Source: Acidocella sp.
GTDB lineage: Bacteria > Pseudomonadota > Alphaproteobacteria > Acetobacterales > Acetobacteraceae
Reading direction: 5' to 3'
NCBI GenBank assembly: GCA_027308685.1
Contig: DAIDEE010000049.1
Span: 1 to 64,000 of the forward strand
DNA: 64,000 nucleotides
Positions 1-64,000 of the stretch are shown here, one piece after another. The notes beneath the pieces were generated by a model. It was given only the letters and a program-made list of their open reading frames with translations, was not told the DNA's origin and did not search any database. Every line of letters begins with the position of its first letter. The stretch's first letter is position 1. A program made the position numbers and the translations under genes.

Positions 1-1
1 T

Positions 2-100
2 AATAACCGCCGCCTGCTCGCACCCATCGGATATATCCCACCCGCAGAAGCCGAGGAGGCGTTCTATGCAAAACTGAATACACTCGATATGGTCGCCTGA
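2..100 (+). mobile_element. IS3-family transposase, C-terminal fragment
   Basis: The first 33 codons of the window end an open frame that enters from the left. The residues NNRRLLAPIGYIPPAEAE followed by a short Phe-Tyr tail and TGA are typical of the C-terminus of IS3-family OrfB (DDE integrase core) transposases. No start codon or catalytic residue is visible because the element begins before the window. It lies immediately upstream of trbE and in the same orientation. Family assignment is from recognised motif similarity; the subgroup (IS51/IS407-like) is a guess. Confidence 0.75.
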
Positions 101-141
101 TATTTGAACAAATTAGCCTCCGGTAAATCCGGGGCGGTTCA
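101..141 (+). repeat. Probable right terminal end of the IS3-family element
   Basis: The 41 bases after the transposase stop end in GGGGCGGTTCA, which has the terminal CA expected of IS3-family elements and a GC-rich body typical of an IS terminal inverted repeat. Recognisable TrbE sequence begins just after it. The matching left end and the target duplication are outside the window, so the exact boundary at 141 is inferred. Confidence 0.5.
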
Positions 142-2395
142 CAGACTGAACAGCGCATTGCGCCGGCTGGGCTCAGGCTGGGCCATTTTCGTCGAGGCGC
201 AACGGTCAGCTTCCACCAATTACCCCAACAGCCGGTTTCCCGATCCGGTCTCGGCGCTGGTAGATTCCGAGCGCAAGGCACAATTCGAGGAGGAAGGTGC
301 GCATTTCGAGAGCGCCTATTTCCTCACGCTTTTATTCCTGCCGCCAAGCGAGGATGCCGCGCGGGCCGAGAACTGGCTGTATGAAGGTCGGGACCGCGGC
401 GCCGCCGATCCGAATGAATTGGTTCGTGCGTTCATCGACCGAACCGACCGCCTGTTTCAGCTTATCGCGGGCTTCGTGCCCGAGATCGAATGGCTCGATG
501 ACGCCGAGACGCTCACCTATCTGCATTCGACAATTTCCACCAAACGTCACCGCGTCCGCGTGCCGGAAATCCCCGTCTATCTGGACGCGATCCTCGCGGA
601 CCAACCGCTGACCGGCGGCCTGGAGCCCCGGCTCGGCTCCGCGCATCTACGCACCCTCACCGTCATGGGATTCCCGTCGGCCACGCAGCCAGGAATCCTG
701 GATGAGTTGAACCGGCTGGCCTTTCCCTATCGCTGGTCCACCCGCGCAATCTGCCTGGACAAAACTGACGCGACCAAACTGCTGGTGAAAATCCGCCGGC
801 AATGGTTTGCCAAGCGCAAATCCATCGTCGCCATCTTAAAAGAGGTGATGACAAACGAGGCATCGGTCCTGCTGGACACCGATGCCGCCAACAAAGCGGC
901 CGATGCCGATCTCGCGTTACAGGAGCTCGGCGCCGACGAGACTGGCGAAGCCTATGTGACCGCGACCGTCACCGTCTGGGATTACGATGCCCGATCAGCC
1001 GATGAAAAGCTGCGCCTGGTCGAGAAGGTGATCCAGGGACGCGATTTCACCTGCATGGTGGAAGGCGTGAACGCGCTGGAAGCATGGTTCGGATCGCTGC
1101 CAGGCCATGTGTACGCGAACGTCCGCCAACCGCCGGTCTCCACCCTCAATCTGGCACACCTGATTCCGCTCTCCGCCGTCTGGGCAGGGCCAGAGCGCGA
1201 CGAGCATTTTGCGTCCCCGCCGCTGTTCTTTGCAAAAACCGAGGGCTCAACGCCATTCCGGTTCTCGCTGCATGTCGGCGATGTCGGTCACACGTTGATC
1301 GTTGGCCCCACAGGCGCGGGCAAATCAGTGCTGCTGGCACTGATGGCCATGCAATTCCGCCGCTACGCCGACGCGCAGATTTTCGCGTTCGATTTCGGCG
1401 GCTCGATGCGCGCCGCCGCTTTGGCCATGGGTGGCGACTGGCAAGACCTTGGTGGCGCCTTGTCCGATGACGTCTCGATGCCCGTCGCATTGCAGCCGCT
1501 CGCCCGTATTGATGATCCGGCCGAGCGCGCTTGGGCCGCCGAATGGATCGCCAACATCCTTGAGCGTGAGAAAGTCACCATCACGCCGGAAGCCAAGGAA
1601 CATATCTGGACGGCTCTCTCCTCTCTCGCATCCGCCCCCATGCCGGAACGGACCCTGACAGGACTCTCCATCCTGCTCCAATCAAATGCCCTCAAGCAGG
1701 CGCTGCGCCCTTATTGCATCGGCGGTCCGTTTGGCCGGCTTCTCGACGCCGAGGCCGAGCTGCTTGGCGATCCCGACATGCAGGTCTTCGAGACCGAGGG
1801 ACTTGTCGGCACTGGCGCCGCGCCCGCAGTCCTCTCCTACCTCTTCCATCGGATCGAAGCGCGCCTGGCCGGATGGCCGACGCTGATCATCATCGACGAA
1901 GGCTGGTTGGCACTCGATAACCCTGGCTTCGCGGGCCAGCTCCGCGAATGGCTGAAAACCCTGCGCAAGAAAAACGCATCCGTCGTCTTCGCCACCCAAT
2001 CCCTCGCCGACATCGAAAGCAGCGCTATCGCGCCAGCGATCGTGGAAAGCTGCCCGACGCGGATTTTCCTCGCCAACGAGCGCGCCTTCGAGCCGCAGAT
2101 CATGGCGATCTATCGCCGCTTCGGCCTCAATGACCGCCAGATTGAGATTTTAGCGCGCGCCACGCCACGCCGCGATTATTATTGCCAGTCCCGGCGCGGC
2201 AACCGGCTGTTTGAATTGGGGTTGGGAGAGGCGGCGCTTGCGTTCACCGCGGCATCCTCGAAGACAGATCAGAACGCCATCACCCAGATCATTGCCGAAC
2301 ACGGCCGCGCCGGCTTTGCGGCTGAATGGTTGCGCCACAAGCGTGTCGGCTGGGCAGCCGACATTTTGACAAACATTGCGCCAGAGAAAATATGA
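104..2395 (+). pseudogene. trbE: trbE, conjugal transfer ATPase, 5'-truncated by IS insertion
   Basis: TrbE is the VirB4-type ATPase that powers assembly of the P-type (Trb) conjugative pilus at the inner membrane. The Walker A motif GPTGAGKS lies near residues 401-408 and the Walker B stretch LIIIDEGW near 594-601. The C-terminal two thirds are intact and end at a TGA that overlaps the trbJ start. The N-terminus is abnormal. The frame opens with a TTG inside the IS end, and real TrbE similarity starts only at RLNSALRRLGSGW, a block that lies roughly 75 residues into normal family members (about 815 aa). The IS therefore replaced the native start and first domain. A chimeric protein of about 760 aa could still be made from an IS-borne TTG, but loss of the N-terminus makes normal function doubtful. 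Confidence 0.8.
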
Positions 2396-3153
2396 TGAAC
2401 GCTCCCTCGCACCGCGCTCGGCACTCGCTCCTCTTCGCAGGTATCGCCCTCATTTCATCACCGTTCGCCGTTTTGCCTGCGCATGCGCAGATCGCCGTTT
2501 TTGATGCGAGCAATTTCGCCGAGAACGTCCTGACCGCGGCGCGAGAACTTCAGCAAGTCAACAACGAAATCCAGGGCCTGGAAAACCAGGCCACGATGCT
2601 CATCAACCAGGCCAAAAATCTCGCCAGCCTGCCATACTCGACGCTGGCACAACTCGACCAGCAGATCAGCCAGACCCAGCAGTTGCTCGCCGAAGCCCAG
2701 AACATTGGCTACGACGTGACGACGATCGATCAGGCCTTCACCGAGGTTTATCCCGAAACATATTCCAGCACGACGACATCGGACCAGTTGGAGGCCGACG
2801 CTCAGTCCCGCTGGGAAAACGCGCGCGCCGGGTATCAGGACGCGATGAACGTCCAGGCCGGCGTCGTGCAAAATCTGGCGACGACGCACGCACAAGTCGA
2901 TGCGCTGGTGTCATCGAGCCAAAGTGCTGAGGGCGCCCTGCAGGCGAGCCAGGCCGGGAATCAACTGCTGGCCATCCAAAGCGGCCAGCTCGCCGACATT
3001 ACGTCCTTGCTCGCGGCGCAAGGGCGCGCCGCGGCGCTGGCTGGCGCCAATGACGCGGAGACCCAGGCGCAGGCGCAAGCGCAACTCAACCAATTCCTTT
3101 CCACCGGTGCGGGTTACCAGCCGCAGACGGTGGAAATGTTCCATCAGCAATAA
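2392..3153 (+). CDS. trbJ: P-type conjugative transfer protein TrbJ
   Basis: A 253-residue TrbJ-like protein (VirB5 class), a minor periplasmic pilus component needed for mating-pair formation. Residues 1 to about 31 form a signal peptide ending in AHA. The rest is Gln- and Ala-rich helical sequence, including LQQVNNEIQGLENQATML, typical of the coiled-coil TrbJ/VirB5 fold. The ATG at 2392 overlaps the trbE stop (ATGA), which indicates translational coupling and favours this start over the upstream in-frame ATG at 2326. Position between trbE and trbL matches canonical trb operons; no separate trbK is visible. Confidence 0.88.
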   Translation: MMNAPSHRARHSLLFAGIALISSPFAVLPAHAQIAVFDASNFAENVLTAARELQQVNNEIQGLENQATMLINQAKNLASLPYSTLAQLDQQISQTQQLLAEAQNIGYDVTTIDQAFTEVYPETYSSTTTSDQLEADAQSRWENARAGYQDAMNVQAGVVQNLATTHAQVDALVSSSQSAEGALQASQAGNQLLAIQSGQLADITSLLAAQGRAAALAGANDAETQAQAQAQLNQFLSTGAGYQPQTVEMFHQQ

Positions 3154-3166
3154 TGGGGCTCCAGGC

Positions 3167-4507
3167 ATGAACCCCGGCGTCGTCGATAATTTTCTCAACG
3201 TCTTCACCACCTATATCGATAGCGGCTTCGGCCTCCTGAAAGGCAATGTCGCCTATCTGTCCTCGACGCTGATCGCCATCGACATCACGCTGGCCGGCTT
3301 GTTCTGGGCATGGGGCGCCGATGAGGACATCATCGCCAGGCTGGTGAAGAAGACCCTTTATATTGGCTTCTTCGCCTACATCATCGGCAATTTTAATACT
3401 CTCGCGGGGATTGTCTTCAATTCCTTCGCAGGTCTCGGCCTTGAAGCTGCCGGCTCGAACCTCTCCGCCGCCGAACTCGTGCAGCCCGGCCGCTTTGCCC
3501 AGGTCGGCATCGATGCGGGCGTGCCGATCCTGCAAGCCGCAGGCAAACTCATGGGGTTCACCTCATTTTTCAACAATTTTATCCAGATTTTTGTGCTGCT
3601 CGTCGCCTGGCTCATGGTCATCGTCGCGTTCTTCGTTCTGGCCATCCAGCTTTTTGTGACGCTGATCGAATTCAAGCTGACGACACTCGCCGGCTTTGTG
3701 CTGGTGCCCTTCGGCCTGTTCGGCAAAACGGCGTTCCTCGCCGAGAAGGTTCTCGGCAACGTCGTCGCTTCCGGCGTCAAGGTGCTGGTCCTCGCCGTCA
3801 TCGTCGGCATCGGCTCAACCTTCTTCGGCCAATTCACACAGGGCTTTGGCGACACACAGCCGACTATTGAGGATGCGCTTTCGCTGGTGCTTGCCGCCTT
3901 GTCCCTCCTTGGTCTTGGTATATTTGGCCCAGGCATCGCAACCGCCCTGCTCTCCGGCGCGCCTCAGCTCGGCGCGGGCGCAGCCGCCACCACCGCCCTC
4001 GCGGCCGGCGGTGCAGGCGCGGCCGGGATGATCGGCACGGCGGGCGCGCTTCGCGGTGGCGCTGGCGCGCTTACCGCAAGTGCGCGGGGCGGCGCATCGC
4101 TCGCCGGCGCCACCTCGACAGCCTACCGCCTAGGCGCGGCCACCTCAGGCGATTCCGGAATGAAGGGTGCGGCAGCGGGCGTGGCCGGCGTCGCCAAGAC
4201 GGGTGCCGGTGCGGTGATGGCCGTTCCGCGCGCCATGGCGGCACGCGTTGCTGCAAATCTCGGCGAAAGTTTTGCCGCCGGCGGGCGCGCCGCATTCCGG
4301 GCGTCCGGCGGTGCTGCGCCCAATCCTTCAAGCGCGAATTCCGGACCACAAAGTGCAGCCAATGATGGCGGCGGCACACCGGCTTGGGCGCAACAGATGC
4401 GCCGCCGCCAAACCGCCAGCCACGGCGTGTTGCACGCCGCCCAGGCGCTGCGCGCCGGCGATCACGGCGGCGGCTCAGCAAGCATCAATCTATCGGAGGA
4501 GAAATAA
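3167..4507 (+). CDS. trbL: P-type conjugative transfer protein TrbL
   Basis: TrbL is the VirB6-like polytopic inner-membrane channel subunit of the Trb mating-pair formation system. The 446-residue product has about six hydrophobic segments in its first 260 residues, including a long run around IQIFVLLVAWLMVIVAFFVL. A Gly/Ala-rich low-complexity tail follows and the C-terminus is hydrophilic (GGGTPAWAQQMRRRQ). The ATG at 3167 is chosen because the N-terminus then reads MNPGVVDNFLNVFTTYIDSG, the usual TrbL start; the longer frame upstream only overlaps trbJ. It ends one base into the trbF start. Confidence 0.9.
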   Translation: MNPGVVDNFLNVFTTYIDSGFGLLKGNVAYLSSTLIAIDITLAGLFWAWGADEDIIARLVKKTLYIGFFAYIIGNFNTLAGIVFNSFAGLGLEAAGSNLSAAELVQPGRFAQVGIDAGVPILQAAGKLMGFTSFFNNFIQIFVLLVAWLMVIVAFFVLAIQLFVTLIEFKLTTLAGFVLVPFGLFGKTAFLAEKVLGNVVASGVKVLVLAVIVGIGSTFFGQFTQGFGDTQPTIEDALSLVLAALSLLGLGIFGPGIATALLSGAPQLGAGAAATTALAAGGAGAAGMIGTAGALRGGAGALTASARGGASLAGATSTAYRLGAATSGDSGMKGAAAGVAGVAKTGAGAVMAVPRAMAARVAANLGESFAAGGRAAFRASGGAAPNPSSANSGPQSAANDGGGTPAWAQQMRRRQTASHGVLHAAQALRAGDHGGGSASINLSEEK

Positions 4508-5190
4508 TGCAATTCCGCCGCGCCAGCCCGCGCTACGGCCGCACGCCCGAACCGGAGACGCCCTACCAGAAAGCCGCCCAGGTCTGGGATGAGCGCATCG
4601 GCTCCGCCCGCGTCCAAGCCCGCAACTGGCGGCTCATCGCATTCGGCAATCTGATTCTCGCCGGCGGCCTGGCCGGCGGCTTGGTCTGGCAATCCGCCCG
4701 CGGCACCGTCGTTCCTTGGGTGGTGCAGGTGGACAAGCTCGGCCAGGCGCAGGCCGTAGCACCCGCTGTAGCCGATTACCGGCCAACCGATCCGCAAATC
4801 GCCTGGCAGCTCGCGCAGTTCATTCAGGACGTGCGCTCCCTCCCCGATGACCCGATCATCGTCCGCCAGGACTGGCTCCGCGCCTATGCCTTTACCACCA
4901 GCCAAGGCGCCGTGGCGCTGAATGACTACGCCCGCGCCAACGATCCCTTCGCCCAAATCGGCAAGATCCAAATTGCCGTCGATGTTTCCAGCGTCATCCG
5001 CGCCTCCGATAACAGCTTTCAGGTCGCCTGGGTCGAGCGTCGCTATCAGGATGACACCCTTGTCTCCACCGATCATTGGACCGCCATTCTCACGATCGTT
5101 CTCGCCCCACCCACGGACGCCGCACGCCTGCTGAAAAACCCGCTCGGCGTCTACGTCGATGCCATCAACTGGTCGAAGGAGCTCGACTGA
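4507..5190 (+). CDS. trbF: Conjugal transfer protein TrbF
   Basis: TrbF is the VirB8-like bitopic inner-membrane protein that nucleates the Trb channel. The 227-residue product has a Pro/Arg-rich cytoplasmic start containing TPEPETPYQKAAQVWDERIG, one transmembrane helix near residues 40-60, and a periplasmic domain ending in NPLGVYVDAINWSKELD. These features are diagnostic of the family. The start ATG overlaps the trbL stop (TAATG) after an AGGAG ribosome-binding site. The stop overlaps the trbG start. Confidence 0.92.
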   Translation: MQFRRASPRYGRTPEPETPYQKAAQVWDERIGSARVQARNWRLIAFGNLILAGGLAGGLVWQSARGTVVPWVVQVDKLGQAQAVAPAVADYRPTDPQIAWQLAQFIQDVRSLPDDPIIVRQDWLRAYAFTTSQGAVALNDYARANDPFAQIGKIQIAVDVSSVIRASDNSFQVAWVERRYQDDTLVSTDHWTAILTIVLAPPTDAARLLKNPLGVYVDAINWSKELD

Positions 5191-6188
5191 TGCGATACTT
5201 TTCCAAGCCGCTTCTTCCTCTGACGGGAATGCTGGCACTTGCCGCCTGCGCACCAACCTACAAGCCGCCGCGCATCAGCTACGACAACCCGTCGCAGCGC
5301 GCAGTCTTGCTGCCCGACCCACCGAAGCCGGTGGACATCATCCAGGTCCCGACGCCGCTGCCACTGCCCGGTCAGTTGGAGCGCGTACCCGCTGGCCGAA
5401 TTTCGCCGCCGGAACTGCCGGATCCAACGGCGCGCGTGGCAGCGGCGAATGCGGCGGCCCGGATGCAGCCGATCCGCGACGATTATATCAACGCCATCCA
5501 GGTTTACCCCTTCACGGACGGCGCGCTCTACGAAGTCTATGCCGCCCCCGAAGAAATCACCGACGTTGCATTGCAACCCGGCGAACAGCTTGTCGGCTCC
5601 GGCCCCGTCGCCGCCGGCGATACCGTGCGCTGGATCATCGGCGACACCACGAGCGGCACCGGCGCGAGCAGCCAGGTCCATATCCTGGTCAAGCCGACAC
5701 GGCCGGACCTCACCACGAACCTCATCATCAACACCAACAGGCGGACCTATCACCTGGAACTGCGCTCTACGGCGGCGACCTACATGGCCTCGATCTCCTG
5801 GAACTACCCTGAGGACCAGTTGATCGCGATCCGGCAGCAGAACGCTCAGGCCGACGCGGCAGCGCCAATCGCCACCGGCGTTGACGTCTCGGCGCTGAAT
5901 TTCCGCTACCAGATCGAGGGGGACAATCCGCCATGGCGGCCGCTGCGCGCCTTTGATGACGGGCGCCAGGTGTTCATCGAATTCCCAAGCGGCATCGGCC
6001 AAGGCGATATGCCGCCGCTTTTCGTCATTGGCCCAAGCGGCAAGACCACCGACCTCGTCAATTATCGCGTCCGCGGCTCCGACATGATCGTCGACACGCT
6101 GTTCGCCGAGGCCGAGCTTCAGATGGGCGATGGCAGTTCCCAGCAGCGCGTCCGCATCGTCCGGACCGATGGTATCCCGGCACAATGA
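5190..6188 (+). CDS. trbG: P-type conjugative transfer protein TrbG
   Basis: TrbG is the VirB9-like protein of the outer-membrane/periplasmic core of the Trb secretion channel. The 332-residue product begins with a lipoprotein-type signal ending in the lipobox LAAC. A proline-rich spacer follows, then the VirB9/CagX beta domain, including RTYHLELRSTAATYMASISW near the centre and a C-terminal FVIGPSGKTTDLVNYRVRG block. Start and stop overlap those of trbF and trbI, so the genes are translationally coupled. Confidence 0.92.
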   Translation: MRYFSKPLLPLTGMLALAACAPTYKPPRISYDNPSQRAVLLPDPPKPVDIIQVPTPLPLPGQLERVPAGRISPPELPDPTARVAAANAAARMQPIRDDYINAIQVYPFTDGALYEVYAAPEEITDVALQPGEQLVGSGPVAAGDTVRWIIGDTTSGTGASSQVHILVKPTRPDLTTNLIINTNRRTYHLELRSTAATYMASISWNYPEDQLIAIRQQNAQADAAAPIATGVDVSALNFRYQIEGDNPPWRPLRAFDDGRQVFIEFPSGIGQGDMPPLFVIGPSGKTTDLVNYRVRGSDMIVDTLFAEAELQMGDGSSQQRVRIVRTDGIPAQ

Positions 6189-7363
6189 GCGGCCAGCAGC
6201 CAGAAGGCGGTGATCGGTCGCTCGCCGCGGAACTGCGCCTGCGACCCGACCGGCCGAAAGTAACGCGGATTTCCCGCAAGGTGCTAATCGGTCTCGGAAC
6301 AGTCGCCAGCGTCTCGGTCCTCGGGCTGACATACTGGGCGCTGCAATCGCATGGCGCAAAACCTGAAAGCCAGAATCTCTACAATACGCAAAACCAGAAC
6401 GTCGCCGATGGCGTGGCGAGCCTACCCAGCAATTATGCGGACCTGCCGAAACCAGCGCCGAAACTCGGGCCACCGCTACCCGGCGACCTTGGCCCGCCGA
6501 TCCTCCATGCCGAGCAGAGCAGCAACACACCGGCAGGGACAAATGCGGCGAACCAGCAACTGATCCAGGAGCAGGACTCTGCGCGCACCAGCAGCCTGTT
6601 TGTCCAAACGGCGTCAGCATCGACCGCACTCCAACAGGGACCGGCGGGCAGCGTCATGCCGGGGCAAAGCAACGACGGGGCCGGCAATCAGCCTGCGGGT
6701 CCGTCATCGGACCAGAATATGCAGGACCAAAAACTGGCGTTTCTGAACGGGCCGTCCGACGCGCCGACCATCAGCTCCGATCGTCTGACGCCGGCCGCGT
6801 CGCCCTACATCATACAGGCAGGCACCATCATCCCCGCAGCCCTCATCACGGGCATACAGTCGGACCTGCCAGGCCAGATCACCGCCCAGGTGACCGAAAA
6901 CGTCTACGACAGCCCGACCGGGCAATATCTCCTCATTCCGCAAGGCGCCCGCCTGATTGGGGAATACAACAGTCAGGTCGCCTATGCTCAAACCCGCGTT
7001 CAACTCATCTGGACCCGTCTAATCATGCCTGACGGACAGTCCATCGTCCTCGATAACCAGCCTAGCGCAGACACCCAGGGCTACTCCGGGCTGCAGGACG
7101 GCGTGAACAATCACTGGGGAGCAATATTCGAGGCCGCGCTCATCTCAACATTCCTCTCCGTTGGCGCCGAAGCTGGCACCAGCAACCAGGAAAACAACCT
7201 GATCCAGGCCATCCGCAGCGGCGCCTCCGACAGCTTCAATCAAGCCGGTCAGCAGGTCGTAGAACGCGAACTCAACATTCAGCCGACGCTCACCATCCGG
7301 CCTGGCTTTCCGGTCCGGGTGATCGTCAATCGCGATCTGGTGTTGTCGCCATACGCTGAATAA
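6185..7363 (+). CDS. trbI: Conjugal transfer protein TrbI
   Basis: TrbI is the VirB10-like protein that spans from inner to outer membrane in the Trb channel and gates substrate passage. The 392-residue product has a cytoplasmic start, a transmembrane helix near residues 38-55 (LIGLGTVASVSVLGLTYW), a long Pro/Gln-rich periplasmic linker, and the conserved C-terminal VirB10 domain with IIPAALITGIQSDLPGQ and LIPQGARLIGEYNSQ. It ends with the typical PVRVIVNRDL motif. The ATG overlaps the trbG stop by four bases. Confidence 0.93.
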   Translation: MSGQQPEGGDRSLAAELRLRPDRPKVTRISRKVLIGLGTVASVSVLGLTYWALQSHGAKPESQNLYNTQNQNVADGVASLPSNYADLPKPAPKLGPPLPGDLGPPILHAEQSSNTPAGTNAANQQLIQEQDSARTSSLFVQTASASTALQQGPAGSVMPGQSNDGAGNQPAGPSSDQNMQDQKLAFLNGPSDAPTISSDRLTPAASPYIIQAGTIIPAALITGIQSDLPGQITAQVTENVYDSPTGQYLLIPQGARLIGEYNSQVAYAQTRVQLIWTRLIMPDGQSIVLDNQPSADTQGYSGLQDGVNNHWGAIFEAALISTFLSVGAEAGTSNQENNLIQAIRSGASDSFNQAGQQVVERELNIQPTLTIRPGFPVRVIVNRDLVLSPYAE

Positions 7364-7373
7364 GGAGAAATAG

Positions 7374-7625
7374 ATGGCCAAATTGAAACTTGGTGCAATC
7401 CAGGATGACAAGCCTGTGAAAATTACAGTTGAGCTGTCGGCATCCGTCCACCGTGATCTCACCGCATATGCAGACATGCTTGGCAGTGAAACAGGACAAG
7501 TAATTTCAGACCCAACTAAACTGATCGCCCCGATGTTGGCCCGCTTTATGGCGACGGATCGTGCATTTATAAGATCGTTGCGCCGGCCTTATTCTAAAAT
7601 CACTCAACCTGGCGAGTCAGGATAA
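7374..7625 (+). CDS. DUF2274 protein, last gene of the trb operon
   Basis: An 83-residue DUF2274 protein. The LKLGAIQDDKPVKITVELSA start and the DPTKLIAPMLARFMATDRAF block are the family signature. Function is unknown, but members usually sit directly after trbI in integrative and conjugative elements of Proteobacteria, as here (10-base gap, AAGGAGAA ribosome-binding site). The N-terminal beta strand plus helix pattern resembles a small ribbon-helix-helix-like protein, so a regulatory role is possible but unproven. It ends the plus-strand trb block and faces the minus-strand defence operon. Confidence 0.85.
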   Translation: MAKLKLGAIQDDKPVKITVELSASVHRDLTAYADMLGSETGQVISDPTKLIAPMLARFMATDRAFIRSLRRPYSKITQPGESG

Positions 7626-7720
7626 ATCTTGTGTCCCTTTTCTTATCATCCATCCTTCGGACGTGCAGCAATGGTCAATCTGATTTCAAATTCAATTAAC
7701 CTATTTTGAATCAAGAAGTT

Positions 7721-9769
7721 TCAAAAATCAGATAAGAATTCTGATCCAGGAGAGACTCCTGTCACCAGCAAACTATCCCGCGCGCGCGTGCACGCCACAT
7801 ATAGCAAATGCCTCTCCGTCATGTACATGTCCTCAAGGTCAGCATCATCAGAAACAGATTCGATCCGCTCCTGAAGCGGCAGAACGTCCTCGTCACAAGC
7901 CATCACCACAACTGCCCTAAACTCCAAGCCCTTTGCCAAATGCATGGTACAAATCGCGACGTGATCTGCCTCCACTTCAATCTCTTCGGTCAGCTCACGC
8001 GCACTTAATCCGGCCGCCGTGGCCGCATCGAGGGCCCGCTTAACCTCCGCTTCCGATCGAACAAAAATTGCGATCTCATCTGCCCGATAACCCTCCCGCA
8101 ACCGGTCCATTATCCAGCCCCGGACAACCTCCCGCTCCGCGGCGGCATCGTCGCACAGGCGCACAACCGGTTCCGGCCCATCAAACATCGAAACGGTGCC
8201 CTTGCGGCTCTCCGCTAGCCCATCAACATCTGCGATCTCTTTCGGCAAAAGCTTGTCCGCATGGCTCCTAATCTGATGTGAAGTGCGATAATTGATGCGC
8301 AGGCCAGCCGACCGCCCCCGGACATCAATGCCCAACGATTTCATGGAGAACGGCTGCTGAAATATCCGCTGTCCCAGATCACCGGCCAGAAACAACCCAT
8401 TACGCCCACCGACCGCCAAAGCGCTGAAAAATTTTGCTTCCGGAATGCCAATGTCCTGCGCCTCATCGATCACCACAAAATCAAAAGGCTTCTCTCCAAT
8501 CGCAAGGTCTGCCGTCAGCCGCGCAAAAACCTCCGGCCACGTCACCATCTTACTGGCGGCTAAACCGGCCCGCACCTGAGCAAATACCCGCCAAAGCACT
8601 TCCCGCTGCTTCTCACCCAGCCTGGTCTTCCGCCCTAGCCTCACTACCTGCGCGTATTCCTCCTGAGACGTGACCTGCCAGGCATCCACCACGTCTACCC
8701 ACTCGCTCCACAGAAAAGCGGGAGAAAATTTCACGCCTTCCTTTGCCGCCACGTCGGTCAGCAACGCCCGGATCGTCGGGTCAGGCGCAATCACTGGCTT
8801 CCCATGCGCCTCACTATAAAGCTCCATCCCCAAGCTGCGCACCGACTTCACCGTCATGCGCGCTGCGACCGCCGGGTCATTGCCGACCAGTTGAACCAGC
8901 TTGCTTTTCAGCGAATTCGCCAATGCCGTTGAAAATGTCGTCAGCAAAATTTTTGCGGCCGGATTTGTCCTCGCCAAATGCACCGCTCGGTGCAGGGCGA
9001 CGATCGTCTTCCCCGTGCCCGCCGAACCCGAAACCCGCGCCGGCCCCGCAAAATCCCGCTCCACCAGCGCCTGTTGCGCCGGATGCAAAAACACCGCCCA
9101 TTTCTCCCACGGGTAGTCCAGTGCCCGCTGTAATTCCTCCGCGTTCGTCAGTACGCGGAACCGCCGCTGCGCATCGGGGTGCGCAAAGGGGTCGGCATCC
9201 ACTGGCGCCGGCTTGGGGACTTCAGGCTTCTCGCCGACCGCCAGCTTTAGTAACGCCTCCTGCGCTTCCTGCGGCAGATGCTTGATGATATCGAACAGGC
9301 TATCCTCATCCGCCCGGCGTACATCATCCACCCACTCCTCCGGTACGCCGAATGACATCAGTTCGAATTTCCGCAGATTATCAAACAATTTTGGTTTGAC
9401 CGCCGCCTTCGGCGCAAAGACCTCAATCTCTTGGACGCGCTCCCGCACCTCCACCAGCTGCATCGCACCAGTCGTCGGGTGCCTCTCAATTTTTCGGCGT
9501 TCCGCCCATTTGTAGGCCGGGTCATGATGCGCGACATAGGCCAGAAGCAAACTCGATGGCGTGCGATGCACGATCAGCCGAATATCCGCATTCACTCTTA
9601 CTGACCAGAAATTCTTATCCTGCGCTCGATCGAGCTTGTGAAACGAAAGCCCCGGCGCGGAGGGGTCCAATTGTAGGTCAAACGCCGTCGTTTTAACAGC
9701 CTTCTGCTCTTGGCCCGTCAAACGCGCCAAACTGTCGGTGAAGGTGTCTGCGATGCGAAATTCAATCAT
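7721..9769 (-). CDS. RelE-like domain fused to UvrD/Rep-type superfamily 1 helicase
   Basis: A 682-residue two-part protein. Residues 1 to about 95 look like a RelE/ParE toxin fold, with HKLDRAQDKNFWSVRVNADI and LIVHRTPSSLLLAYV close to type II toxin strands. The rest is a superfamily 1A helicase: Walker A GSAGTGKT at 248-255, Walker B DEAQD at 435-439, INYRTSHQIR, the HLAKGLEF motif V and YVACTRARDSLL as motif VI. All helicase motifs look intact, so ATP-driven DNA unwinding is expected. It is the last gene of the six-gene minus-strand operon, 4 bases after the HNH gene. No cognate antitoxin gene is adjacent, so the RelE-like part is probably a nucleic-acid or ribosome-binding module rather than a free toxin. 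Confidence 0.85.
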   Translation of the reverse strand: MIEFRIADTFTDSLARLTGQEQKAVKTTAFDLQLDPSAPGLSFHKLDRAQDKNFWSVRVNADIRLIVHRTPSSLLLAYVAHHDPAYKWAERRKIERHPTTGAMQLVEVRERVQEIEVFAPKAAVKPKLFDNLRKFELMSFGVPEEWVDDVRRADEDSLFDIIKHLPQEAQEALLKLAVGEKPEVPKPAPVDADPFAHPDAQRRFRVLTNAEELQRALDYPWEKWAVFLHPAQQALVERDFAGPARVSGSAGTGKTIVALHRAVHLARTNPAAKILLTTFSTALANSLKSKLVQLVGNDPAVAARMTVKSVRSLGMELYSEAHGKPVIAPDPTIRALLTDVAAKEGVKFSPAFLWSEWVDVVDAWQVTSQEEYAQVVRLGRKTRLGEKQREVLWRVFAQVRAGLAASKMVTWPEVFARLTADLAIGEKPFDFVVIDEAQDIGIPEAKFFSALAVGGRNGLFLAGDLGQRIFQQPFSMKSLGIDVRGRSAGLRINYRTSHQIRSHADKLLPKEIADVDGLAESRKGTVSMFDGPEPVVRLCDDAAAEREVVRGWIMDRLREGYRADEIAIFVRSEAEVKRALDAATAAGLSARELTEEIEVEADHVAICTMHLAKGLEFRAVVVMACDEDVLPLQERIESVSDDADLEDMYMTERHLLYVACTRARDSLLVTGVSPGSEFLSDF

Positions 9770-9773
9770 GGTT

Positions 9774-10682
9774 TCATCCCTTGAAGACGTTTTCGCGGTG
9801 CCAGCGCAAAAAGAGCGGATGAGGAGCCTGATCAGCGTGAGGCGGCGCCAACATCACGCGGTCAGGATTTAATAACCTTGCCGCCTGCTCCGGTACATGC
9901 CCCTTGGCCAACAACAGCGTATGATCATCGCTGATCGAGATAAGTCCGCGATCAAACATCCAATGAACCGTAGAACACAAAGCCAAGCCGTTTCTCAAGG
10001 AGTCTGGGCCATTGCTCGCGACTGGCCGGACATGGGCAGCCTGAACTTCACTCCTGCCGCCTCCGTTGATGATCTTCAATCCGGTGAACGCGCATCTATC
10101 CGCATACGCCCTCTTGACCGTTCCCGAGAAGGCAGCATCTCGGAAGGGCCGCGAAATGACTCGCTCCACAATCGGCCGCTCAAATTCCGCCGGTGACTCG
10201 GAGAAACCCCTCGAATGTGATTCTATCTTTAGTTCCTTAGACCTGCTCTCCTCGAGAATTCGTACGAACCCGGCGCGCAAAATTGCTTCGTACTCGCTCT
10301 CCGGCAAATATCGAGCAGATCGGCCAAACGCGCCCTTGCTCGTTTCCCCATCTTCGCGCCGCAGGACTGCCTCGTAATAATTCCCGCCTTCTCTGAAAGG
10401 CACCGGCCTCACGAATTCCAAATACGAGTCGACATAGGCATAAAAATAATCCGACCGTGTCGGGTCAGGTACAATCCTGATAACGCGCGCAGTGGCAAAA
10501 TAGCACTGACGGCCGCCTCGGCTGGAAAGGTCGCCAGACGACCTGCGCGGTTCATAATAGATAATCCAATCATTCAAGGCCGCTTCAACCTGACGAAGAT
10601 ACGTCCGGGGGAAGTGGTAGTGCGTTTCCGGAAGATCATCATACGCTGGATCGACCTTCGTTGTGAGAACCGCCTTTGCCAT
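9774..10682 (-). CDS. HNH endonuclease (predicted restriction endonuclease)
   Basis: A 302-residue protein with a C-terminal HNH nuclease domain. CAFTG is followed by VQAAHVRPVASNGPD, then LRNGLALCSTVHWMFDRG, giving the His, Asn and His metal-binding residues in order (about 210-265). The N-terminal 150 residues, with HYHFPRTYLRQVEAALNDW, resemble the substrate-recognition half of COG3440-type predicted restriction endonucleases. It lies 9 bases after the GIY-YIG gene and 4 bases before the helicase gene on the same strand, so co-expression is likely. Modification-dependent or sequence-specific DNA cleavage is the expected role; the target is unknown. Confidence 0.82.
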   Translation of the reverse strand: MAKAVLTTKVDPAYDDLPETHYHFPRTYLRQVEAALNDWIIYYEPRRSSGDLSSRGGRQCYFATARVIRIVPDPTRSDYFYAYVDSYLEFVRPVPFREGGNYYEAVLRREDGETSKGAFGRSARYLPESEYEAILRAGFVRILEESRSKELKIESHSRGFSESPAEFERPIVERVISRPFRDAAFSGTVKRAYADRCAFTGLKIINGGGRSEVQAAHVRPVASNGPDSLRNGLALCSTVHWMFDRGLISISDDHTLLLAKGHVPEQAARLLNPDRVMLAPPHADQAPHPLFLRWHRENVFKG

Positions 10683-10691
10683 GGCTTACCG

Positions 10692-11255
10692 TTAGGCGCC
10701 CTTTTTCTTGGTCTTTTTGAGCACTTTCTTTTGACCCCGAGTATATTTTCTTTCAATATATATTGTTCCTGGCTCAAAATCTCGGACATCAGCCGGTTGA
10801 ATATCGTTTCTGATTTTTTTGTTATTGAAATCCAACAGCGGCCCTGCCGCCCTAATCATAATGGTTTCAATCTCTCGCTCGTGTGGCTTGTGAAACACGA
10901 TGAAAAATGAAAAATACGCAAGTTCTAAAACCTGTGCCTTCCTTCGAGCGTCTAACCTACTGAAGATGTTTCCTCGTCCAATGTATCTCGGATACCCCAT
11001 TGAATCGTGGGCTATATAAACTCCTACAGAAGGTATCTGTTCCTCTACGAAATACTTTTTTACATCCTTCAAAAATTCGTAAGGAATTTTCTCTCCGATA
11101 GCCTTAAACAATTTTTCAATCGTAGCCGGCCGCCCTGCAGGAATCGCAAGATTTCCATGCACTATTCTCCAAGGAGTTTTCTTTGCAATTTCACCACCGA
11201 ATTTCTTTATAGACGGCTTTTTTGGTCCCCCGGTCTTTTTCGCTTGCTTCGCCAT
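10692..11255 (-). CDS. GIY-YIG-like nuclease domain protein
   Basis: A 187-residue protein with Lys-rich ends and a GIY-YIG-type core. GVY at 78-80 replaces GIY, RYIG lies at 90-93, a conserved Arg (R100) follows, then a helix with EREIETIMIRAAGPLLDFN (about 126-144) carrying the catalytic-type Glu and the terminal Asn. Family knowledge makes it a metal-dependent DNA endonuclease. Base composition is far more AT-rich than its neighbours (one 60-base line at 11041 has only 19 G or C), suggesting separate acquisition. It sits 24 bases after the methyltransferase gene and 9 bases before the HNH gene. Its small size and lysine-rich tail leave open a DNA-binding accessory role. Confidence 0.75.
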   Translation of the reverse strand: MAKQAKKTGGPKKPSIKKFGGEIAKKTPWRIVHGNLAIPAGRPATIEKLFKAIGEKIPYEFLKDVKKYFVEEQIPSVGVYIAHDSMGYPRYIGRGNIFSRLDARRKAQVLELAYFSFFIVFHKPHEREIETIMIRAAGPLLDFNNKKIRNDIQPADVRDFEPGTIYIERKYTRGQKKVLKKTKKKGA

Positions 11256-11279
11256 TCTGCCAGAATACCCCTTTAATCC

Positions 11280-14075
11280 TCATTCTACAGCAAACACCTT
11301 CATCACCTCGTCGCCCAAGTGATTGATCACCTTCACAGCAATTCGGCCGGACTTTGGTTTAGTGAACGGCCGGGAGACTTCGCGGTGCAGGCTCTCCCAG
11401 CCTTCCTCGTCAATCTCCGATTTCAGCGTCGTTTTCAGTGCCTTGTACGGGTCGTTCGCCCCAAGGAAATAGGCATGGCGGACGAAGAAACTTTCTTCGT
11501 TGTAGTCGGTGTCCAGCATCCATAGGGCGATGCCGTCGGTGCCTTCGGAGATCACTTCGCCTGTTTGCGGCTTGAAGACGTCCACGCCGAAAACCCGCAC
11601 GCGGATCATGTCTTCGCCGGCGTCTTCAATCTGGATGTCCGGCTCGCCGAATACCACGAACAGGTTGCCAGCGCCGGTCGCCTTCAAATCCGTTGCCATG
11701 TGCAAATCCGGGTTCATCCGGGCTTTTAACACCGTCACGCGGCCGAGCTTGGCGAATTCGGCCGAATGCGCGTCGTAGCTGAAAGCGCAGGCGATCAGCA
11801 CGTCGAACCCGGCATCGCCGGCTTCGCGCGCGGCGGCCACCAGGTCGGGCCGGGACACGGTGCCGAATTCCGGGCCGATGAAGATGCCGGCGCGGCGCCG
11901 CACTTCACCTTCCATGAAAATGCCCTCAGCGCAGATGAAGCGGCCCGGCCAGCCGGTGAGGCCGATGAACTGTATCCGGTCCTCCTTATGCGCTTGCTGC
12001 ACGCCGGCCGCGCGCAAGTTTTCCAGGATCATTTGCGCAAAATCTTGCGCCGCCTCGCCCCGGTCTACGCCCAAGCGCTGCCCAGCGGAGGCATCCATCA
12101 CGTCCAGCAGCTCGTCGTTCCAGTCTACCGCCAGGGTGCGGTGCGGCGAGAGGCTTTCCACCGTGAACGGCCCAGCCACACGAATGCGGGAATTGTCCGG
12201 GTACGGTTTGTCATACAAAAACTCGAACTCTGCTTTCGCAGCAATCGAGGCGTCGATCTCCCGCTGCCGCGCAATCCGCGCCGCCCACCAGGCTTCATGC
12301 GCGCTTTTTGCCGCCACCGGCCAGTTTTCTGCTCCTTCCCGCGGAATTTCCCATTCCTTCCAAGTTTTACCCAGCGCCTGATTCAGCGCCGCCCGCAACG
12401 GCTCCAGCACGGCTTGCGAACGCTCCCGGATCACGTCGATCTCGGCATTGTTGGCGATGGATTTCAGCGTTATATGCGGCACTCGCTCATACACAAACCC
12501 GTGCCGGATGTCGCCGCGCGTCGGCGTGGTTCTCGGCGCGGTGCGCGTCACCTCACTTTCCTTGCGCTGCCCTTCAGTTGAATCCGCCAGCAGATAATAC
12601 GCATAGCGCGCACCCATCAGCCGCGACCGCGCCAGCGCGATGGCCACTCGGCTGGTATCGATGGTGATCCACCGCCGCCCCCATTGTTCCGCGACATAAG
12701 CCGTGGTGCCGGAACCGCAGGTTGGATCGAGGACTAGGTCGCCGGGATCAGTTGTCATCAGAATGCAACGTTGCACAACGGCAGGCGCTGTCTCTACAAC
12801 ATATTTTTTGTCAGTTGCACTTCCAAGGTCCGACCACACGTTATTTGTGCTCTGAGCGATAAAGTCATCAAAAAATCGAACATACGCGAGCGTTGCACCT
12901 GATACTGCAATTCGGTCTGAGGCGATAAGGCGATTAAAACCATTGGTATGAGTGCTCCAATGTCTGTTTGCAGTCGGAAGATAGGTTTTACCTTCGTAAG
13001 AAATGGGATATGCGACATTACCGCCATGACCGCTTGAAGTAGCAATAACTAAACGAAACGGTTTGCCGCTTGCTGTTAGGTCGCCTTTGCTACTAAAATC
13101 TTCTCGAACCATCCCTCGTCGTCTTCCGTTCCCGAGATCAATTCTTGTATATTGACCTAGCTCCTGGATATTCTTCGATCGTACATTGAGATTTTCTCGA
13201 AATTTGATTGAAACTTTATCTTTTGCATACCACAAGATGAAGTCGGACACATTATTCAGTAACCGTTCGTCCTGTCCGGCTGTTTTCTTCAATGTAATGA
13301 TCGAGACTTCGTTTTCATCACCAAAAACTTCATCCATAACCGCCCGCACGCGATGCACATTCTCATCGCCGATTTGCACAAATATGCTTCCGCTTTCATG
13401 AATCAAATCTCGCGCCACCACCAGCCGGTCACGCAAGTATGTCAAATACGAATGTATCCCGTCCCGCCATGTATCGCGAAAAGCACGCACCTGCTCGGGT
13501 TCACGAGTAAGCTGATCTTTTGCTCCGTCCGTAACCTTATTAGACGTTGTGCTCCACTGAAAATTCGAATTGAATTTGATCCCATAAGGCGGGTCAAAAT
13601 AAATGCACTGCACCTTCCCCCTCAGCCCCTCGCGTTCCGCCAAACTCGCCATCACTGAAAGTGAATCTCCGGAAATCATCCGGTTCGACCAGTGCTGGTC
13701 ATGCTGATAAAACTCGGTCGCTGCCTCCTTATCCTTCAGCCCGTTAAAGTCCGCGAATAAATCCGGCGCCGCCGGCGCCGCCTCCTCCGCCCGCTCCCGG
13801 CTCTCCCGCTTCAAATCGTCGATAATAACCTTTGGATGCACTTTCTCCTGAATATAAAGCGGCGGCGCCTGCACAATCAGGTCCGACCAATCCTGCTCAT
13901 CCTTCCCCCGCCACACCAGTTGCGGGTCCAAATCCCGGTTCCGCCGCTCATACGCGACCTGCACCGGAGATTTCTCCTCCTCCCGCATCACCGACTCAAA
14001 CTCCGCCGTCGGAATATTTTTACGGCTCGCCGCTTCATGCGTCAGAGTTGCAACATCAATCGGCTTCTTGGCCAT
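11280..14075 (-). CDS. Beta-class DNA methyltransferase (Type III Mod-like)
   Basis: A 931-residue site-specific DNA methyltransferase. The catalytic motif IV DPPY (161-164) precedes the AdoMet-binding motif I DPTCGSG (450-456). This circular permutation marks the beta class used by Type III Mod subunits (N6-adenine or N4-cytosine). The intervening 258-440 region should hold target recognition. After motif I there are about 470 more residues, much longer than a plain Mod, including a PD-type stretch VLIACAFSYDAHSAEF of unknown role. The ATG at 14075 shares one base with the upstream TAA (TAATG). It probably protects host DNA against the Res-like nuclease encoded two genes upstream. DNA coding for 258-440 is markedly AT-rich relative to both flanks. 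Confidence 0.88.
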   Translation of the reverse strand: MAKKPIDVATLTHEAASRKNIPTAEFESVMREEEKSPVQVAYERRNRDLDPQLVWRGKDEQDWSDLIVQAPPLYIQEKVHPKVIIDDLKRESRERAEEAAPAAPDLFADFNGLKDKEAATEFYQHDQHWSNRMISGDSLSVMASLAEREGLRGKVQCIYFDPPYGIKFNSNFQWSTTSNKVTDGAKDQLTREPEQVRAFRDTWRDGIHSYLTYLRDRLVVARDLIHESGSIFVQIGDENVHRVRAVMDEVFGDENEVSIITLKKTAGQDERLLNNVSDFILWYAKDKVSIKFRENLNVRSKNIQELGQYTRIDLGNGRRRGMVREDFSSKGDLTASGKPFRLVIATSSGHGGNVAYPISYEGKTYLPTANRHWSTHTNGFNRLIASDRIAVSGATLAYVRFFDDFIAQSTNNVWSDLGSATDKKYVVETAPAVVQRCILMTTDPGDLVLDPTCGSGTTAYVAEQWGRRWITIDTSRVAIALARSRLMGARYAYYLLADSTEGQRKESEVTRTAPRTTPTRGDIRHGFVYERVPHITLKSIANNAEIDVIRERSQAVLEPLRAALNQALGKTWKEWEIPREGAENWPVAAKSAHEAWWAARIARQREIDASIAAKAEFEFLYDKPYPDNSRIRVAGPFTVESLSPHRTLAVDWNDELLDVMDASAGQRLGVDRGEAAQDFAQMILENLRAAGVQQAHKEDRIQFIGLTGWPGRFICAEGIFMEGEVRRRAGIFIGPEFGTVSRPDLVAAAREAGDAGFDVLIACAFSYDAHSAEFAKLGRVTVLKARMNPDLHMATDLKATGAGNLFVVFGEPDIQIEDAGEDMIRVRVFGVDVFKPQTGEVISEGTDGIALWMLDTDYNEESFFVRHAYFLGANDPYKALKTTLKSEIDEEGWESLHREVSRPFTKPKSGRIAVKVINHLGDEVMKVFAVE

Positions 14076-15952
14076 TATGCCATTTCCTCAGCCTGAACCT
14101 CGGCCGAATCATCATACAGGTCTTCTTCAGTATCTTGCTCAGGCTCACTTGTTGCTTCAGAATGAACAATTCGCTTGCCCATGGCATCGCTTACGATGCC
14201 TCCTAGCGCTGTCATTCGAGCCTGCAAAAATCCCTCAAAATCATCAGCCCGCAAAAACGTCGGTTCAATTAGATGAGACCGGAGAATGTCATCTAACTCC
14301 TCGGGACTTATCCCTTGTGTCGCTTCAATTTTCTTTAAATAGACTGAGGGAGCGGCGCCTCCGATTGTTCGATTAGAGGCATCCGACAAGGGCGTCTTGT
14401 TGATTATGGAATTGAAGTGAGATGCTTCTTTTCCTTGCAGCTTGCACCACGCCTGCGGAAAAATATGATGAATATCAACTTTATCGTTAAAGAAGGTCAT
14501 AATATCGACTGGCTTACCCGTAATAAAATCGCGGCAGCCATGGCGCATCATCAGCGCGTGGATGCCCTTATATGCCGCCGATTGACGAGATCTGAGCGAC
14601 CAAAGCCGATCCGCTCTAAAAATGGCTTCATTGATCGAACGTGGTGGAGCGCCATCTGCTTCGATCCATTCCACCAATTCTGGGACGTCCCGGGCAAGCT
14701 TGGACTCGGTTCCCGATCCATACAGTTCGCCAAGTGTCACGCACCAGAACCAAGTGGCAAGTTTCTTTTTTGCGGCCGCAGTCGCGGCTTTGCTCTTTAG
14801 GATAGCGAAAACCGCTGCCATCGCGACAATCTGCGGCGGATAGGGCACATCTTTTTGCCAAATGATCTTTTGCTCGTTTAGGAACGTGGCAGCAGCAATA
14901 AAGCCACCTTCAACAGCATCGGCGTGAGTTTTATATGCAATCAGTGGCAAACCCAAAAGAGCGTCGCGATTGCAGCTGATGGGTGGGATTTCTTTACCGG
15001 TCGCGCCTGACGTGATCTTATCTAGCCGACGCTGGCGGGTGTGCAATAGGGTGCAACACTGAAGAAAATCCGTACTAGGAAGCTTCGACAAGACATCACG
15101 CCGATTGGGATGTCCGATGATACTTTTCAGCCGGCCCGATTTTTGTGTTTTGATATCGCCATTCCAGTCCTCGCGAAGTAAAAAGCCATCGGCAGCATAG
15201 ATCGCCGTAACGAGCTCAAAAGCATCCAACTTTTTGCCACCGACATTTACCTTTTCGAACACAAGGCAAATAGCCTCACGACTATTTTGCTTGTCTAATC
15301 GGATAATAGGAACTTTGTACCGCTGTATCCGGTCGACGACCTCAAGATAAAATCTTTGATCTAAATTGTTGAGATTGGCGCCAGTCTTTTCCCAATAGTT
15401 TCTCCAGCCATAAATCCAGTTCATTGCATCAAAGATGCGATTTGCAGGAAACATGTTGTGCTGATATTCGAGATCGGGCGTACTCAAATCAAGAACACCT
15501 GTCTCGTTGGAATAGTTCCGGACGATTCGATCTGCGGGAACACCTAGTATAGCGTCACCTATGTCAGCATCGAGTTCTAGTGCCGCCTTGATATCAATAT
15601 AGTAAAAGCGGCTAACTTCAGTGTTGCGCTGAGTCTTTGTTAAGACCGATGTTTGAGAATACATCGTCTGAAACAGCGATGTCATGCGTTGCTGTCCATC
15701 CAACAAAAGTTCGCTGGGTTCGACGGTCTTCGCAGTCACACCTTCAAGCAGCCTGGCCTTAAATTTTACTGGTCCCCCTGTTTCCAACGTCAAAAGAGCG
15801 CCCACCGGAAACCCTTTCGCGACGGAAGCGATCAAACTGCGTACGTCCTCGTCACCCCAGACGTAGCTGCGCTGGAAGTCTGGGAGTTGGAGCCGACCAT
15901 CATTGATCGACTTGAGCAGGTCTTTCAAATCTTCTTTAGTGATATCAAACAT
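14075..15952 (-). CDS. DUF262 / HNH (GmrSD-like) protein
   Basis: A 625-residue protein with the GmrSD architecture in one chain. The N-terminal DUF262 ParB/sulfiredoxin-like domain carries LPDFQRSYVW (23-32) and the invariant DGQQR (85-89), which in GmrS and relatives hydrolyses nucleotides. The C-terminal half has a DUF1524-like HNH nuclease motif HHIFP starting at about 495, with downstream Asn residues (INKTPLSDASNRTIGG). Known relatives (GmrSD, BrxU, SspE) cut modified or phosphorothioated DNA. The ATG at 15952 overlaps the Res stop (TGATG) and is preferred over the TTG one codon earlier. Its place between Res-like and Mod genes implies it works with, or backs up, that restriction pair. 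Confidence 0.88.
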   Translation of the reverse strand: MFDITKEDLKDLLKSINDGRLQLPDFQRSYVWGDEDVRSLIASVAKGFPVGALLTLETGGPVKFKARLLEGVTAKTVEPSELLLDGQQRMTSLFQTMYSQTSVLTKTQRNTEVSRFYYIDIKAALELDADIGDAILGVPADRIVRNYSNETGVLDLSTPDLEYQHNMFPANRIFDAMNWIYGWRNYWEKTGANLNNLDQRFYLEVVDRIQRYKVPIIRLDKQNSREAICLVFEKVNVGGKKLDAFELVTAIYAADGFLLREDWNGDIKTQKSGRLKSIIGHPNRRDVLSKLPSTDFLQCCTLLHTRQRRLDKITSGATGKEIPPISCNRDALLGLPLIAYKTHADAVEGGFIAAATFLNEQKIIWQKDVPYPPQIVAMAAVFAILKSKAATAAAKKKLATWFWCVTLGELYGSGTESKLARDVPELVEWIEADGAPPRSINEAIFRADRLWSLRSRQSAAYKGIHALMMRHGCRDFITGKPVDIMTFFNDKVDIHHIFPQAWCKLQGKEASHFNSIINKTPLSDASNRTIGGAAPSVYLKKIEATQGISPEELDDILRSHLIEPTFLRADDFEGFLQARMTALGGIVSDAMGKRIVHSEATSEPEQDTEEDLYDDSAEVQAEEMA

Positions 15953-18900
15953 CAAACGACCTCCTCTAGCCGGAGCCCTTCGATTAAAGCCCCAAACTCT
16001 GTTTCAACCTCGTACACGGCTGTGAATTCTGCGAAGGCCCATCGGCCGAATTTCTGTAAGTTATTGACGCCTGGGACCCAATAGGCGCGCATGGTGTTCG
16101 CCTTCTCCTTGGCGTCCTCTCTCCGAAAACCTTTGATTTCGATGATCAGGTTCAGCAAATCTTCCCGCCCGTCATCCACCCGGACAATGAAGTCTGGGAT
16201 ATACTTGCGCTGAACGGCGCCCATCACATAAGGCACTTCCAGCCCGAGGCCCTGGTTTTTCACGTAGGACCGGACCTGGGGATGCTTCTCCACCACCCGG
16301 CATAGCTCAGCCTCCCAGTCGCTGTCGCATACCACCCAGTTAATATGGCTGCGCCGCGGGCTGGTTTCCCAGCGCAGCGGTTTTGAGGTGGTGAAGTTGA
16401 CGTGGGCGGTTGAGCCGGTGGGGTTGTACGGGTCCAATATCGCCTTCACAGGGCTCTCGCCGGCTAGGGTAAGCGTGATGGCAGATTTGATCCGCTCCGC
16501 GGCCATGTCGCCGATTTCCTTATACATCAGCTGCGCGGGGAAGGTGCCGCCGGAGCATTTGAGATAGCCGCCTTCCAGCCATTGCCTCGTGATGCGCTTG
16601 AGCTGGCCGAACAAATGCTGTTTCGGCGGCTCTCCAGGATCCCGATACTTATGCTGCATCAAATAAACGGTGAGATAGAAAATCAGGCTGGAATTCCGCA
16701 TTTCACTCAGGTGCGCCAGCGTGAGGTCAGCGCCTTCGCCTACGATGCCTTGGGTTGTCGTGACGGAGGGCCCCACCAGATCGGGCGTCAGATTTAGCAT
16801 ATGGTCCGGTCCAAACTGGGCGTCCAGCCGTTCCGCTGGCAGGTCAACCCGGTAGCCTTGAACGCGGGGAAAGGTGATTTCCAGGGCATCCCGCTCGGGC
16901 CTCACCGCGTGGACCCGCACGGTCGGCCGCGGGGGCACCGGCACGACGATTACTGGCTTGGCGGCGAAATCGAATGGAATGCCGAGGATGTCTGCGTATT
17001 CGACATCGAACAGCCCTTCGGCGTTCAACGTGTACGATTGCCGGCGCAGCCCCCGCCCGACCACCTGTTCGCACAGAAGCTGGGTGCCAAACGCCCGGAC
17101 GCCGAGAATATGGGTGACGGTATTCGCGTCCCAACCTTCAGTGAGCATGGAGACGGAGACGACGCAGCGGATTTGCTCGCCGAGCCGGCCCTTCTTGCCG
17201 ACAGTATTCATCACCTCTCGCAGCAGCGTGGCGTCCTCGATCTTGTCGCCGATATGCGGATCGCCGCTGCGCTCGACCAGGTCGCGGCGAAAACGCTCGA
17301 TTTCATCGGACGCGATGTCGCGGAAATCTTTATCGAGGACCTCGCCAGATTCGAGCTGGGCGCTGTCGATCAAAATGGTATTGGGGCGAGGTATGCGGTT
17401 GCCGTAGTCATCAAAATTGCGGAAGAGTGCTAGGCGGCCATTTTCCGGCTGTGAAGTTCCGTCATCATTGACCCGGATAAAGCCAGAAACATACTTGAAA
17501 ATGAGTTCCGAGGTGGCCGTGTTGTTGCAGACCACGATGAAAACCGGCGGGATGCCGATCTTCTCGGCCTCCCATAGCAGGAAAGTTTTTTCGTAGTGGC
17601 CGTACAGGGCATCTAGCGCCGTCAGCAGTTCCGCCGGCAGGCTTAGTGGGTCCAGCGTTTTGCCGCCGGAACCGCGCCCTTTTTTGGGCATCTTCTTGCC
17701 GATATACTCCCAGAGATTGCGGAACTTTGGGGTGTCGCCGCCTGGGACATTATCGGCGACGGGCACCCGCGGCAGCTTGACGATACCGGATTCGATTGCG
17801 TCCATCAGAGAAAAATCACTCATGGTCCAGGGAAACAACGTTCCTTCAACATAGCCCGACCCACGCAGGAAGAACGGCGTCGCGGACAGGTCGTAAACCA
17901 TTGAGATGCCGAGCTTGCGTTTCACCGCCTCAAGACCGGAAATCCACATGCGGGCAGCCTCGTTGTTCTGCTTGGCCTCGTCCTTCTCCTCGCCCTTCAG
18001 GTCGTCCTCGGTTTCGCCGACTGCGTCCTTGACGCGTTCGCGGTAGCAATGATGCGCCTCGTCGTTCAATACCGTGACATTTTTGATTCCCATCAAGCTG
18101 GGCATGACCCGCTGGAGCATCTGCCCCTCGGTTTCCAATGTTTGCAGCTTCTCGCCTCGCCAGCCCTCGATGGCGGCGCGCGTCCCTTTCGAAACGTCTT
18201 CACGCTCGCGCAGCTTGAAAGCGTGGTAGTTGGTTATAACGATTTTGGCGTGGTCGATGTCGCCCAGCATGTCGGGCGGGACGATCTCCCGGTGGCGGTA
18301 GTAGCTTTCAGGGTCGTTGGGCAGGAGAACCCGAAGGCGGTCCTTGATGGTGATGCCGGGCGCGACAATCAGAAACCCGTGGGAGAACGTTTTGCTGTTC
18401 TTGTAACGGGCCGCGTTCACCGCTTGCCAGGCGATCAACATTGCCATGACCGTGGTTTTGCCAGCCCCGGTGGCCAGTTTCAACGCAAGGCGCATCAGAG
18501 CCGGGTTAGCCTGGGCATTGGCGCCCTTCAGGTGCTGCCAAAACTTGGCGCCGCGCGCGCCTGATTTCGGCGCTACCTCAGTCAGCCAAATCGCAGTCTC
18601 AACCGCTTCAATCTGGCAGAAAAACGGTTTTATGCTTTGGAAATCATGGTTGCGCCAATGATCGAGGAGCCGAGCGGTCTCAGGCGTTACCTGCCATTGC
18701 TCAGGGTTTGGAAGCGCTCTCCAAACTTCGACGTACCCACGCACCTCGTTGATGATGGGCGTCGGGTTATATTCTTGCTCCTCGGTGGAGAGCCCCTCGC
18801 CGGTGTCGAACACCATGTGCGTTTGGTCTTTGGCTTGCCGCCGCTTCTTTGGCTTGGGGACTGGCGTTATCAGGTCAGAACGACGGCGGCATTCGATGAT

Positions 18901-19008
18901 CTGACTTGTAGGCTGCCCGTCGTCGTTGAGTTCCCAATGCCTAGCGGGAAACGCGTAGGGGGAATTCAGAATGGGGCGCTCAAAGAACTGATCCGTCAAT
19001 ATTGCCAT
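15952..19008 (-). CDS. Type III restriction (Res)-like helicase/endonuclease
   Basis: A 1018-residue superfamily 2 helicase with a nuclease tail. Walker A ATGAGKTT lies at about 179-186, the DEAHH box at 316-320, an SATPFF motif III follows, and QVVGRGLRR is motif VI. Near the C-terminus IPDFIV (about 938) and IIEIKGF (about 957-960) form a PD-(D/E)xK nuclease active site. This is the layout of Type III Res subunits. It is the first gene of the minus-strand operon, with its promoter expected in 19,010-19,240. The ATG at 19008 is chosen over a TTG two codons upstream. Together with the downstream Mod it should form a restriction-modification pair. Confidence 0.9.
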   Translation of the reverse strand: MAILTDQFFERPILNSPYAFPARHWELNDDGQPTSQIIECRRRSDLITPVPKPKKRRQAKDQTHMVFDTGEGLSTEEQEYNPTPIINEVRGYVEVWRALPNPEQWQVTPETARLLDHWRNHDFQSIKPFFCQIEAVETAIWLTEVAPKSGARGAKFWQHLKGANAQANPALMRLALKLATGAGKTTVMAMLIAWQAVNAARYKNSKTFSHGFLIVAPGITIKDRLRVLLPNDPESYYRHREIVPPDMLGDIDHAKIVITNYHAFKLREREDVSKGTRAAIEGWRGEKLQTLETEGQMLQRVMPSLMGIKNVTVLNDEAHHCYRERVKDAVGETEDDLKGEEKDEAKQNNEAARMWISGLEAVKRKLGISMVYDLSATPFFLRGSGYVEGTLFPWTMSDFSLMDAIESGIVKLPRVPVADNVPGGDTPKFRNLWEYIGKKMPKKGRGSGGKTLDPLSLPAELLTALDALYGHYEKTFLLWEAEKIGIPPVFIVVCNNTATSELIFKYVSGFIRVNDDGTSQPENGRLALFRNFDDYGNRIPRPNTILIDSAQLESGEVLDKDFRDIASDEIERFRRDLVERSGDPHIGDKIEDATLLREVMNTVGKKGRLGEQIRCVVSVSMLTEGWDANTVTHILGVRAFGTQLLCEQVVGRGLRRQSYTLNAEGLFDVEYADILGIPFDFAAKPVIVVPVPPRPTVRVHAVRPERDALEITFPRVQGYRVDLPAERLDAQFGPDHMLNLTPDLVGPSVTTTQGIVGEGADLTLAHLSEMRNSSLIFYLTVYLMQHKYRDPGEPPKQHLFGQLKRITRQWLEGGYLKCSGGTFPAQLMYKEIGDMAAERIKSAITLTLAGESPVKAILDPYNPTGSTAHVNFTTSKPLRWETSPRRSHINWVVCDSDWEAELCRVVEKHPQVRSYVKNQGLGLEVPYVMGAVQRKYIPDFIVRVDDGREDLLNLIIEIKGFRREDAKEKANTMRAYWVPGVNNLQKFGRWAFAEFTAVYEVETEFGALIEGLRLEEVV

Positions 19009-19014
19009 CCCCAA

Positions 19015-19242
19015 GCCTTTTTTGCAGGCAGTTAATCTGCCAGATTCGTGCCGGGTTGCGTAACCTTTGTCTAGGTCTGGTTAAACCGCCGATGCGGCCC
19101 GCCGCCAATCAGCGCGTATGCCTTGCCTTCATGCATAAGCCAAATTGCGAAAGACAAAATGACTTGGAGATTTCCCCCGTACTAAAGCCCGTACTAGAAG
19201 TGAAACCCTTCGAAAAAACCTCTTGCAACCCATTGAAAAGAC
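19015..19242. promoter_or_regulatory. Upstream region of the defence operon with tandem direct repeat
   Basis: No gene is seen here. The region must hold the promoter for the minus-strand operon. It contains a nine-base direct repeat CCCGTACTA at 19176-19184 and 19188-19196, spaced by one helical turn. TTCGAA and AACCCATTGA follow before the tRNA remnant. The paired repeats resemble integrase arm-type sites; this reading is inference. Confidence 0.4.
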
Positions 19243-19287
19243 TGGTGCCGACACCCGGGATTGAACCGGGGACCTACTGATTACGAA
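19243..19287 (-). other. 3' half of tRNA-Thr(CGU), attachment-site remnant
   Basis: On the minus strand this reads from an anticodon loop TTCGTAA through a variable loop, a perfect T-arm (CCCGG/CCGGG around TTCAATC) and TGTCGGC acceptor strand to ACCA. The 5' half is missing: the sequence further right does not form a matching anticodon stem or a TAGCTC-type D arm. A tRNA 3' half beginning at the anticodon loop is the typical core of a tyrosine-integrase attachment site, so this marks one end of an integrated element or a recombined junction. Confidence 0.65.
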
Positions 19288-19494
19288 TTAAAACGGTCTG
19301 CCAGCGACCGAGCCGGCGATGGCTCGAGCAGGTCCGCGCATTGAAGCCCGTGGCATCCGTGAAAACGTCACCTACACCCTCACCCACCTCAACTGCCTAC
19401 GAAATTACACGCCAGAGCTTTCCAACTTTTGGTGAGTATTTGGTGAGTCTCTATGCTGAACTATTCGAAGACACCCCGTAACCCATTGATTTAT
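19288..19494. other. Junction sequence with TTGGTGAGT direct repeats
   Basis: No gene is visible. TTGGTGAGT occurs twice in direct orientation at 19429-19437 and 19440-19448 (11-base period). TTCGAA and then AACCCATTGA stand just before the tRNA-Arg 3' end. The same TTCGAA plus AACCCATTGA arrangement precedes the tRNA-Thr remnant, so both look like left flanks of attachment sites used by related integrases. Confidence 0.4.
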
Positions 19495-19571
19495 TGGCGG
19501 ACCCGGCGCGATTCGAACGCGCGACCTTTGCCTTCGGAGGGCAACGCTCTATCCAGCTGAGCTACGGGTCC
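19495..19571 (-). tRNA. tRNA-Arg(CCG)
   Basis: The minus strand folds as a complete 77-base tRNA: acceptor GGACCCG/CGGGTCC, D arm GCTC/GAGC, anticodon arm TTGCC-CTCCGAA-GGCAA with anticodon CCG, T arm CGCGC/GCGCG around TTCGAAT, discriminator G and encoded CCA. It marks the edge of the accessory island, which lies on its 3' side. Confidence 0.95.
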
Positions 19572-19762
19572 AATGAATTCTTCATACAGGCAAAGGCCAG
19601 AGGCTGGCAACGCCTCAGTGTTTCAGGCCCTTACGCCATCCGGAAACTCTTAACTTGCCAGATGGTCTTGGGTCTGCCGTCAAGGGCTCCCCAGCCGAAC
19701 CAACGCCGCCGCAATCCGGATTGCGTTCGAGACTCTCCCGCAAAATGAGGGGTCAATTGACC
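19572..19762. other. Intergenic region with two perfect palindromes
   Basis: Downstream of the decarboxylase gene and upstream of tRNA-Arg on the minus strand. It contains CGCAATCCGGATTGCG (19710-19725) and GGTCAATTGACC (19751-19762), the second abutting the decarboxylase stop codon. Neither is followed by a T-tract, so they are more likely protein-binding sites than terminators. Confidence 0.4.
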
Positions 19763-21052
19763 TCAAGCAGCAACCGCTAAGATATCGGAGACTGGTCCGC
19801 CATCCTGCTCAGCCTCATAGCCCGCGGTCTCCAGCATCGGCCGGTCACTCACCTCCACCAGCGCCGCTCGGTCGAACCCGTTGAACGGGGTACGCAGGCA
19901 TGAACCGTAAGCCCCCAGCTGGCCTATCTCGATCCAATCCCCCTCCGCCACGTCATTCGGCAACATAAATGGCCCGTGCATCACATCGGACGAATCGCAG
20001 GTTGGCCCAAAAAAACCAAACGCCGCCATCGGGGCGCCACCGCTCACCGGCTTGGCCCGAATCAACCGCACCGGAAATCGAAAACCCAGCGCCCCGGCAT
20101 CCGAGAGCGAACCAAACACGCCATCGTTCACGTACAACATATTGCCCTTGCGCAACTGCACCTGCACCACCACCGAGCCGCCGCCCGCCACCAACGCACG
20201 GCCAGGTTCCGCCCAAAGCCTCGTATGCGGCAAATCCAAACGATCGAACGCCGCATCGATCTCAGCTAAAAACGCACCCAACGGCGGCGGGTCGATATCT
20301 GGGTACGCCACCGGAAATCCACCACCCACGTCGATCACATCCACCACCACCCCAGCACGCGCGATCACAATTCCGGCCAACTCAACAGCCTCACGCCACG
20401 CCAACGGGTCCATGCATTGCGACCCCACATGAAACGCCACACCAAGCTTGCCGGCGTGGCTTCGGGCATTACGCAAAAGTTCAACCGCCACATCAACATC
20501 AGCGCCAAACTTCGTCGATAAATCAATCGCTGCACCTGAATGCGGCAACGCCAAGCGTACAAAAAGTCCCGGCTTCACATCAAGCGCCGCACCTTCCTGC
20601 CTGCCAATTTCGATCAAGATTTTGTCCAACTCGCATTGCGTATCAAACACGAAATCACGCACGCCATTAACCACCCAGGCCTCACAAATTGCCGCACGGG
20701 ACTTCACCGGATGCATGAAATGGATTGCTGCACCAGGAAACAACCGCCGCACCAGCGTCACTTCCGCGATCGAAGCACAATCGAAATGCCGCACGCCACC
20801 AGCCCAAACAGCCCGCAAAACCGCCGGTTCCGGGTTGCATTTCACAGCGTACAAAACATCACCCGAGAACGCCCGCACAAACGCCTGAGACGCCGCCGTA
20901 ATACTGGCCGGACGCACACAATGCATCGGCTCCTGCGGCCGCATACACGCCACAATGCTGCTCACATCCGGCCGGCTCACAGCGGCATCAGCGGAGATGG
21001 AAAAATGGCGCTGTAAAGGCGCTACTGCAGCACGATTCTGAATTTGGCTCAT
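19763..21052 (-). CDS. Ornithine decarboxylase-family PLP enzyme (fold type III)
   Basis: A 429-residue alanine-racemase-fold (type III) PLP enzyme of the ornithine/lysine/diaminopimelate decarboxylase family. The Schiff-base lysine is in LYAVKCNP (K71). HVGSQC, the phosphate-binding GGGFP, EPGRALV and the substrate-site FGPTCDSSD (Cys near 352) all match eukaryotic-type ornithine decarboxylases. It should make putrescine from ornithine in the cytoplasm. The ATG at 21052 follows a GTG one codon upstream. An N-terminal extension of about 30 residues before the barrel is poorly conserved. A long structured leader lies upstream, consistent with polyamine-responsive control. Lysine decarboxylase activity cannot be excluded from sequence. 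Confidence 0.88.
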   Translation of the reverse strand: MSQIQNRAAVAPLQRHFSISADAAVSRPDVSSIVACMRPQEPMHCVRPASITAASQAFVRAFSGDVLYAVKCNPEPAVLRAVWAGGVRHFDCASIAEVTLVRRLFPGAAIHFMHPVKSRAAICEAWVVNGVRDFVFDTQCELDKILIEIGRQEGAALDVKPGLFVRLALPHSGAAIDLSTKFGADVDVAVELLRNARSHAGKLGVAFHVGSQCMDPLAWREAVELAGIVIARAGVVVDVIDVGGGFPVAYPDIDPPPLGAFLAEIDAAFDRLDLPHTRLWAEPGRALVAGGGSVVVQVQLRKGNMLYVNDGVFGSLSDAGALGFRFPVRLIRAKPVSGGAPMAAFGFFGPTCDSSDVMHGPFMLPNDVAEGDWIEIGQLGAYGSCLRTPFNGFDRAALVEVSDRPMLETAGYEAEQDGGPVSDILAVAA

Positions 21053-21055
21053 CAC

Positions 21056-21432
21056 AAAAATCCTCGCAAACGCAAAGGCCGTTGTATGCTTTTCCCTGCG
21101 TACACGGCGGATTGGTTAAAACACAACAAAGATAAGCCACCATTCCCAGTGGCGTTACGTTCAAGTGTTGATGCGCGGACTTCGCATCGCGACTGATCTC
21201 TCAACAACCATAGCCGTCTCCCAATTGATCCCGGACCACAAGTCCGACTCTCGACCTACCAGGATACGTCCCGTCGTTGCTGTACACGCTGTAACCTCAG
21301 CAGGTTCGCGGCACGTGCGATAGCATCTACTTGCACTCTTTCGAGTACACATGACGGGGTATAGGTTAAGTATATTAACGTCAGTTATGTTATTTAAGAA
21401 TGGCATCCCGCGATAGGGGCATAAGCCCCATA
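21056..21432 (-). promoter_or_regulatory. Candidate speF-type leader RNA of the ornithine decarboxylase gene
   Basis: About 370 bases upstream of the decarboxylase start lack a convincing gene and contain several stable hairpins on the minus strand. These include CTC-GAAA-GAG (near 21334-21343), CGGAC-TTGTG-GTCCG (near 21232-21248), GCCAC/GTGGC (near 21137-21153) and GGGGC-TTAT-GCCCC (near 21416-21429). A long conserved leader, the speF motif, is known upstream of alphaproteobacterial ornithine decarboxylase genes and fits the position and length. I have not aligned it to that model, so the identification rests on context and structure. Confidence 0.45.
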
Positions 21433-21533
21433 GGTACGCCGACGCGCCACATCACCTTGGCTTGCTGGCCACCCCTCCCACACCACCGGCCACAGCTTTC
21501 GGCTCTCATCAGGAAATGCGCACAGCTAATCGC

Positions 21534-22271
21534 TCAAGCAACGGCCTGAACCTTCACCTCGACCTCGTAGGCACCATGTAACTCGGCCTTGGCCTCGCCC
21601 CGATGGTCGACCACCATGTAGCCACGGCCCCAGTTGGTCTCAACAAAGTCGTCAACCCCGAGCGTTTGCAGCTTCTTACGAATCTTGCAAATAAATACAT
21701 CAATAATCTTCGGGTTCGGCTCATCGAGTCCGCCATACAGATGATCCAGAATTGCCTCCTTGCTGAGTACCGCGCCTTTGCGCAGCGCCAGAATTTCAGC
21801 GATCTGGTATTCCTTCTTGGTCAACGGCACCGCCTGACCGTTGGCGTACAGTTTTTTTGCATTCATATTGATCTCAACCGCGCCAATTCGAAGCGCGTTA
21901 TCCTGAAACCCACGGCTACGCCGCACCAAATTCTGCACTTTCATAAAAACTTCTTCGTGTGAGAGTGCCTCTACAATCAGATCATCCGCCCCGGCCTGCA
22001 GCACCCGCAACCGGCCCGCTTCATTGAGGCTGCGTGTCAAAACCACGATCGAAGCTTTGGTCCGCGCCAACCGCAACCGACGGATCAAATCAATATCACC
22101 CAAGCGGTCCTGCGCAATGCGCAGCAACACCACATCGTAATCATAAAATTTAACCAAATCGAGCACTTCCTCGATGTCGTTCGTCTCATCAATCACCGCC
22201 AAGCGTGAGCGGAGGAAGGGAACAAGTAAGTCTGATTTATTATTAATTGTCTCAAAAGATAAGATTTTCAT
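21534..22271 (-). CDS. CtrA-like response regulator with degenerate receiver
   Basis: A 245-residue OmpR/PhoB-type regulator closely related to the cell-cycle master regulator CtrA. The DNA-binding half is highly CtrA-like (LTKKEYQIAEILALRKG and HLYGGLDEPNPKIIDVFICK). The receiver has lost its chemistry. The phospho-Asp position (51, in VVLLRI) is Arg, the acidic pair after E7 is Thr-Ile, and the TKP lysine position is Glu-Ala (V100-E101-A102). It therefore cannot be phosphorylated in the usual way and is likely a phosphorylation-independent paralogue or competitor at CtrA sites. A Lys/Glu-rich 20-residue tail follows the winged helix. It is divergently transcribed from the AIM24-family gene across an AT-rich palindrome. 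Confidence 0.85.
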   Translation of the reverse strand: MKILSFETINNKSDLLVPFLRSRLAVIDETNDIEEVLDLVKFYDYDVVLLRIAQDRLGDIDLIRRLRLARTKASIVVLTRSLNEAGRLRVLQAGADDLIVEALSHEEVFMKVQNLVRRSRGFQDNALRIGAVEINMNAKKLYANGQAVPLTKKEYQIAEILALRKGAVLSKEAILDHLYGGLDEPNPKIIDVFICKIRKKLQTLGVDDFVETNWGRGYMVVDHRGEAKAELHGAYEVEVKVQAVA

Positions 22272-22477
22272 GATAGACTTCCTTTCATTTGATCACATTT
22301 ACAACCCTGAGAAGTAATTGTCAATTATTTTATTGATTACTTCTTTAGGTTGTATTAAATTTGAGACAATATGTTGATTTATATTATTACTACCGACGTG
22401 CGGTTCGATGGTGGCTTTCAATACGCCCTGTGCTACCAACAAAGCGTAACGATAACCGCCCCACCGAAAGCAATTTA
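22272..22477. promoter_or_regulatory. Divergent promoter region with AT-rich inverted repeat
   Basis: The divergent spacer between the CtrA-like gene and the AIM24-family gene is much more AT-rich than its surroundings. GAAGTAAT (22311-22318) and ATTACTTC (22336-22343) form a perfect inverted repeat with an inner CAAT/ATTG pair. Imperfect extension reaches about 22303-22351. It is placed to act as an operator for one or both genes. Confidence 0.5.
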
Positions 22478-23182
22478 ATGCAGCACAGCGTCACAGGCAC
22501 CACCATGCCGGTTCTCCAGATCACGCTCGCCCCGGGCGAAAAAATAATCTCCGAGCCAGGTGAATTTTCCTGGATGAGCAGCAATATCCAACTCAACACC
22601 ACTGCCATGACCGGCGGCGTCTCTGGCCTGTTTGGCGTATTGGGCCGGGCACTCTCTGGCGGCGGGCTGTTCCTAACTGAATACACCGCCATGGGCGGCT
22701 CCGGTCTCATCGCCTTTGCCGCCAAAATTCCAGGCACTATTCATCAAATCGACATTCCCCCTGGTCGATCCTACATGATTCAGAAACATGGGTTCCTGTG
22801 CGGTACTGAAGGCATGAACCTTTCCATCGGCTTTCAGCGCCAGCTTGGCGCCGGCATCTTCGGGGGAAATGGTTTCATCATGGAAAAACTCTCAGGTCCA
22901 TGCTCGGCTTTTGTTGAGCTCGGTGGTGAGAGCGTGATGTATGATTTACGGCCTGGTGACATCTTACAGGTCCACCCAGGCCATGTCGGCATGTTCGAGG
23001 ACAGTGTAAATTTCGACATCACATTGCTGCCCGGCATCAAAAACAAACTTTTTGGCGGCGACGGAATATTCATCGCCCGCCTCACCGGCCCCGGTAAAGT
23101 CTGGTTGCAAAGCATGAGCGTTGCCAACTTGGCGCACGCCTTGCAACCCTACCTCGACCCCAAACAACCTGGCCAGCAGTAA
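22478..23182 (+). CDS. AIM24 / TIGR00266 family protein
   Basis: A 234-residue AIM24-family protein (TIGR00266). The family folds as a beta-helix-like barrel of repeated beta strands; its molecular function in bacteria is unsettled. Signature features are TMPVLQITLAPGEKIISEPG at the start, glycine-rich GGVSGLFGVLGRALSGGGLF and a late LPGIKNKLFGGDGIFIARL block. The ATG at 22478 (MQHSVTG) is used because family members begin with a similar strand about ten residues before the PVL motif; longer in-frame starts lie in the AT-rich promoter region. It converges on the binding-protein gene. Confidence 0.85.
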   Translation: MQHSVTGTTMPVLQITLAPGEKIISEPGEFSWMSSNIQLNTTAMTGGVSGLFGVLGRALSGGGLFLTEYTAMGGSGLIAFAAKIPGTIHQIDIPPGRSYMIQKHGFLCGTEGMNLSIGFQRQLGAGIFGGNGFIMEKLSGPCSAFVELGGESVMYDLRPGDILQVHPGHVGMFEDSVNFDITLLPGIKNKLFGGDGIFIARLTGPGKVWLQSMSVANLAHALQPYLDPKQPGQQ

Positions 23183-23185
23183 GGC

Positions 23186-24343
23186 TTAGGCCAGGCCGGT
23201 CAGAACCTGCCCACGCCACTGCTGCAAATTTGCAAAGGCTCTGGTATTTTGGCCGGTTTTATCAAAGGCAACGCCCCAGCCATTGGCCAATGTTCCGGGC
23301 TGTATATTGGTTTTGCGCAACGCATCCAGCAATTTTGCAGTGTCACCACCAGCTTGATTCAAAACATCAAACACCAGCTTAGCCCCAACATAACTCGTCA
23401 AACTATCGGCTGAGCGGGGTGCCATGCCAAACTGCGCCACGTACGCATCGGCGATATATTGTGCCCGCACCGGATAAAACGGTGCCGCCGACACAAAGGT
23501 TCCGTCGAGCGCCGGGCCGATCGCCTGCGCTGTTTCGCGCAATCCATAACCATCACTGCATCCAAAAATCGCCGCCGGCTTAAACCCTACATCATGAGCC
23601 GCCTGAAACATCTGCAGCACATCATCAGGCCCAGCAGCGTGCAACAACACCTCCACGCCGGCCCGCTGCAACCGGCTCACAGGATCATGTAAATCCGCCA
23701 CGTCTTCAGAGTAGCCAATCATCAACGCAACCGGCGTGTGGTTCTGTTGCCATTGCGCCAACACCGCCCCCGCAATCGCGCCCGCCGTCGCGCCGGTATT
23801 AAACAATAGTCCAACCTTTTTACCCGTATAGCGAGCCGCTATGGCCGCCGTTGCCACCTGCGCCACCATTGAAGTGGTCAGCCCGCTCCGCAGTAAAAAC
23901 TTGAACCCACGCCCGGTAATCCCATCGGCCGCGGCGCTCACCTCAATGTAGGGCACCTGTGCCAGTTCAGCCGCCGCCGAACCTGGATACGAAAAATTTG
24001 AACTTCCGGTCCCCAGTATCAAACCCGGATGCTTGGCGGCCACAAACGCCCCCGCCATCGCTGTCGACTGCGCCGTCTCGAACGCATCACCTACAACCAG
24101 CGCAAGCTGTTTACCTTTAATCCCGCCACTGGCGTTGATATCCGCCACCGCCAGTTGCACGCCGCGCAGGCACTCGTCACCCATCAAAGAATCCGGCCCG
24201 GAGGCCGCAAACAGCGCCCCCACCGTCACAGCGCCGGGCGCAGCCGTTGCCGCAGCCGGTTTCAATTCTGCGGCCCAGGCCTTCCAGGGCACAGCCGCCA
24301 CGGCAGCGCCGGCAGCAATAAATTTACGACGGGACTGTTTCAT
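23186..24343 (-). CDS. ABC transporter periplasmic binding protein (branched-chain amino acid type)
   Basis: A 385-residue extracytoplasmic solute receptor of the leucine/amide-binding (Peripla_BP_6) family. The N-terminus MKQSRRKFIAAGAAVAAVP is a twin-arginine-like signal (SRRKF) ending near the AWA site. The mature part starts with VTVGALFAASGPDSLMGDEC and has GVQLAVADINASGGIKGKQL, the classical first-domain signature. It should deliver a small amino-acid-like ligand to an ABC permease, but no permease or ATPase genes are adjacent, so it is an orphan here. The ATG at 24343 is preferred over a GTG eight codons upstream because it places the signal at the N-terminus. Confidence 0.85.
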   Translation of the reverse strand: MKQSRRKFIAAGAAVAAVPWKAWAAELKPAAATAAPGAVTVGALFAASGPDSLMGDECLRGVQLAVADINASGGIKGKQLALVVGDAFETAQSTAMAGAFVAAKHPGLILGTGSSNFSYPGSAAAELAQVPYIEVSAAADGITGRGFKFLLRSGLTTSMVAQVATAAIAARYTGKKVGLLFNTGATAGAIAGAVLAQWQQNHTPVALMIGYSEDVADLHDPVSRLQRAGVEVLLHAAGPDDVLQMFQAAHDVGFKPAAIFGCSDGYGLRETAQAIGPALDGTFVSAAPFYPVRAQYIADAYVAQFGMAPRSADSLTSYVGAKLVFDVLNQAGGDTAKLLDALRKTNIQPGTLANGWGVAFDKTGQNTRAFANLQQWRGQVLTGLA

Positions 24344-24424
24344 GCGGCGCGAAACTGCCCGAGCCACCGCATCACTGCAACAGCAGCCCTTGACGCCGGG
24401 GCTGCGATTACCGAGCTAGAGACC

Positions 24425-25426
24425 ATGACCATCACCCTTCCCGCCACCATGCGTACCATCGATATCTCCTCACCCGGCGGCCCCGAGACGATGCGCATTG
24501 GCCACAGTGTATTGCCAGAGCCAAAATCGAATGAGGTTCTCATCCGCGTGGCCGCCGCCGGGGTCAACCGTCCGGATATCCAGCAGCGCAAAGGGGCTTA
24601 CCCGCCGCCGCCTGATGCCAGCCCCATCCTGGGCCTCGAAGCCGCCGGCGACGTGGTCAGGCGGGGCGCCGCTGTAACCCTTTATGACGTAGGCGACCAG
24701 GTAACCGCCCTCTGCAACGGCGGCGGCTATGCCGAATATGTAGCTGTGCCCGCCACCCAATGCCTGCCCTGGCCAAAAGGCTACAGCGCCGTGCAGGCCG
24801 CCGCTTTACCCGAGACCTATTTTACCGTCTGGGCCAATTTATTCGACATCGGCCACCTGCAACCCGATGAAACCCTGCTCGTGCATGGCGGCACATCGGG
24901 CATCGGCATCACCGCCATCCAATTTGCGGTGGCCCAGGGGTCCAAGGTCTTCGCCACCGCCGGTTCTGCCGAAAAATGCGCCGTCATTGAGCGTCTGGGC
25001 GGCACCCCGATCAATTACCGCACCCAAAATTTCGCCGACTTCATCGCCGAGGCCACCGTCAATCGTGGTGTCGACGTCGTGCTCGACATGGTGGGCGCAC
25101 CCTACACAGCGCAGAATCTTGCCAGCCTGGCACCGCGCGGTCGGCTGGTGCAAATCGCCTTCATGGCGGGCGCGGTTGCGCAAAGCCTCAACCTGCTCCC
25201 CATCATGCTCAAGCGGCTCACGGTCACCGGCTCCACCATGCGGCCGCGCACCGCTATCGAAAAAGCCGCCATTGCCCATAACCTCCTCACCACCATCTGG
25301 CCGCAACTTGAAGCCGGGCTGTATGCGCCGATCATCCACGCTACTTTTCCGCTCGCCGAAGCTGCCCGCGCCCACGAATTGATGGAGAGCAGCGCTCATA
25401 TCGGCAAAATTATCCTCACTTTCTGA
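24425..25426 (+). CDS. NAD(P)H quinone oxidoreductase (zinc-independent MDR family)
   Basis: A 333-residue medium-chain dehydrogenase/reductase of the quinone oxidoreductase (PIG3-like) group. The N-terminal catalytic half has VAAAGVNRPDIQQRKG, and the Rossmann half has LVHGGTSGIGITAIQFA and later LDMVGAPYTAQNLASLAP. No zinc-binding cysteine cluster is present, which fits the one-electron or two-electron quinone or enone reductases. It shares its last base with the next gene (TGATG), so they form a coupled pair. The physiological substrate is unknown. Confidence 0.87.
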   Translation: MTITLPATMRTIDISSPGGPETMRIGHSVLPEPKSNEVLIRVAAAGVNRPDIQQRKGAYPPPPDASPILGLEAAGDVVRRGAAVTLYDVGDQVTALCNGGGYAEYVAVPATQCLPWPKGYSAVQAAALPETYFTVWANLFDIGHLQPDETLLVHGGTSGIGITAIQFAVAQGSKVFATAGSAEKCAVIERLGGTPINYRTQNFADFIAEATVNRGVDVVLDMVGAPYTAQNLASLAPRGRLVQIAFMAGAVAQSLNLLPIMLKRLTVTGSTMRPRTAIEKAAIAHNLLTTIWPQLEAGLYAPIIHATFPLAEAARAHELMESSAHIGKIILTF

Positions 25427-25923
25427 TGCCGGCCGTCATTCGCACCGAATACGGGCCGGCGGGCGAAGTGCTGCACCTGATCCCGCATCCGCCCAGCCTG
25501 CTTCCCAACGTCACCAAACGCGACCTCGAGCAAGCCTGGGAGGCCGCGCGCACGAACGCCCTCACCGCCAACGCGCCCACAGCGGCCCACGGCTTTCGCT
25601 TCACCCAGCCAGGCAACGCGCCGCTCGACCTCGCCCTCACCGACCCCGACGCCGCAAACTGGACCGAGGCCATTGACCGTGTGGCCGACCTTGGCACTGC
25701 CCACGGCATTTCGGTCTGCCTGCGCGTGCTCGCCTTATTTCAACTCATGGCCAATGCCGCTTGGACCCGCCCCTGGTTCAGCTTCACGCACAGCGGGCTG
25801 GAGTTTCATCCCGCCCTTTTGCAGGCTGCGGCCCTCACACCATTGACGCCGACCGGTGGTTTCGCCGAAACCGCATTGCGGGCACTGCTCCCCAACCCGC
25901 ACAGCAGCGCCAAACAGGAGTAA
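25426..25923 (+). CDS. Conserved hypothetical protein
   Basis: I do not recognise the family. The 165-residue product has no signal peptide or clear membrane helix. Its first 30 residues (LHLIPHPPSLLPNVTKRDLE) and the HPALLQAAAL region are its only distinctive blocks, and tryptophan is concentrated in the middle. Coding potential is supported by translational coupling to the oxidoreductase (TGATG), a continuous frame with GC-rich third positions, and close spacing to the lipoprotein gene (5 bases). Confidence 0.65.
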   Translation: MPAVIRTEYGPAGEVLHLIPHPPSLLPNVTKRDLEQAWEAARTNALTANAPTAAHGFRFTQPGNAPLDLALTDPDAANWTEAIDRVADLGTAHGISVCLRVLALFQLMANAAWTRPWFSFTHSGLEFHPALLQAAALTPLTPTGGFAETALRALLPNPHSSAKQE

Positions 25924-25928
25924 CGCTC

Positions 25929-26273
25929 ATGGCTAGCCGGTTCACTTTCAGCCTTTTTTGCGCCACCGTCTTGCTTGGGCTTGGTGGCTGCGAACTCTCT
26001 CCCCCGCCCAGTGCCGCCGACCAGGCCAACCTCGCCGCCTGCACCGCCCAGGCCGATGCGACCTACAATGCCCAGAACGTCGATGCCCTATCGCGTACCG
26101 ACCAGACCGGCGTGCGCTATTCCGCCACCCCCAACCATGTGTTCGACGGCGAACGCCTCGGGCTGATGCACCAACGCGACAGCCAGATCAGCAATTGCGT
26201 CGATAACGGCACCGCCAGCACCAGCGCCTTGCCTGGCAAGCCAGCCCCCGCCCCGCAGGTCATTTTGCACTAA
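25929..26273 (+). CDS. Small lipoprotein, unknown function
   Basis: A 114-residue predicted lipoprotein. Residues 4-20 are a hydrophobic signal and LGLGGC is a convincing lipobox, so the mature protein starts at Cys21 and should be membrane-anchored. Two further cysteines (ACTAQ and SNCVD) could form a disulfide in the periplasm. The mature part is hydrophilic and ends in a Pro-rich tail. It is 5 bases after the hypothetical gene and 22 bases before the RidA-like gene. Family unknown. Confidence 0.7.
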   Translation: MASRFTFSLFCATVLLGLGGCELSPPPSAADQANLAACTAQADATYNAQNVDALSRTDQTGVRYSATPNHVFDGERLGLMHQRDSQISNCVDNGTASTSALPGKPAPAPQVILH

Positions 26274-26295
26274 CCACTCAACCCCGGAGTCCCTC

Positions 26296-26646
26296 ATGAG
26301 CCGCATTATCCGCACCGACGCCAACCCGGTGCTCGCCAAAGCCGTCGAATATCACGGCTTCGTCTATACCCAGGGCGTGGTCGCGTCTGACACGTCAAAA
26401 GACATCGCTGCACAGACCCAGGACGTGCTGAACCAGCTCGACACCCTGCTCGAGACGCATGGCACCGACAAAACGCGCCTGCTGCAGGCGCATATCTGGC
26501 TCAAGCACATGGCAGACCGCGAAGCCATGAATAAGGTGTGGTCCGCTTGGCTCCCCGAAGGCGGCGCTCCGGCCCGCGCCTGCGTTGAAGCCGTTTTGGC
26601 AGACCCCGGCTACCTCGTAGAGATTATGATTACGGCCTGTCGCTAA
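26296..26646 (+). CDS. RidA/YjgF-family protein
   Basis: A 116-residue RidA-like protein (YjgF/YER057c/UK114). RidA enzymes hydrolyse reactive enamine/imine intermediates released by PLP enzymes. HGFVYTQGVVASD, DVLNQLDTLLETHG and the C-terminal ARACVEAVLADPGYLVEIMI block, with the conserved Arg in PARACVE, match the family, and length is normal. The preceding oxidoreductase and lipoprotein genes are on the same strand and close, so an operon is plausible. Substrate range cannot be read from sequence. Confidence 0.88.
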   Translation: MSRIIRTDANPVLAKAVEYHGFVYTQGVVASDTSKDIAAQTQDVLNQLDTLLETHGTDKTRLLQAHIWLKHMADREAMNKVWSAWLPEGGAPARACVEAVLADPGYLVEIMITACR

Positions 26647-26687
26647 AATAAAATATCAACAACAACCCATTACTATTTGATTTCAGG

Positions 26688-26729
26688 CATAATTGCCGGA
26701 TCCGAAACACTACCGGACCGGCAATTATG
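26688..26729. promoter_or_regulatory. Long hairpin downstream of the RidA-like gene
   Basis: CATAATTGCCGG (26688-26699) pairs perfectly with CCGGCAATTATG (26718-26729). The loop holds a second stem TCCG/CGGA. No T-tract follows on the plus strand, so it may be an mRNA-stabilising or Rho-associated 3' structure rather than an intrinsic terminator. It stands 42 bases after the RidA-like stop. Confidence 0.5.
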
Positions 26730-26919
26730 GCGTTGAATTTAGCAAAAGTTCACCAATAGGAACTTTTTCTTAACTTCGCTTCCTACAATCATGGAATATG
26801 ACGAATTTGCGATGCTGTGGCATTTTTGTCGCATTTTCGTATTGCACAATACGCATTCCACCCGTAGCCAATTCTCATAGCGGCATTGTGATGGGGCTTC
26901 TGGGAATGAGACTTAACAA
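26730..26919 (+). promoter_or_regulatory. Upstream region of the CHAP gene with a perfect palindrome
   Basis: About 190 bases without a gene. CGTATTG-CA-CAATACG (26838-26853) is a perfect inverted repeat 67 bases before the CHAP gene start. It is well placed for an operator, but no cognate regulator is identifiable nearby. Confidence 0.4.
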
Positions 26920-27726
26920 ATGATGGGCAACACAGGTTACGCCCGTGCGTTCGCTCAGCAGATCAAGCTTGGTCTCTTCGGAATCACCCTTTTTGCTATT
27001 TCCGGCCTGTTCACCCAACCGGCGCACGCCAACGTCAAAACCACCTCACATAGCCACGTCATCGCGCACCACGTCGTCGCCCGCAAAAAATTCACCCCTG
27101 CGAATCACCTGGCCAGCGTCAAATCCCGCCCCGCAGCCCATGTAGCCACGCATGTTGCCAGCGCCGCCCGTCGCGTACCGCTGCACGTGGCCGTCGGGTC
27201 TCATGCACGCCATTATCACCTGGCCAGCGCCAAATATCGGCACTCGATGCTGCAATGCGTTCCCTACGCCCGTGAGGTCTCGCATATCGAACTCACCGGC
27301 AATGCGTTCCTTTGGTGGGCCGAGGCCTCGGGGCGCTACGCCCGCGGGAATACCCCCGCTGAAGGTGCCGTACTGAACTTCCGCCCCACCCGCCACATGC
27401 CGCTCGGTCACGTCGCCGTCGTCACCGCCATCATCGATAGCCGTACCATCCTCGCTACTCAGGCGAACTGGATACCCGGCACCATCACCAACGACGTCAC
27501 CATGCAAGACGTCTCACCCAACAACGACTGGTCAATGGTCCAGGTCGAACTCGGCGACACCGCCTCGATGGGCGCCTCCTACCCGACCTATGGCTTCATT
27601 TACAATCAACCGGCTACCAACATCACCGTCGCTGACGGTGGAACAAGGGCGCCCGCCAGCGAAGTGGCCGAAGCGCCCAAACCAACCTTGGTATCTTCCG
27701 AAGCTCCCGACCGGAATCTTCAGTAA
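26920..27726 (+). CDS. Secreted CHAP-domain peptidoglycan amidase
   Basis: A 268-residue secreted protein with a CHAP (NlpC/P60-like) domain. Residues 1-37 are a signal peptide ending in AHA. Residues about 40-108 are rich in His, Ala and Lys with two HLAS copies and no recognisable domain. The CHAP domain follows, with the catalytic Cys in QCVPYAR (C113) and His in LGHVAVV (H164). Such enzymes cleave peptide bonds or amide bonds in peptidoglycan during cell-wall remodelling. A Rho-independent terminator lies 75 bases downstream. Confidence 0.85.
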   Translation: MMGNTGYARAFAQQIKLGLFGITLFAISGLFTQPAHANVKTTSHSHVIAHHVVARKKFTPANHLASVKSRPAAHVATHVASAARRVPLHVAVGSHARHYHLASAKYRHSMLQCVPYAREVSHIELTGNAFLWWAEASGRYARGNTPAEGAVLNFRPTRHMPLGHVAVVTAIIDSRTILATQANWIPGTITNDVTMQDVSPNNDWSMVQVELGDTASMGASYPTYGFIYNQPATNITVADGGTRAPASEVAEAPKPTLVSSEAPDRNLQ

Positions 27727-27800
27727 CGGCACCTGCCTGGCTGGGCAAAAAACCTCACCCCTTATTGAGTTACCGCCCAGCCTGCGGTAGAGGCTGCTTG

Positions 27801-27827
27801 GTCGGCACCCCTGGAGGCCGACTTTTT
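27801..27827 (+). terminator. Rho-independent terminator after the CHAP gene
   Basis: GTCGGC (27801-27806) pairs with GCCGAC (27817-27822), followed directly by five T residues. It ends the CHAP transcript and stands just upstream of rplY, where it could also act as an attenuator if rplY is read from the CHAP promoter. Confidence 0.75.
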
Positions 27828-27848
27828 GTGTTTTTATAGGAGCGGCTA

Positions 27849-28568
27849 ATGGCCAGTTTTGAAACAATTGAGGCCTCGACCCGCACGCGTGCCGGCAAGG
27901 GGGTGGCGCGTGCAACGAGGCGTGAGGGCTTAGTGCCCGGCGTAATTTATGGGGCAAAGCAGGAACCTACCCTGATCGCCGTGGACCCGCGGATCATCAT
28001 GCGTGAGTTAAAGCGCGGCGGCTGGAGGTCGCGCTTGTTCGAGATCAAGCTGGGTGACGACAGCACCCGCGCCCTGATGCGCGACGTGCAGTTCCACCCG
28101 GTGACGGACAAACCCGAGCATATTGATTTCCAGCGTCTTGCGGCTGGCGAGCGCATTCGCGTTTCGGTTCAAGTGATATTCCTGAACGAAACCACCTGCC
28201 CTGGCATCAAGCGCGGCGGCGTTCTGAACGTGGTTCGTCACACCGTTGAAGTGGCGTGCGACCCGGATAGCATCCCAGAGAAGTTTGAGGCCGACCTCGG
28301 CGCGTTGGACATCAACGACAACGTGCGTTGGTCGAACCTGATCGGCGTGGGCGATGCCCGTGCCACCATCATCGACCGCGACTTCGTAATCGCCACGGTC
28401 GCCCCGCCAACCGTCTCGGCTGAGGCCTTGGCTGAAGATGCAGCCGCAGCGGCAGCAGCTCCGGCGGCGGCAAAGGGCAAGGCTCCAGCCAAGGGCGCAC
28501 CTGCCAAGGGTGCCGCTCCAGCAAAGGCTGCGGCACCGGCTGCCAAGCCGGCTGCCAAAAAGAAATAA
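27849..28568 (+). CDS. rplY: 50S ribosomal protein L25 (CTC-type)
   Basis: A 239-residue L25/CTC-family protein that binds 5S rRNA in the large ribosomal subunit. The N-terminal L25 domain carries [20 protein letters not shown] and GVIYGAK; the C-terminal TL5-like beta domain follows ([20 protein letters not shown]). After residue about 195 the protein is an Ala/Lys/Pro low-complexity tail typical of GC-rich alphaproteobacteria. An AGGAG site precedes the ATG. It leads the rplY-pth-ychF run. Confidence 0.95.
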
Positions 28569-28592
28569 CGCCGAAAGGCCGCTGTCGCGCTC

Positions 28593-29165
28593 ATGTTACT
28601 ATGGGTTGGACTTGGCAACCCGGAGCCAGGCATGGCGCGGCAGCGGCACAATATCGGCTTTATGGCTATCGATACGATCGCCATCCGCCATGGGTTCACC
28701 CCATGGCGGCAGCGTTTCAAGGGTTTGAGTTGTGAAGGTACGGTGGCTGGGCAAAAAATCATTGCCCTGAAACCGCTGACCTACATGAACCTCTCCGGCG
28801 AATCGGTGCAGGCCGCCGTGGCGTTTTTCAAAATTCCAACACTCGATATCACGGTGTTTCACGATGACCTCGACCTTGCCCCCGGCAGGGTGAAGGTCAA
28901 AAAAGCTGGCGGTGCGGCTGGCCATAATGGCCTGCGCAGCATGGACCAGATGCTGGGCACCCAGGATTACTGGCGGGTGCGGCTCGGCATTGGGCACCCT
29001 GGCGATAAAAACCGTGTCACCGGCTATGTGCTGAGCGACTTCGGCAAGGCTGATATGGACTGGCTGTTGCCGTGCCTCGATGCCGTGGCCGATCACGCGG
29101 ACCTGCTGGTGACCGGCAAACCAGACGAATTTATGACCCGCACCGCAAGGGCCGGAGAAGGATAA
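28593..29165 (+). CDS. pth: Peptidyl-tRNA hydrolase
   Basis: A 190-residue Pth that frees tRNA from peptidyl-tRNA dropped by stalled ribosomes. The [18 protein letters not shown] start holds the essential Asn (N9) and catalytic His (H19), and [15 protein letters not shown] holds the catalytic Asp. [14 protein letters not shown] and RVRLGIGHP are also conserved. Length is normal. It lies 24 bases after rplY and 4 bases before ychF, the usual alphaproteobacterial order. Confidence 0.96.
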
Positions 29166-29169
29166 CATT

Positions 29170-30264
29170 ATGGGTTTCAATTGCGGTATCGTCGGCTTGC
29201 CAAATGTCGGCAAATCCACCTTGTTCAATGCGCTCACGGCAACAGTGGCAGCGCAGGCCGCCAACTATCCGTTCTGCACCATCGAGCCCAACGTCGGGCG
29301 GGTGGCAGTGCCGGATAAACGCATGGATCAACTCGCCATCATCGGCAAATCCATCAAAGTGGTTCCCACCAGTTTGGAATTCGTCGACATCGCTGGGCTG
29401 GTGCGCGGCGCCTCCAAGGGCGAAGGCCTCGGCAACCAGTTCCTCGCCAACATCCGCGAGGTCGATGCCATCGTGCATGTGCTGCGCTGTTTCGAGGATG
29501 ACGATGTCACCCATGTCGAAGGCAGCATCGACCCGATCCGCGACGCCGAGACGGTGGAAACCGAATTGATGCTGGCGGACCTTGAAAGCCTGCAAAAGCG
29601 TCTGCCGCAATTACAAAAAAAAGCCAAAGGCAACGACAAAAACGCCGCCGCCGAAGTGGCATTGATGGAACCCATCCTCGCCGCCCTGGAAGCAGGCAAA
29701 GCCGCCCGCACGGCCGTCGCCAAAGGTGACGAGGAAGCCGTCAAACGCCTCAACCTGCTCACCGCCAAGCCGGTTTTGTATGTGTGCAATGTCGAAGAAT
29801 CCAGTGCCGCCCATGGCAATTCGCAAAGTGCGCGGGTTGCTGTGATGGCCAAAGCACAAGGTGCCGGGCACGTCATCGTCTCCGCCGCCATCGAGGCTGA
29901 AGTGAGCCAGTTGCCGGAAGAAGACCGCGCCTCCTTCCTCGCCGACCTCGGCCTCGAAGACAGCGGCCTGGACCGCGTGATTCGCGCCGGTTACGACCTG
30001 CTGGGGTTAATCACCTATTTCACCGTCGGCCCCAAAGAAACCCGCGCCTGGACCATCATCAAAGGCACCAAAGCCCCCGGTGCGGCCGGCGTCATCCACG
30101 GCGACTTCGAACGCGGCTTCATCGCGTGTGAAACCACCGCCTATGAAGACTACATCGCCTACAAAGGCGAAGCCGGCGCCCGCGAAGCCGGCAAGCTGCG
30201 CATCGAAGGCCGCGACTATGTTGTAAAAGACGGCGACGTTTTGCTCTTCCGCTTCAACGTCTGA
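29170..30264 (+). CDS. ychF: Redox-regulated ribosome-binding ATPase YchF
   Basis: A 364-residue Obg-family P-loop ATPase. Motif G1 GLPNVGKST is near residue 8. The family-specific NxxE-type replacement of NKxD is visible in VCNVEES, which is why YchF prefers ATP over GTP. The C-terminal TGS domain ends with RDYVVKDGDVLLFRFNV. It binds ribosomes and influences stress responses. Start ATG is 4 bases after the pth stop, with a GAAGGA site in front. Confidence 0.96.
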   Translation: MGFNCGIVGLPNVGKSTLFNALTATVAAQAANYPFCTIEPNVGRVAVPDKRMDQLAIIGKSIKVVPTSLEFVDIAGLVRGASKGEGLGNQFLANIREVDAIVHVLRCFEDDDVTHVEGSIDPIRDAETVETELMLADLESLQKRLPQLQKKAKGNDKNAAAEVALMEPILAALEAGKAARTAVAKGDEEAVKRLNLLTAKPVLYVCNVEESSAAHGNSQSARVAVMAKAQGAGHVIVSAAIEAEVSQLPEEDRASFLADLGLEDSGLDRVIRAGYDLLGLITYFTVGPKETRAWTIIKGTKAPGAAGVIHGDFERGFIACETTAYEDYIAYKGEAGAREAGKLRIEGRDYVVKDGDVLLFRFNV

Positions 30265-30281
30265 TCTGTAAGGTAGGGGGT

Positions 30282-31085
30282 ATGAAAATTGCCCTCGCCC
30301 AAACCCCTGGCCTCGTCAACAATATCTCCGGCGCGTTTGCACTGATGGACACCAAAGCCGCCGAGGCCAAAGCCGGTGGCGCTGCTATTCTGCTCCTGCC
30401 GGAAATGTACCTCTCCGGCTACAATATCGGCCCGCAAGCCGCCCTCGCCCAAGCCATCACCATCGAGGCACTGGCTCCCGCGCAGGAAATCGCAAAAACC
30501 CATGGCATTGCGCTGGTGTTCGGCTACCCGGAACGCGTCGGCGACAAAGTTGCCAACAGCGCGGTGCTGATCGGCCCCGACGGCACCATCCTGCTCAACT
30601 ACCGAAAATCACACTTATTCGGCGACCTCGACCGGGCCATGTTCAAAGCCATCGGCACTGAATTTCCCATCGCCGAATTGCACGGCTACAAAATCGGCCT
30701 GCTGATATGCTACGATATCGAATTCCCCGAACCCGCCCGCCGCATCGCGCTCGCGGGCGCTGACATATTGCTCATCCCCACCGCCCAAATGGAACCCTAC
30801 GAGCAGGTCGCCAAACACGTCATTCCGGCGCGCGCTTATGAAAACCAGCTCTACGTCGCCTATGCTAACCACTCCGGTAACGACGACGGCCTCAGCTACA
30901 TCGGCCTTTCCAGCATCTGCAGCCCCAACGGCGATATCATCGCCGCCGCCGGTAAATCCGAAACCATGCTATACGCCACCTGCGACAAATCCCACCAAGC
31001 CGCCGTACGGAAAGCCGACCCACTGCTCGCCGACCGCCGCCCCAGTCTTTACGGCTCGCTCAGTCGCTCGAGCCTGATCGTTTGA
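30282..31085 (+). CDS. Carbon-nitrogen hydrolase (nitrilase superfamily)
   Basis: A 267-residue nitrilase-superfamily enzyme with the Glu-Lys-Cys triad in place: PEMYLSG (E41), YRKSHLF (K109) and LICYDIEFPE (C143). These enzymes hydrolyse or condense amide, nitrile or carbamoyl bonds in small molecules. The closest recognised group is the aliphatic amidase/N-carbamoylputrescine amidase-like branch, but the substrate cannot be fixed. It starts 17 bases after ychF and ends before a strong hairpin shared with folE. Confidence 0.85.
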   Translation: MKIALAQTPGLVNNISGAFALMDTKAAEAKAGGAAILLLPEMYLSGYNIGPQAALAQAITIEALAPAQEIAKTHGIALVFGYPERVGDKVANSAVLIGPDGTILLNYRKSHLFGDLDRAMFKAIGTEFPIAELHGYKIGLLICYDIEFPEPARRIALAGADILLIPTAQMEPYEQVAKHVIPARAYENQLYVAYANHSGNDDGLSYIGLSSICSPNGDIIAAAGKSETMLYATCDKSHQAAVRKADPLLADRRPSLYGSLSRSSLIV

Positions 31086-31140
31086 GGTTGACGTGCACTG
31101 CGCGGCGACCGAAAGCGTGAATCAGCCTCGCATCAAATAC

Positions 31141-31190
31141 TTAGAGCGCGTTCGGCTTGGCGCGATTGCGTCAAGCTGAACGCGCTCTAA
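31141..31190. terminator. Long hairpin between convergent genes
   Basis: A 23-base-pair stem (31141-31163 with 31168-31190, two G-T pairs) closes a four-base loop GATT. It starts TTAGAGCGCGTTC and ends GAACGCGCTCTAA, and abuts the folE stop codon. Its position between two converging genes fits a bidirectional terminator. Its near-perfect length is also typical of dispersed palindromic repeats in alphaproteobacteria. Confidence 0.6.
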
Positions 31191-31829
31191 TCACGCTTCG
31201 ACTGAACTGCAAACCCGTTGCGAAACGATCGAGAGAAACTCCTTACGGGTGCTTGGGTCATCGCGGAACGCGCCGAGCATCCGGCTGGTGATCATGCTGG
31301 CACCTGGCTTATGCACCCCACGGGTGGACATGCATTGATGGTTCGCCTCAATCATCACCGCCACGCCGCGGGGCTGCAGAACGTCGTTGATGGTGTTGGC
31401 AATCTGGGCGGTCAGCTTCTCCTGGATCTGAAAGCGATGTGCATAGGCATCCACAACCCGCGCCAGTTTGCTGATCCCCACCACCCGCGTGTTGGGTAAA
31501 TATGCCACATGGGCGCGCCCGATAATCGGCACCATATGGTGCTCGCAATGGCTTTCCACGCGAATATCGCGCAGCACCACCATTTCATCGTAACCCTCAA
31601 TTTCCTCAAAGGTGCGGGCTAAAACAGCCACCGGGTCTTCGCCGTAGCCTTTGAAGAACTCCTCATAGGAGCGCACCACGCGCGCCGGCGTATCCAGCAA
31701 ACCTTCGCGTTCGGGGTCCTCACCCGCCCAGCGCAGCATGGTGCGCACGGCCGCCTCGGCCTCGGCCCGGGTGGGCTTTGTGGCAGCGTCATTTTTAACG
31801 AGTTTCGCGGCAGGCGTATGGATATTCAC
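31191..31829 (-). CDS. folE: GTP cyclohydrolase I
   Basis: A 212-residue GTP cyclohydrolase IA, first enzyme of tetrahydrofolate synthesis (GTP to 7,8-dihydroneopterin triphosphate). [20 protein letters not shown] carries the zinc-binding Cys and His; [19 protein letters not shown] and [17 protein letters not shown] complete the active site, including the second zinc Cys. Zinc ligands being intact marks the zinc-dependent FolE type. The N-terminal 25 residues are variable. Confidence 0.96.
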
Positions 31830-31934
31830 TGTGTTCGTCTCCGTGTGTGGCAGTCTTGCCTATTTCGGGTCGGTCTAACCTTGAGTCCGATATGGGCGGG
31901 TCCGGCAATGCCGCAACCCATCCTGTTACTGACT

Positions 31935-32795
31935 TTATATAAAGAATTCCCTAATCGCAGCCGCCGCTGCCAGCGGTTTCTCCTGGTGCGGAAAATGCCC
32001 AACCCCGGCAAACACCTCAGCTTGCAGGTCACTGAAAAACGCGCCCAACTGGTCCATCCATGCCACCGGAAACACCGCATCGCGCTCTGGCCATAAAATC
32101 CGGGTAGGAATCGTGATCGGCGTGGTGGGCGGGGCCACGGCGCGGGCAGTGGAAATATACCAGTTAAAGCCGCCCTGCAGGTTGCCCGGCGCCATCATGT
32201 TATCCACGAACACGCTAAAATTATCATCAAACGCCTGCTTGTTCTGGCTGCCGCCTACCAGCACATAGCGCAGGTAAATCTCCAGGGTTTCGCGCGAATG
32301 TCCCACCAATTCCATCGCCAGCCGGGTCTGATGAAACCACATATACCATGAGTTTTTCAGCTGCCCGTCCTCGATCCAGCGCCGCCCGATGCCCGGATAC
32401 GGACAATCAAACGCCAGAAATTTGCTGACGCGCCCCGGAAAATTCCTGATCAGCGTTTGCCCGATCAGCGCCCCGATGTCATGCGCCACCAGCCCCACGC
32501 CCGGCTGCCCAGCACCCGACAACCCCAGCACATCCAGCAACGCCGCCAAATCCTCGGCATGTTGCTCGGCCGTCATTGCCTTGGAATAGCCCGCAGGAAT
32601 TTTATCGCTACCGCCAAAACCGCGCAAATCCGGCGCAATCAGGCGGAATTGATCAGCCAGCAGCGGCATCACTTTCGCCCAGGTGAACCAGAACTCCGGC
32701 CAGCCGTGCAGCAATAATAACGGCGGCCCCGCACCCAGCTCGGCCACCTGGATGTTAATTCCCTTCACCGGGACCAGCCTTGTGGCGATCTGCAT
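31935..32795 (-). CDS. Alpha/beta hydrolase (epoxide hydrolase-like)
   Basis: A 286-residue alpha/beta-hydrolase. LLLLHGWPEFWFTW gives the HGxP oxyanion-hole motif of epoxide hydrolases, APDLRGFGGSDKP-like sequence follows, and LVAHDIGALIGQ has Asp as the nucleophile. A late GVGHFPHQEKP supplies the catalytic His. Asp nucleophile with HGWP favours epoxide or haloalkane hydrolysis over esterase activity. The start shares one base with the apaG stop (TGATG), so the pair is coupled. Confidence 0.82.
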   Translation of the reverse strand: MQIATRLVPVKGINIQVAELGAGPPLLLLHGWPEFWFTWAKVMPLLADQFRLIAPDLRGFGGSDKIPAGYSKAMTAEQHAEDLAALLDVLGLSGAGQPGVGLVAHDIGALIGQTLIRNFPGRVSKFLAFDCPYPGIGRRWIEDGQLKNSWYMWFHQTRLAMELVGHSRETLEIYLRYVLVGGSQNKQAFDDNFSVFVDNMMAPGNLQGGFNWYISTARAVAPPTTPITIPTRILWPERDAVFPVAWMDQLGAFFSDLQAEVFAGVGHFPHQEKPLAAAAAIREFFI

Positions 32796-33232
32796 CAGTG
32801 CAACCTGGTATTCTGATAGGGGCTATCCAGGCTGAACGTTGGAATCGCAATATCAAATGCCTCGCCACTCTCGGTGCGGACCATGTGGTACTGGCCGGTC
32901 ATGAACCCCGATGACGTCGGCAACGGCGTGCCGGAGGTATATTCAAAACTCTCGCCCGCCCCCAGCACCGGTTGCTCACCCACCACACCGTCGCCATGCA
33001 CATGGTTTATCCGCCCGTGCGCGTCGGTGATCTTCCAGGTGCGCTTGAGCAGTTGCACCCGCTCATCACTCTGGTTTTTAATCGTGACCCGGTACGCCCA
33101 CACATAATGGCCCGCTTCCGGTTTCGACTGGTCTTCCAGATAAAACACCTGTACCGCCACTTTAATCCCCGCTGTAGTGGCAAAAAACGCATTCTCCAAA
33201 TTTTTACTGCTTTCCTGGCGTAAAAAAAACAT
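32795..33232 (-). CDS. apaG: ApaG protein
   Basis: A 145-residue ApaG, an immunoglobulin-like fold protein linked in enterobacteria to cobalt/magnesium homeostasis and diadenosine tetraphosphate turnover. YVWAYRVTIKNQSDERVQLL, GDGVVGEQPVLGAGESFEY and SGFMTGQYHMV are family hallmarks. The start ATG has about 12 extra residues before the conserved core. It heads a two-gene operon with the epoxide-hydrolase-like gene. Confidence 0.93.
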   Translation of the reverse strand: MFFLRQESSKNLENAFFATTAGIKVAVQVFYLEDQSKPEAGHYVWAYRVTIKNQSDERVQLLKRTWKITDAHGRINHVHGDGVVGEQPVLGAGESFEYTSGTPLPTSSGFMTGQYHMVRTESGEAFDIAIPTFSLDSPYQNTRLH

Positions 33233-33331
33233 TCCAATGCAACGCTAACTTACCCACAGCTTGCCGACAAGTAATTCTCAACCCACCTGAGGCTACTTGG
33301 GGCCGGCCATGATGGCTGCTACAGGAAAACC

Positions 33332-35035
33332 ATGACAATGCTGTTCAAAATTTCTCGCCGCGCATGCACCGCCACCGCCATTATGCTTTCAGCCTGTGCC
33401 GCCGCCACCCCCGGCAGTGCCACCAGCGCCACCGGCACCGCCTATGGCGATTTTCTGGCGGCCCGCTACGCCGATGCGCAACAGGACCCGCAGGCTGCGG
33501 TGCATTATTACACCCAGGCCCTGGCGGCCGACCCTAACAATCACGCCCTGATCAACGAAGGTTTCATCGCCGCCGTTATTTCCGGCAGTCCACAGGCACC
33601 GGCCCTCGCCAAACAGGTTACCAACAACGCGCTGGCCACCATGCTGCTCGGCAACCAGGCTGCCATGAATGGCAATTACGCCGAAGCGGCGCGGCAATAT
33701 GCCCTGTTGCCGCCAAATGACCTCTCAGGCTTGCTCGCCCCGCTGCTCTCAGCCTGGGCTCTTGCCGGTGAGGGCAATTCCACCGCTGCCCTGGCCACTC
33801 TGCAACCGCATATCGACGACGGCTCGCCCTTCGGTGGCGTATATGCCCTGAATGCCGCCTTGATCGCCGACCAGGCGCACGACATGAAAGACGCCTCGAA
33901 ATATTACGCCGACCCGGCCAACAATATCGCAGCCCCCAACCTGCGCCTCGCCCAGATCATGGCAAGCTGGCAGGCCCGCCAGGGCAACATTACCGCTGCG
34001 CAGGCCGAGTTGGCCGCCATGGCCAACACCCACCCCGGGCTGGCCGCCGCACTCCCCGGTTTACAGGCCGATGTCGCTCAGCCGGTCATCATCAACCCCA
34101 CCGATGGTCTGGCGGAAGCCTACCTCACCATCGCCGGATCCCTCAGCCAGCCAGACCAAACCGTGCTGCGCCTGACGTTTTTACATTTTGCTCTGGATTT
34201 ACGGCCTGACCTCACCTCCGCCCGTATCTTGCTGGCCACTCTGCTAACCGGCGGCAACAATGACAATCGGCAATCTGCCACGCCCTCCAAAGCCATGATG
34301 CAATCGGCCCTCGACACCTTAAAGCCCATCCCCGCTACCGACCCGCTGTACGGTCCTGCGGCGGCGCAGGAAGCCACCCTGATGGCGGCTCTCGGACAAA
34401 CCCAACCGGCGGTCGAACTCATCAATAAACTGCTCGTTACGTACCCGAAGGATATCGGCCTGCTGGAGCAAGCCGGCGATACGCTGCGCGGCAACAACCA
34501 GTTCCCTGATGCGATCCCGTACTACAGCCGCGCCATCGCTGAACTGCCTAACCCGCCGCCAGCGGAAGCCTGGACTCTGTTTTACGACCGCGGCATCTCC
34601 ATCGACCAAAGCGGCGACTGGACAAAAGCTGAACCAGATTTACAGGAGGCACTCAAGCTCGCCCCCAACCAGCCCTATGTGCTCAACTATATCGGCTACA
34701 CCTGGGCGCTGCGCGGCGAGAACCTGCCAAAAGCCCTGGCAATGCTCGACCAGGCCGTTAGCCTCGCTCCCAATGAAGGTGCGATCATCGACAGCCTCGG
34801 CTATGTCAACCTGAAAACCGGCGACACCAAACAGGCGATGCAACTGCTCATCAAAGCCGTGCAGATGGACCCTGACGATGCCGAAGTGAACGCCCATCTG
34901 GGCGATGCCTTCTATGCCGACGGCCAAAAACTGCAGGCCGATTATCAATGGCAACGTGCGCTGGCCCTCAAGCCGGACGCCAAACTGCAAGCCGACATCG
35001 AAACCAAGCTCAAGCAATTCGCGCCGCCTTCATAA
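33332..35035 (+). CDS. TPR-repeat lipoprotein-like protein
   Basis: A 567-residue tetratricopeptide-repeat protein. A signal-like start ends at MLSACAAA, a plausible lipobox (LSAC). Repeats begin with AAVHYYTQALAADPNNHALI near residue 50 and a regular block near the C-terminus includes AMLDQAVSLAPNEGAIIDSL and GDAFYADGQKLQADYQWQRA. Such proteins act as scaffolds in the envelope; no enzymatic motif is visible. An AGGAAA site precedes the ATG. It ends 5 bases before ispE, so the two may be cotranscribed. Confidence 0.83.
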   Translation: MTMLFKISRRACTATAIMLSACAAATPGSATSATGTAYGDFLAARYADAQQDPQAAVHYYTQALAADPNNHALINEGFIAAVISGSPQAPALAKQVTNNALATMLLGNQAAMNGNYAEAARQYALLPPNDLSGLLAPLLSAWALAGEGNSTAALATLQPHIDDGSPFGGVYALNAALIADQAHDMKDASKYYADPANNIAAPNLRLAQIMASWQARQGNITAAQAELAAMANTHPGLAAALPGLQADVAQPVIINPTDGLAEAYLTIAGSLSQPDQTVLRLTFLHFALDLRPDLTSARILLATLLTGGNNDNRQSATPSKAMMQSALDTLKPIPATDPLYGPAAAQEATLMAALGQTQPAVELINKLLVTYPKDIGLLEQAGDTLRGNNQFPDAIPYYSRAIAELPNPPPAEAWTLFYDRGISIDQSGDWTKAEPDLQEALKLAPNQPYVLNYIGYTWALRGENLPKALAMLDQAVSLAPNEGAIIDSLGYVNLKTGDTKQAMQLLIKAVQMDPDDAEVNAHLGDAFYADGQKLQADYQWQRALALKPDAKLQADIETKLKQFAPPS

Positions 35036-35040
35036 CGCCC

Positions 35041-35886
35041 ATGCTCGCCAGTTTCGCGCCTGCCAAGGTCAATTTGCACCTGCATGTCACCGGCAAACGC
35101 GCCGATGGGTATCATCTGCTGGATAGCCTCGCGGTATTCCCTAATGTCGGCGATGGCATCCGCGTTGAACCGGCTGACAAGCTTTCGCTGACCATTACCG
35201 GCCATTTCGGTAAAACGCTGGCCGCCGAGCCTGATAATTTAGTGTTACGCGCCGCCCGCGCCCTCAACCCCACCGGCACCGCGGCCATCACGTTGGAAAA
35301 AAACCTGCCAGTGGCTTCTGGTATCGGCGGCGGCTCGGCTGATGCCGCGGCCGCGTTACGGGTGCTCGCGCGCCATTGGAACTTAAACGTTCCGCTGCAC
35401 GGCATCGCAGCGTCCTTGGGGGCCGATGTCCCGGTCTGTCTCGCCCGCACCAGTGCCCGCATGAGCGGCATCGGGGAAATCCTCTCCCCCGCGCCAAAAC
35501 TACCTCATTTCGGCATCATCCTGGTCAACCCGGGCGTGCATGTCGCCACCCCGGCGGTATTTCGTGCCCGCACCGCTGCCTTCACGCCCGCCGCCATGTT
35601 CCCAGCCGCCTGGACCACCGCCGAGGCGCTGGCGCAAGCGCTCCAGCATGCCAGCAACGACCTCGAACCATTCGCCATCAGCCTGGCCCCGGTGATCGGC
35701 GACGTGCTGTCTCACCTCAAATCCCTGCCCGGCTGCCTGCTGGCCCGCATGTCCGGCTCCGGCGCCACCTGCTTTGCTTTGTTCACCACGCCCACCGCCG
35801 CCAGCACCGCCGCCGGCCAAATCAGCCAGCCAAATTGGTGGCATTGGGCCGGGGGGCTTTACGAACCAGCCCCCACCGACATATGA
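35041..35886 (+). CDS. ispE: 4-diphosphocytidyl-2-C-methyl-D-erythritol kinase
   Basis: A 281-residue GHMP-family kinase of the non-mevalonate isoprenoid pathway. FAPAKVNLHLHVTGKRADGY is the IspE start, LPVASGIGGGSADAAAALR is the GHMP phosphate-binding loop, and MSGSGATCFALF is motif 3. The ATG at 35041 is chosen because the family starts at this motif; the longer frame upstream overlaps the TPR gene. tRNA-Gln follows after 29 bases. Confidence 0.95.
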   Translation: MLASFAPAKVNLHLHVTGKRADGYHLLDSLAVFPNVGDGIRVEPADKLSLTITGHFGKTLAAEPDNLVLRAARALNPTGTAAITLEKNLPVASGIGGGSADAAAALRVLARHWNLNVPLHGIAASLGADVPVCLARTSARMSGIGEILSPAPKLPHFGIILVNPGVHVATPAVFRARTAAFTPAAMFPAAWTTAEALAQALQHASNDLEPFAISLAPVIGDVLSHLKSLPGCLLARMSGSGATCFALFTTPTAASTAAGQISQPNWWHWAGGLYEPAPTDI

Positions 35887-35915
35887 GCACCACATACAAG
35901 ACTACCCACGCCCAT

Positions 35916-35990
35916 TGGGACGTCGCCAAGCGGTAAGGCAGCGGATTTTGATTCCGCCATGCGGAGGTTCGAATCCTCCCGTCCCAGCCA
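35916..35990 (+). tRNA. tRNA-Gln(UUG)
   Basis: A 75-base cloverleaf: acceptor TGGGACG/CGTCCCA, anticodon arm GCGGA-TTTTGAT-TCCGC with anticodon TTG, T arm GGAGG/CCTCC around TTCGAAT, and encoded CCA after discriminator G. It lies between ispE and the hyf-like operon on the same strand. Confidence 0.95.
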
Positions 35991-36056
35991 GCGCTCTTAT
36001 CATGCCTATGCGCTGCAATTCCCCTACCGGCGCGGTGCGGGGTTTGCTACATCGAC

Positions 36057-37724
36057 GTGGTGAATCAATATCTTGCTCTATCAATTGGGTTGCCCGGCCA
36101 TGGTTTGCACCTGGCCTACGACCCGCTGGCGTTATTGTTTCTCGCCATTCTCACCCCGCAGATCATTGCCACCGCCCTCGGGCCCGACCGTAAATCCGTC
36201 GCCTACTGGCTGTTTGTGGCCGGCATGGTGCTGGCAGTGCTGGCCGCCGAAGCGTTTACCCTGTTGCTGGGCTTCGAGTTGATGAGTGCGGCTTCCTGGC
36301 TGCTGGTGCTGCGCGGCGACCGTAAACCCGGCACTTTGTACGCCGGCGTCGCGATGTTTTCCGGCGCCTGCCTGTTACCGGCACTATTCCTGCCGCCCGG
36401 CGGCATCGCCTTCACGCTCATTCTGTTGGGCGCCGGGGCCAAGGCCGGGCTGGCCCCCTTGCACGCCTGGCTGCCCCGCGCCCACCCGGCGCCCTCCGCT
36501 GGGGTATCCGCTCTGATGTCGGGCGGCATGGTCAAAGTGGCACTATACATCCTCATTCGCTATGGCTTCATCGTGCTGGGGGGTGCGGCGCAGCCCTGGT
36601 GGGGCACCGCGTTGATCATCGCCGGCAGCGCTTCGGTTCTCATCGGCTCACTCAGGGCGATGCTGGAAGTGGAGCTTAAAACCATTCTGGCCTGCTCCAC
36701 GGTCGAGCATGTCGGCCTGATCGCCGTCGGGCTTGGCATCGCCCTGCGTGCCAAGGCCCTGGGCGACCCCTCCCTCGCCGCGCTGGCGCTGCAAGGCGCA
36801 TTGTTGTGCGCCATTGCCCATGGGCTGTTCAAACCCTTGTTATTCCTCGGCGCGGGCGCGGTAAAACACGCCACCAGCACCACCTCGCTGGACTGGCTGG
36901 GCGGCCTCATTCGGGGTATGCCCAGGCTCGGCGGGCTGATGCTGGCCGGCTGCTTCGGCATGGCAGCGCTCCCGCTTGGCCCCGGCTTTGCGCCGGAATT
37001 TTTGTTACTGCACGCCGTCATCAACGCCGCCGACACCGGCGAGATCATCTCACGCATCGGCTTTACGGCACTCCTCGCCATCCTTGGCCTGAGTGCCGCC
37101 CTGGCCCTGGGGGCGGCGGTGCGGATCATCGGCATCGGTTTCCTGGGCCGACCACGCTCCCTACGCGCTGCCGCCGCCGAGGAGGCCGATAAGCCGGTAC
37201 TGCTCGGCATGGGCCTGCTGGCGCTGCTCTGCCTCCCCGTCGCATTATTTCCGGGCCTGATTTTGCTGTTTCTCAACCCGGTGATCAACCAATTGATCCC
37301 CGATGCTGAACAATTACCCCTCGGCTACGCACCCGCCCCCCTCGCATTTTTGCTGCTGCTATCCGCCGGGGCCGCCTATGCGGTTCTCAAACGCTTTGGC
37401 ACCAAGGCTGAACGCGAAGTGCACGCCTTCAACGGCGGCTTCGGCAAACCCCCGGCCTGGCTGCCGTTCGGCGACCCGATCACTCAAGCTACCGGCACCG
37501 GCTTCGCTGAACCGATAAAGCGAGCACTTGGCGTCGCGATACTCGGCCCCAAAACCATCGACCCTGGCGAGCTTTACGTGCTCGACCCGCTGCGCCGCCT
37601 GAACGTGCGATTCACCCGCGCCGCCGAGCGCGTCCGGCGCGCCACCATCCGCCAGCGCCTGGCCTTCGTATTCATGGCCCTGGTGCTGTTCCTGGCCGCG
37701 CTCGGCTTCGTGCAGGGCACCTGA
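36057..37724 (+). CDS. hyfB: Hyf-like complex subunit HyfB (antiporter-type)
   Basis: A 555-residue polytopic membrane protein related to HyfB/HycC and to NuoL/M/N proton-pumping subunits. About 14 hydrophobic segments are visible. LGFELMSAASWLLVL, GLAPLHAWLPRAHPAPSAGVSALMSGGMVK (given here by its parts LHAWLPRAHPAP and GVSALMSGGMVKVA) and LACSTVEHVGLIAVG carry the Glu, Lys and His residues of the ion path. A C-terminal amphipathic region (VHAFNGGFGKPP) matches HyfB. Start is a GTG at 36057, or the next GTG. It is first in a six-gene set with overlapping ends. Confidence 0.85.
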   Translation: MVNQYLALSIGLPGHGLHLAYDPLALLFLAILTPQIIATALGPDRKSVAYWLFVAGMVLAVLAAEAFTLLLGFELMSAASWLLVLRGDRKPGTLYAGVAMFSGACLLPALFLPPGGIAFTLILLGAGAKAGLAPLHAWLPRAHPAPSAGVSALMSGGMVKVALYILIRYGFIVLGGAAQPWWGTALIIAGSASVLIGSLRAMLEVELKTILACSTVEHVGLIAVGLGIALRAKALGDPSLAALALQGALLCAIAHGLFKPLLFLGAGAVKHATSTTSLDWLGGLIRGMPRLGGLMLAGCFGMAALPLGPGFAPEFLLLHAVINAADTGEIISRIGFTALLAILGLSAALALGAAVRIIGIGFLGRPRSLRAAAAEEADKPVLLGMGLLALLCLPVALFPGLILLFLNPVINQLIPDAEQLPLGYAPAPLAFLLLLSAGAAYAVLKRFGTKAEREVHAFNGGFGKPPAWLPFGDPITQATGTGFAEPIKRALGVAILGPKTIDPGELYVLDPLRRLNVRFTRAAERVRRATIRQRLAFVFMALVLFLAALGFVQGT

Positions 37725-37726
37725 GC

Positions 37727-38692
37727 ATGCTGCACGCCCTCCTCGCCGTTATCGCCACCCTCATCCACACCGCTTTGATGTTTGGCCTCGCCCCGCTGCT
37801 GATCGGCATCGTCACCAAAGCCCGCGCCCGCCTGCTCGGCCGCACCGGCCCACCGTTCCTGCAGCCCTACCGCGACCTTGCCAAGTTACTACGCAAGACC
37901 GCACTGATCCCAGACACCGCCACGCAATTTTACAAAATCTGGCCGTACATCACGCTCAGCGCCACCGCCGTCACCGCGTTGCTGGTGCCGAGCTTTTCTT
38001 TCGGCCTGATCACCGCGCCACTCTCCGATTTCATCACCCTCATCGGCCTGTTTGCCGCCGCCCGCGGTGCTACCATGCTGGCCGGGCTGGAAACCGGCTT
38101 CGGCTTCGGTGGCGCCGGTGCGGCGCGCGACGCTTTATTCAGCCTGTTCACCGAGGCGGCTTTATTGGTGCTGGTGCTCACTTTCGTTATGCTCGCGCAT
38201 ACGCCCACCGTTGACGGCATCGGCACGCAGTTCCGCGACGGCCATATCGGCCTCTCCGTCTCGCTCGGTTTCGCCTTCGCCGCCATGCTGTGCGTGGCAC
38301 TCACCGAAACCGGCCGCATCCCGGTTGATAACCCCGCCGGCCACCTCGAACTCGGCATGGTGCATGAGGCGATGCTGCTGGAATATTCCGGCCGTTACCT
38401 CGCCATGTTCTATTACGCCGCCGCCTTGCGCCTGATCATCTGGATGTCACTGATCAGCGCCATCTTCCTGCCATTTGGTTTAGCCAATGCCGCTAATATG
38501 CTCTCTTGGCCGGGCGGTTTAGTTTTATGGGGCCTCAAACTCATCATCGGGGCTTTTACTCTGGCGGCTTTTGAAGTCGCCACCGCCAAGATGCGCGTCT
38601 TCCGGGTGCCGGAATTTCTCGGCGTGGCGCTGCTGCTTGGCATTCTCTCGAGCGTGTTTTTATTCGTCGCCACCAAGCTGGGTGGCTCATGA
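37727..38692 (+). CDS. hyfC: Hyf-like complex subunit HyfC (NuoH-like)
   Basis: A 321-residue membrane protein related to HyfC/HycD and NuoH, the subunit linking the membrane arm to the peripheral arm. KARARLLGRTGPPFLQPYRD near residue 28 is the conserved cytoplasmic loop, and TGRIPVDNPAGHLELGMVHE holds the acidic residues at the quinone-cavity side. About eight membrane helices. The last four bases overlap the hyfE-like start (ATGA). Confidence 0.9.
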   Translation: MLHALLAVIATLIHTALMFGLAPLLIGIVTKARARLLGRTGPPFLQPYRDLAKLLRKTALIPDTATQFYKIWPYITLSATAVTALLVPSFSFGLITAPLSDFITLIGLFAAARGATMLAGLETGFGFGGAGAARDALFSLFTEAALLVLVLTFVMLAHTPTVDGIGTQFRDGHIGLSVSLGFAFAAMLCVALTETGRIPVDNPAGHLELGMVHEAMLLEYSGRYLAMFYYAAALRLIIWMSLISAIFLPFGLANAANMLSWPGGLVLWGLKLIIGAFTLAAFEVATAKMRVFRVPEFLGVALLLGILSSVFLFVATKLGGS

Positions 38693-39351
38693 GCAACTTC
38701 ATTTATCCTCTCGCGCATCTGCTGGGCGGACTCATTCTCATCTGCGCCTTTGCCCTGCTCTCGCAGCGTCGCCTCGCCGCCATGATCACACTTTACCAGT
38801 TTGAGGCCATGATCCTCACAGCGGCGGCCTTCTGGCAAGGCTACGCCCAGCATGAACTTGCCCTCTATCTCACCGGCATCATCACTCTGGTGATTAAAGC
38901 CATAGCCCTGCCCATCGGCCTGCGCCGCATCGTGAAAAACTTCAACATCGTCCGCGCGGTGGAAACCGCCATGCCGGTTGGCCTCTCCATGATCCTGGGC
39001 GTCGGCCTGATTGGTGTTGCGGTATGGGTCGTGCTGCCCACCACCATGAGCGCTGTGACCTTGACGCGCGAAGACCTCGCCATCTCACTCTCAGTGGTAT
39101 TGTTGGGCCTGTTAGTGATGACCACGCGCCGCAACGCGCTCAGCCAGGTGGTGGGCTTCCTCTCCACCGAAAATGGCCTGGTGCTGGCCGCCATTGGCAT
39201 GCCGGGGATGCCGTTCGTCGCCGAACTCTCGGTGGCTCTATTGGTGCTCATGGCCTTCCTGGTCGTCGGCGTATTTTTATTCCGTATCCGTGAGCATTTC
39301 GACAATCTCGATATCGCCGGGATCGAATCCATTGAGAAGCAGGGCCGATGA
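38689..39351 (+). CDS. hyfE: Hyf-like complex subunit HyfE (NuoK-like)
   Basis: A 220-residue membrane protein of the HyfE family, whose first half is NuoK-like. LYQFEAMILTAAAFWQGY carries the membrane Glu of NuoK. Six to seven hydrophobic segments follow, with LSTENGLVLAAIGMPGMPF a HyfE hallmark. The C-terminus is an acidic cytoplasmic tail. It overlaps its neighbours by four bases on each side. Confidence 0.88.
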   Translation: MSNFIYPLAHLLGGLILICAFALLSQRRLAAMITLYQFEAMILTAAAFWQGYAQHELALYLTGIITLVIKAIALPIGLRRIVKNFNIVRAVETAMPVGLSMILGVGLIGVAVWVVLPTTMSAVTLTREDLAISLSVVLLGLLVMTTRRNALSQVVGFLSTENGLVLAAIGMPGMPFVAELSVALLVLMAFLVVGVFLFRIREHFDNLDIAGIESIEKQGR

Positions 39352-40802
39352 GTATTGCCCTGCTCGCCGTTCTGGTCCCACTGCTTGCCGCTATCCCGCT
39401 GGCGCTGGCGGGCAGCGCCACCAGCGCTTCGTATTTCAATCTTGCCCTCAACGCCGTGACGTTCGCACTAACGCTCGGCGTTGGCTTCAGCCCCGGCACC
39501 GGCATGCTTCACGCCGATCATCTTGGCATCATCTTCGGAATCCTCAGCGGCTTTGTCGGCTTCACCACCTCGATCAACAACATCGGCTTCATCAAAAGCG
39601 AACAAGGCCGCAAATCCATACGCCGCTGGCGGCTGTATCACGCCATGTGCCAGGTGATGCTGGGCACCACATTGCTGGGCCTGTACGCCGATAACATCGG
39701 CCTGCTGTGGGTGGCGGTTGAAGGAGCCACCATTTCCGCGACACTTGGCGTGTCACTCTCGCGCACGGCGTCAGCACTCGAGGCCGCCTGGAAATATTTC
39801 ATCCTGGGCGGGGTCGGCATCGCGCTGGCTTTGTTCGGCATCATGCTCACTTATCTCGCGGCCCAGCCAGCGCTTGGCCCTGGCATTGCCGCCATGAGCT
39901 TTAACGCCCTCACGCAACATGCAGCGCAACTCGATGGCTCGCTGATGACCCTGGCCTTCGTGTTTTTATTATTCGGTTTCGGCACCAAAGCGGCTTTAGT
40001 ACCGCTGCATGGCTGGCTGCCGGATGCCTACGCCGAAGGCCCCATTCCGCTCACCGCCACTCTTTCGGTGCTGTTGCTGAACGTCGGCTTGCTGGCACTG
40101 TTGCGGTTCCGCCATTTGATGTCAGCCAACGCCGCCGCTGGCGCCGGTGCCATGCACCCTGGCCCGTTCCTGCTTATTCTCGGCCTCGCCTCATTATTCC
40201 TCACCGGCTTTTCGCTGTGGCGGCGGCGCGACTCCCGGCGGTTTTTCGGCTTCTCCTCAATCGAGCATTCCGGCATCGCCATCTTTGCCTTCGGCATCGG
40301 CGGCCCCGCCATCATCTTCGGCGGCCTGTTGCATATGCTGCTGCACACGCTGCTGAAATCGGCGTTGTTTCAAGCGCTCACCAAAGCCGCTCTGGCGCGC
40401 GGCAGCGCTGCCCCCGGCAACTACGGGTTCTCACACCTGCGCGGCATGATCGCCACCAACAAACACCTCGGCTGGCTGCTGGTCATTTGCATTTTCGCCC
40501 TAACCGGCCTGCCGCCCTCGGGACTATTCACCAGCGAATACCTCATCATCAGCCAGACCATCATCCGCGACCCGTATTATTCACTCCCGCTGGGCGCCGG
40601 ACTGCTGCTCTGCGCCATCGCCATCATCCGCCAGGTCGGCCCGGTGGGTTTTGCCCCCGCCCCCGCCAGCGCCAAACCGCAAAAAGCCGGGGCTGATATC
40701 ATCACCATCTATGCCCATCTCATTCTGGTGCTGCTGCTGGCCTTTGCCATGCCGGTTGCCCTCGTCACCCTGCTCTCTCACATTGCGGACACCCTGCAAT
40801 GA
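39348..40802 (+). CDS. hyfF: Hyf-like complex subunit HyfF (antiporter-type)
   Basis: A 484-residue NuoL/M/N-related proton-channel subunit of the HyfF type. LWVAVEGATISATLGVSLS, KAALVPLHGWLPDAYAEGP and FSSIEHSGIAIFAFGIGG carry the conserved Glu, Lys and His of the translocation path. A late PPSGLFTSEYLI loop matches HyfF. With HyfB it gives the complex two antiporter-like modules. Overlaps hyfE and hyfG by four bases each. Confidence 0.88.
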   Translation: MSIALLAVLVPLLAAIPLALAGSATSASYFNLALNAVTFALTLGVGFSPGTGMLHADHLGIIFGILSGFVGFTTSINNIGFIKSEQGRKSIRRWRLYHAMCQVMLGTTLLGLYADNIGLLWVAVEGATISATLGVSLSRTASALEAAWKYFILGGVGIALALFGIMLTYLAAQPALGPGIAAMSFNALTQHAAQLDGSLMTLAFVFLLFGFGTKAALVPLHGWLPDAYAEGPIPLTATLSVLLLNVGLLALLRFRHLMSANAAAGAGAMHPGPFLLILGLASLFLTGFSLWRRRDSRRFFGFSSIEHSGIAIFAFGIGGPAIIFGGLLHMLLHTLLKSALFQALTKAALARGSAAPGNYGFSHLRGMIATNKHLGWLLVICIFALTGLPPSGLFTSEYLIISQTIIRDPYYSLPLGAGLLLCAIAIIRQVGPVGFAPAPASAKPQKAGADIITIYAHLILVLLLAFAMPVALVTLLSHIADTLQ

Positions 40803-42175
40803 CCCCGCCTAATCTTTCAGCCCATTTCTGGCAAAATCACAGCGGCGAATTTATTGCATTATGGACCAGCGGCGAGCTGGCCTATGCGCTGTTCGACACC
40901 GGCCTGATCACCACCAGCCTTGAGGACGGCACGTACCCGGCGCTCTCGCCCAAGCACCCCGGCGCGGCCTGGTTCGAGAAACTCGGCCAGGACCTCAACG
41001 GCCACAAAGCCAGCGGCGTAACCCACGCCAACACCGCCATCGAACATTTCCTCAGCCCCAACGGCACCGCCCCCTGGCCAGAATTCCGCCCTGCCCCTGG
41101 CGATGGCGTGCACCAGATGGCGGTTGGCCCGATCCACGCCGGCATCATCGAACCCGGCCATTTCCGTTTCTCGATCATCGGTGAAAAGGTCCTGAAGCTC
41201 GAAGCTCGCCTCGGCTATACCCACAAGGGCACGCTGGCGCTGATGCGCGGCAAATCGCCACGCAACGCCGCCCGCTTCGCCGCCCGCATCTCGGGCGATG
41301 CCACCGTGGCGCATTCGCTGGCCTTCGCCCACGCCACCGAGGCCGCCCTCGGCCTCACCCCGCCGCCGCGCGCGGTACATTTACGCGCCGTGATGGCCGA
41401 GCTGGAGCGCATGGCCAACCATACCTCCGACATAGGCGCCATCGCCGGTGACGCCGGGTTCGCCTTCCTTGACGCCCGCTTCGCCTGGCACCGCGAATCC
41501 CTCTGCGCCGCCGCCAGCGCCGCCTTCGGCCACCGGCTGATGATGGACATGGTCATCCCCGGCGGTATCGCGGGCGACATTAAAACCGGCGGCGCCGATG
41601 CCATCCGCCGCACCCTCGATGCGTTGGAAACCGAACTACCCGGCCTGACGCGGGTATTCGAGGATTACGCCAGCCTGCAGGACCGTCTGGTCGGCACCGG
41701 CCATATCGGAACCCACCTCGCCGCCCGCTACGCCGCCGGCGGCGTCACTGGCCGCGCCTCGGGCCGCCAGACTGACGCCCGCATCAACCCCGGCTACGCC
41801 CCCTACGAGCTGATGGAACTCAGCGTGCCGGTGGAAACCGAGGGCGACGTGGCCGCCCGCGTCAAAATCCGGCTGGCCGAACTGGCCGAAAGCTACCGCA
41901 TGATCCGCACCCTGCTGAACCACCTGCCCGATGGCCAGATCGCCCTCGCCCCGCCCGCCACCTCCGGCATGGGGTTGGGTGTGGCGGAAAGCTTCCGCGG
42001 TCCGGTCTGGCACTGGTTGAATATCGACACTGGATTGATCACCGACATCTTCCTCGCCGATGCCAGCACCCTGCATTGGCCGCTGGTCGAACATGCAGCC
42101 TGCACCAGCATCATCGCAGATTTCCCGCTGATCAATAAATCCGTCAACGCGTCATATTCCGGAGTCGACCTGTAA
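40799..42175 (+). CDS. hyfG: Hyf-like large subunit lacking [NiFe] ligands
   Basis: A 458-residue fusion of a NuoC-like N-terminus and a NuoD/[NiFe]-large-subunit C-terminus, as in HyfG. The four cysteines that bind nickel and iron are gone. The proximal motif reads RISGDA (163-168) where hydrogenases have RICGIC, and the protein ends SVNASYSGVDL where DPCxxC is expected, with Ser452 and Gly455 in the ligand positions. Only two cysteines remain and they do not pair. The surrounding fold is well kept (VAHSLAFAHATE, ELERMANHTSDIG). It cannot be a hydrogenase by known chemistry and belongs with energy-converting-hydrogenase-related (Ehr) complexes. Confidence 0.88.
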   Translation: MTPPNLSAHFWQNHSGEFIALWTSGELAYALFDTGLITTSLEDGTYPALSPKHPGAAWFEKLGQDLNGHKASGVTHANTAIEHFLSPNGTAPWPEFRPAPGDGVHQMAVGPIHAGIIEPGHFRFSIIGEKVLKLEARLGYTHKGTLALMRGKSPRNAARFAARISGDATVAHSLAFAHATEAALGLTPPPRAVHLRAVMAELERMANHTSDIGAIAGDAGFAFLDARFAWHRESLCAAASAAFGHRLMMDMVIPGGIAGDIKTGGADAIRRTLDALETELPGLTRVFEDYASLQDRLVGTGHIGTHLAARYAAGGVTGRASGRQTDARINPGYAPYELMELSVPVETEGDVAARVKIRLAELAESYRMIRTLLNHLPDGQIALAPPATSGMGLGVAESFRGPVWHWLNIDTGLITDIFLADASTLHWPLVEHAACTSIIADFPLINKSVNASYSGVDL

Positions 42176-42696
42176 TGGTGTGGTCCACGCTCGCGCAGCA
42201 TCTGCTCACCAAACCCCGCGCCCCGCGCGAGGCCGGGCACAGCACCGCCGCTGCCCTGGCTGAGCGCCTGCAAAATCTCTCCAATGAAAAACTTGGCCGC
42301 AGCCTCGCCATCCGCCATGTTGATGCAGGCTCCTGCAACGGCTGCGAGTTGGAACTGCGCGCCATTCAGAACATGGTGTACGACCTCACCCAATACGGCC
42401 TGTCCTTCACCCCCAGCCCGCGCCATGCCGATGTATTGCTCATCACCGGCGTTGCCGCCCGCAACATGGCCGAGGCGCTGCGCCAGACTCGCGCCGCCAT
42501 GCCGGACCCGGTTTTCACCATCGCGGTAGGTGACTGCGCGGTTGACGGCGGCGTGTTCAAAGGCTCCCCCGCCATTACCGGCGGCGCTGATTCCATTCTC
42601 ACGGTTGATTTAATGATCTCAGGCTGCCCGCCCACCCCAGGGCAGATTATCGACGGGCTATTATCCCTGATCGAGGCCCATACCGGGGGGAAATAA
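42175..42696 (+). CDS. hyfI: Hyf-like small subunit HyfI (NuoB-like)
   Basis: A 173-residue NuoB/HyfI protein that binds the proximal [4Fe-4S] cluster. All four ligands are present: C54 and C57 in SCNGCELEL, C121 in GDCAVDGG and C151 in GCPPTPGQI. Electron transfer to this subunit is therefore intact even though the partner large subunit lacks a NiFe site. It shares one base with hyfG. No ferredoxin-like HyfH or formate dehydrogenase gene follows. Confidence 0.9.
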   Translation: MVWSTLAQHLLTKPRAPREAGHSTAAALAERLQNLSNEKLGRSLAIRHVDAGSCNGCELELRAIQNMVYDLTQYGLSFTPSPRHADVLLITGVAARNMAEALRQTRAAMPDPVFTIAVGDCAVDGGVFKGSPAITGGADSILTVDLMISGCPPTPGQIIDGLLSLIEAHTGGK

Positions 42697-42735
42697 AGCC
42701 TTTGTCAGCCTGGTTTTTACCCTGCTGACAAAGGC
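42690..42735 (-). terminator. Hairpin terminator between hyfI and the DUF3576 gene
   Basis: GCCTTTGTCAGC (42698-42709) pairs perfectly with GCTGACAAAGGC (42724-42735). On the minus strand TTTATTT follows the stem, so it is best read as a terminator for the DUF3576 gene. It also lies directly after the hyfI stop and could stop both transcripts. Confidence 0.6.
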
Positions 42736-42745
42736 CGGGGAGAGA

Positions 42746-43288
42746 TTACTGCTTGGTATTCTGCGCTTCGGCCTTCAGGTCGGCAGCGCGGGCCAGAATG
42801 CGGTCTTCCAGGCCGTTGACCGTGGCGGGGTCAACGTTGGCGCTTATCCATTGGCCGTTTTGCAGCACCTGATGGAACAGCGAAACCTTGATGGCATTGG
42901 CGCTCATGGTCTGGCTGAGGATATAGGCATTGGCCTTGAAACGCTCATTCGGGGTGGCCGGGGGTGAATACCAGTCGGTGATGATCACGCCGCCGAATGG
43001 GTCAGCCGAGACCAGCGGCATGAAGGACAGGGTGTCCAAAGTGGCGCGCCAGAGATAGGCGTTCACCTGAATGCCGGTGGCGGTGTTGGGGGTGTTACCC
43101 TTGCCATTGAATATGCTCAGCAATCCGCCGCTACCAGGTGCCACGGGTGTACCCGCAACACCCATTGACTGATAATTGGCAATGTTTCCAACGGCTGACT
43201 GCGGTTTGGGAATTGCAGAGCAGGCGGAAATCGCCAACGCCGTTGAGAGTACGACGATATTTTTTAACCGACTGACATACAAAACCAT
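42746..43288 (-). CDS. DUF3576 lipoprotein
   Basis: A 180-residue DUF3576 protein. The hydrophobic start ends in the lipobox AISAC, so it should be an outer-membrane or periplasmic lipoprotein. The core VNAYLWRATLDTLSFMPLVSADPFGG with IITDWYSPPATPNERFK is the family signature (longer run given as parts). Function is unknown. In alphaproteobacteria it is often near leuS/holA envelope genes, which are not seen here. The ATG at 43288 is used; a TTG four codons upstream is less likely. Confidence 0.85.
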   Translation of the reverse strand: MVLYVSRLKNIVVLSTALAISACSAIPKPQSAVGNIANYQSMGVAGTPVAPGSGGLLSIFNGKGNTPNTATGIQVNAYLWRATLDTLSFMPLVSADPFGGVIITDWYSPPATPNERFKANAYILSQTMSANAIKVSLFHQVLQNGQWISANVDPATVNGLEDRILARAADLKAEAQNTKQ

Positions 43289-43370
43289 GAACAACCCCAA
43301 ACTAAATTTTGGACGATAGATAGCCCGAGGTCTTTAGTCCGCTATAGCGGTGCCGCCAAGGGTTTAGCGC

Positions 43371-43405
43371 AAAAAACAAAGGCAGCAGGTTGCCCCGCTG
43401 CCTTT
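43371..43405 (-). terminator. Rho-independent terminator of the porin gene
   Basis: AAAGGCAGC (43378-43386) pairs with GCTGCCTTT (43397-43405). On the minus strand a T-rich run (complement of AAAAAACAAA, 43371-43380) follows, 27 bases after the porin stop. Confidence 0.8.
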
Positions 43406-43431
43406 GCAAACATGCGATTTAGAAAATCACA

Positions 43432-44691
43432 TTACCACTTGAGAGTTGCACCGACAGCCACGCCATCCTGGTGGGCCTTGATCGGGGCCGCAGCAGTGTT
43501 CTGGCGCTCTTCACCATACAGGAATTCTGCATAGGTCGCGAAGTGCGGGGAGATGTTGTAGGTCGCACCCAAAGCCACGCCATTGGTGGTTTTGTAGGGG
43601 CTGTCGCCGTTGGTTGGGGTGTAACCACCGGCGTCTGACACGTGCAGGTAGTAACCACCGACCACAACCGGGCCCATGGTGTAGGTTGAGCCAACGATAA
43701 CCGACGTACCATGACGCTGGCCGGCGGTCAGGAAGCCGTAGCCGCCATTGACAGCACCGGTCTTTACGTTAGCGCCAACGGCCAGCCCGGCGTAGGTAAC
43801 CTGGGCGCCGAATTGAGCAACGCCCATGTTCTTCTCGTGAACTGCCACAACAGAGTTGTTGCCGAGCGGTGAAGCGTCGAGATAACCAGCAGAAGCCTTC
43901 AAGCCAACGCCATCCATTTCAGTGGTGTAGCCAACCATCGCATCGATGGTGTTGCGACGACGATTGCCGTTGTTGCTAACGCTATTGACAACAGGCGCTT
44001 CAACCGAGCTCTGAGAATTAACTGGCGCAGTGCCAAGGTTTTCGCCCTGGTTGAACGCGTTGGAGTTCGGCTCAAAGCCAACAGCAAAGTTGAAACCCGC
44101 GAAAGAAGGCGAGACGTAAACAACTTTAGACGTGGTATAAAGCCCACCAACGTCAGAGAAGGTGAATTCGCTGGGGCTAGCAAAGCTAACATCAGACAAA
44201 TTACCATCACCATTCCAGCCTTGGCCATCACCAAAGCCTTCAAGCACGCCATCCTGCATCAAGGTAAAGGCGCTGTCAGTCTGGCCAAAGCGCAGGTAAC
44301 CAGCGCTGGCGGTGCCAACATAGCCATAGGCCCGACGGAGATACAAAGCTCCCGAACCACCGCCTGAAGTCACGTTGCTGTTCACGCCCACGCCGGCTGT
44401 GCTGGATGAGGTGTCACGAATTTCGGCAGCAACACCGTACTGCAGGCCGCCTTCGGTGGTGGCATCAAAGCCCGGATACAGACGCAGGAAGCCGATATCA
44501 TTGATGGTGGAGTATTTGGTGGCGTTAGAAGACGGGGTGTTCACCGCAGTCATTTCGAAAGCGAGCGCGCCGTTCAAATGAACGACCACGGCGCCTGGAG
44601 CAGGGGCTTTAACAGGCTGGGCTTGTGCACCAGCGGTCATGGCGAGGGAACCTGCCACGGTGGCTACGGAAGCCAAAAGAAGTTTACGCAT
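43432..44691 (-). CDS. Outer-membrane porin
   Basis: A 419-residue Gram-negative porin. Signal peptide MRKLLLASVATVAGSLAM with cleavage after AQA near residue 24. The mature protein alternates hydrophobic and polar residues as beta strands, has many Asn/Gly-rich loops, contains GVAAEIRDTSS and YLRFGQTDSAFTLMQDG, and ends in LKW with a C-terminal aromatic residue for BAM recognition. It should form a general diffusion pore; ligand preference is unknown. The roughly 200-base upstream region to 44,903 should hold its promoter. Confidence 0.88.
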   Translation of the reverse strand: MRKLLLASVATVAGSLAMTAGAQAQPVKAPAPGAVVVHLNGALAFEMTAVNTPSSNATKYSTINDIGFLRLYPGFDATTEGGLQYGVAAEIRDTSSSTAGVGVNSNVTSGGGSGALYLRRAYGYVGTASAGYLRFGQTDSAFTLMQDGVLEGFGDGQGWNGDGNLSDVSFASPSEFTFSDVGGLYTTSKVVYVSPSFAGFNFAVGFEPNSNAFNQGENLGTAPVNSQSSVEAPVVNSVSNNGNRRRNTIDAMVGYTTEMDGVGLKASAGYLDASPLGNNSVVAVHEKNMGVAQFGAQVTYAGLAVGANVKTGAVNGGYGFLTAGQRHGTSVIVGSTYTMGPVVVGGYYLHVSDAGGYTPTNGDSPYKTTNGVALGATYNISPHFATYAEFLYGEERQNTAAAPIKAHQDGVAVGATLKW

Positions 44692-44903
44692 GAAAATCTC
44701 CCAGAAAAGCCGGATGCCCGGCCAGAATTAAAACAACCGACTAAAACGCGACCAAAAATTCAACTGCGCGAATCATTGAACCGCGAGCGTAAGGCCGGTG
44801 ATGTTAAAAGCCAGAACGGGGGTCTGAGGCAATGTCTGAAATGCGGATTTTGCTTAATTGCTGGCAGGTGTGGCGCAACCGCCACAACAATATGACATTA
44901 CAG

Positions 44904-45497
44904 TTAAAAAGCATTTGACAGGGCCTGAATTGATGCTGCGCCGCAACTAAAACCTGCCAGTTGTTTGACCGTTTTCCCGTTAATTCCGCCTAATGCGTAG
45001 GCTTTGGCGGGTTTGGCGCAGGCCGCCAGCCGCCGCCACCGGCAGGGGCCCCATGTGCGTCCGCCGGGGTGACTGCCGGTGGAGAACGCCGGTGAGATAA
45101 AGATAATCTCGGCCTTGGCACGGCGGGCGCGGATGACCTCCGCCATATTATGGGCCGAGGCCGTATGCAGGCCGGTGGGGGGCCGGGGGTGGGCCGCAGC
45201 ACGTCCGCCACGCAGATGCACCCCGGCGTGCAGACGGGCGGCGAGGCTTGCATCGCCCGCCACCACCAGGGCGATCCGCCGGGCTTTGCAGAGTTTGGCG
45301 ATGCGCTCGCCCAGGGCCGCGCGACCCGGTGTGCCGTCATGGCGGAACACCACGCCGCTGATGCCCGGCGGCAGTGCTGCGATACTGGGCAACGGGTCGG
45401 GCAGCCGCACGGCGTCGGTGAACAGCCATAGGATGGGGAGCTTATTGCGCCGCCGCCGCTTTACCTGGCGTGCCCAGGTTAGTAACCCTTGGTCCAT
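44904..45497 (-). CDS. Thiamine phosphate synthase/TenI-family protein
   Basis: A 197-residue TIM-barrel protein of the ThiE/TenI family. LPILWLFTDAVRLPDP is the barrel start, LHAGVHLRGG and HTASAHNMAEVIRARRA replace the usual HLGQxD and SxHxxxE blocks, IIFISPAFSTGSHPGG matches SPVFxTxxKxG, and AYALGGINGKTVKQL the phosphate site GGI. The ThiE catalytic and pyrophosphate-binding residues are only partly kept, so it may be a TenI-like relative rather than a functional ThiE. Its ATG overlaps the divergent YggS-family ATG in CCATGG; internal starts are possible. No TPP riboswitch is seen. Confidence 0.72.
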   Translation of the reverse strand: MDQGLLTWARQVKRRRRNKLPILWLFTDAVRLPDPLPSIAALPPGISGVVFRHDGTPGRAALGERIAKLCKARRIALVVAGDASLAARLHAGVHLRGGRAAAHPRPPTGLHTASAHNMAEVIRARRAKAEIIFISPAFSTGSHPGGRTWGPCRWRRLAACAKPAKAYALGGINGKTVKQLAGFSCGAASIQALSNAF

Positions 45498-46197
45498 GGC
45501 TAACCTTATATCTGTCCCCGAAGCGCTCGCCAGTGTGCTGGCACGAATTCACTATGCCGCACTGGCGGCAGGGCGGCGGCCGGAGGATGTGACCCTGGTG
45601 GCGGTCTCCAAGACCCATGGGCCGGAAGCAGTGGCGGCAGTGCTGGCGGCGGGGCAGATGGCGTTTGGCGAGAACCGGCTGCAGGAGGCGGCGGCGAAGT
45701 TTCCGGCGCTGCTGGCGCAATATCCGGCGGCGCGGCTGCATCTGATCGGCGGCTTGCAGACCAATAAAGCCAAGGAGGCGGTGCGGCTGTGCCATTTGAT
45801 CGAGACGCTCGACCGCCCCAAACTGGCGGATGCCATTGCAAACGCGGCGACGACGGTGGGTAAATGCCCGGATTTGCTGGTGCAGGTGAATATCGGCGAC
45901 GAGCCGCAAAAATCCGGCGTGGCGGTGGCGGATGCTGATGGATTTATTAGGGACATGCGGGCGCGCTTTGGCGCTTCGGTGACCGGGCTGATGTGTATTC
46001 CGCCCGCCGATGAAGACCCGGTGCCGTATTTCAAGCGGTTGGTGGCGATGGCAGATGCACATGGGCTGGCGGTACGCTCGATGGGAATGTCAGGCGATTT
46101 TGAAGCGGCGATTGCCTGCGGGGCGACGCATGTAAGGGTGGGTTCGGCGATTTTCGGGGCGCGCGGGGTTAGTCCCGGTACTTCAGCGCGTCCATGA
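45496..46197 (+). CDS. YggS-family PLP homeostasis protein
   Basis: A 233-residue YggS/PROSC-family protein, a PLP-binding barrel without catalytic domain that buffers vitamin B6. The PLP lysine is in LVAVSKTHG (K39). FGENRLQEAAAKFPAL, HLIGGLQTNKAKEAV, VNIGDEPQKSGV and MGMSGDFEAAIACGATHVR (in part) are family blocks. The ATG at 45496 is selected because YggS starts close to this position; the long frame upstream overlaps the divergent gene. Its 3' end overlaps that of convergent purK by 29 bases. Confidence 0.92.
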   Translation: MANLISVPEALASVLARIHYAALAAGRRPEDVTLVAVSKTHGPEAVAAVLAAGQMAFGENRLQEAAAKFPALLAQYPAARLHLIGGLQTNKAKEAVRLCHLIETLDRPKLADAIANAATTVGKCPDLLVQVNIGDEPQKSGVAVADADGFIRDMRARFGASVTGLMCIPPADEDPVPYFKRLVAMADAHGLAVRSMGMSGDFEAAIACGATHVRVGSAIFGARGVSPGTSARP

Positions 46198-47290
46198 TCC
46201 CGAAGTCCCCCGGCAGGCTGCCTTTGGGGAACAGGCGGTTGATGTGGCCCATTTTGCGGCCCGGCCGGGCGACGGTTTTGCCGTAATGGTGCGGGATCAG
46301 GCCAGGCGTGGCTACAATGGCGGGCCAGTCCGCCATGTCATCCGGGCCGATCAGGTTTTTCATCACCGCGTCTGAATGGCGGGATGCCGGCGGCAACGGC
46401 AGGCCGGCAACCGCGCGGATGTGCATCTCGAACTGGCTGGCCGGGCAGGCATCGAGGGTCCAGTGGCCGGAATTATGCGGGCGCGGCGCGATTTCATTGA
46501 CCAGCAGCGTGCCGGTGGCGGTGACGAACATCTCCACCGCCAGCAAGCCGGTGAGGTTGAGTTTCTCGGCAATCAACCGGCCCAGGCGGGTGGCCTCGGC
46601 CAAGATCTCCAGCGGCAGCGGGGCGGGGGCCAGCGTGAGGTCGAGAATATGGTGTTTGTGGCGGTTCTCAACGGGGTCGAAGCTGGCGATGCTGCCATCG
46701 GCGCTACGGGCGACGATAACTGAGATTTCGCAGGCAAAATTGATGAAGCCTTCCAGCACCAGCGGCTTGGGGGCGAGGGCGGCGAAGGCGGCGGCGGCGT
46801 CATGCTGGGTGCGCAGCATGGCCTGGCCCTTGCCGTCGTAGCCGAGCCGGGTGGTTTTCAGCACAGCGGGCAGGCCAAGCGTGGCAATGGCGGCGGCGAG
46901 GTCAGCCTCGGATTCGACGGCGGCATAGGGCGCGGTGGGGACGCCGATGCTGTTCAGGAAGGCTTTTTCGGCGAGGCGGTCCTGGCTGATCGCCAAAACC
47001 TCAGCACTTGGGTGCACCGGCTTCAGGCTGGTGAGCAATTGCAGGCTGGTGGCGGGGATGTTCTCGAACTCAAAAGTAACCACATCCACCGTGGCGGCAA
47101 AGATTTTCAGCGCGGCTTGGTCGGTATAGGCCGCCACGGTGGTCTGGGCGGCCACCAGCGCAGCCGGGCTGTCAGGCTCCGGGGTGAAAATATGGGCGCG
47201 GTAGCCCAGGCGGGCGGCGGCCATCGCGGACATCCGGCCTAATTGGCCGCCGCCAATGATGCCGATGGTCGAACCAGGGGGTAAGCTCAT
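46169..47290 (-). CDS. purK: N5-carboxyaminoimidazole ribonucleotide synthase
   Basis: A 373-residue ATP-grasp enzyme of purine synthesis (AIR plus bicarbonate to N5-CAIR). [18 protein letters not shown] is the N-terminal dinucleotide-like fold, [14 protein letters not shown] the ATP lysine region, and [16 protein letters not shown] the ATP-grasp metal site. It overlaps purE by four bases and is translated after it. Its 3' end crosses the convergent YggS-family gene. Confidence 0.95.
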
Positions 47291-47769
47291 TCGGGAAATT
47301 CGGGAACGGCTTCGGTTTGTTCGGCCCGCAAGGCGGCGAGGCGGGTGCTCAACGCGGGGTCCGATAACGCCAGGATGGAGGCTGCCAAAATCCCGGCGTT
47401 GATGGCGCCGGGCTTGCCGATGGCCAACGTGCCGACCGGAATGCCGCCCGGCATCTGCACGATTGAAAGTAAACTATCCTGACCCTGCAACGCGGTGCTG
47501 GCCACGGGTACGCCCAGAACCGGCAGAATGGTCATGGAAGCTGCCATGCCCGGCAGATGCGCCGCCCCGCCGGCGCCGGCGATGATGATTTTCAAGCCGC
47601 GGGCCTGGGCCGAGGTGGCGTAGTTAAACAGCCGTTGCGGCGTGCGGTGCGCCGAGACCACCTTGGCCTCGTACGCCACGCCGAGTTTTTGCAGGATGTC
47701 TGCGGCATGCTGCATCACGGGCCAGTCTGACCGGCTGCCCATGATGATACCAACCAGAGGTTTGTTCAT
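47287..47769 (-). CDS. purE: N5-CAIR mutase
   Basis: A 160-residue class I PurE that converts N5-CAIR to [20 protein letters not shown] holds the Ser/Asp substrate site, VVSAHRTP the catalytic His, and [15 protein letters not shown] plus [10 protein letters not shown] complete the pocket. Position before purK and four-base overlaps on both sides support a DUF465-purE-purK operon. Confidence 0.96.
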
Positions 47770-47969
47770 GCGGTGCGGTCCGGGATCAGGCGGCTTTCCA
47801 GCCAGGCAATTTCATCCTTCAGGCCGAGTTTGCGCTTTTTAAGCCGCTGGATCTGCAACTGGTCGAGCGGGCTGTGCTCGGTGATGCGGGCGATCACGGT
47901 ATCGAGGTCCCGGTGTTCGCTGCGCAGCGCGTGCAGGCGGCGGAGGAGGTTGTCTTTGTCGGTCAGCAT
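47766..47969 (-). CDS. YdcH/DUF465 small helical protein
   Basis: A 67-residue DUF465 protein, a short antiparallel helical hairpin of unknown function. [20 protein letters not shown] and [20 protein letters not shown] are the family core. The ATG at 47969 begins MLTDKDN; an in-frame TTG at 48020 would add 17 residues. It precedes purE with a four-base overlap, a common alphaproteobacterial arrangement. Confidence 0.8.
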
Positions 47970-48142
47970 GGCGGAGCCATAGAGCGAATCCTTGTCGGCT
48001 GGAACCGAAATCTTTGGCAATACGATTTAAGTGTGCGTTTATTCAGATGACAAAGATGTGGCAATGGGGTTAGCCTCATAAGTCCGGGGGTTCCCGGATT
48101 TGATACGGCAACATCGCCTACCCCACTTTTTCAGGAGGGATT

Positions 48143-48316
48143 ATGAGCCTGCAATCGCATATCGAAGCGCTCAAAGAGCGTCACGCCAGTTTGGAGACAA
48201 AAATTCACTTGGAGGATTCCCGGCCGCGCCCTGATGACGGGCAATTGGCCAAGTTGAAGCTGGAGAAATTGCGATTGAAAGAGGAAATGGCGCGACTGCG
48301 ACCCTCAGCAGGCTGA
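48143..48316 (+). CDS. Second YdcH/DUF465 small protein
   Basis: A 57-residue protein after a strong AGGAGGG ribosome-binding site. MSLQSHIEALKERHASLETK and KLKLEKLRLKEEMARLR form two charged helices as in DUF465 (YdcH) proteins. It is divergent from the first DUF465 gene 174 bases away, and ends just before a Rho-independent terminator, so it is a single-gene transcript. Function unknown. Confidence 0.8.
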   Translation: MSLQSHIEALKERHASLETKIHLEDSRPRPDDGQLAKLKLEKLRLKEEMARLRPSAG

Positions 48317-48330
48317 GGGTTCTGGTTCCC

Positions 48331-48366
48331 AAACCCGGCATGGCGATACGGCTATGCCGGGTTTTT
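48331..48366 (+). terminator. Rho-independent terminator after the small DUF465 gene
   Basis: ACCCGGCAT (48333-48341) pairs with ATGCCGGGT (48354-48362), extended by three inner pairs, and is followed by five T residues. It insulates the leuA leader region. Confidence 0.85.
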
Positions 48367-48440
48367 CATGGCCGAAATTTGAAAGGCCGGGTTGCGGGAG
48401 TTGCCTTGCTCAACGCGACGGATTGTCCTAGCGTCACGTT

Positions 48441-48560
48441 ATGGCATTGCCCGAGACCATTTTTGGACTCCTCCTTCGACTTACGCACCCCTGGGCGTAG
48501 TCAAGCCGCGCGACCTCATCGTCAGCCGGCAACGTTCAGGGGAAATGCCCTCGTTAAATT
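48441..48560 (+). promoter_or_regulatory. leuA leader peptide and attenuator-like hairpin
   Basis: An ATG at 48441 opens a 19-codon peptide, MALPETIFGLLLRLTHPWA, ending at TAG 48498-48500. Codons 10-14 read CTC CTC CTT CGA CTT, four leucines in five, 97 bases before leuA. Downstream AACG/CGTT and AGGG/CCCT form a hairpin (48531-48555) followed by AAATTT. Leucine-rich leader peptides before leuA are an established attenuation mechanism in Proteobacteria. The ribosome-binding site is weak and the terminator lacks a strong T-tract, so this is likely but not proved. Confidence 0.6.
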
Positions 48561-48596
48561 TCCATTGGCATTCTGAGCGTGTAGCGGAGCAAGTTT

Positions 48597-50171
48597 ATGA
48601 GCATCAATCATCCTAATTTCGGCCAGGTCAGCGCGAATCGCGTGATCATGTTCGACACCACGTTGCGTGACGGCGAGCAATCGCCAGGGTTTTCGATGAA
48701 CCTCGACGAAAAAGTGCGGATGGCGGAAATGCTGGCCGAACTGGGTGTCGATGTGATCGAAGCCGGGTTCCCGATCGCCAGCATCGGCGATTTTGACAGT
48801 GTGAAAACCATTGCGGAGACCGTGAAAGGCCCTGTGATCGCAGGGCTGGCGCGGTCCGGCGCGGCGGATATCATCCGCGCCGGGGAAGCTGTGAAAGCCG
48901 CTGAGCGCAAGCGGATTCATACCTTTATTTCAACCTCGCCGCTGCACATGAAGTACAAATTGCGGATGGAGCCGGAGGCCGTGTTGGCGGCGGTGACGGC
49001 CTCCGTGACGCTGGCGCGCGATTACACCGATGACGTGGAATGGTCCGCCGAGGATGGCAGCCGCACCGACCCGGATTTTTTATGCCGGTGCGTGGAAGCC
49101 GCGATTGCGGCGGGCGCTACCACCATCAATATCCCCGATACCGTGGGTTATGCGGTGCCGGAGGATATGGCGCGGATTTTCAGCATGGTGCGCGAACGCG
49201 TGCCGGGGGCGGAGAAAGCCATTTTCTCCACCCATTGCCATAATGATTTGGGTCTGGCGGTGGCGAATACTCTGGCGGCGGTGAAGGCCGGGGCAAGGCA
49301 GATTGAGTGCACCATCAACGGCATCGGCGAGCGTGCCGGGAATGCGGCTTTGGAAGAAGTGGCGATGGCGATTCGTACCCGGCCGGATGTGGCGCCTTAT
49401 GTGCATAATATTGACACCACGCGGATTTTGCGGACCTCCAAGCTGCTGGCGACCATCACCGGGTTTGATGTGCAGCCCAACAAGGCGATTGTGGGCCGTA
49501 ATGCGTTTGCGCATGAATCGGGCATTCATCAGGATGGGATGCTGAAAAACGCCGCCACTTATGAGATTATGACGCCGGAGAGCGTGGGCTGGCAGAAAAC
49601 CTCGCTGGTGATGGGCAAACATTCGGGCCGGGCGGCGTTCCGCGATAAATTGGCGACGCTGGGTTACGGCGAATTGGGTGATAACGCCTTGAACGATGCA
49701 TTTCGCCGGTTCAAGGATTTGGCTGACCGCAAAAAGATTGTTTACGACGATGACATTGTGGCGCTGGTCGATGACGAGGTGATGCGCGACCATCAGCGGA
49801 TTAAATTCGTCTCGCTGGAATTGTGGGCGGGCTCAAAGGCCAAGCCGCGGGCGCTGCTGGAGCTGGATGTAGATGGCACCGTGCACACCGCCGAGGCGCT
49901 GGGCGATGGGCCGGTGGATGCCACCTTCAACGCCATTCACGCGATTTTCCCGCATACCGCGGAGTTACGTTTGTTCTCGGTGGGTGCGGTTACTGAAGGC
50001 ACCGACGCGCAGGCGAAATGCTCGGTGCGGCTGGAGGAGGATGGCAAGCTGGTTGATGGCCAGGGTGCTGATACCGATACCATCGTGGCGGCGGCGCGGG
50101 CATATTTGCACGCCTTGAATAAGCTGCTGGTGAAGCGGGCGCGGACCGCCCCGGCGGCGCTGGCAAGCTAG
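48597..50171 (+). CDS. leuA: 2-isopropylmalate synthase
   Basis: A 524-residue LeuA, first committed enzyme of leucine synthesis (2-oxoisovalerate plus acetyl-CoA). [18 protein letters not shown] binds metal and substrate, [19 protein letters not shown] carries the HxH metal ligands, and [15 protein letters not shown] is the linker to the C-terminal leucine-binding regulatory domain (about 400-510), so feedback inhibition is expected. The presence of a leucine-rich leader suggests a second layer of control. Confidence 0.96.
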
Positions 50172-50233
50172 GTTAAGCCGTCGTGGCCGCTTTCGCGGCC
50201 ATGACGAGACAGATAGCGGGCTGCCGCCCTTCC

Positions 50234-50470
50234 TTAGTGGCCAAGATTAAGTTGGTTATGGGTGGTTGCGGCCCCTGTAAGGGCGCCGGCGCCGGCACCG
50301 ATCAGCGCCCCCGTTCCGGCTCCCATGCCGGTAGCTGCCCCAATGATAGCACCCCCCGCAGCACCGATCGCGCCACCGGTAAGTGCCCGATGACCAGGCG
50401 AATACCCACAGCCAGCCAAGGTGGAGAGGGATAAAACCAGCAAAGCCGGTGCGGTGAATTTGCGTAGCAT
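50234..50470 (-). CDS. Glycine-zipper lipoprotein
   Basis: A 78-residue small lipoprotein. MLRKFTAPALLVLSLSTLAG is the signal, with lipobox LAGC. The mature part is a glycine zipper with repeated GxxxG/A spacing (GGAIGAAGGAIIGAATGMGA), like the OmpA-associated SlyB/Rcs-type zippers that insert in membranes. A longer start is in frame but would place the signal internally. Function unknown; divergent from mreB. Confidence 0.75.
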   Translation of the reverse strand: MLRKFTAPALLVLSLSTLAGCGYSPGHRALTGGAIGAAGGAIIGAATGMGAGTGALIGAGAGALTGAATTHNQLNLGH

Positions 50471-50610
50471 GATGAGTGCTCCTGATTGTTGCATCACACC
50501 TGCTATATTTTTCGGGAAACGATGATTTCCAGCCCAAAGCTGGCGGTCTGACTAAAGCTTAATGAAGCGCTTAGGTTCGCGCCTGAGGATGAGCCGCAAT
50601 GCTGAGCTGA

Positions 50611-51753
<1,143 letters not shown>

Positions 51754-51762
51754 GCCTTCATA

Positions 51763-51782
51763 TCGAGCCATCGTTGGCTCGA
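51763..51782 (+). terminator. Hairpin after mreB
   Basis: TCGAGCCA-TCGT-TGGCTCGA is a perfect 8-base-pair stem ten bases after the mreB stop. No T-tract follows, so termination would need Rho or be weak. Confidence 0.45.
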
Positions 51783-51867
51783 CCCCTGCACAACGCGGCC
51801 GAAATTGCGTTAACTCACGCGGGCTGCGGCCGGGCGGCGCGGGTGCAGGGGGCGCGGGGCAGATCGC

Positions 51868-52332
51868 CTACCCAACCACCACAACCACCACATGGTCGGC
51901 ATCAACCTCACCTAAAGCGGTGTGCAAGGCTGTGATACCCTCCAGCATCATGTCGCCAGCCTCTTCCTCTTCCTCCTCGGCAAAATCTTCGTAGGCTTCG
52001 CGCAGTTCCTTTTTGGTGAAATTCTCCGGGTTGAGCGATTCCAGATACTTAGCCTTGTCATCGACGGTCAAAATCACCACCATCGCCTCCATCGCCTCAG
52101 CAAGGTCGGCCACCACCTCGTTTTCGCTGGTCTCCAGGTCGATATCGTATTCCTCGGAGAGCACCGGCAGCAGCACCTCGAACACCTCGCCATCCCAGTC
52201 ATAGTCCGCCACCGAAGTGCCGTTAGCAGCCAGATAGCTCATGAAGGCCTGCGGGTCTTCGTCATTTGCGGCCTCAACCAGTTCAGCCAAATCAGCGCGG
52301 GCAAGCCGGGTAAAGGTAGCGGTGGCCGACAT
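51868..52332 (-). CDS. Acidic hypothetical protein
   Basis: I do not recognise the family. The 154-residue protein is strongly acidic, with an uninterrupted six-Glu run in AEEEEEEAG, and ends in six consecutive valines before Gly. There is no signal peptide or membrane helix. A central FEVLLPVLSEEYDIDLE block and the FTKKELREAYEDF helix are its most distinctive parts. Third-position GC bias and a continuous frame support coding. It converges on mreB. Confidence 0.65.
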   Translation of the reverse strand: MSATATFTRLARADLAELVEAANDEDPQAFMSYLAANGTSVADYDWDGEVFEVLLPVLSEEYDIDLETSENEVVADLAEAMEAMVVILTVDDKAKYLESLNPENFTKKELREAYEDFAEEEEEEAGDMMLEGITALHTALGEVDADHVVVVVVG

Positions 52333-52413
52333 GTTTGCACTCCTGGTGGTTGGTTAGGTTCCAGGTGTCATACCAGCCAGATTCCGCCCTGCCAACGCCG
52401 AAAACATGACAGC

Positions 52414-54300
52414 TCAGTCAAGCGCATCCGGCCCGGCAAACAAGCCGCTCAACCCATCAATAATCATCTGCGCGGTTTGCTCAGGAGAAGCCTGCGCGGT
52501 CAGCAAATGAAACTCCGGCGCCTGGGGCGGCTCATACGGGCTGGAGATACCTGTGAAATTAGCAATCTGCCCGGCGTCGGCCTTTTTATAAAGGCCCTTC
52601 GGGTCGCGCTGGCGGCAGACCTCAATCGGGGTATCCACAAACACCTCAAAAAACTGCCCCGGCCCGGCCAGTTCCCGCGCCATCTGCCGCTCCGCCCGAA
52701 ACGGCGAGATGAACGATACCAGCACGATCAACCCGGCATCGGCAAACAGCTTCGCCACCTCCGCCACCCGGCGGATATTCTCCACCCGGTCGGTATCGGT
52801 GAAGCCTAAATCACGGTTCAGCCCGTGGCGCACATTATCGCCATCCAGCATGTAGGTGTGCGCGCCCAGGGCGTGCAGCTTGGCTTCCACGGTGTTGGCG
52901 ATGGTGGATTTGCCCGAACCGGATAAGCCGGTGAACCACAATATCGCCGGTCTATGGCCATTCAGCGCGGTCCGCGCCGCCTTATCCACCGTCAGCACCT
53001 GGCGATGCACATTGGTTGAGCGCCGCAGCCCAAACCTTATCATCCCCGCCGCCAGCGTTGCATTGCTCACCCGGTCGATGATGATGAACGCGCCGGTGCG
53101 CCGGTTGACATCATACGCATCAAACGCCACTGGTGCGCTCAGCGAGACATTGACCGTGGCGATTTCGTTTAGTGCCAGGTCGTTACTTGCAATATGCTCA
53201 AAGCTGTTGACATCGGTTTTATACTTCAGCTTGGTAATGGTGCCCGCCACGCTGCGCGTGCCCACCCGGAACAAATAGCTGCGCCCCGGCAGCATCGGCA
53301 CGTCCGACATCCACACGATATCAGCGGCAAACTGCTCGCTCACCTCCGGCAGGTCAGTGGGGGCGGCAAACACATCGCCGCGCGAGGCATCAATTTCAGT
53401 ATCGAGCACCAGGGTAATGGCATCACCCGCAATCGCCTCGGGCTGGTCGCCGTCGTAACTGACAATCCGCGCCACCTGCGCCGCAGCGCCTGAACCCGCC
53501 ACCGTGACCTTATCACCCGGACGCACAAAACCCGAGCCCACCGTGCCGGAAAATCCACGAAAATCCAGGTTCGGCCGGTTCACCCATTGCACCGCCATCC
53601 GGAACGGCATGGCAACCAAATCCTCAGCCGTATCCACCTGTTCCAGATGCGCGAGCAAGGTTGGCCCGTGATACCATGGCATCGCCGCCGACTTGCCCGC
53701 CACATTATCGCCAAACCGGGCCGAGAGCGGAATCGCCACAATATCCTTGAAACCAAACTTGCCCGAGAATGCCGCGAACTCGGATTTGATGGTTTCAAAA
53801 ACGCTTTGGCTATAGCCCATCAAATCAATTTTATTCACCGCCAGCACGATATGCTTGATGCCCAGCAGCGCACAGATAAACGCATGCCGGCGGGTCTGCA
53901 CCTGAATGCCCTTACGCGCATCCACCAGCAAAATGGCCAACTCCGCGCCCGACGCGCCAGTCACCATATTTCGAGTATATTGCTCATGCCCCGGCGTATC
54001 GGCGATGATGAATTTGCGCGACGCCGTACCCATAAACCGGTACGCCACATCGATGGTGATGCCCTGCTCGCGCTCGGCTTGCAGACCATCAACCAGCAGC
54101 GCAAAATCCATATCCGCGCCGGTGGTGCCAAATTTTTTGGAATCATTGGCGAGCGAGACAATCTGATCATCCGGCACCGATTGAGTGTCATAAAGCAACC
54201 GCCCGATCAGCGTGGATTTACCATCATCCACCGAGCCGCAGGTGAGAACCCGCAGCAATGAGCGTTGCGCCGCCAGATTGGTTTGCATCTGTGCGGCCAT
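52414..54300 (-). CDS. cysNC: Bifunctional sulfate adenylyltransferase subunit 1/APS kinase
   Basis: A 628-residue fusion. Residues 1 to about 430 are the CysN GTPase ([19 protein letters not shown] in part, [21 protein letters not shown]) that drives ATP sulfurylase with CysD; about 440-628 are CysC, the APS kinase ([17 protein letters not shown] Walker A and [15 protein letters not shown]). It makes APS and then PAPS from sulfate. The ATG at 54300 shares one base with the cysD stop (TGATG); the TTG one codon earlier is disfavoured. The fusion is common in alphaproteobacteria. Confidence 0.96.
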
Positions 54301-55217
54301 CAAAAATACCCCTCGCGCTTTTTCTTCTCCATCGCGCCGGATTCATCATGGTCGATCAGCCGGCCACTGCGCTCCGAGGTTCGCGCCGCCAGCATCTCAT
54401 CGACAATTTTATTGATCGTATCGGCATCGCTTTCAACCGCGGCGGTCAGCGGGTAGCAGCCGAGCGTGCGGAACCGCACCAACCGCTGCTGTACGGCCTC
54501 ACCTGGCAAAAATTTGAAGCGCTCATCATCCACCATAATGAACTGGCCGTTACGTTCCACCACCGGGCGCAGGGCGGCAAAATACAGCGGCACGATCGGG
54601 ATGTTTTCCTGCTCGATATATTGCCAGATATCCGCCTCGGTCCAATTGGAAAGCGGAAACACCCGGATCGATTCGCCGGGCGAAATGCGCGTGTTGAACA
54701 GCCGCCATAATTCCGGCCGCTGCACTTTGGGGTCCCAGCCATGATTACTGGTACGGAACGAGAATATCCGCTCCTTGGCACGGGATTTTTCCTCATCGCG
54801 CCGCGCCCCGCCAAACGCCGCATCGAAACCAAATTTATTCAGCGCCTGCTTCAGCGCCTCGGTTTTCATCACGTTGGTATAGGTGGAAGCGCCATGGTCG
54901 AACGGGTTGATCCCCGCCGCCCGGCCTTCCTCATTGGTATGCACCAGCAATTCCAGCCCCAGCCGCTTGGCGGTATCATCGCGGAACTTGATCATCTCCT
55001 GGAATTTCCAGGTGGTATCCACATGCAGCAGCGGAAACGGCAGCTTGCCCGGATAAAACGCCTTGAGTGCCAGATGCAGCATCACCGCGGAATCCTTGCC
55101 GATGGAATACAGCATCACCGGGTTGCGGAACTCGGCCGCAACTTCACGCATGATCTCGATGCTTTCAGCTTCAAGCTGATGCAGATGGCTACGGTGCCGC
55201 GGGGGCAGATTTGTCAT
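54300..55217 (-). CDS. cysD: Sulfate adenylyltransferase subunit 2
   Basis: A 305-residue CysD, the PP-loop catalytic subunit of ATP sulfurylase. [20 protein letters not shown] has the SxGKDS PP-loop, [16 protein letters not shown] and [19 protein letters not shown] bind substrate, and the C-terminus ends KKREGYF as in the family. The ATG at 55217 ([12 protein letters not shown]) is used; upstream in-frame codons give a non-family extension of 28 residues. cysD-cysNC is a coupled pair next to metZ. Confidence 0.95.
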
Positions 55218-55347
55218 GTTATTCACAGCCCGCATGTGGTCGAAAGAAACACTGATTGCAAATCCGGCATGGTTGTTCCACGGGCGGACCTGCCCGCACA
55301 ATATTCCTTCTACACCAAATTAAATAACGAGGATTAAATTCTTACCC

Positions 55348-56532
55348 TCAAACCTGCTCCAGCGCCTGGCCTAAGTCCTCAATCAAGTCCTGGGCGTCCT
55401 CAAGCCCCACCGAGAGCCGGATCATCCCATCGGTAATCCCCAGTTTCGCCCGCTCTGCCGCGCCGATTCGCATATGGGTGGTGGTGGCCGGATGCGTCGC
55501 CAGCGACTTGGTGTCGCCCAGATTGTTAGAAATGGTGATAATCTGGAACGCGTTCATCAGCCGGAATGCCGCCGCCTTGCCGCCCTTCACCTCAAACGCC
55601 ACCAGGGTCCCGCCCGCCGACATCTGCGCCATTGCCAAAGCCTGCTGCGGATGATCCGCCCGCGTGGGGTAAAGTGCCCGCGCAATCTTCGGCGACGAGG
55701 CCAGGAACGCCGCTACCTTTTCAGCATTGGCCGACTGCGCGGCCACCCGCAGCGCCATGGTCTCCAGCCCCTTCAAAATCACCCAGGCATTGAACGGCGA
55801 CATTGAAGGCCCGGTGTTCCTGAAAAACGGCTGAAACACCTCGTCGATCCATTTTTTACTGCCCAGCACCGCGCCGCCCAGCACCCGGCCCTGGCCGTCC
55901 ATATGCTTGGTGGCGGAATACACCACCACATCGGCGCCAAACGCCATGGGCCGCTGCAACAGCGGCGTGGCAAACACGTTATCCACCACCACAATCGCGC
56001 CGGCGGCATGCGCCATCTCACAAACCGCCCGCAAATCCACAATATCCAGCATCGGGTTGGAAGGCGTCTCCAGCAGCACCAGCGCGGTCTTTTGGGCAAG
56101 CGCCGCCCCCCAGGCCGCCAGGTCACTGCCATCCACAAACACGCTCTCAATGCCGTATTGCGGCAGCAGCGTGCTTACAATCCAATGGCAGGAGCCAAAC
56201 AGCGCCCGCGCCGCCACCACCCGGTCGCCGGTTTTCAAATGGCTCAGCATGGCTGAATGCACTGCCGCCATGCCGGTGGCTGTGCAGCGGCAGGCTTCTG
56301 CGCCCTCAATCCTCGCCAGCTTGCCCTCCAGCATCGCCACCGTCGGGTTGGCAAAGCGGGTGTATTGGTAGTGCGGAATCTCGTTATTGAATACCGCCTC
56401 GGCCTGCTCGGCACTATCATATACAAAGCCGGAGGTGAGGAACAACGCCTCCGAGGTCTCTGCCATATCAGAGCGGATGCGCCCGGCATGAATTAAATCG
56501 GTGGCAATACGGCGCTTCGGGGTCTCGGTCAT
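55348..56532 (-). CDS. metZ: O-succinylhomoserine sulfhydrylase
   Basis: A 394-residue Cys/Met-metabolism PLP enzyme that makes homocysteine from O-succinylhomoserine and sulfide. SEALFLTSGFVYDSAEQAEA and YQYTRFANPT are the MetZ start, VVYSATKHMDGQGRVLGG carries the Schiff-base Lys, and LSVGLEDAQDLIEDL ends it. The ATG at 56532 matches family starts, but an in-frame GTG at 56592 lies 7 bases after the AGAGG of the SAM-II riboswitch and may be the real regulated start, adding 20 residues. It lies beside the sulfate-activation genes. Confidence 0.92.
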   Translation of the reverse strand: MTETPKRRIATDLIHAGRIRSDMAETSEALFLTSGFVYDSAEQAEAVFNNEIPHYQYTRFANPTVAMLEGKLARIEGAEACRCTATGMAAVHSAMLSHLKTGDRVVAARALFGSCHWIVSTLLPQYGIESVFVDGSDLAAWGAALAQKTALVLLETPSNPMLDIVDLRAVCEMAHAAGAIVVVDNVFATPLLQRPMAFGADVVVYSATKHMDGQGRVLGGAVLGSKKWIDEVFQPFFRNTGPSMSPFNAWVILKGLETMALRVAAQSANAEKVAAFLASSPKIARALYPTRADHPQQALAMAQMSAGGTLVAFEVKGGKAAAFRLMNAFQIITISNNLGDTKSLATHPATTTHMRIGAAERAKLGITDGMIRLSVGLEDAQDLIEDLGQALEQV

Positions 56533-56599
56533 ATCCAGGCTCACTCTACCAATAACGCCCGGCCGCCCAACGCGGTAATGGCGTATGCGCACGCCATAG

Positions 56600-56656
56600 C
56601 CTCTTTAGCGCGTTTATTTAACCTCGCCGCAATCCGGCCGGACAAATCACGAGGTC
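56600..56656 (-). promoter_or_regulatory. SAM-II riboswitch upstream of metZ
   Basis: On the minus strand CCTCG-TGATTTG starts a P1 stem that closes with CGAGG. ATTGC lies in loop 1, and GTTAAA then GCTAAAGAGG follow. Order and bases match the SAM-II class (P1 stem, GAUUU, AUUGC, GUUAAA-like, GCUAAA, then the ribosome-binding site), about 55 bases in all. SAM binding forms a pseudoknot that hides the AGAGG site and lowers metZ translation. SAM-II before metA or metZ is well established in alphaproteobacteria. Confidence 0.88.
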
Positions 56657-56731
56657 CTTTTGGGTAACCTCGCTGGCTTGCATGGTCAATACTTGCGCGG
56701 TCAATGCTGGCGGATTATCACTTACCGCAAG

Positions 56732-56805
56732 GCGGGTATGATGTAATGGTAGCCTGTTAGCTTCCCAAGCTTGATGCGCGGGTTCGATTCCCGCTACCCG
56801 CTCCA
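56732..56805 (+). tRNA. tRNA-Gly(CCC)
   Basis: A 74-base cloverleaf: acceptor GCGGGTA/TACCCGC, anticodon loop TTCCCAA giving anticodon CCC, T arm GCGGG/CCCGC around TTCGATT, discriminator T and encoded CCA. A long palindromic repeat starts directly after it. Confidence 0.93.
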
Positions 56806-56950
56806 AAACTCTGGTGCAAATTCTACTCTGGCGGTCATTTGGCAGCGGTTTTCTGCGCTTCCGGTGCTCACGTACCTTAAGTACGCTCCGCTCCGGTTCT
56901 CAAAAACCACTCCCAACTGGCTCGCCAGAGGGAATTTTCATCCAGAGTTT
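56806..56950. repeat. Long imperfect palindromic repeat (copy 1)
   Basis: AAACTCTGG (56806-56814) pairs with CCAGAGTTT (56942-56950). AAATT and CTCTGGCG on the left pair with AATTT and CGCCAGAG on the right, giving a stem-like element of about 145 bases. Its centre, GGTGCTCACGTAC then GTACG, with CTTAA between, closely matches a second copy at 60,300-60,395 in reverse orientation. It resembles a dispersed REP/MITE-type element placed 3' of a gene. Confidence 0.65.
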
Positions 56951-56966
56951 CTAGTGGCCCCCGCCT

Positions 56967-57950
56967 CTAAAACCGCCGGGTTTCGCCGCATTCCAGGGTG
57001 GTGAAGGCGTCGCCTGGCAGGCCAGCGGCGTCGCGGGCCAGCGCCAAATCCTTTTCCGGGGCGTCGATGGGTTCGGCGGTGAGTTGGAAGGTGCCGAAAT
57101 GCATGCCGACCGCCCGCTTGGCGCCCAAATCGGCAAAGGCCTTTACCGCGTCTTCCGGGTTCATATGCACCGGCCCCATGAACCAGCGCGGCTCGTACGC
57201 GCCGATGGGCAGTAGCGCGATGTCAGGTGCGCCCAGGCGCTCGCGGATGTCAGTGAAAAACTTCGTGTAGCCGGTGTCCCCGGCAAAATAGAGCTTCTGG
57301 CCGCGATGCTCCAGCATAAACCCCGCCCACAGGGTTTTATTGCGGTCATTGAGCGTGCGCGCCGCAAAATGCCGCGCCGGTACGGCGGTAATGCGGGTCT
57401 CACCCAGCCCATGCGTATGCCACCAATCGAGCTCCGCGACCCCTGATATTCGCTTGCTCGCCAGAAACTTCGCATTACCCAGGCTGGTCACAATCCGCAT
57501 CCCAGGAAATTTTTTATGCAACGTCTGCAAACTCGCCACATCACAATGATCATAGTGGTTATGCGAAAGCAGCAGTAAATCGATCTTCGGCAAATCCGCA
57601 ATCGCCAGGCCGGGGTCGCGCACCCGTTTGGGCCCGATGAACCCCACCGGCGAGCAGCGCTTGGAAAACACCGGGTCGGTCAGCACATTCAGCCCCGGCA
57701 GCCGCAACAAAAACGAGGCATGGCCGATGAATGTTACATCCACCTGGCCCACCGGCACCTCGCCGGCGGGCGGCGGGTAAGCGGCGTTCTCAATATGCTT
57801 CGGCCAGGTAGCCCAGCTACCGGGCTTGCCCCGCCAGCGCGACCACATAATGGAGGCAATGCCCCGCCTTTTACCGGAGGTTCGCCGGATGGTGGGTTCA
57901 GGATTGAAAAAAAGCGTGCCGTCAAAATGGTCGGATATCGGATAAATCAT
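56967..57950 (-). CDS. MBL-fold metallohydrolase
   Basis: A 327-residue metallo-beta-lactamase-fold hydrolase of the UlaG/NAPE-PLD-like group. VTFIGHASFLLRLPGLNVLT is the fold start, LLLLSHNHYDHCD the HxHxDH metal motif, FAGDTGYTKFF the Asp bridge and VGMHFGTFQLT the final His. Binuclear zinc hydrolysis of a phosphodiester, lactone or N-acyl substrate is expected; the substrate is unknown. The roughly 45-residue N-terminal extension (WSRWRGKPGSWATWPKHIEN) is common in the NAPE-PLD-like subgroup. Confidence 0.87.
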   Translation of the reverse strand: MIYPISDHFDGTLFFNPEPTIRRTSGKRRGIASIMWSRWRGKPGSWATWPKHIENAAYPPPAGEVPVGQVDVTFIGHASFLLRLPGLNVLTDPVFSKRCSPVGFIGPKRVRDPGLAIADLPKIDLLLLSHNHYDHCDVASLQTLHKKFPGMRIVTSLGNAKFLASKRISGVAELDWWHTHGLGETRITAVPARHFAARTLNDRNKTLWAGFMLEHRGQKLYFAGDTGYTKFFTDIRERLGAPDIALLPIGAYEPRWFMGPVHMNPEDAVKAFADLGAKRAVGMHFGTFQLTAEPIDAPEKDLALARDAAGLPGDAFTTLECGETRRF

Positions 57951-57999
57951 TCCCCCTGATATGGCAGGGAAGCGGCCTTAAGGAACCCCCGGCAGCATT

Positions 58000-59451
58000 T
58001 TATAAATCATATGCCGGCGGCGGGCTGAACCCCAACCAGTGTTTTTCCAGCAAATCCGCCACCGCGATGGTGGTAAAATCGGCGTAGGGCGCACCGATGA
58101 TCTGCATGCCGAACGGCAGGCCGGACTTTGTCATTCCTAAAGGTGCCGCGGTGGAAGGTAGGCCAAAATTACAGGAATACCCGGCCCAGAATAATTGCTG
58201 GCCGAAAACCATCGGCTTGCCGTTCACCGTTATGGTCCGCTCGCTCATATTGCCGGAATGGTCGTGCAATACGGCGGCGGTGGACCCGACCGGCGAGATC
58301 AGCACGTCGTAATCCTTAAAGAATTCCGCCCAGGCAGCCCGCATCCGGGCGCGCTCCTCATTCACCCGCAGCCACAGCCGGTGCTCCAGCAGCACGCCAC
58401 GCGCAGTCATGGTCACCGGCGACATATCATCCGCCGCCGCACTCGCCAACGTACCGCGCATTTTATCGATCACCTTGTCAGGCATCCGTGCGCTCAAGGC
58501 CGAATTTAGCAGCATCATGAAATTCTCATACGCCGGCCCCGCTTCAAAATCCGGCCGCGCCGTATAATTAACTTTCGCGCCGGATTTTTTCAGAAATTTG
58601 CCAAGTTCCAGAAATTCATTTGAAATTTCAGTTTCCACCGGACAAATCTCATGGTCCGCCATGATCGCAACCCGCAGACCCTGCAGGGAACTGATCGCAG
58701 ACTTCGGCAGCGCCAATTGCCAACCGCTTTCAATCGCTTCCGGCCCGGCCATCACGCTCAGGCCCATCGCCAAATCCTTCGCTGTACGCGCCATCGGGCC
58801 GATGCAGGAAATATCCGGCGGGGCGTAACTGCCATTCAATGAATGGCCGCGCATCGCGCACACGCCATACGTTGGTTTATGTGCGTAAATGCCACAATAA
58901 TGCGCCGGGTCACGCAGGCTGTTGCCAATGTCGCTGCCCGCCTCGAGTGCGGCAAATCCCGCCGCCAACGAGGCCGCCGAACCGCCTGATGACCCACCTG
59001 GCGAACGCGCCATATCCCAAGGGTTGTTGGTGGTGCCGTATATCGGGTTGGTGCTTTGCCAGTCCGCCAGCATCACCGGCACGTTGGTTTTGCCCAGCAC
59101 CACGGCACCGGCCGCCTTGAAGCGCTGCACAGCCACCGCATCGGTTTTTGCAATATTACCGCGCGACATTTCGACCCCCCAGGTGGTCGGCAGCCCGGCG
59201 ACATCGAAGCTCTCTTTCACAGTCATCGGCACGCCATACAGCGGCGGCAGCTTGCTGTGCTTCTTCCTGTTGCGGTCAAGAAGTTTAGCCTGTGCCCGGG
59301 CGCGCTCAAAGTCGCGCACCACCACCGCATTCAGCGCATCATCAAACGCTTCAATCCGGGCGATGTAAAAATCGGTTGTTTCCAACACCGATAATTTACC
59401 ATTTTTAATAAGAGATGCCACGCGACGCGCGGATGCAAAGGCGTTGTCCAT
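58000..59451 (-). CDS. Amidase signature enzyme
   Basis: A 483-residue amidase-signature hydrolase. The Ser-cisSer-Lys triad is present: K79 in MTVKESFD, S154 in SPGGSSGGSAAS, and S178 in GSDIGNSLRDPA (usually GSDTGGSIR). These enzymes hydrolyse amides; without GatB/C partners or tRNA context it is more likely a free amidase than GatA. Substrate unknown. It is followed on the minus strand by nothing until the MBL gene. Confidence 0.88.
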   Translation of the reverse strand: MDNAFASARRVASLIKNGKLSVLETTDFYIARIEAFDDALNAVVVRDFERARAQAKLLDRNRKKHSKLPPLYGVPMTVKESFDVAGLPTTWGVEMSRGNIAKTDAVAVQRFKAAGAVVLGKTNVPVMLADWQSTNPIYGTTNNPWDMARSPGGSSGGSAASLAAGFAALEAGSDIGNSLRDPAHYCGIYAHKPTYGVCAMRGHSLNGSYAPPDISCIGPMARTAKDLAMGLSVMAGPEAIESGWQLALPKSAISSLQGLRVAIMADHEICPVETEISNEFLELGKFLKKSGAKVNYTARPDFEAGPAYENFMMLLNSALSARMPDKVIDKMRGTLASAAADDMSPVTMTARGVLLEHRLWLRVNEERARMRAAWAEFFKDYDVLISPVGSTAAVLHDHSGNMSERTITVNGKPMVFGQQLFWAGYSCNFGLPSTAAPLGMTKSGLPFGMQIIGAPYADFTTIAVADLLEKHWLGFSPPPAYDL

Positions 59452-59472
59452 GGGAAATTCCTTCAGAAGCTA

Positions 59473-60255
59473 TTATCCGAGCGTTGCGTTAAACGAGCCA
59501 CCGTCCAGCAAAATATTCTGCCCGACGATATACCCGGCCTGCGTACTGCATAAAAATGCTGCCATGGCGCCGAATTCCTCGGGCTCGCCCACCCGTCCGG
59601 TCGGCACACTTGCGCCCCGCCGCGCGATCTGCTCCTCAACGGTGATCCCGGCAGCAGCAGCGCCCTTTGCCTCCGTCACCCGCAGACGGTCGGTGTTAAA
59701 AGCTCCTGGCAGCAGATTATTGATAATCACGTTATGCTTCGCCACCTGACGCGACAGCCCGCCGATAAACCCGGTCAAGCCCGCGCGTGCCCCGTTGGAA
59801 AGCCCGATCGTGGGAATCGGCGACTTCACTGAGCCGGAGGTGATGTTGATAATCCGGCCGAAGTTCTGCGCGATCATCGAATCGATCACCGCTTTGATCA
59901 TTGCGATCGGCGATAGCATGTTAGCGTTCAGGGCGTCGTGCCACATCTGGTCGGTGAAATCACGGAAATCACCGGGCGGTGGGCCACCGGCGTTATTGAT
60001 CAGAATATCCGGCTCCGGCATCAAATCCAACGCCACCTGCCGGCCTTGGGGCGTGGTAATATCGCCCGGCGCAATCCGCACTGAAACCCCGGTAGCGTTG
60101 CGAATTTCAGCAGCCGTGGCTTCCAACGCATCTTCATTGCGCCCGGTAATCACCAGTGCCACGCCTTCCCGCGCCAGAGCGAAAGCGCACGCCCGACCCA
60201 GCCCCTTGCTGGCCGCACAAACAATGGCCTTACGGCCCGCCAGACCTAAATCCAT
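59473..60255 (-). CDS. SDR-family oxidoreductase with atypical active site
   Basis: A 260-residue short-chain dehydrogenase/reductase. CAASKGLGRACA is the NAD(P) loop TGxxxGxG variant and NNAGGPPPGDF the NNAG stabilising motif. The catalytic YxxxK is replaced: 13 residues after S140 the sequence is SNGAR, giving Ser153 and Arg157. Subgroups with this change exist and often lack classical reductase activity. It lies 21 bases upstream of the amidase gene on the same strand, so co-expression is possible. Confidence 0.83.
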   Translation of the reverse strand: MDLGLAGRKAIVCAASKGLGRACAFALAREGVALVITGRNEDALEATAAEIRNATGVSVRIAPGDITTPQGRQVALDLMPEPDILINNAGGPPPGDFRDFTDQMWHDALNANMLSPIAMIKAVIDSMIAQNFGRIINITSGSVKSPIPTIGLSNGARAGLTGFIGGLSRQVAKHNVIINNLLPGAFNTDRLRVTEAKGAAAAGITVEEQIARRGASVPTGRVGEPEEFGAMAAFLCSTQAGYIVGQNILLDGGSFNATLG

Positions 60256-60299
60256 GCGCTATCTCCGATGTTTTATACGCCATAGCTTGCCCCGGTGAG

Positions 60300-60395
60300 T
60301 CAGTCGTCGTGTTTTTCGAGACCCGGCGCACCGCGTACATTGAGTACGTGAGCACCAGAAGCGCCGAACAGTGCGTCGAATGGCCGCCGGGGTGA
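60300..60395. repeat. Palindromic repeat (copy 2, inverted)
   Basis: The reverse complement contains GCGCTTCTGGTGCTCACGTAC, then GTACGCGG and GGTCTCGAAAAAC, matching copy 1 at 56,854-56,906 with few changes. The GTAC-ATTGA-GTAC centre and CGGCGC/GCGCCG arms make it palindromic. It lies 3' of mdh, as copy 1 lies 3' of a tRNA gene. Confidence 0.65.
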
Positions 60396-60399
60396 GTTT

Positions 60400-61380
60400 T
60401 TACTTCAATAAATCAGCTACCGCATCGCGTTCTTCGGTCAGCTCCTGCAACGTGATCGCCAGTCGCGATTTGGCGAAATCATCCATCGGCAGACCCTTCA
60501 CGCGGGTGTATTCACCGCCCGAGCAGGTCACCGGCACTCCGAACATGATATCTTCCGGCACGCCGTAATCGCCATCCGAAGGCAGGCCCATCGAGACCCA
60601 TTTGCCATTGGTGCCCAGCGCCCAATCGCGCACATGGTCGATCGCCGCATTGGCCGCCGAGGCAGCCGAGGAGAGGCCACGCGCGTCGATGATGGCCGCG
60701 CCGCGCTTGCCCACTGCGGCAAGATAATGCTCGCGGTACCAGGTTTCGTCGTTGATCGTCTCTGACAGCAATTTGCCGCCCGCGGTGGCAAAGCGGTAAT
60801 CGGCGAACATGGTTGGCGAATGGTTGCCCCACACCGCCACCTTGTCGATATCAGCCACCGCCACACCGGCTTTTTCCGCCAGCATCGAGGTCGCGCGGTT
60901 ATGGTCCAGCCGCAGCATCGCGGTGATGCAGCCCTTCGGCAGGTCCGGCGCCGACTTCATGGCGATGTAAGCGTTGGTATTGGCCGGGTTGCCCACCACC
61001 AGCACCTTCACCGAGCGCTTCGCAACGTCGTTCAGCGCCTTGCCCTGCACCTTGAAAATCTCGGCATTGGCGGCCAGCAGATCGCGGCGCTCCATGCCGG
61101 GGCCACGCGGGCGCGAGCCCACCAAAATACCGTAATCAATATCCTTGAACGCCGCCTTCGGGTCATCGCTCGGCTCAACGCCGGCCAGCAGCGGAAAGGC
61201 GCAGTCGTTGAGTTCCATAATCACCCCGCCCAGCGCTTTTTGCGCCACCGGTAAATCCAGCAGGCTCAAAATCACCGGCTGGTCCTTGCCCAGCAAATCG
61301 CCGTTCGCGATGCGGAACAGCAAGGCATAACCAATCTGACCGGCAGCCCCGGTAACAGCAACGCGTACAGGTGATTTCAT
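60400..61380 (-). CDS. mdh: Malate dehydrogenase (cytosolic-type)
   Basis: A 326-residue malate dehydrogenase of the LDH/MDH family, group related to cytosolic and Thermus enzymes. [20 protein letters not shown] is the NAD loop, [15 protein letters not shown] the mobile substrate loop (two Arg), [13 protein letters not shown] the cofactor strand, and [14 protein letters not shown] the catalytic His. It interconverts malate and oxaloacetate in the citric acid cycle. Confidence 0.95.
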
Positions 61381-61441
61381 TTAGGGGTACTCCATAAGTG
61401 TTTCCGCCCCTCGTTTATCCCCTTCCCGCCCCCGCCTGCAA

Positions 61442-62314
61442 CTACCCCACAATCAGCGAAATCGGCGACAATGCGTCAACCACCATCTGCGGGGTTCCAA
61501 CCAGCCGGTCACCATCGGACTGCGTGAGAATCGGCCCATTGGCGGCGGCAAACTCAACCTCCCGGCCAGCAATCACCCGCACGCCCGGACAGCGCGGCAA
61601 CAGCCCCAGCGGCAGCGCCGCCCCGGCGAGCAAGGCGGCAAAGGTGCCGGGGTTTTCAAACAGCGCCACCTGAAACCCCGGTTTGGTCGAAGCCGCGTTC
61701 GGTGCCAGCATATAGGGCCCGCCATACAACCGCCCTTTGCTCACCACCACGCTGGACGCCTGATACGCCTTGCCATCGACCGTCAACTGCACGCCAGGGA
61801 AACCATAAGCCACTGACTCCCAGAGCGACTGCCACACATACGCGCCGCGCCCGATCACTCGCTTCAGTAACGGCTGCAATCCATGCACCACGGCACCGTC
61901 GAACCCCAATCCCACCATCTGTACAAACACATGCTCACGCCCACCGAGCCGCGCCAGGCCGGGCCATAGCGCTTGCGTGCGCCTGTGCGCCAGAGCACCC
62001 GCCACCCCCCGGGGTGAGGTGGAGAGCTTGTATTCCTTAGCCAGCACATTGGCCGTACCCAGCGGGATCACCCCCAGCGCTGTCGGGCTGCCGATCAACC
62101 CGTTGGCCACCTCGGCGATGGTGCCATCGCCGCCGGCCGCCACCACCATCTCCAGCCCATCCCGCGCGGCGGTCCGTGCCAGCTCGGTTGCATGGCCGGC
62201 ATGTTGTGTCTCCGCCACCTCTAGCTTGATGCCGCTTTCAACCAGCAAATCCAGCACCTTCCACAGGGCGGCTGCCCGTCTGCGTCCGGCTACCGGATTG
62301 AAAATAACCAACAT
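61442..62314 (-). CDS. Diacylglycerol kinase-family lipid kinase
   Basis: A 290-residue DAGK-catalytic-domain protein. MLVIFNPVAGRRRAAALWKV is the NPxxG start and VVAAGGDGTIAEVANGL the GGDGT nucleotide motif. These soluble bacterial kinases phosphorylate diacylglycerol, sphingosine or related lipids (DgkB/YegS-like). The ATG at 62314 is chosen so that the conserved first strand is N-terminal; an in-frame start 9 codons upstream exists. A divergent region to 62,480 separates it from the phosphoesterase gene. Confidence 0.87.
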   Translation of the reverse strand: MLVIFNPVAGRRRAAALWKVLDLLVESGIKLEVAETQHAGHATELARTAARDGLEMVVAAGGDGTIAEVANGLIGSPTALGVIPLGTANVLAKEYKLSTSPRGVAGALAHRRTQALWPGLARLGGREHVFVQMVGLGFDGAVVHGLQPLLKRVIGRGAYVWQSLWESVAYGFPGVQLTVDGKAYQASSVVVSKGRLYGGPYMLAPNAASTKPGFQVALFENPGTFAALLAGAALPLGLLPRCPGVRVIAGREVEFAAANGPILTQSDGDRLVGTPQMVVDALSPISLIVG

Positions 62315-62494
62315 ATCAAAATTCCTGCGGCACCGCGACAATCCCCCTCAATGCACCTATTTCATGACATTTGCGTGACGAAAATATGAATCCTGCGTGA
62401 CAAGTCTTAGGTTCGCTAATTTTGCAAACATCAAGGCAGCGTCATAGAATCTTCACTGTCTCCGGCGCCTGATGTTAGCCTATTGCCCTGCGTC

Positions 62495-63379
62495 ATGAAT
62501 GCAATGTCCCCACCGCGCCTTCACAATACAACGGCCTATCGCAGTATCTTCATCTCCGATACGCATTTAGGCACTCGTGGCTGCCGCGCTGAATTCCTCG
62601 CTGATTTTCTGAAATCAGTTACCTGCGAAAACCTCTACCTGGTCGGTGACATCATCGACGGCTGGCGCCTGCGCCGCACCTGGTTCTGGGATTCCCACCA
62701 TGACGACGTGCTGCGACTGATTTTACGCCATGCCCGCGAGGGTGCCCATGTGGTGTATGTGCCCGGCAACCACGACGAGATGATGCGCAAATACGTGCCG
62801 CTCGGCCTCGAAATCGCCGGCATCAAATTGCAAATGGAAACCGAACACACCACGGCTGACGGCAAGCGCCTGCTGATCACTCATGGCGATGCCTTCGACT
62901 CCGTGGTGCGGCATGCTAAAATTCTCGCCCTGCTGGGCGACTGGGCTTACACGGTGGCGCTTGGCGTCAACCGTTATTTCAACCAGATCCGCGTAAAACT
63001 TGGCTATCCGTACTGGTCACTCTCGGCCTGGCTGAAATTACAGGTCAAGGAAGCCGTAAAGGCGATCGACCGTTTTGAGACCGCCCTCGCCGATGACGCC
63101 CACCGCCGCGGGTTTGATGGCGTGGTCTGCGGCCATATCCACCATGCTGAAATGCGTACCGTTAATGGCGTGATGTATCTCAACGATGGCGACTGGGTGG
63201 AGAGCTGCACTGCGCTGGTTGAACATGCTGACGGCAAACTCGAATTAGTGGACTGGGTTGCCCGTAACAAGCTCTCACTGCTCGCCACGCCATCCGGCAA
63301 AGCTATTTCAAAATCTGCAGCACTGGCCGCCGTCGCAGCGGAAATTGAAACGTCACGTGCTGCACCAGCCAGAGTCTGA
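62495..63379 (+). CDS. UDP-2,3-diacylglucosamine diphosphatase-like phosphoesterase
   Basis: A 294-residue calcineurin-like metallophosphoesterase. SIFISDTHLGTRGCRAEFL, LVGDIIDGW, YVPGNHDEMMRKY, ITHGDAFDS and VCGHIHHAEMRTVNG place all five metal motifs. It resembles LpxH/LpxG-type enzymes that cleave UDP-2,3-diacylglucosamine in lipid A synthesis, and a nearby glycosyltransferase fits an envelope role. It is longer than E. coli LpxH (about 240). A TTG four codons upstream is possible but the ATG at 62495 is preferred. Confidence 0.88.
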   Translation: MNAMSPPRLHNTTAYRSIFISDTHLGTRGCRAEFLADFLKSVTCENLYLVGDIIDGWRLRRTWFWDSHHDDVLRLILRHAREGAHVVYVPGNHDEMMRKYVPLGLEIAGIKLQMETEHTTADGKRLLITHGDAFDSVVRHAKILALLGDWAYTVALGVNRYFNQIRVKLGYPYWSLSAWLKLQVKEAVKAIDRFETALADDAHRRGFDGVVCGHIHHAEMRTVNGVMYLNDGDWVESCTALVEHADGKLELVDWVARNKLSLLATPSGKAISKSAALAAVAAEIETSRAAPARV

Positions 63380-64000
63380 AACACTGCTCGCCTTCGCCGG
63401 TCTCAGTCGTATTCTAATCGTTACCGATGCCTGGGAGCCTCAGGTGAACGGCGTGGTACGTACCTTGCGTACGATCGCCGATGAAATGCGTGCCATGGAT
63501 AAGGCGGTTGAAATTATCGGGCCAGATCGTTTCAACACCATTCCAATGCCCTCGTACCCGGAAATCCGGCTCGCCATACTCCCGGCCCGTAAGCTCGCCC
63601 GCCTGATTGATGAGTTTGCCCCGGATGCCCTGCATATTGCCACCGAAGGCCCGCTCGGCATGGCAGCGCGCAAATATGCCATCAAGCGCAAAGTCGCCTT
63701 CACCACGGCATTTCACACCCGCTTTGCCGAATATTTAAAGGCCCGCACCGGCATTCCGTTGTGGGTCAGCTACGCCTGGTTGCGCCGCTTCCATGGTACC
63801 GGCAATGGTTTGATGGTAGCCACCCAATCATTACGCGACGAACTGTCCGCCCGTGGCTTCAAAAACGTCCGCGCCTGGTCGCGCGGCGTCGACCTCGGCG
63901 CGTTTAACCCCGAACCGCGCGAAGAATGGAATTTACCGCGTCCGATTTTCGTGTATGTGGGCCGCATCGCGGTTGAAAAAAACCTCCGGGCTTTTCTCAA
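63357..64000 (+). CDS. GT4-family glycosyltransferase, partial at the window end
   Basis: The 5' 214 codons of a glycosyltransferase family 4 (GT-B) enzyme, cut off by the window edge. ILIVTDAWEPQVNGVVRTL is the acceptor-domain start typical of alpha-mannosyl transferases such as MgtA/SqdX relatives, FTTAFHTRFAEYLKAR follows, and IFVYVGRIAVEKNL opens the donor domain. The start is a GTG at 63357 or a TTG at 63345, inside the preceding gene, so translation is coupled. Donor and acceptor cannot be assigned. Confidence 0.83.
   Translation, partial: MLHQPESETLLAFAGLSRILIVTDAWEPQVNGVVRTLRTIADEMRAMDKAVEIIGPDRFNTIPMPSYPEIRLAILPARKLARLIDEFAPDALHIATEGPLGMAARKYAIKRKVAFTTAFHTRFAEYLKARTGIPLWVSYAWLRRFHGTGNGLMVATQSLRDELSARGFKNVRAWSRGVDLGAFNPEPREEWNLPRPIFVYVGRIAVEKNLRAFL

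What the first reader, a model, noticed from the sequence alone, without database searches (positions are those of the whole stretch)
21534..22271. CtrA-like regulator that has lost its phosphorylation site
The DNA-binding half is nearly CtrA-identical in its key helix, but D51 is Arg, D8-D9 are Thr-Ile and the TKP lysine is Glu. Such a protein could compete with real CtrA at promoters without cell-cycle phosphosignalling. It is a separate gene from any canonical CtrA, which should exist elsewhere.
Basis: partly seen in the sequence, partly recalled or inferred. Interest (0 to 1): 0.6.

Follow-up and report, generated by a model that had tools for sequence, protein, structure and literature searches.

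The report
Master regulator without its phosphorylation switch
In a group of acid-loving bacteria the only copy of CtrA, normally a phosphate-switched regulator of cell cycle and swimming genes, has lost its phosphate-accepting site and the enzymes that would phosphorylate it, yet is strongly conserved, so it probably works without that switch.

Summary
The ORF at 21534-22271(-) is a CtrA-type protein with R51, T8/I9 in place of the acidic pair and E101 in place of the lysine. It is not an error: R51 stands in 27 of 27 genus rows (25 different sequences), and the receiver is under purifying selection (dN/dS about 0.05).
This is its only one.
The upstream relay is gone too: neither ChpT nor CckA was found. 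In 73 Acetobacteraceae genomes, 21 of 21 relay-bearing ones with a readable CtrA keep D51, against 8 of 42 relay-less ones; the others have Arg (13), Glu (16), Ala, Ser, His or Asn. Relay losses are few on the tree, so this is not an independent-events test.
Best reading: a phosphorylation-independent, pseudo-receiver CtrA that still binds DNA, with output set by amount; the C-terminal Ala ending is conserved. Partial relay loss in Rhodospirillales is in print; I found no mention of the receiver's loss of its aspartate in the papers searched.

The parts
21534..22271 (-). CtrA-type response regulator gene with pseudo-receiver, 245 aa
21918..22271 (-). receiver domain, residues 1-118 (T8, I9, R51, T79, E101, L103); (beta-alpha)5 fold kept in the AlphaFold2 model
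22119..22121 (-). codon 51, CGC = Arg, in place of the phospho-acceptor Asp
21606..21893 (-). winged-helix DNA-binding domain, residues 127-222, with the CtrA stretch KIIDVFICKIRKK
21537..21602 (-). disordered C-terminal tail (residues 224-245) ending in Q-A-V-A; last residue Ala in 25 of 25 different genus sequences while the rest of the tail varies
22300..22324 (-). promoter-like elements conserved upstream of ctrA in the clade: TTGACA (22319-22324) and GGTTGTA (22300-22306)
   Evidence: read from the printed upstream sequences

Best explanation
This is the genome's only CtrA-lineage regulator, and it works without aspartyl phosphorylation. SHOWN: the acceptor Asp, the acidic pair and the lysine are gone; the CckA and ChpT genes were not found; the receiver fold and winged helix are predicted intact and under purifying selection. 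INFERRED: it binds CtrA-type sites constitutively, its receiver serving as a dimerisation or partner surface rather than a phospho-switch, and its output is set by how much of it there is, through transcription and through turnover by a protease that reads its conserved Ala-ended C-terminus. INFERRED history: the CckA-ChpT relay was lost first, after which the acceptor site drifted to Arg/Ser/His in the Acidocella-Acidiphilium-type clade and to Glu, a residue used in the laboratory as a phospho-mimic, in acetic-acid-bacteria-type genera.
For: Sole CtrA-type gene. R51 in 27/27 genus rows; median dN/dS 0.053 receiver, 0.024 DNA-binding domain; 56 of 118 receiver and 74 of 96 DNA-binding-domain positions invariant. 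ChpT absent by Pfam in 8/8 window-genus, 1/1 g38 and 6/6 g101 genomes (two sub-cut-off hits lie in 567- and 585-aa kinase frames) and by a 23-sequence family profile (controls 214-223 bits, all others at most 36 bits and inside kinase-length frames). CckA: 22 of 73 genomes at 299 bits or more, none of the 15 clade genomes; the next best hit is 270 bits; the query is CckA by NCBIfam. Residue 51 is Asp in 21/21 relay-bearing and 8/42 relay-less genomes. Three relay-less genomes keep a fully canonical receiver, as expected if relay loss came first. Share of the CtrA spacing N7 among TTAA-N6..8-TTAA: 0.45 in seven other window-genus genomes, 0.55 in g38+g101, 0.27 in five genomes in which no ctrA was found, 0.48 in relay-bearing ones. 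K+2 residue Leu in 27/27, which a review lists among residues favouring the active state (PMC12632262, section 18). C-terminal Ala in 25/25 different sequences. Rhodobacter capsulatus CtrA has activity when not phosphorylatable (PMC6363796 passages).
Against: In the window's own genome the N7 spacing is not enriched (8 of 39), nor in its sister G006 (14 of 49), so binding to the classical site is unproven for this species. No exact TTAA-N7-TTAA lies within 400 bp upstream of any clade ctrA; many window-genus promoters have an N8 version instead. The clade sits on a very long branch of the CtrA tree (5.2 changes per column), so function may have changed. The Ala ending is not kept in g101. Relay state changes only about twice on the tree, so the residue-51 association is not independent evidence. 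DivK, DivL, CpdR, RcdA, SciP, GcrA and CcrM were not searched.
Confidence: 0.57

Rival explanations
1. Signal-responsive pseudo-receiver: the receiver has acquired another input (a ligand, a partner protein, redox or pH) that switches DNA binding, so the protein is not simply constitutive.
For: The receiver is nearly as constrained as a working domain: 56 of 118 positions invariant in the genus, dN/dS 0.053. Conserved new residues T8, R51, L98, L103 in 27/27. The fold search returns structures titled RitR (redox sensor evolved from a response regulator), CosR and HP1043, atypical regulators for which inputs other than phosphorylation are known or proposed (names from titles; functions partly recalled).
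Against: No ligand pocket or partner gene was found; the neighbouring genes are not conserved across the clade except a decarboxylase in the window's genus. Fold hits follow the general OmpR fold and carry no functional weight.
Confidence: 0.25
2. A CtrA duplicate that took over: the clade's protein descends from an old CtrA paralogue with a degenerate receiver, the canonical ctrA having been lost with the relay, and it now runs a different regulon.
For: Very long branch separating the clade. Degenerate CtrA paralogues exist beside a canonical CtrA in the family, e.g. G054's second copy with Gly at 51. NCBIfam CtrA score only 212 against a cut-off of 350. No N7 enrichment in the window's own genome.
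Against: Recognition stretch KIIDVFICK kept; CtrA is the best NCBIfam hit by over 110 bits; N7 sites enriched in most relatives.
Confidence: 0.2
3. Competitor of a canonical CtrA: a decoy that occupies CtrA promoters.
For: DNA-binding half similar to CtrA.
Against: No canonical CtrA in the 99.8%-complete genome; one match each in 21 of 24 same-genus genomes.
Confidence: 0.03
4. Decaying gene or artefact: loss of Asp51 reflects a sequencing error or a pseudogene on its way out.
For: Some family members do lack or have broken ctrA: G097 with two stops, and genomes without a CtrA-level match.
Against: R51 in 27/27 rows, dN/dS near 0.05, intact frames throughout the genus.
Confidence: 0.02

Closest known systems
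CtrA (cell-cycle response regulator, Caulobacter and other alphaproteobacteria)
   Same: OmpR-type receiver plus winged helix; recognition stretch KIIDVFICK(I/L)RKK; NCBIfam NF045991 is the best model; predicted receiver matches the CtrA receiver chain 4qpj_C (TM 0.86 by target length, rmsd 2.5).
   Different: No phospho-acceptor, no acidic pair, no lysine; 212 bits against the 350-bit cut-off; no CckA or ChpT found in the genome.
Pseudo-receiver / aspartate-less atypical response regulators (ChxR, HP1043, GlnR, RamR), reviewed in PMC12632262 (sections read)
   Same: Receiver fold without the catalytic residues; for several, dimerisation without phosphorylation is reported in that review.
   Different: Those are single lineages of other regulators; here the global regulator CtrA itself is affected across many genera. 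The review text has 0 occurrences of CtrA (listing).
CtrA D51E and D51A laboratory alleles (passages of PMC6363796 and PMC12186491)
   Same: Change at the same residue; Glu used as a phospho-mimic, Ala as a non-phosphorylatable form.
   Different: Engineered, in species with an intact relay; here Glu, Arg, Ser, His, Ala and Asn are natural and occur without the relay.
Degenerate CckA-ChpT-CtrA relay in Rhodospirillales (PMC2877005 and PMC8116508, passages)
   Same: Both report missing relay members in this order; the second finds ctrA in 72-82% but chpT, cckA and divL in 27-36% of genomes.
   Different: Neither set of passages mentions the receiver or residue 51 (a search of the first paper for D51 and receiver gave 0 hits).

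Membership tests
CtrA | OmpR-type receiver plus winged helix with the CtrA recognition stretch | tested here: met
   Pfam; stretch 186-200; model
CtrA | Phosphorylatable receiver: acidic pair, Asp51, Lys | tested here: not met
   T8/I9, R51, E101; R51 in 27/27 genus rows
CtrA | Score above the curated NCBIfam cut-off for CtrA (NF045991, 350 bits) | tested here: not met
   212 bits. Gluconobacter 320.9 and Acidomonas 310 also fail, Falsiroseomonas 360.6 passes
CtrA | CckA-ChpT relay encoded in the genome | tested here: not met
   no ChpT, no CckA
CtrA | Use of TTAA-N7-TTAA sites | tested here: inconclusive
   N7 share raised in relatives (0.45, 0.55) but 8 of 39 in the own genome against 0.27 in genomes in which no ctrA was found
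CtrA | Control of cell cycle and motility genes | not testable with these tools
   needs ChIP-seq, RNA-seq, deletion
Pseudo-receiver response regulators | Recognised receiver lacking key catalytic residues | tested here: met
   Pfam Response_reg 35.7 bits with four of the usual five residues (DD pair, D, K) replaced
Pseudo-receiver response regulators | Active or dimeric without phosphorylation | not testable with these tools
   needs purified protein

The most novel reading that the evidence does not exclude
A large part of one bacterial family has uncoupled the CtrA master regulator from phosphorylation: after the CckA-ChpT relay was lost, the acceptor site was remade at least four times on the CtrA tree, as Arg in Acidocella/Acidiphilium-type bacteria and as Glu, a natural phospho-mimic, in acetic-acid-bacteria-type genera, turning a phospho-switched regulator into one governed by dosage and proteolysis or by a new input.
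Probability: 0.42. Interest if true: 0.75.

Novelty: new variant of a known kind. Interest (0 to 1): 0.56.

Why it matters
CtrA is the textbook example of phosphorylation-timed control of the bacterial cell cycle. A clade that keeps CtrA under strong selection while lacking the relay and the acceptor site is a natural experiment on which CtrA functions need phosphorylation. Repeated replacement by Glu in relay-less lineages would be natural counterparts of the laboratory D51E allele. It also bears on the open question of how pseudo-receivers work.

Tried and rejected
Rejected: a second, canonical CtrA in the genome. Rejected: sequencing error or pseudogene. Tried: ChpT missed because it is small and divergent; a 23-sequence family profile gave the same answer as Pfam. 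Tried: autoregulation of ctrA through an exact TTAA-N7-TTAA; none within 400 bp in the clade, though found upstream of ctrA in 6 of 22 Glu51-type rows within 200 bp. Tried: gene order as proof of orthology; no window neighbour is conserved outside the window's genus (one weak quinone-oxidoreductase match in L053), so no help. Tried: independent-pairs test of relay loss against Asp51 loss; only 1-2 pairs, no power. The Fisher p of 1.6e-10 ignores relatedness and is not used as a test. From the 50 listed sites I first thought N7 depleted in the own genome; the full counts (8 of 39) do not support that beyond chance.

Rows dropped: in the 73-genome table 10 genomes were excluded because no CtrA was found or residue 51 was unreadable. 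G044's row there is a divergent paralogue; without it relay-bearing rows are 20 of 20. The tree left out the three query rows and 13 truncated, divergent or earlier mis-extracted rows (16 names in all). Three genomes over the ChpT cut-off (G041, G055, G127) were read as kinases because the hits lie in 533-941-aa frames. G049 has ChpT but no CckA above 299 bits. In G158, ChpT and CckA are present but no CtrA was found, and in G097 ctrA is broken; these speak against the relay and CtrA always being lost or kept together.

Full report
WHAT IS THERE. The ORF 21534-22271 on the minus strand encodes 245 aa with a Response_reg and a Trans_reg_C domain. The codon for residue 51 is CGC at 22119-22121. 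Among NCBIfam models CtrA (NF045991) is far ahead, 212 bits against 97 for the next, but under its curated cut-off of 350.

WHO CARRIES IT. The window lies in a 2.86 Mb assembly, 99.8% complete, in 73 contigs. One genome of the same genus code (G002) has its ctrA on a contig of the same length, and with a CtrA of the same identity, as the record titled Acidocella sp. STC_51, so the genus is probably Acidocella; this is inference. Of 24 same-genus genomes beside the window's own, 21 have exactly one match at E<=1e-25, 76-87% identical; the 3 without are 77-83% complete. In the own genome the next best regulator is 28% identical, and its other eight OmpR-type matches lack the CtrA recognition stretch. 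So there is no canonical ctrA beside this gene.

R51 IS A FIXED TRAIT. All 27 genus rows read (25 different) have R51 and T8. Median pairwise dN/dS is 0.053 for the receiver and 0.024 for the DNA-binding domain; 56 of 118 and 74 of 96 positions are invariant; dS is high, so these ratios are rough. Against canonical family members the window protein keeps 28-31% identity in the receiver and 53-56% in the DNA-binding domain. Sister genera g38 and g101 (the latter probably Acidiphilium, from L042's title, 68% identical) have Ser (1 of 1), Arg (5 of 6) and His (1 of 6) at residue 51.

THE RELAY IS GONE. ChpT by Pfam PF10090: of 73 Acetobacteraceae genomes I read 23 as positive (a hit over cut-off in a frame of at most 470 aa); Caulobacter was the only one of 14 control genomes to ring. 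None of 15 genomes of g1, g38 and g101 is positive. A profile of 23 family ChpT sequences run on 56 genomes gave 214-223 bits in three positive controls and at most 36 bits, in kinase-length frames, elsewhere. For CckA I found a PAS-HisKA-HATPase-receiver protein in ChpT-bearing genome G069, confirmed as CckA by NCBIfam (442 bits best model; under that model's cut-off of 1000 for full-length proteins). In the same 73 genomes 22 have matches of 299 bits or more; the next best hit is 270 bits, among generic kinases about 32-44% identical. All 22 are also ChpT-positive. G000 has no match at E<=1e-35 (20 of 33 candidates scored).

RESIDUE 51 ACROSS THE FAMILY. Of the 73 genomes, 63 have a readable residue 51. 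With ChpT: 21 of 21 Asp. Without: Asp 8, Glu 16, Arg 13, Ala 2, Ser 1, His 1, Asn 1. With G044's divergent paralogue left out, 20 of 20 relay-bearing rows are canonical at all four sites checked, and 39 of 42 relay-less rows are not; the three exceptions are G051, G055, G127. Named examples with Glu51 are Gluconobacter (L044, L046) and Acidomonas (L061). On the CtrA tree Asp51 changes 5-6 times, at least 4 forced by well-supported branches, but relay presence changes only about twice, so the association cannot be tested as independent events. The tree used is the quick one (the careful search did not finish) and the clade's branch is very long. Exceptions to co-loss: G158 keeps CckA and ChpT without a detectable CtrA, and G097 keeps them with a broken ctrA.

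DOES IT STILL BIND CtrA SITES? I used the share of spacing N7 among TTAA-N6..8-TTAA sites. Five genomes in which no ctrA was found give 0.27 (117/427); relay-bearing ones 0.48 (73/151); other alphaproteobacterial orders 0.44 (392/881); seven other window-genus genomes 0.45 (78/172); g38+g101 0.55 (67/122); Glu51 types 0.37 (222/596); relay-less Asp51 types 0.36 (203/559); a mixed set of four others 0.29 (407/1394). The window's species and its sister give 0.25 (22/88; own 8/39), i.e. no sign of it. That is the weakest point for this particular genome. Upstream of ctrA the clade has a conserved TTGAC...GGTTGTA arrangement and, in 9 of 24 window-genus rows, an exact TTAA-N8-TTAA, which is unexplained.

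STRUCTURE AND TAIL. The AlphaFold2 model (26-row alignment) has mean pLDDT 80.7 and pTM 0.56, with a complete (beta-alpha)5 receiver, a winged helix and a disordered tail from residue 225. It matches the CtrA receiver chain 4qpj_C over 118 columns (rmsd 2.5; the chain is named CtrA). The K+2 position is Leu in 27 of 27 rows, Phe or Tyr in relay-bearing CtrA; PMC12632262 (section 18) lists Leu there among residues shifting CheY toward the active state. In the variable tail the last residue is Ala in 25 of 25 different sequences and the one before it Ile, Val or Met. Caulobacter CtrA is degraded by ClpXP through an Ala-ended C-terminus (recalled), so control by turnover is plausible here. In g101 this ending is not kept.

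MECHANISM. I take it to be a phosphorylation-independent CtrA whose output follows its amount (0.57). A switch by another input is the main rival (0.25), and a paralogue take-over with a new regulon the next (0.20); these overlap in part.

WHAT IS KNOWN. PMC2877005 (passages) and PMC8116508 (passages) already report that Rhodospirillales lack relay members to varying degrees. In the passages read neither deals with the receiver. My ten paper searches showed no title or listing describing CtrA without its aspartate in Acetobacteraceae; subscription papers are largely not in that library. Passages of PMC12733265, PMC13214618 and PMC9756655 did not bear on it. Hence: relay loss known, receiver replacement apparently not described, overall a new variant of a known kind.

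Noticed in passing
window 104-7363 (+): Conjugative type IV secretion genes: TraG/TrbE-like (104-2395), TrbL (2900-4507), CagX/TrbG (5076-6188), TrbI (6185-7363).
   Followed up: partly
window 7721-19014 (-): Defence-like island: UvrD-type helicase, HNH nuclease, 187-aa protein with no family match, type III methyltransferase, a GmrSD_N (DUF262-type) protein lying between the methyltransferase and a type III restriction-like protein. A tRNA-Arg gene lies at 19495-19571 between it and the decarboxylase/ctrA genes, perhaps the edge of an integrated element.
   Followed up: partly
L234 (G054, second CtrA copy); L231 (G044) and L230 (G118): CtrA paralogues with altered receivers: Gly at position 51 beside a canonical copy in G054; G044/G118 types with a changed recognition stretch (EVKSIDVLMHRLRKR).
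   Followed up: no
genera g44, g74, g105 and genomes G108, G142, G218: Acetobacteraceae genomes with no CtrA-level match at all (g44 and G218 no match, the others only generic OmpR scores); in g74 (G158) CckA and ChpT remain.
   Followed up: partly
L252 (G000:C38:29773-29955 and flanks): A 244-aa kinase-like protein in the own genome with an H-box (AHDFNNILTG) and what looks like a degenerate catalytic half; could be a phosphotransferase-like remnant.
   Followed up: no
ctrA promoters of the window's genus (L010-L030 and others): Conserved TTAA-N8-TTAA just upstream of a TTGAC box in 9 of 24 rows, one base longer than the usual CtrA spacing.
   Followed up: no
L123 and L221 (G238): One g101 genome carries two CtrA-type genes, the second 53% identical to the window's protein and also with Arg at 51.
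   Followed up: no

Follow-up and report, generated by a model that had tools for sequence, protein, structure and literature searches.

The locus raises the question of what a hydrogenase-4-like complex does in Acidocella, an acid-loving bacterium, when its large subunit has no [NiFe] site. The window, that is, the whole stretch of DNA analyzed, comprises 64,000 nucleotides, and six consecutive ORFs on the plus strand occupy positions 36057-42696. Their profile family matches were of the HyfB, HyfC/NuoH, HyfE, HyfF, NuoD/HyfG and NuoB/HyfI types, and the operon, read directly from the DNA, is hyfB-C-E-F-G-I (Table 1). Any 5' extension of hyfB is limited, because a tRNA-Gln gene sits directly upstream. 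The identical six-gene set was also found in the loci of relatives.

Table 1. Positions of the operon genes, their key motifs and the adjoining tRNA gene in the window.
Feature	Position	Strand	Basis
tRNA-Gln (ttg), directly 5' of hyfB	35916..35990	+	ARAGORN, Rfam
hyfB (EhrA-like), antiporter-like subunit carrying an ND3-like part at the C-terminus, without TM1-2	36057..37724	+	family matches, alignment
HyfB pump-residue codons E74, K129, K160, K208, H255, K259, E314	36276..36998	+	conservation
hyfC, NuoH/HycD-like membrane anchor with ND1-type loop ETGRIPVDNPAGHLELGMVHEAM	37727..38692	+	family matches
hyfE-like membrane subunit	38689..39351	+	NF008556 (E 8e-18, under its cut-off); no Pfam match
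hyfF, second antiporter-like subunit; E125, K149, K214, K337, E397 present	39348..40802	+	family matches, conservation
hyfG (EhrL-like), large subunit lacking both the [NiFe] ligands and a C-terminal extension	40799..42175	+	family match, motif alignment
RISGDA, residues 163-168, in place of RxCGxC	41285..41302	+	motif alignment
NASYSG, residues 450-455, in place of DPCxxC; N450 is the former canopy aspartate	42146..42163	+	motif alignment
hyfI (EhrS-like), small subunit	42175..42696	+	family matches
HyfI cluster-ligand codons Cys54, Cys57, Cys121, Cys151	42334..42627	+	motif alignment

The motifs of HyfG bear out the first-pass annotation, which had described a hydrogenase-4-like complex without a [NiFe] site: RISGDA and NASYSG stand at the ligand positions of [NiFe] hydrogenases, and none of the four cysteines is present. 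The four-cysteine set was missing, with a common replacement pattern, in 137 of 146 distinct large subunits, the remaining nine being hydrogenase-type; the replacement in HyfG is therefore not due to chance. Among the 137 Ehr-type large subunits the pocket residues were kept (S165 in 122, D167 in 125, G455 in 134, E118 in 127 and R400 in 131). The canopy aspartate, described for complex I as strictly conserved and as a requirement for quinone reduction (PMC9474812), was replaced by asparagine (N450) in 122 of these 137 and in all 75 pump-intact tree rows. Since this substitution removes the residue, the acid-base chemistry at the emptied site must differ. Judged by residue conservation, what replaced the [NiFe] site is a conserved pocket and not a product of decay.

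HyfG ends where hydrogenase precursors are cleaved, and nothing followed L458 in any of the 137 Ehr large subunits. A C-terminal tail of 31-32 residues was found in HycE, E. coli HyfG and eight of nine sampled hydrogenases; the extension is not universal in hydrogenases, being absent in one of them (L145). The best sequence match of HyfG, and also its Foldseek match, was 7z0s_E (HycE). The AlphaFold model of HyfG, built from 14 sequences, was poor (mean pLDDT 63.5), so the Foldseek match is only supportive and the pocket geometry was taken from homology.

The claim that the proximal cluster subunit keeps all four cysteines also held. Cys54, 57, 121 and 151 of HyfI were arranged in the hydrogenase spacing CNGC...GDC...GCPP, with the motif length of HycG. 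Among 81 pump-intact loci, only L051, which is cut by a contig end, did not show all four.

The Acidocella complex is a member of the already known Ehr (Ech-hydrogenase-related) family, the named Ehr systems having been compared by description only. It has two antiporter-like subunits, a NuoH-like, a HyfE-like, a large and a small subunit in one operon, the large subunit without the four [NiFe] cysteines and the small subunit with those of the proximal cluster. The link to Ehr was thus rightly drawn in the first-pass annotation. The named systems include ehrABCDLS of Methylacidiphilum, GSU0739-45 of Geobacter and the Rv0081-87 region of M. tuberculosis; they likewise have NuoL-like, HyfE-like, large and small subunits, [NiFe] ligands are absent as a rule, and the six-gene set recurs in Methylacidiphilum. 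In contrast to these, TM1-2 and the ND3-loop cysteine are missing from HyfB of Acidocella, and no formate gene adjoins the operon. Where Ehr is mentioned in the literature, its function is still described as unknown; further background comes from PMC6349859, PMC10284858, PMC6688271, PMC6728331, PMC3569383 and PMC12361115.

In a quick tree, HyfG branched with group 4 hydrogenases, NuoD was placed apart (SH-aLRT 100) and 46 Ehr rows grouped together (99). The complex resembles E. coli formate hydrogenlyase and hydrogenase-4 (Hyc, Hyf) in the best match of HyfG, the proximal cluster spacing and the β1-β2 glutamate, but the Ni-Fe cysteines are replaced, the canopy aspartate is asparagine, and the operon has no HyfA, HyfD or HyfH genes and no formate dehydrogenase subunit. 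The RxCxxC/DPCxxC motifs, the C-terminal extension for Ni insertion and the HycF/HyfH-type subunit of group 4 [NiFe] hydrogenases were all absent from the complex. HyfH was correctly given as missing, as the genome had no HyfH-like matches outside its three complex I operons. A nearby paralogue with intact ligands had been named beforehand as counter-evidence; intact ligands occurred in a single large subunit of the genome, that of a group-1-type enzyme encoded on a different contig (C8:36345-38138, RICGVC and DPCLAC), and the other Complex1_49kDa matches were three NuoD/NuoCD proteins only. This Ehr complex is most probably related to group 4 hydrogenases but has given up both the production and the use of H2.

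The best reading of these features, held with roughly balanced confidence, would be a one-cluster, redox-driven proton pump coupled via the β1-β2 loop. A soluble donor would probably deliver electrons to the [4Fe-4S] cluster of HyfI, the sole redox center, on the side where HyfH would lie. In HyfG, the old [NiFe] cavity, putatively lined by the new residues Ser165, Asp167, Asn450, Ser452 and Gly455 and the retained Glu118 and Arg400, would take the electrons or hold an acceptor. Chemistry in this cavity may then move the β1-β2 loop (VGPxHAGIIE), predicted to pack on the HyfC loop and the ND3-like loop of HyfB, and the movement would drive protons through HyfC, HyfB and HyfF.

Both antiporter subunits had been described as intact, and this applies to the 12 scored pump residues, all of which are present in HyfB and HyfF of the window; it does not extend to the whole of HyfB, which lacks its first two membrane helices (about 55 residues) and has glycine at the loop cysteine equivalent to HycC Cys537. 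In the 75 pump-intact tree rows, 864 of 872 cells had the window's residue at the pump site. Pumping by the window complex is not assured, because HyfB is without TM1-2 and the latch cysteine and because pump-lost forms exist, one of which (L059) lies within the genus Acidocella.

Pump-lost loci were defined as those with two or more substitutions at the 12 pump sites, a set chosen after an earlier tree had been seen. The pump residues were gone in 15 of 105 Ehr loci from several lineages. HyfI retained its four cysteines in 13 of 14 pump-lost loci, and a cluster-lost member also exists (L141). The loss of pump residues was directly seen to be joined by that of HyfG loop residues: V109 was kept in 1/15, H113 in 3/15, and I117 and N446 in 0/15. 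F127 of HyfC was kept in 1/14, and the ND3-loop cysteine in 0/13 compared with 52/71 pump-intact rows. The pocket residues S165 and D167 were kept in six and eight of the 15 pump-lost rows, respectively. In E. coli formate hydrogenlyase, HycC Cys537 was described as lying in a pocket formed by HycD Phe122 and HycE His188 (PMC9474812), and the Cys-Phe-His set lost in pump-lost Ehr comprises the equivalents of these residues. On the tree, pump loss required seven changes, five of them forced by supported branches, the exact count being uncertain owing to the long branches L146 and L141. The AU test rejected the hypothesis that the pump was lost only once (p-AU 8.7e-5). Independent pairs agreed in 5/5 cases for V109 and likewise for N446, although a sign test on five pairs cannot give p < 0.05. 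Neither pump-lost Ehr nor an Ehr complex from Acidocella turned up in searches of open-licence PMC, which is weak evidence of absence. The parts lost alongside the pump probably link the two halves of the complex. Coupling of electron flow to ion transport, proposed in the first-pass annotation, is consistent with the conserved pump and loop residues; we infer it, as we do cluster binding, electron flow, proton pumping and its direction in the Ehr complex.

Four other explanations were weighed against the redox-driven pump. The complex could be a minimal counterpart of complex I that acts as a quinone oxidoreductase, with electrons exchanged in the emptied pocket between ubiquinone and a soluble donor and with pumping coupled to this exchange. 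Complex I belongs to the same superfamily and shares the Q-module and membrane fold, the space that its large and small subunits enclose with the membrane anchor is described as the quinone chamber (PMC7684303), and Ehr is common in Acetobacteraceae (134 of 200 genomes with gene matches). However, HyfG carries Ile117 and Gly166 at the two quinone head-group positions, which are occupied by His and Tyr in aligned NuoD proteins; with both residues absent, complex-I-style quinone reduction is less likely. The canopy asparagine of all pump-intact rows and the CxxC of the small subunit, in place of the tandem cysteines for N2 of complex I, also argue against it, and neither the NADH module nor NuoI is encoded in the operon. 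We regard this explanation as unlikely.

Less probable again is a decaying or purely structural remnant, in which the complex has lost its enzyme and is disappearing, or works only as an ion channel or antiporter. The pump-lost members, the cluster-lost L141 and the trimmed HyfB of Acidocella would fit, but direct comparison revealed purifying selection on all six genes in Acidocella (NG86 dN/dS 0.04-0.16 in three pairwise comparisons), 36 of 37 congeneric genomes had matches, and the cluster cysteines outlast pump loss. Improbable to a further degree is cluster-catalyzed reduction of a small molecule with the HyfI cluster as active site, on the model of MBS, the sulfane sulfur reductase of Pyrococcus and a metal-site-free relative with antiporter-like subunits whose proximal cluster was proposed as the catalyst (PMC7684303); the Ehr pocket is similarly emptied yet conserved. 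MBS needs a shortened motif with a three-cysteine cluster that leaves one iron without Cys, whereas Ehr has the full hydrogenase spacing and four cysteines. It is also described as having the ferredoxin-type MbsN and two of the four old cysteines, and as missing the β1-β2 glutamate of MBH (PMC7684303), which Ehr retains as E118; sulfur genes were not noticed among the scanned neighbors of the operon. That the complex is still a hydrogenase with unusual ligands is hardly credible despite the nearness of HyfG to HycE (7z0s_E) in sequence and fold: HyfG has lost all four cysteines and ends without a tail that a maturation protease could remove, and glycine stands at the fourth ligand position in 134/137 Ehr large subunits.

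Neighboring genes were examined for a partner of the complex. A search for conserved neighbors had been suggested, and no partner gene proved to be kept beside the operon: no downstream neighbor was common to Ehr loci, and no redox partner was found upstream. Small partners may be missed, as ORF calling in these GC-rich loci is noisy (longer opposite-strand ORFs win). Upstream genes included an XRE-like HTH gene in nine loci and malate dehydrogenase in 14 Acidocella-type loci, and TPR and ispE genes in the window's clade.

Formate dehydrogenase had been noted as absent, which is correct for the locus and not for the genome, where a TIGR01591 protein scored above cut-off (G000:C73:190268-192295). 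Such genes occurred in 88 of 122 genomes with Ehr and 25 of 78 without (odds ratio 5.5; 200 genomes, uncorrected for phylogeny or genome size), and RuBisCO, the only control family, gave 1.1. Here 12 genomes whose large-subunit matches were weak (E 1e-60 to 1e-40) were scored as non-Ehr; counted as Ehr, they change the table to 90, 44, 23 and 43 (odds ratio 3.8). No formate dehydrogenase match was found in 34 of the 122 Ehr genomes. One operon (L144) combines NuoEF-like, FdhA-like and metal-less Hyf genes, and Geobacter Ehr was reported to be more abundant on formate (PMC7894505). Formate-linked electron donation to Ehr is a lead, albeit a rather doubtful one.

We tentatively suggest, while leaning somewhat against it, that Ehr is a module with separable redox core and proton pump. 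In at least five lineages, dismantling of the pump would have taken with it the β1-β2 loop (V109, H113, A114, I117), the Cys-Phe-His latch and N446, leaving the cluster and a conserved H208/E361/R319 path in place. Such relatives, uncoupled by nature, would reveal the element responsible for coupling throughout the complex I superfamily, and the change of the canopy from Asp to Asn would be the sign of a new chemistry involving neither hydrogen nor quinone. With one cluster, six genes and no metal site, Ehr is among the simplest forms, and its conserved pocket and pump-lost relatives make the open questions approachable by mutants.

Scores of the operon's six products with the hydrogenase-4 equivalog models of NCBIfam were under the curated cut-offs, and NCBIfam and Pfam identified them as HyfB-, HyfC/NuoH-, HyfE-, HyfF-, NuoD/HyfG- and NuoB/HyfI-like. 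The operon is a member of the Ech-hydrogenase-related (Ehr) complexes, a known family of unsolved function. Given the position of the tRNA-Gln gene, it begins immediately 3' of this tRNA; the genes further upstream, named from their translations, are presumably a TPR-protein gene and ispE. A DUF3576 protein and a porin are encoded downstream on the opposite strand. No gene adjoining the operon was conserved among the neighbours of the compared loci. Malate dehydrogenase precedes hyfB in many other Acidocella loci. Nine loci (L057, L058, L124, L125, L127, L129, L132, L133 and L135) that belong to a second Ehr subtype, with identities of about 45-48%, have 5' of hyfB a small gene, judged by eye to be of the XRE-like HTH type, that was not found in the window.

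Coordinates of the operon, neighbouring elements and related loci
Feature	Position	Strand	Remark
tRNA-Gln gene	35916-35990		directly upstream of hyfB, between ispE and hyfB
hyfB-C-E-F-G-I	36057-42696	+	six closely packed genes
SAM_alpha riboswitch	56584-56663	-	adjoins tRNA-Gly
tRNA-Gly gene	56732-56805		
Formate-dehydrogenase-linked relative	L144:557-11007		NuoE/F-like and FdhA-like proteins, then hyfC-E-F-G-I-B, in one run
Pyridine-nucleotide-disulfide-oxidoreductase-like gene (by eye)	L210:11051-12457		starts 6 bases past hyfI; that locus alone
Perhaps an autotrophy region, window's genome	G000:C8:10000-47000		L007, L159; complex I copy, RuBisCO, group-1-type uptake hydrogenase, apparent maturation genes

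Within the genus, 36 of 37 genomes (the window's included) matched at an identity of at least 61%, some fragmentarily; the sole miss, G010, is 83% complete. Matches were obtained in 134 of 200 Acetobacteraceae genomes (E 1e-40 or better) and in 74 of 398 genomes of the phylum sample (1e-35). Of the latter, 63 (window included) were at least 39% identical and 11 were 28-30% identical; eight of these 11 were retrieved, with the set of four Cys complete in seven and not in L194. Among named relatives of the large subunit, those at 93-95% identity were Acidocella MAGs.

A total of 146 distinct large subunits including the window's were aligned with HycE, HyfG and NuoCD of E. coli and the genome's own NuoD proteins. 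A similarity search with the window's large subunit supplied the loci, which were selected for diversity, so the residue fractions hold for this sample, not for nature. The four [NiFe] Cys were complete in nine large subunits and incomplete in 137, where Cys occupied only three cells in total at the four ligand positions. These 137 shared common replacements (window HyfG numbering: S165 in 122, D167 in 125, N450 in 122, S452 in 119, G455 in 134) and retained R400 (131) and E118 (127), the latter being the Glu of the hydrogenase beta1-beta2 loop. In all 137, the chain stops at the alignment position of the final residue of mature hydrogenase; a further 31-32 C-terminal residues follow in HycE, E. 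coli HyfG and eight of the nine four-Cys hydrogenases. The ninth, L145 (G172:C107), has no tail and an Ehr-like VGPIHAGIIEPGHF loop, and may connect the hydrogenases with Ehr; the HyfF of this locus was seen as two overlapping frames. The canopy aspartate, described as strictly conserved across the superfamily (PMC9474812), was Asn in 75/75 pump-intact tree rows, as was the second canopy residue (HycE Ser283) in 73/75. At the complex I quinone head-group positions, the window's HyfG has Ile117 and Gly166, and the aligned NuoD proteins have His and Tyr. Since both the [NiFe] Cys and the quinone head-group residues are replaced, the pocket is neither that of a hydrogenase nor a complex I quinone site. 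Judged from the alignment, the emptied HyfG pocket is a conserved new site.

The core of the first-pass annotation, a hydrogenase-4-like complex lacking the [NiFe] site and keeping its cluster cysteines, was correct: HyfG lacks the four [NiFe] Cys, and HyfI keeps its own four cluster Cys, spaced as in hydrogenase. The absence of HyfH was also borne out, as the genome's three HyfH-like matches all sit in its three complex I operons (C66, C50 and C8; separate NuoD in one, fused NuoCD in two). Therefore, a single [4Fe-4S] cluster, which we infer to be bound by HyfI, is the only redox centre the operon is seen to encode. In the Ehr locus L141 (G215), HyfI has lost three of the four cluster Cys and HyfB its pump residues.

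Twelve residues common to antiporter-like subunits are near-universal in pump-intact rows, and all are present in the window (HyfB E74, K129, K160, K208, H255, K259 and E314; HyfF E125, K149, K214, K337 and E397). The earlier reading of two intact antiporter-type subunits thus holds for these residues but not for HyfB as a whole, which has no TM1 and TM2 and carries Gly at the HycC Cys537 site. Acidocella has trimmed its HyfB, to about 555 residues versus 665-680 in most others; with the tRNA gene 66 bases upstream, the window has no space for TM1-TM2.

HyfB or HyfF data were available for 110 loci, comprising three hydrogenases, two members of a separate basal group and 105 that were scored. 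At the 12 pump sites, 90 had at most one substitution (pump-intact) and 15 at least two (pump-lost), including L059 from the window's genus. The genes found in pump-lost loci were still long open frames, and of the 14 with HyfI found, 13 had all four of its Cys (L141 kept one), so these loci are not random wrecks. Mean retention in the pump-lost rows, taken over residues that at least 95% of intact rows share, was 0.83 for HyfI and 0.75 for HyfG versus 0.50-0.59 for HyfB, HyfC and HyfF. The HyfG losses are specific: V109 (1/15 retained), H113 (3/15), A114 (1/15), I117 (0/15), D218 (0/15), N446 (0/15), K447 (2/15) and Y453 (0/15) were depleted, and H208, R319 and E361, equivalent to the proposed HycE proton path, remained in 15/15. 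In E. coli formate hydrogenlyase, HycE His188, HycD Phe122 and HycC Cys537 are described as in mutual contact (PMC9474812). The first equals H113 and the second HyfC F127 (retained in 1/14); the Cys537 equivalent was retained in 0/13. This Cys is present in 52/71 pump-intact rows and is Gly in Acidocella, indicating that it is dispensable for keeping the pump.

The tree of the loci, a quick one with long branches from which the compared residue columns were left out, required seven changes, five of them forced by supported branches. A single origin of pump loss was rejected (p-AU 8.7e-5). V109 and N446 were lost with the pump in 5/5 independent pairs (sign test 0.0625, the minimum attainable with five pairs). 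That the pump was lost in several lineages implicates the beta1-beta2 loop as a putative coupling element; the long branches, the quick tree and the erosion of S165 (6/15 retained) and D167 (8/15) in pump-lost rows count against a strong claim.

Formate is a lead for the donor side of Ehr. The first-pass annotation had stated that formate dehydrogenase (FDH) genes were absent; none is present at the locus, but the genome encodes a TIGR01591-type FDH on another contig. TIGR01591 matches occurred in 88/122 Ehr genomes (E 1e-60 or better) versus 25/78 others, a correlation (odds ratio 5.5) uncorrected for descent or genome size; for RuBisCO the counts were 32/122 and 19/78 (odds ratio 1.1). L144, which lacks the four [NiFe] Cys and has an N-terminally extended HyfI, branches outside the Ehr clade as a relative linked to formate dehydrogenase. 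Genome G118 has an FDH at a distance of about 5 kb from its corresponding match. Higher abundance of Ehr subunits on formate is reported for Geobacter (PMC7894505), and an FDH-Ehr complex has been proposed for Margulisbacteria and relatives (PMC6349859).

What is new here for this family is comparative: a conserved new pocket, the trimmed HyfB of Acidocella and the loss of the pump in multiple lineages.
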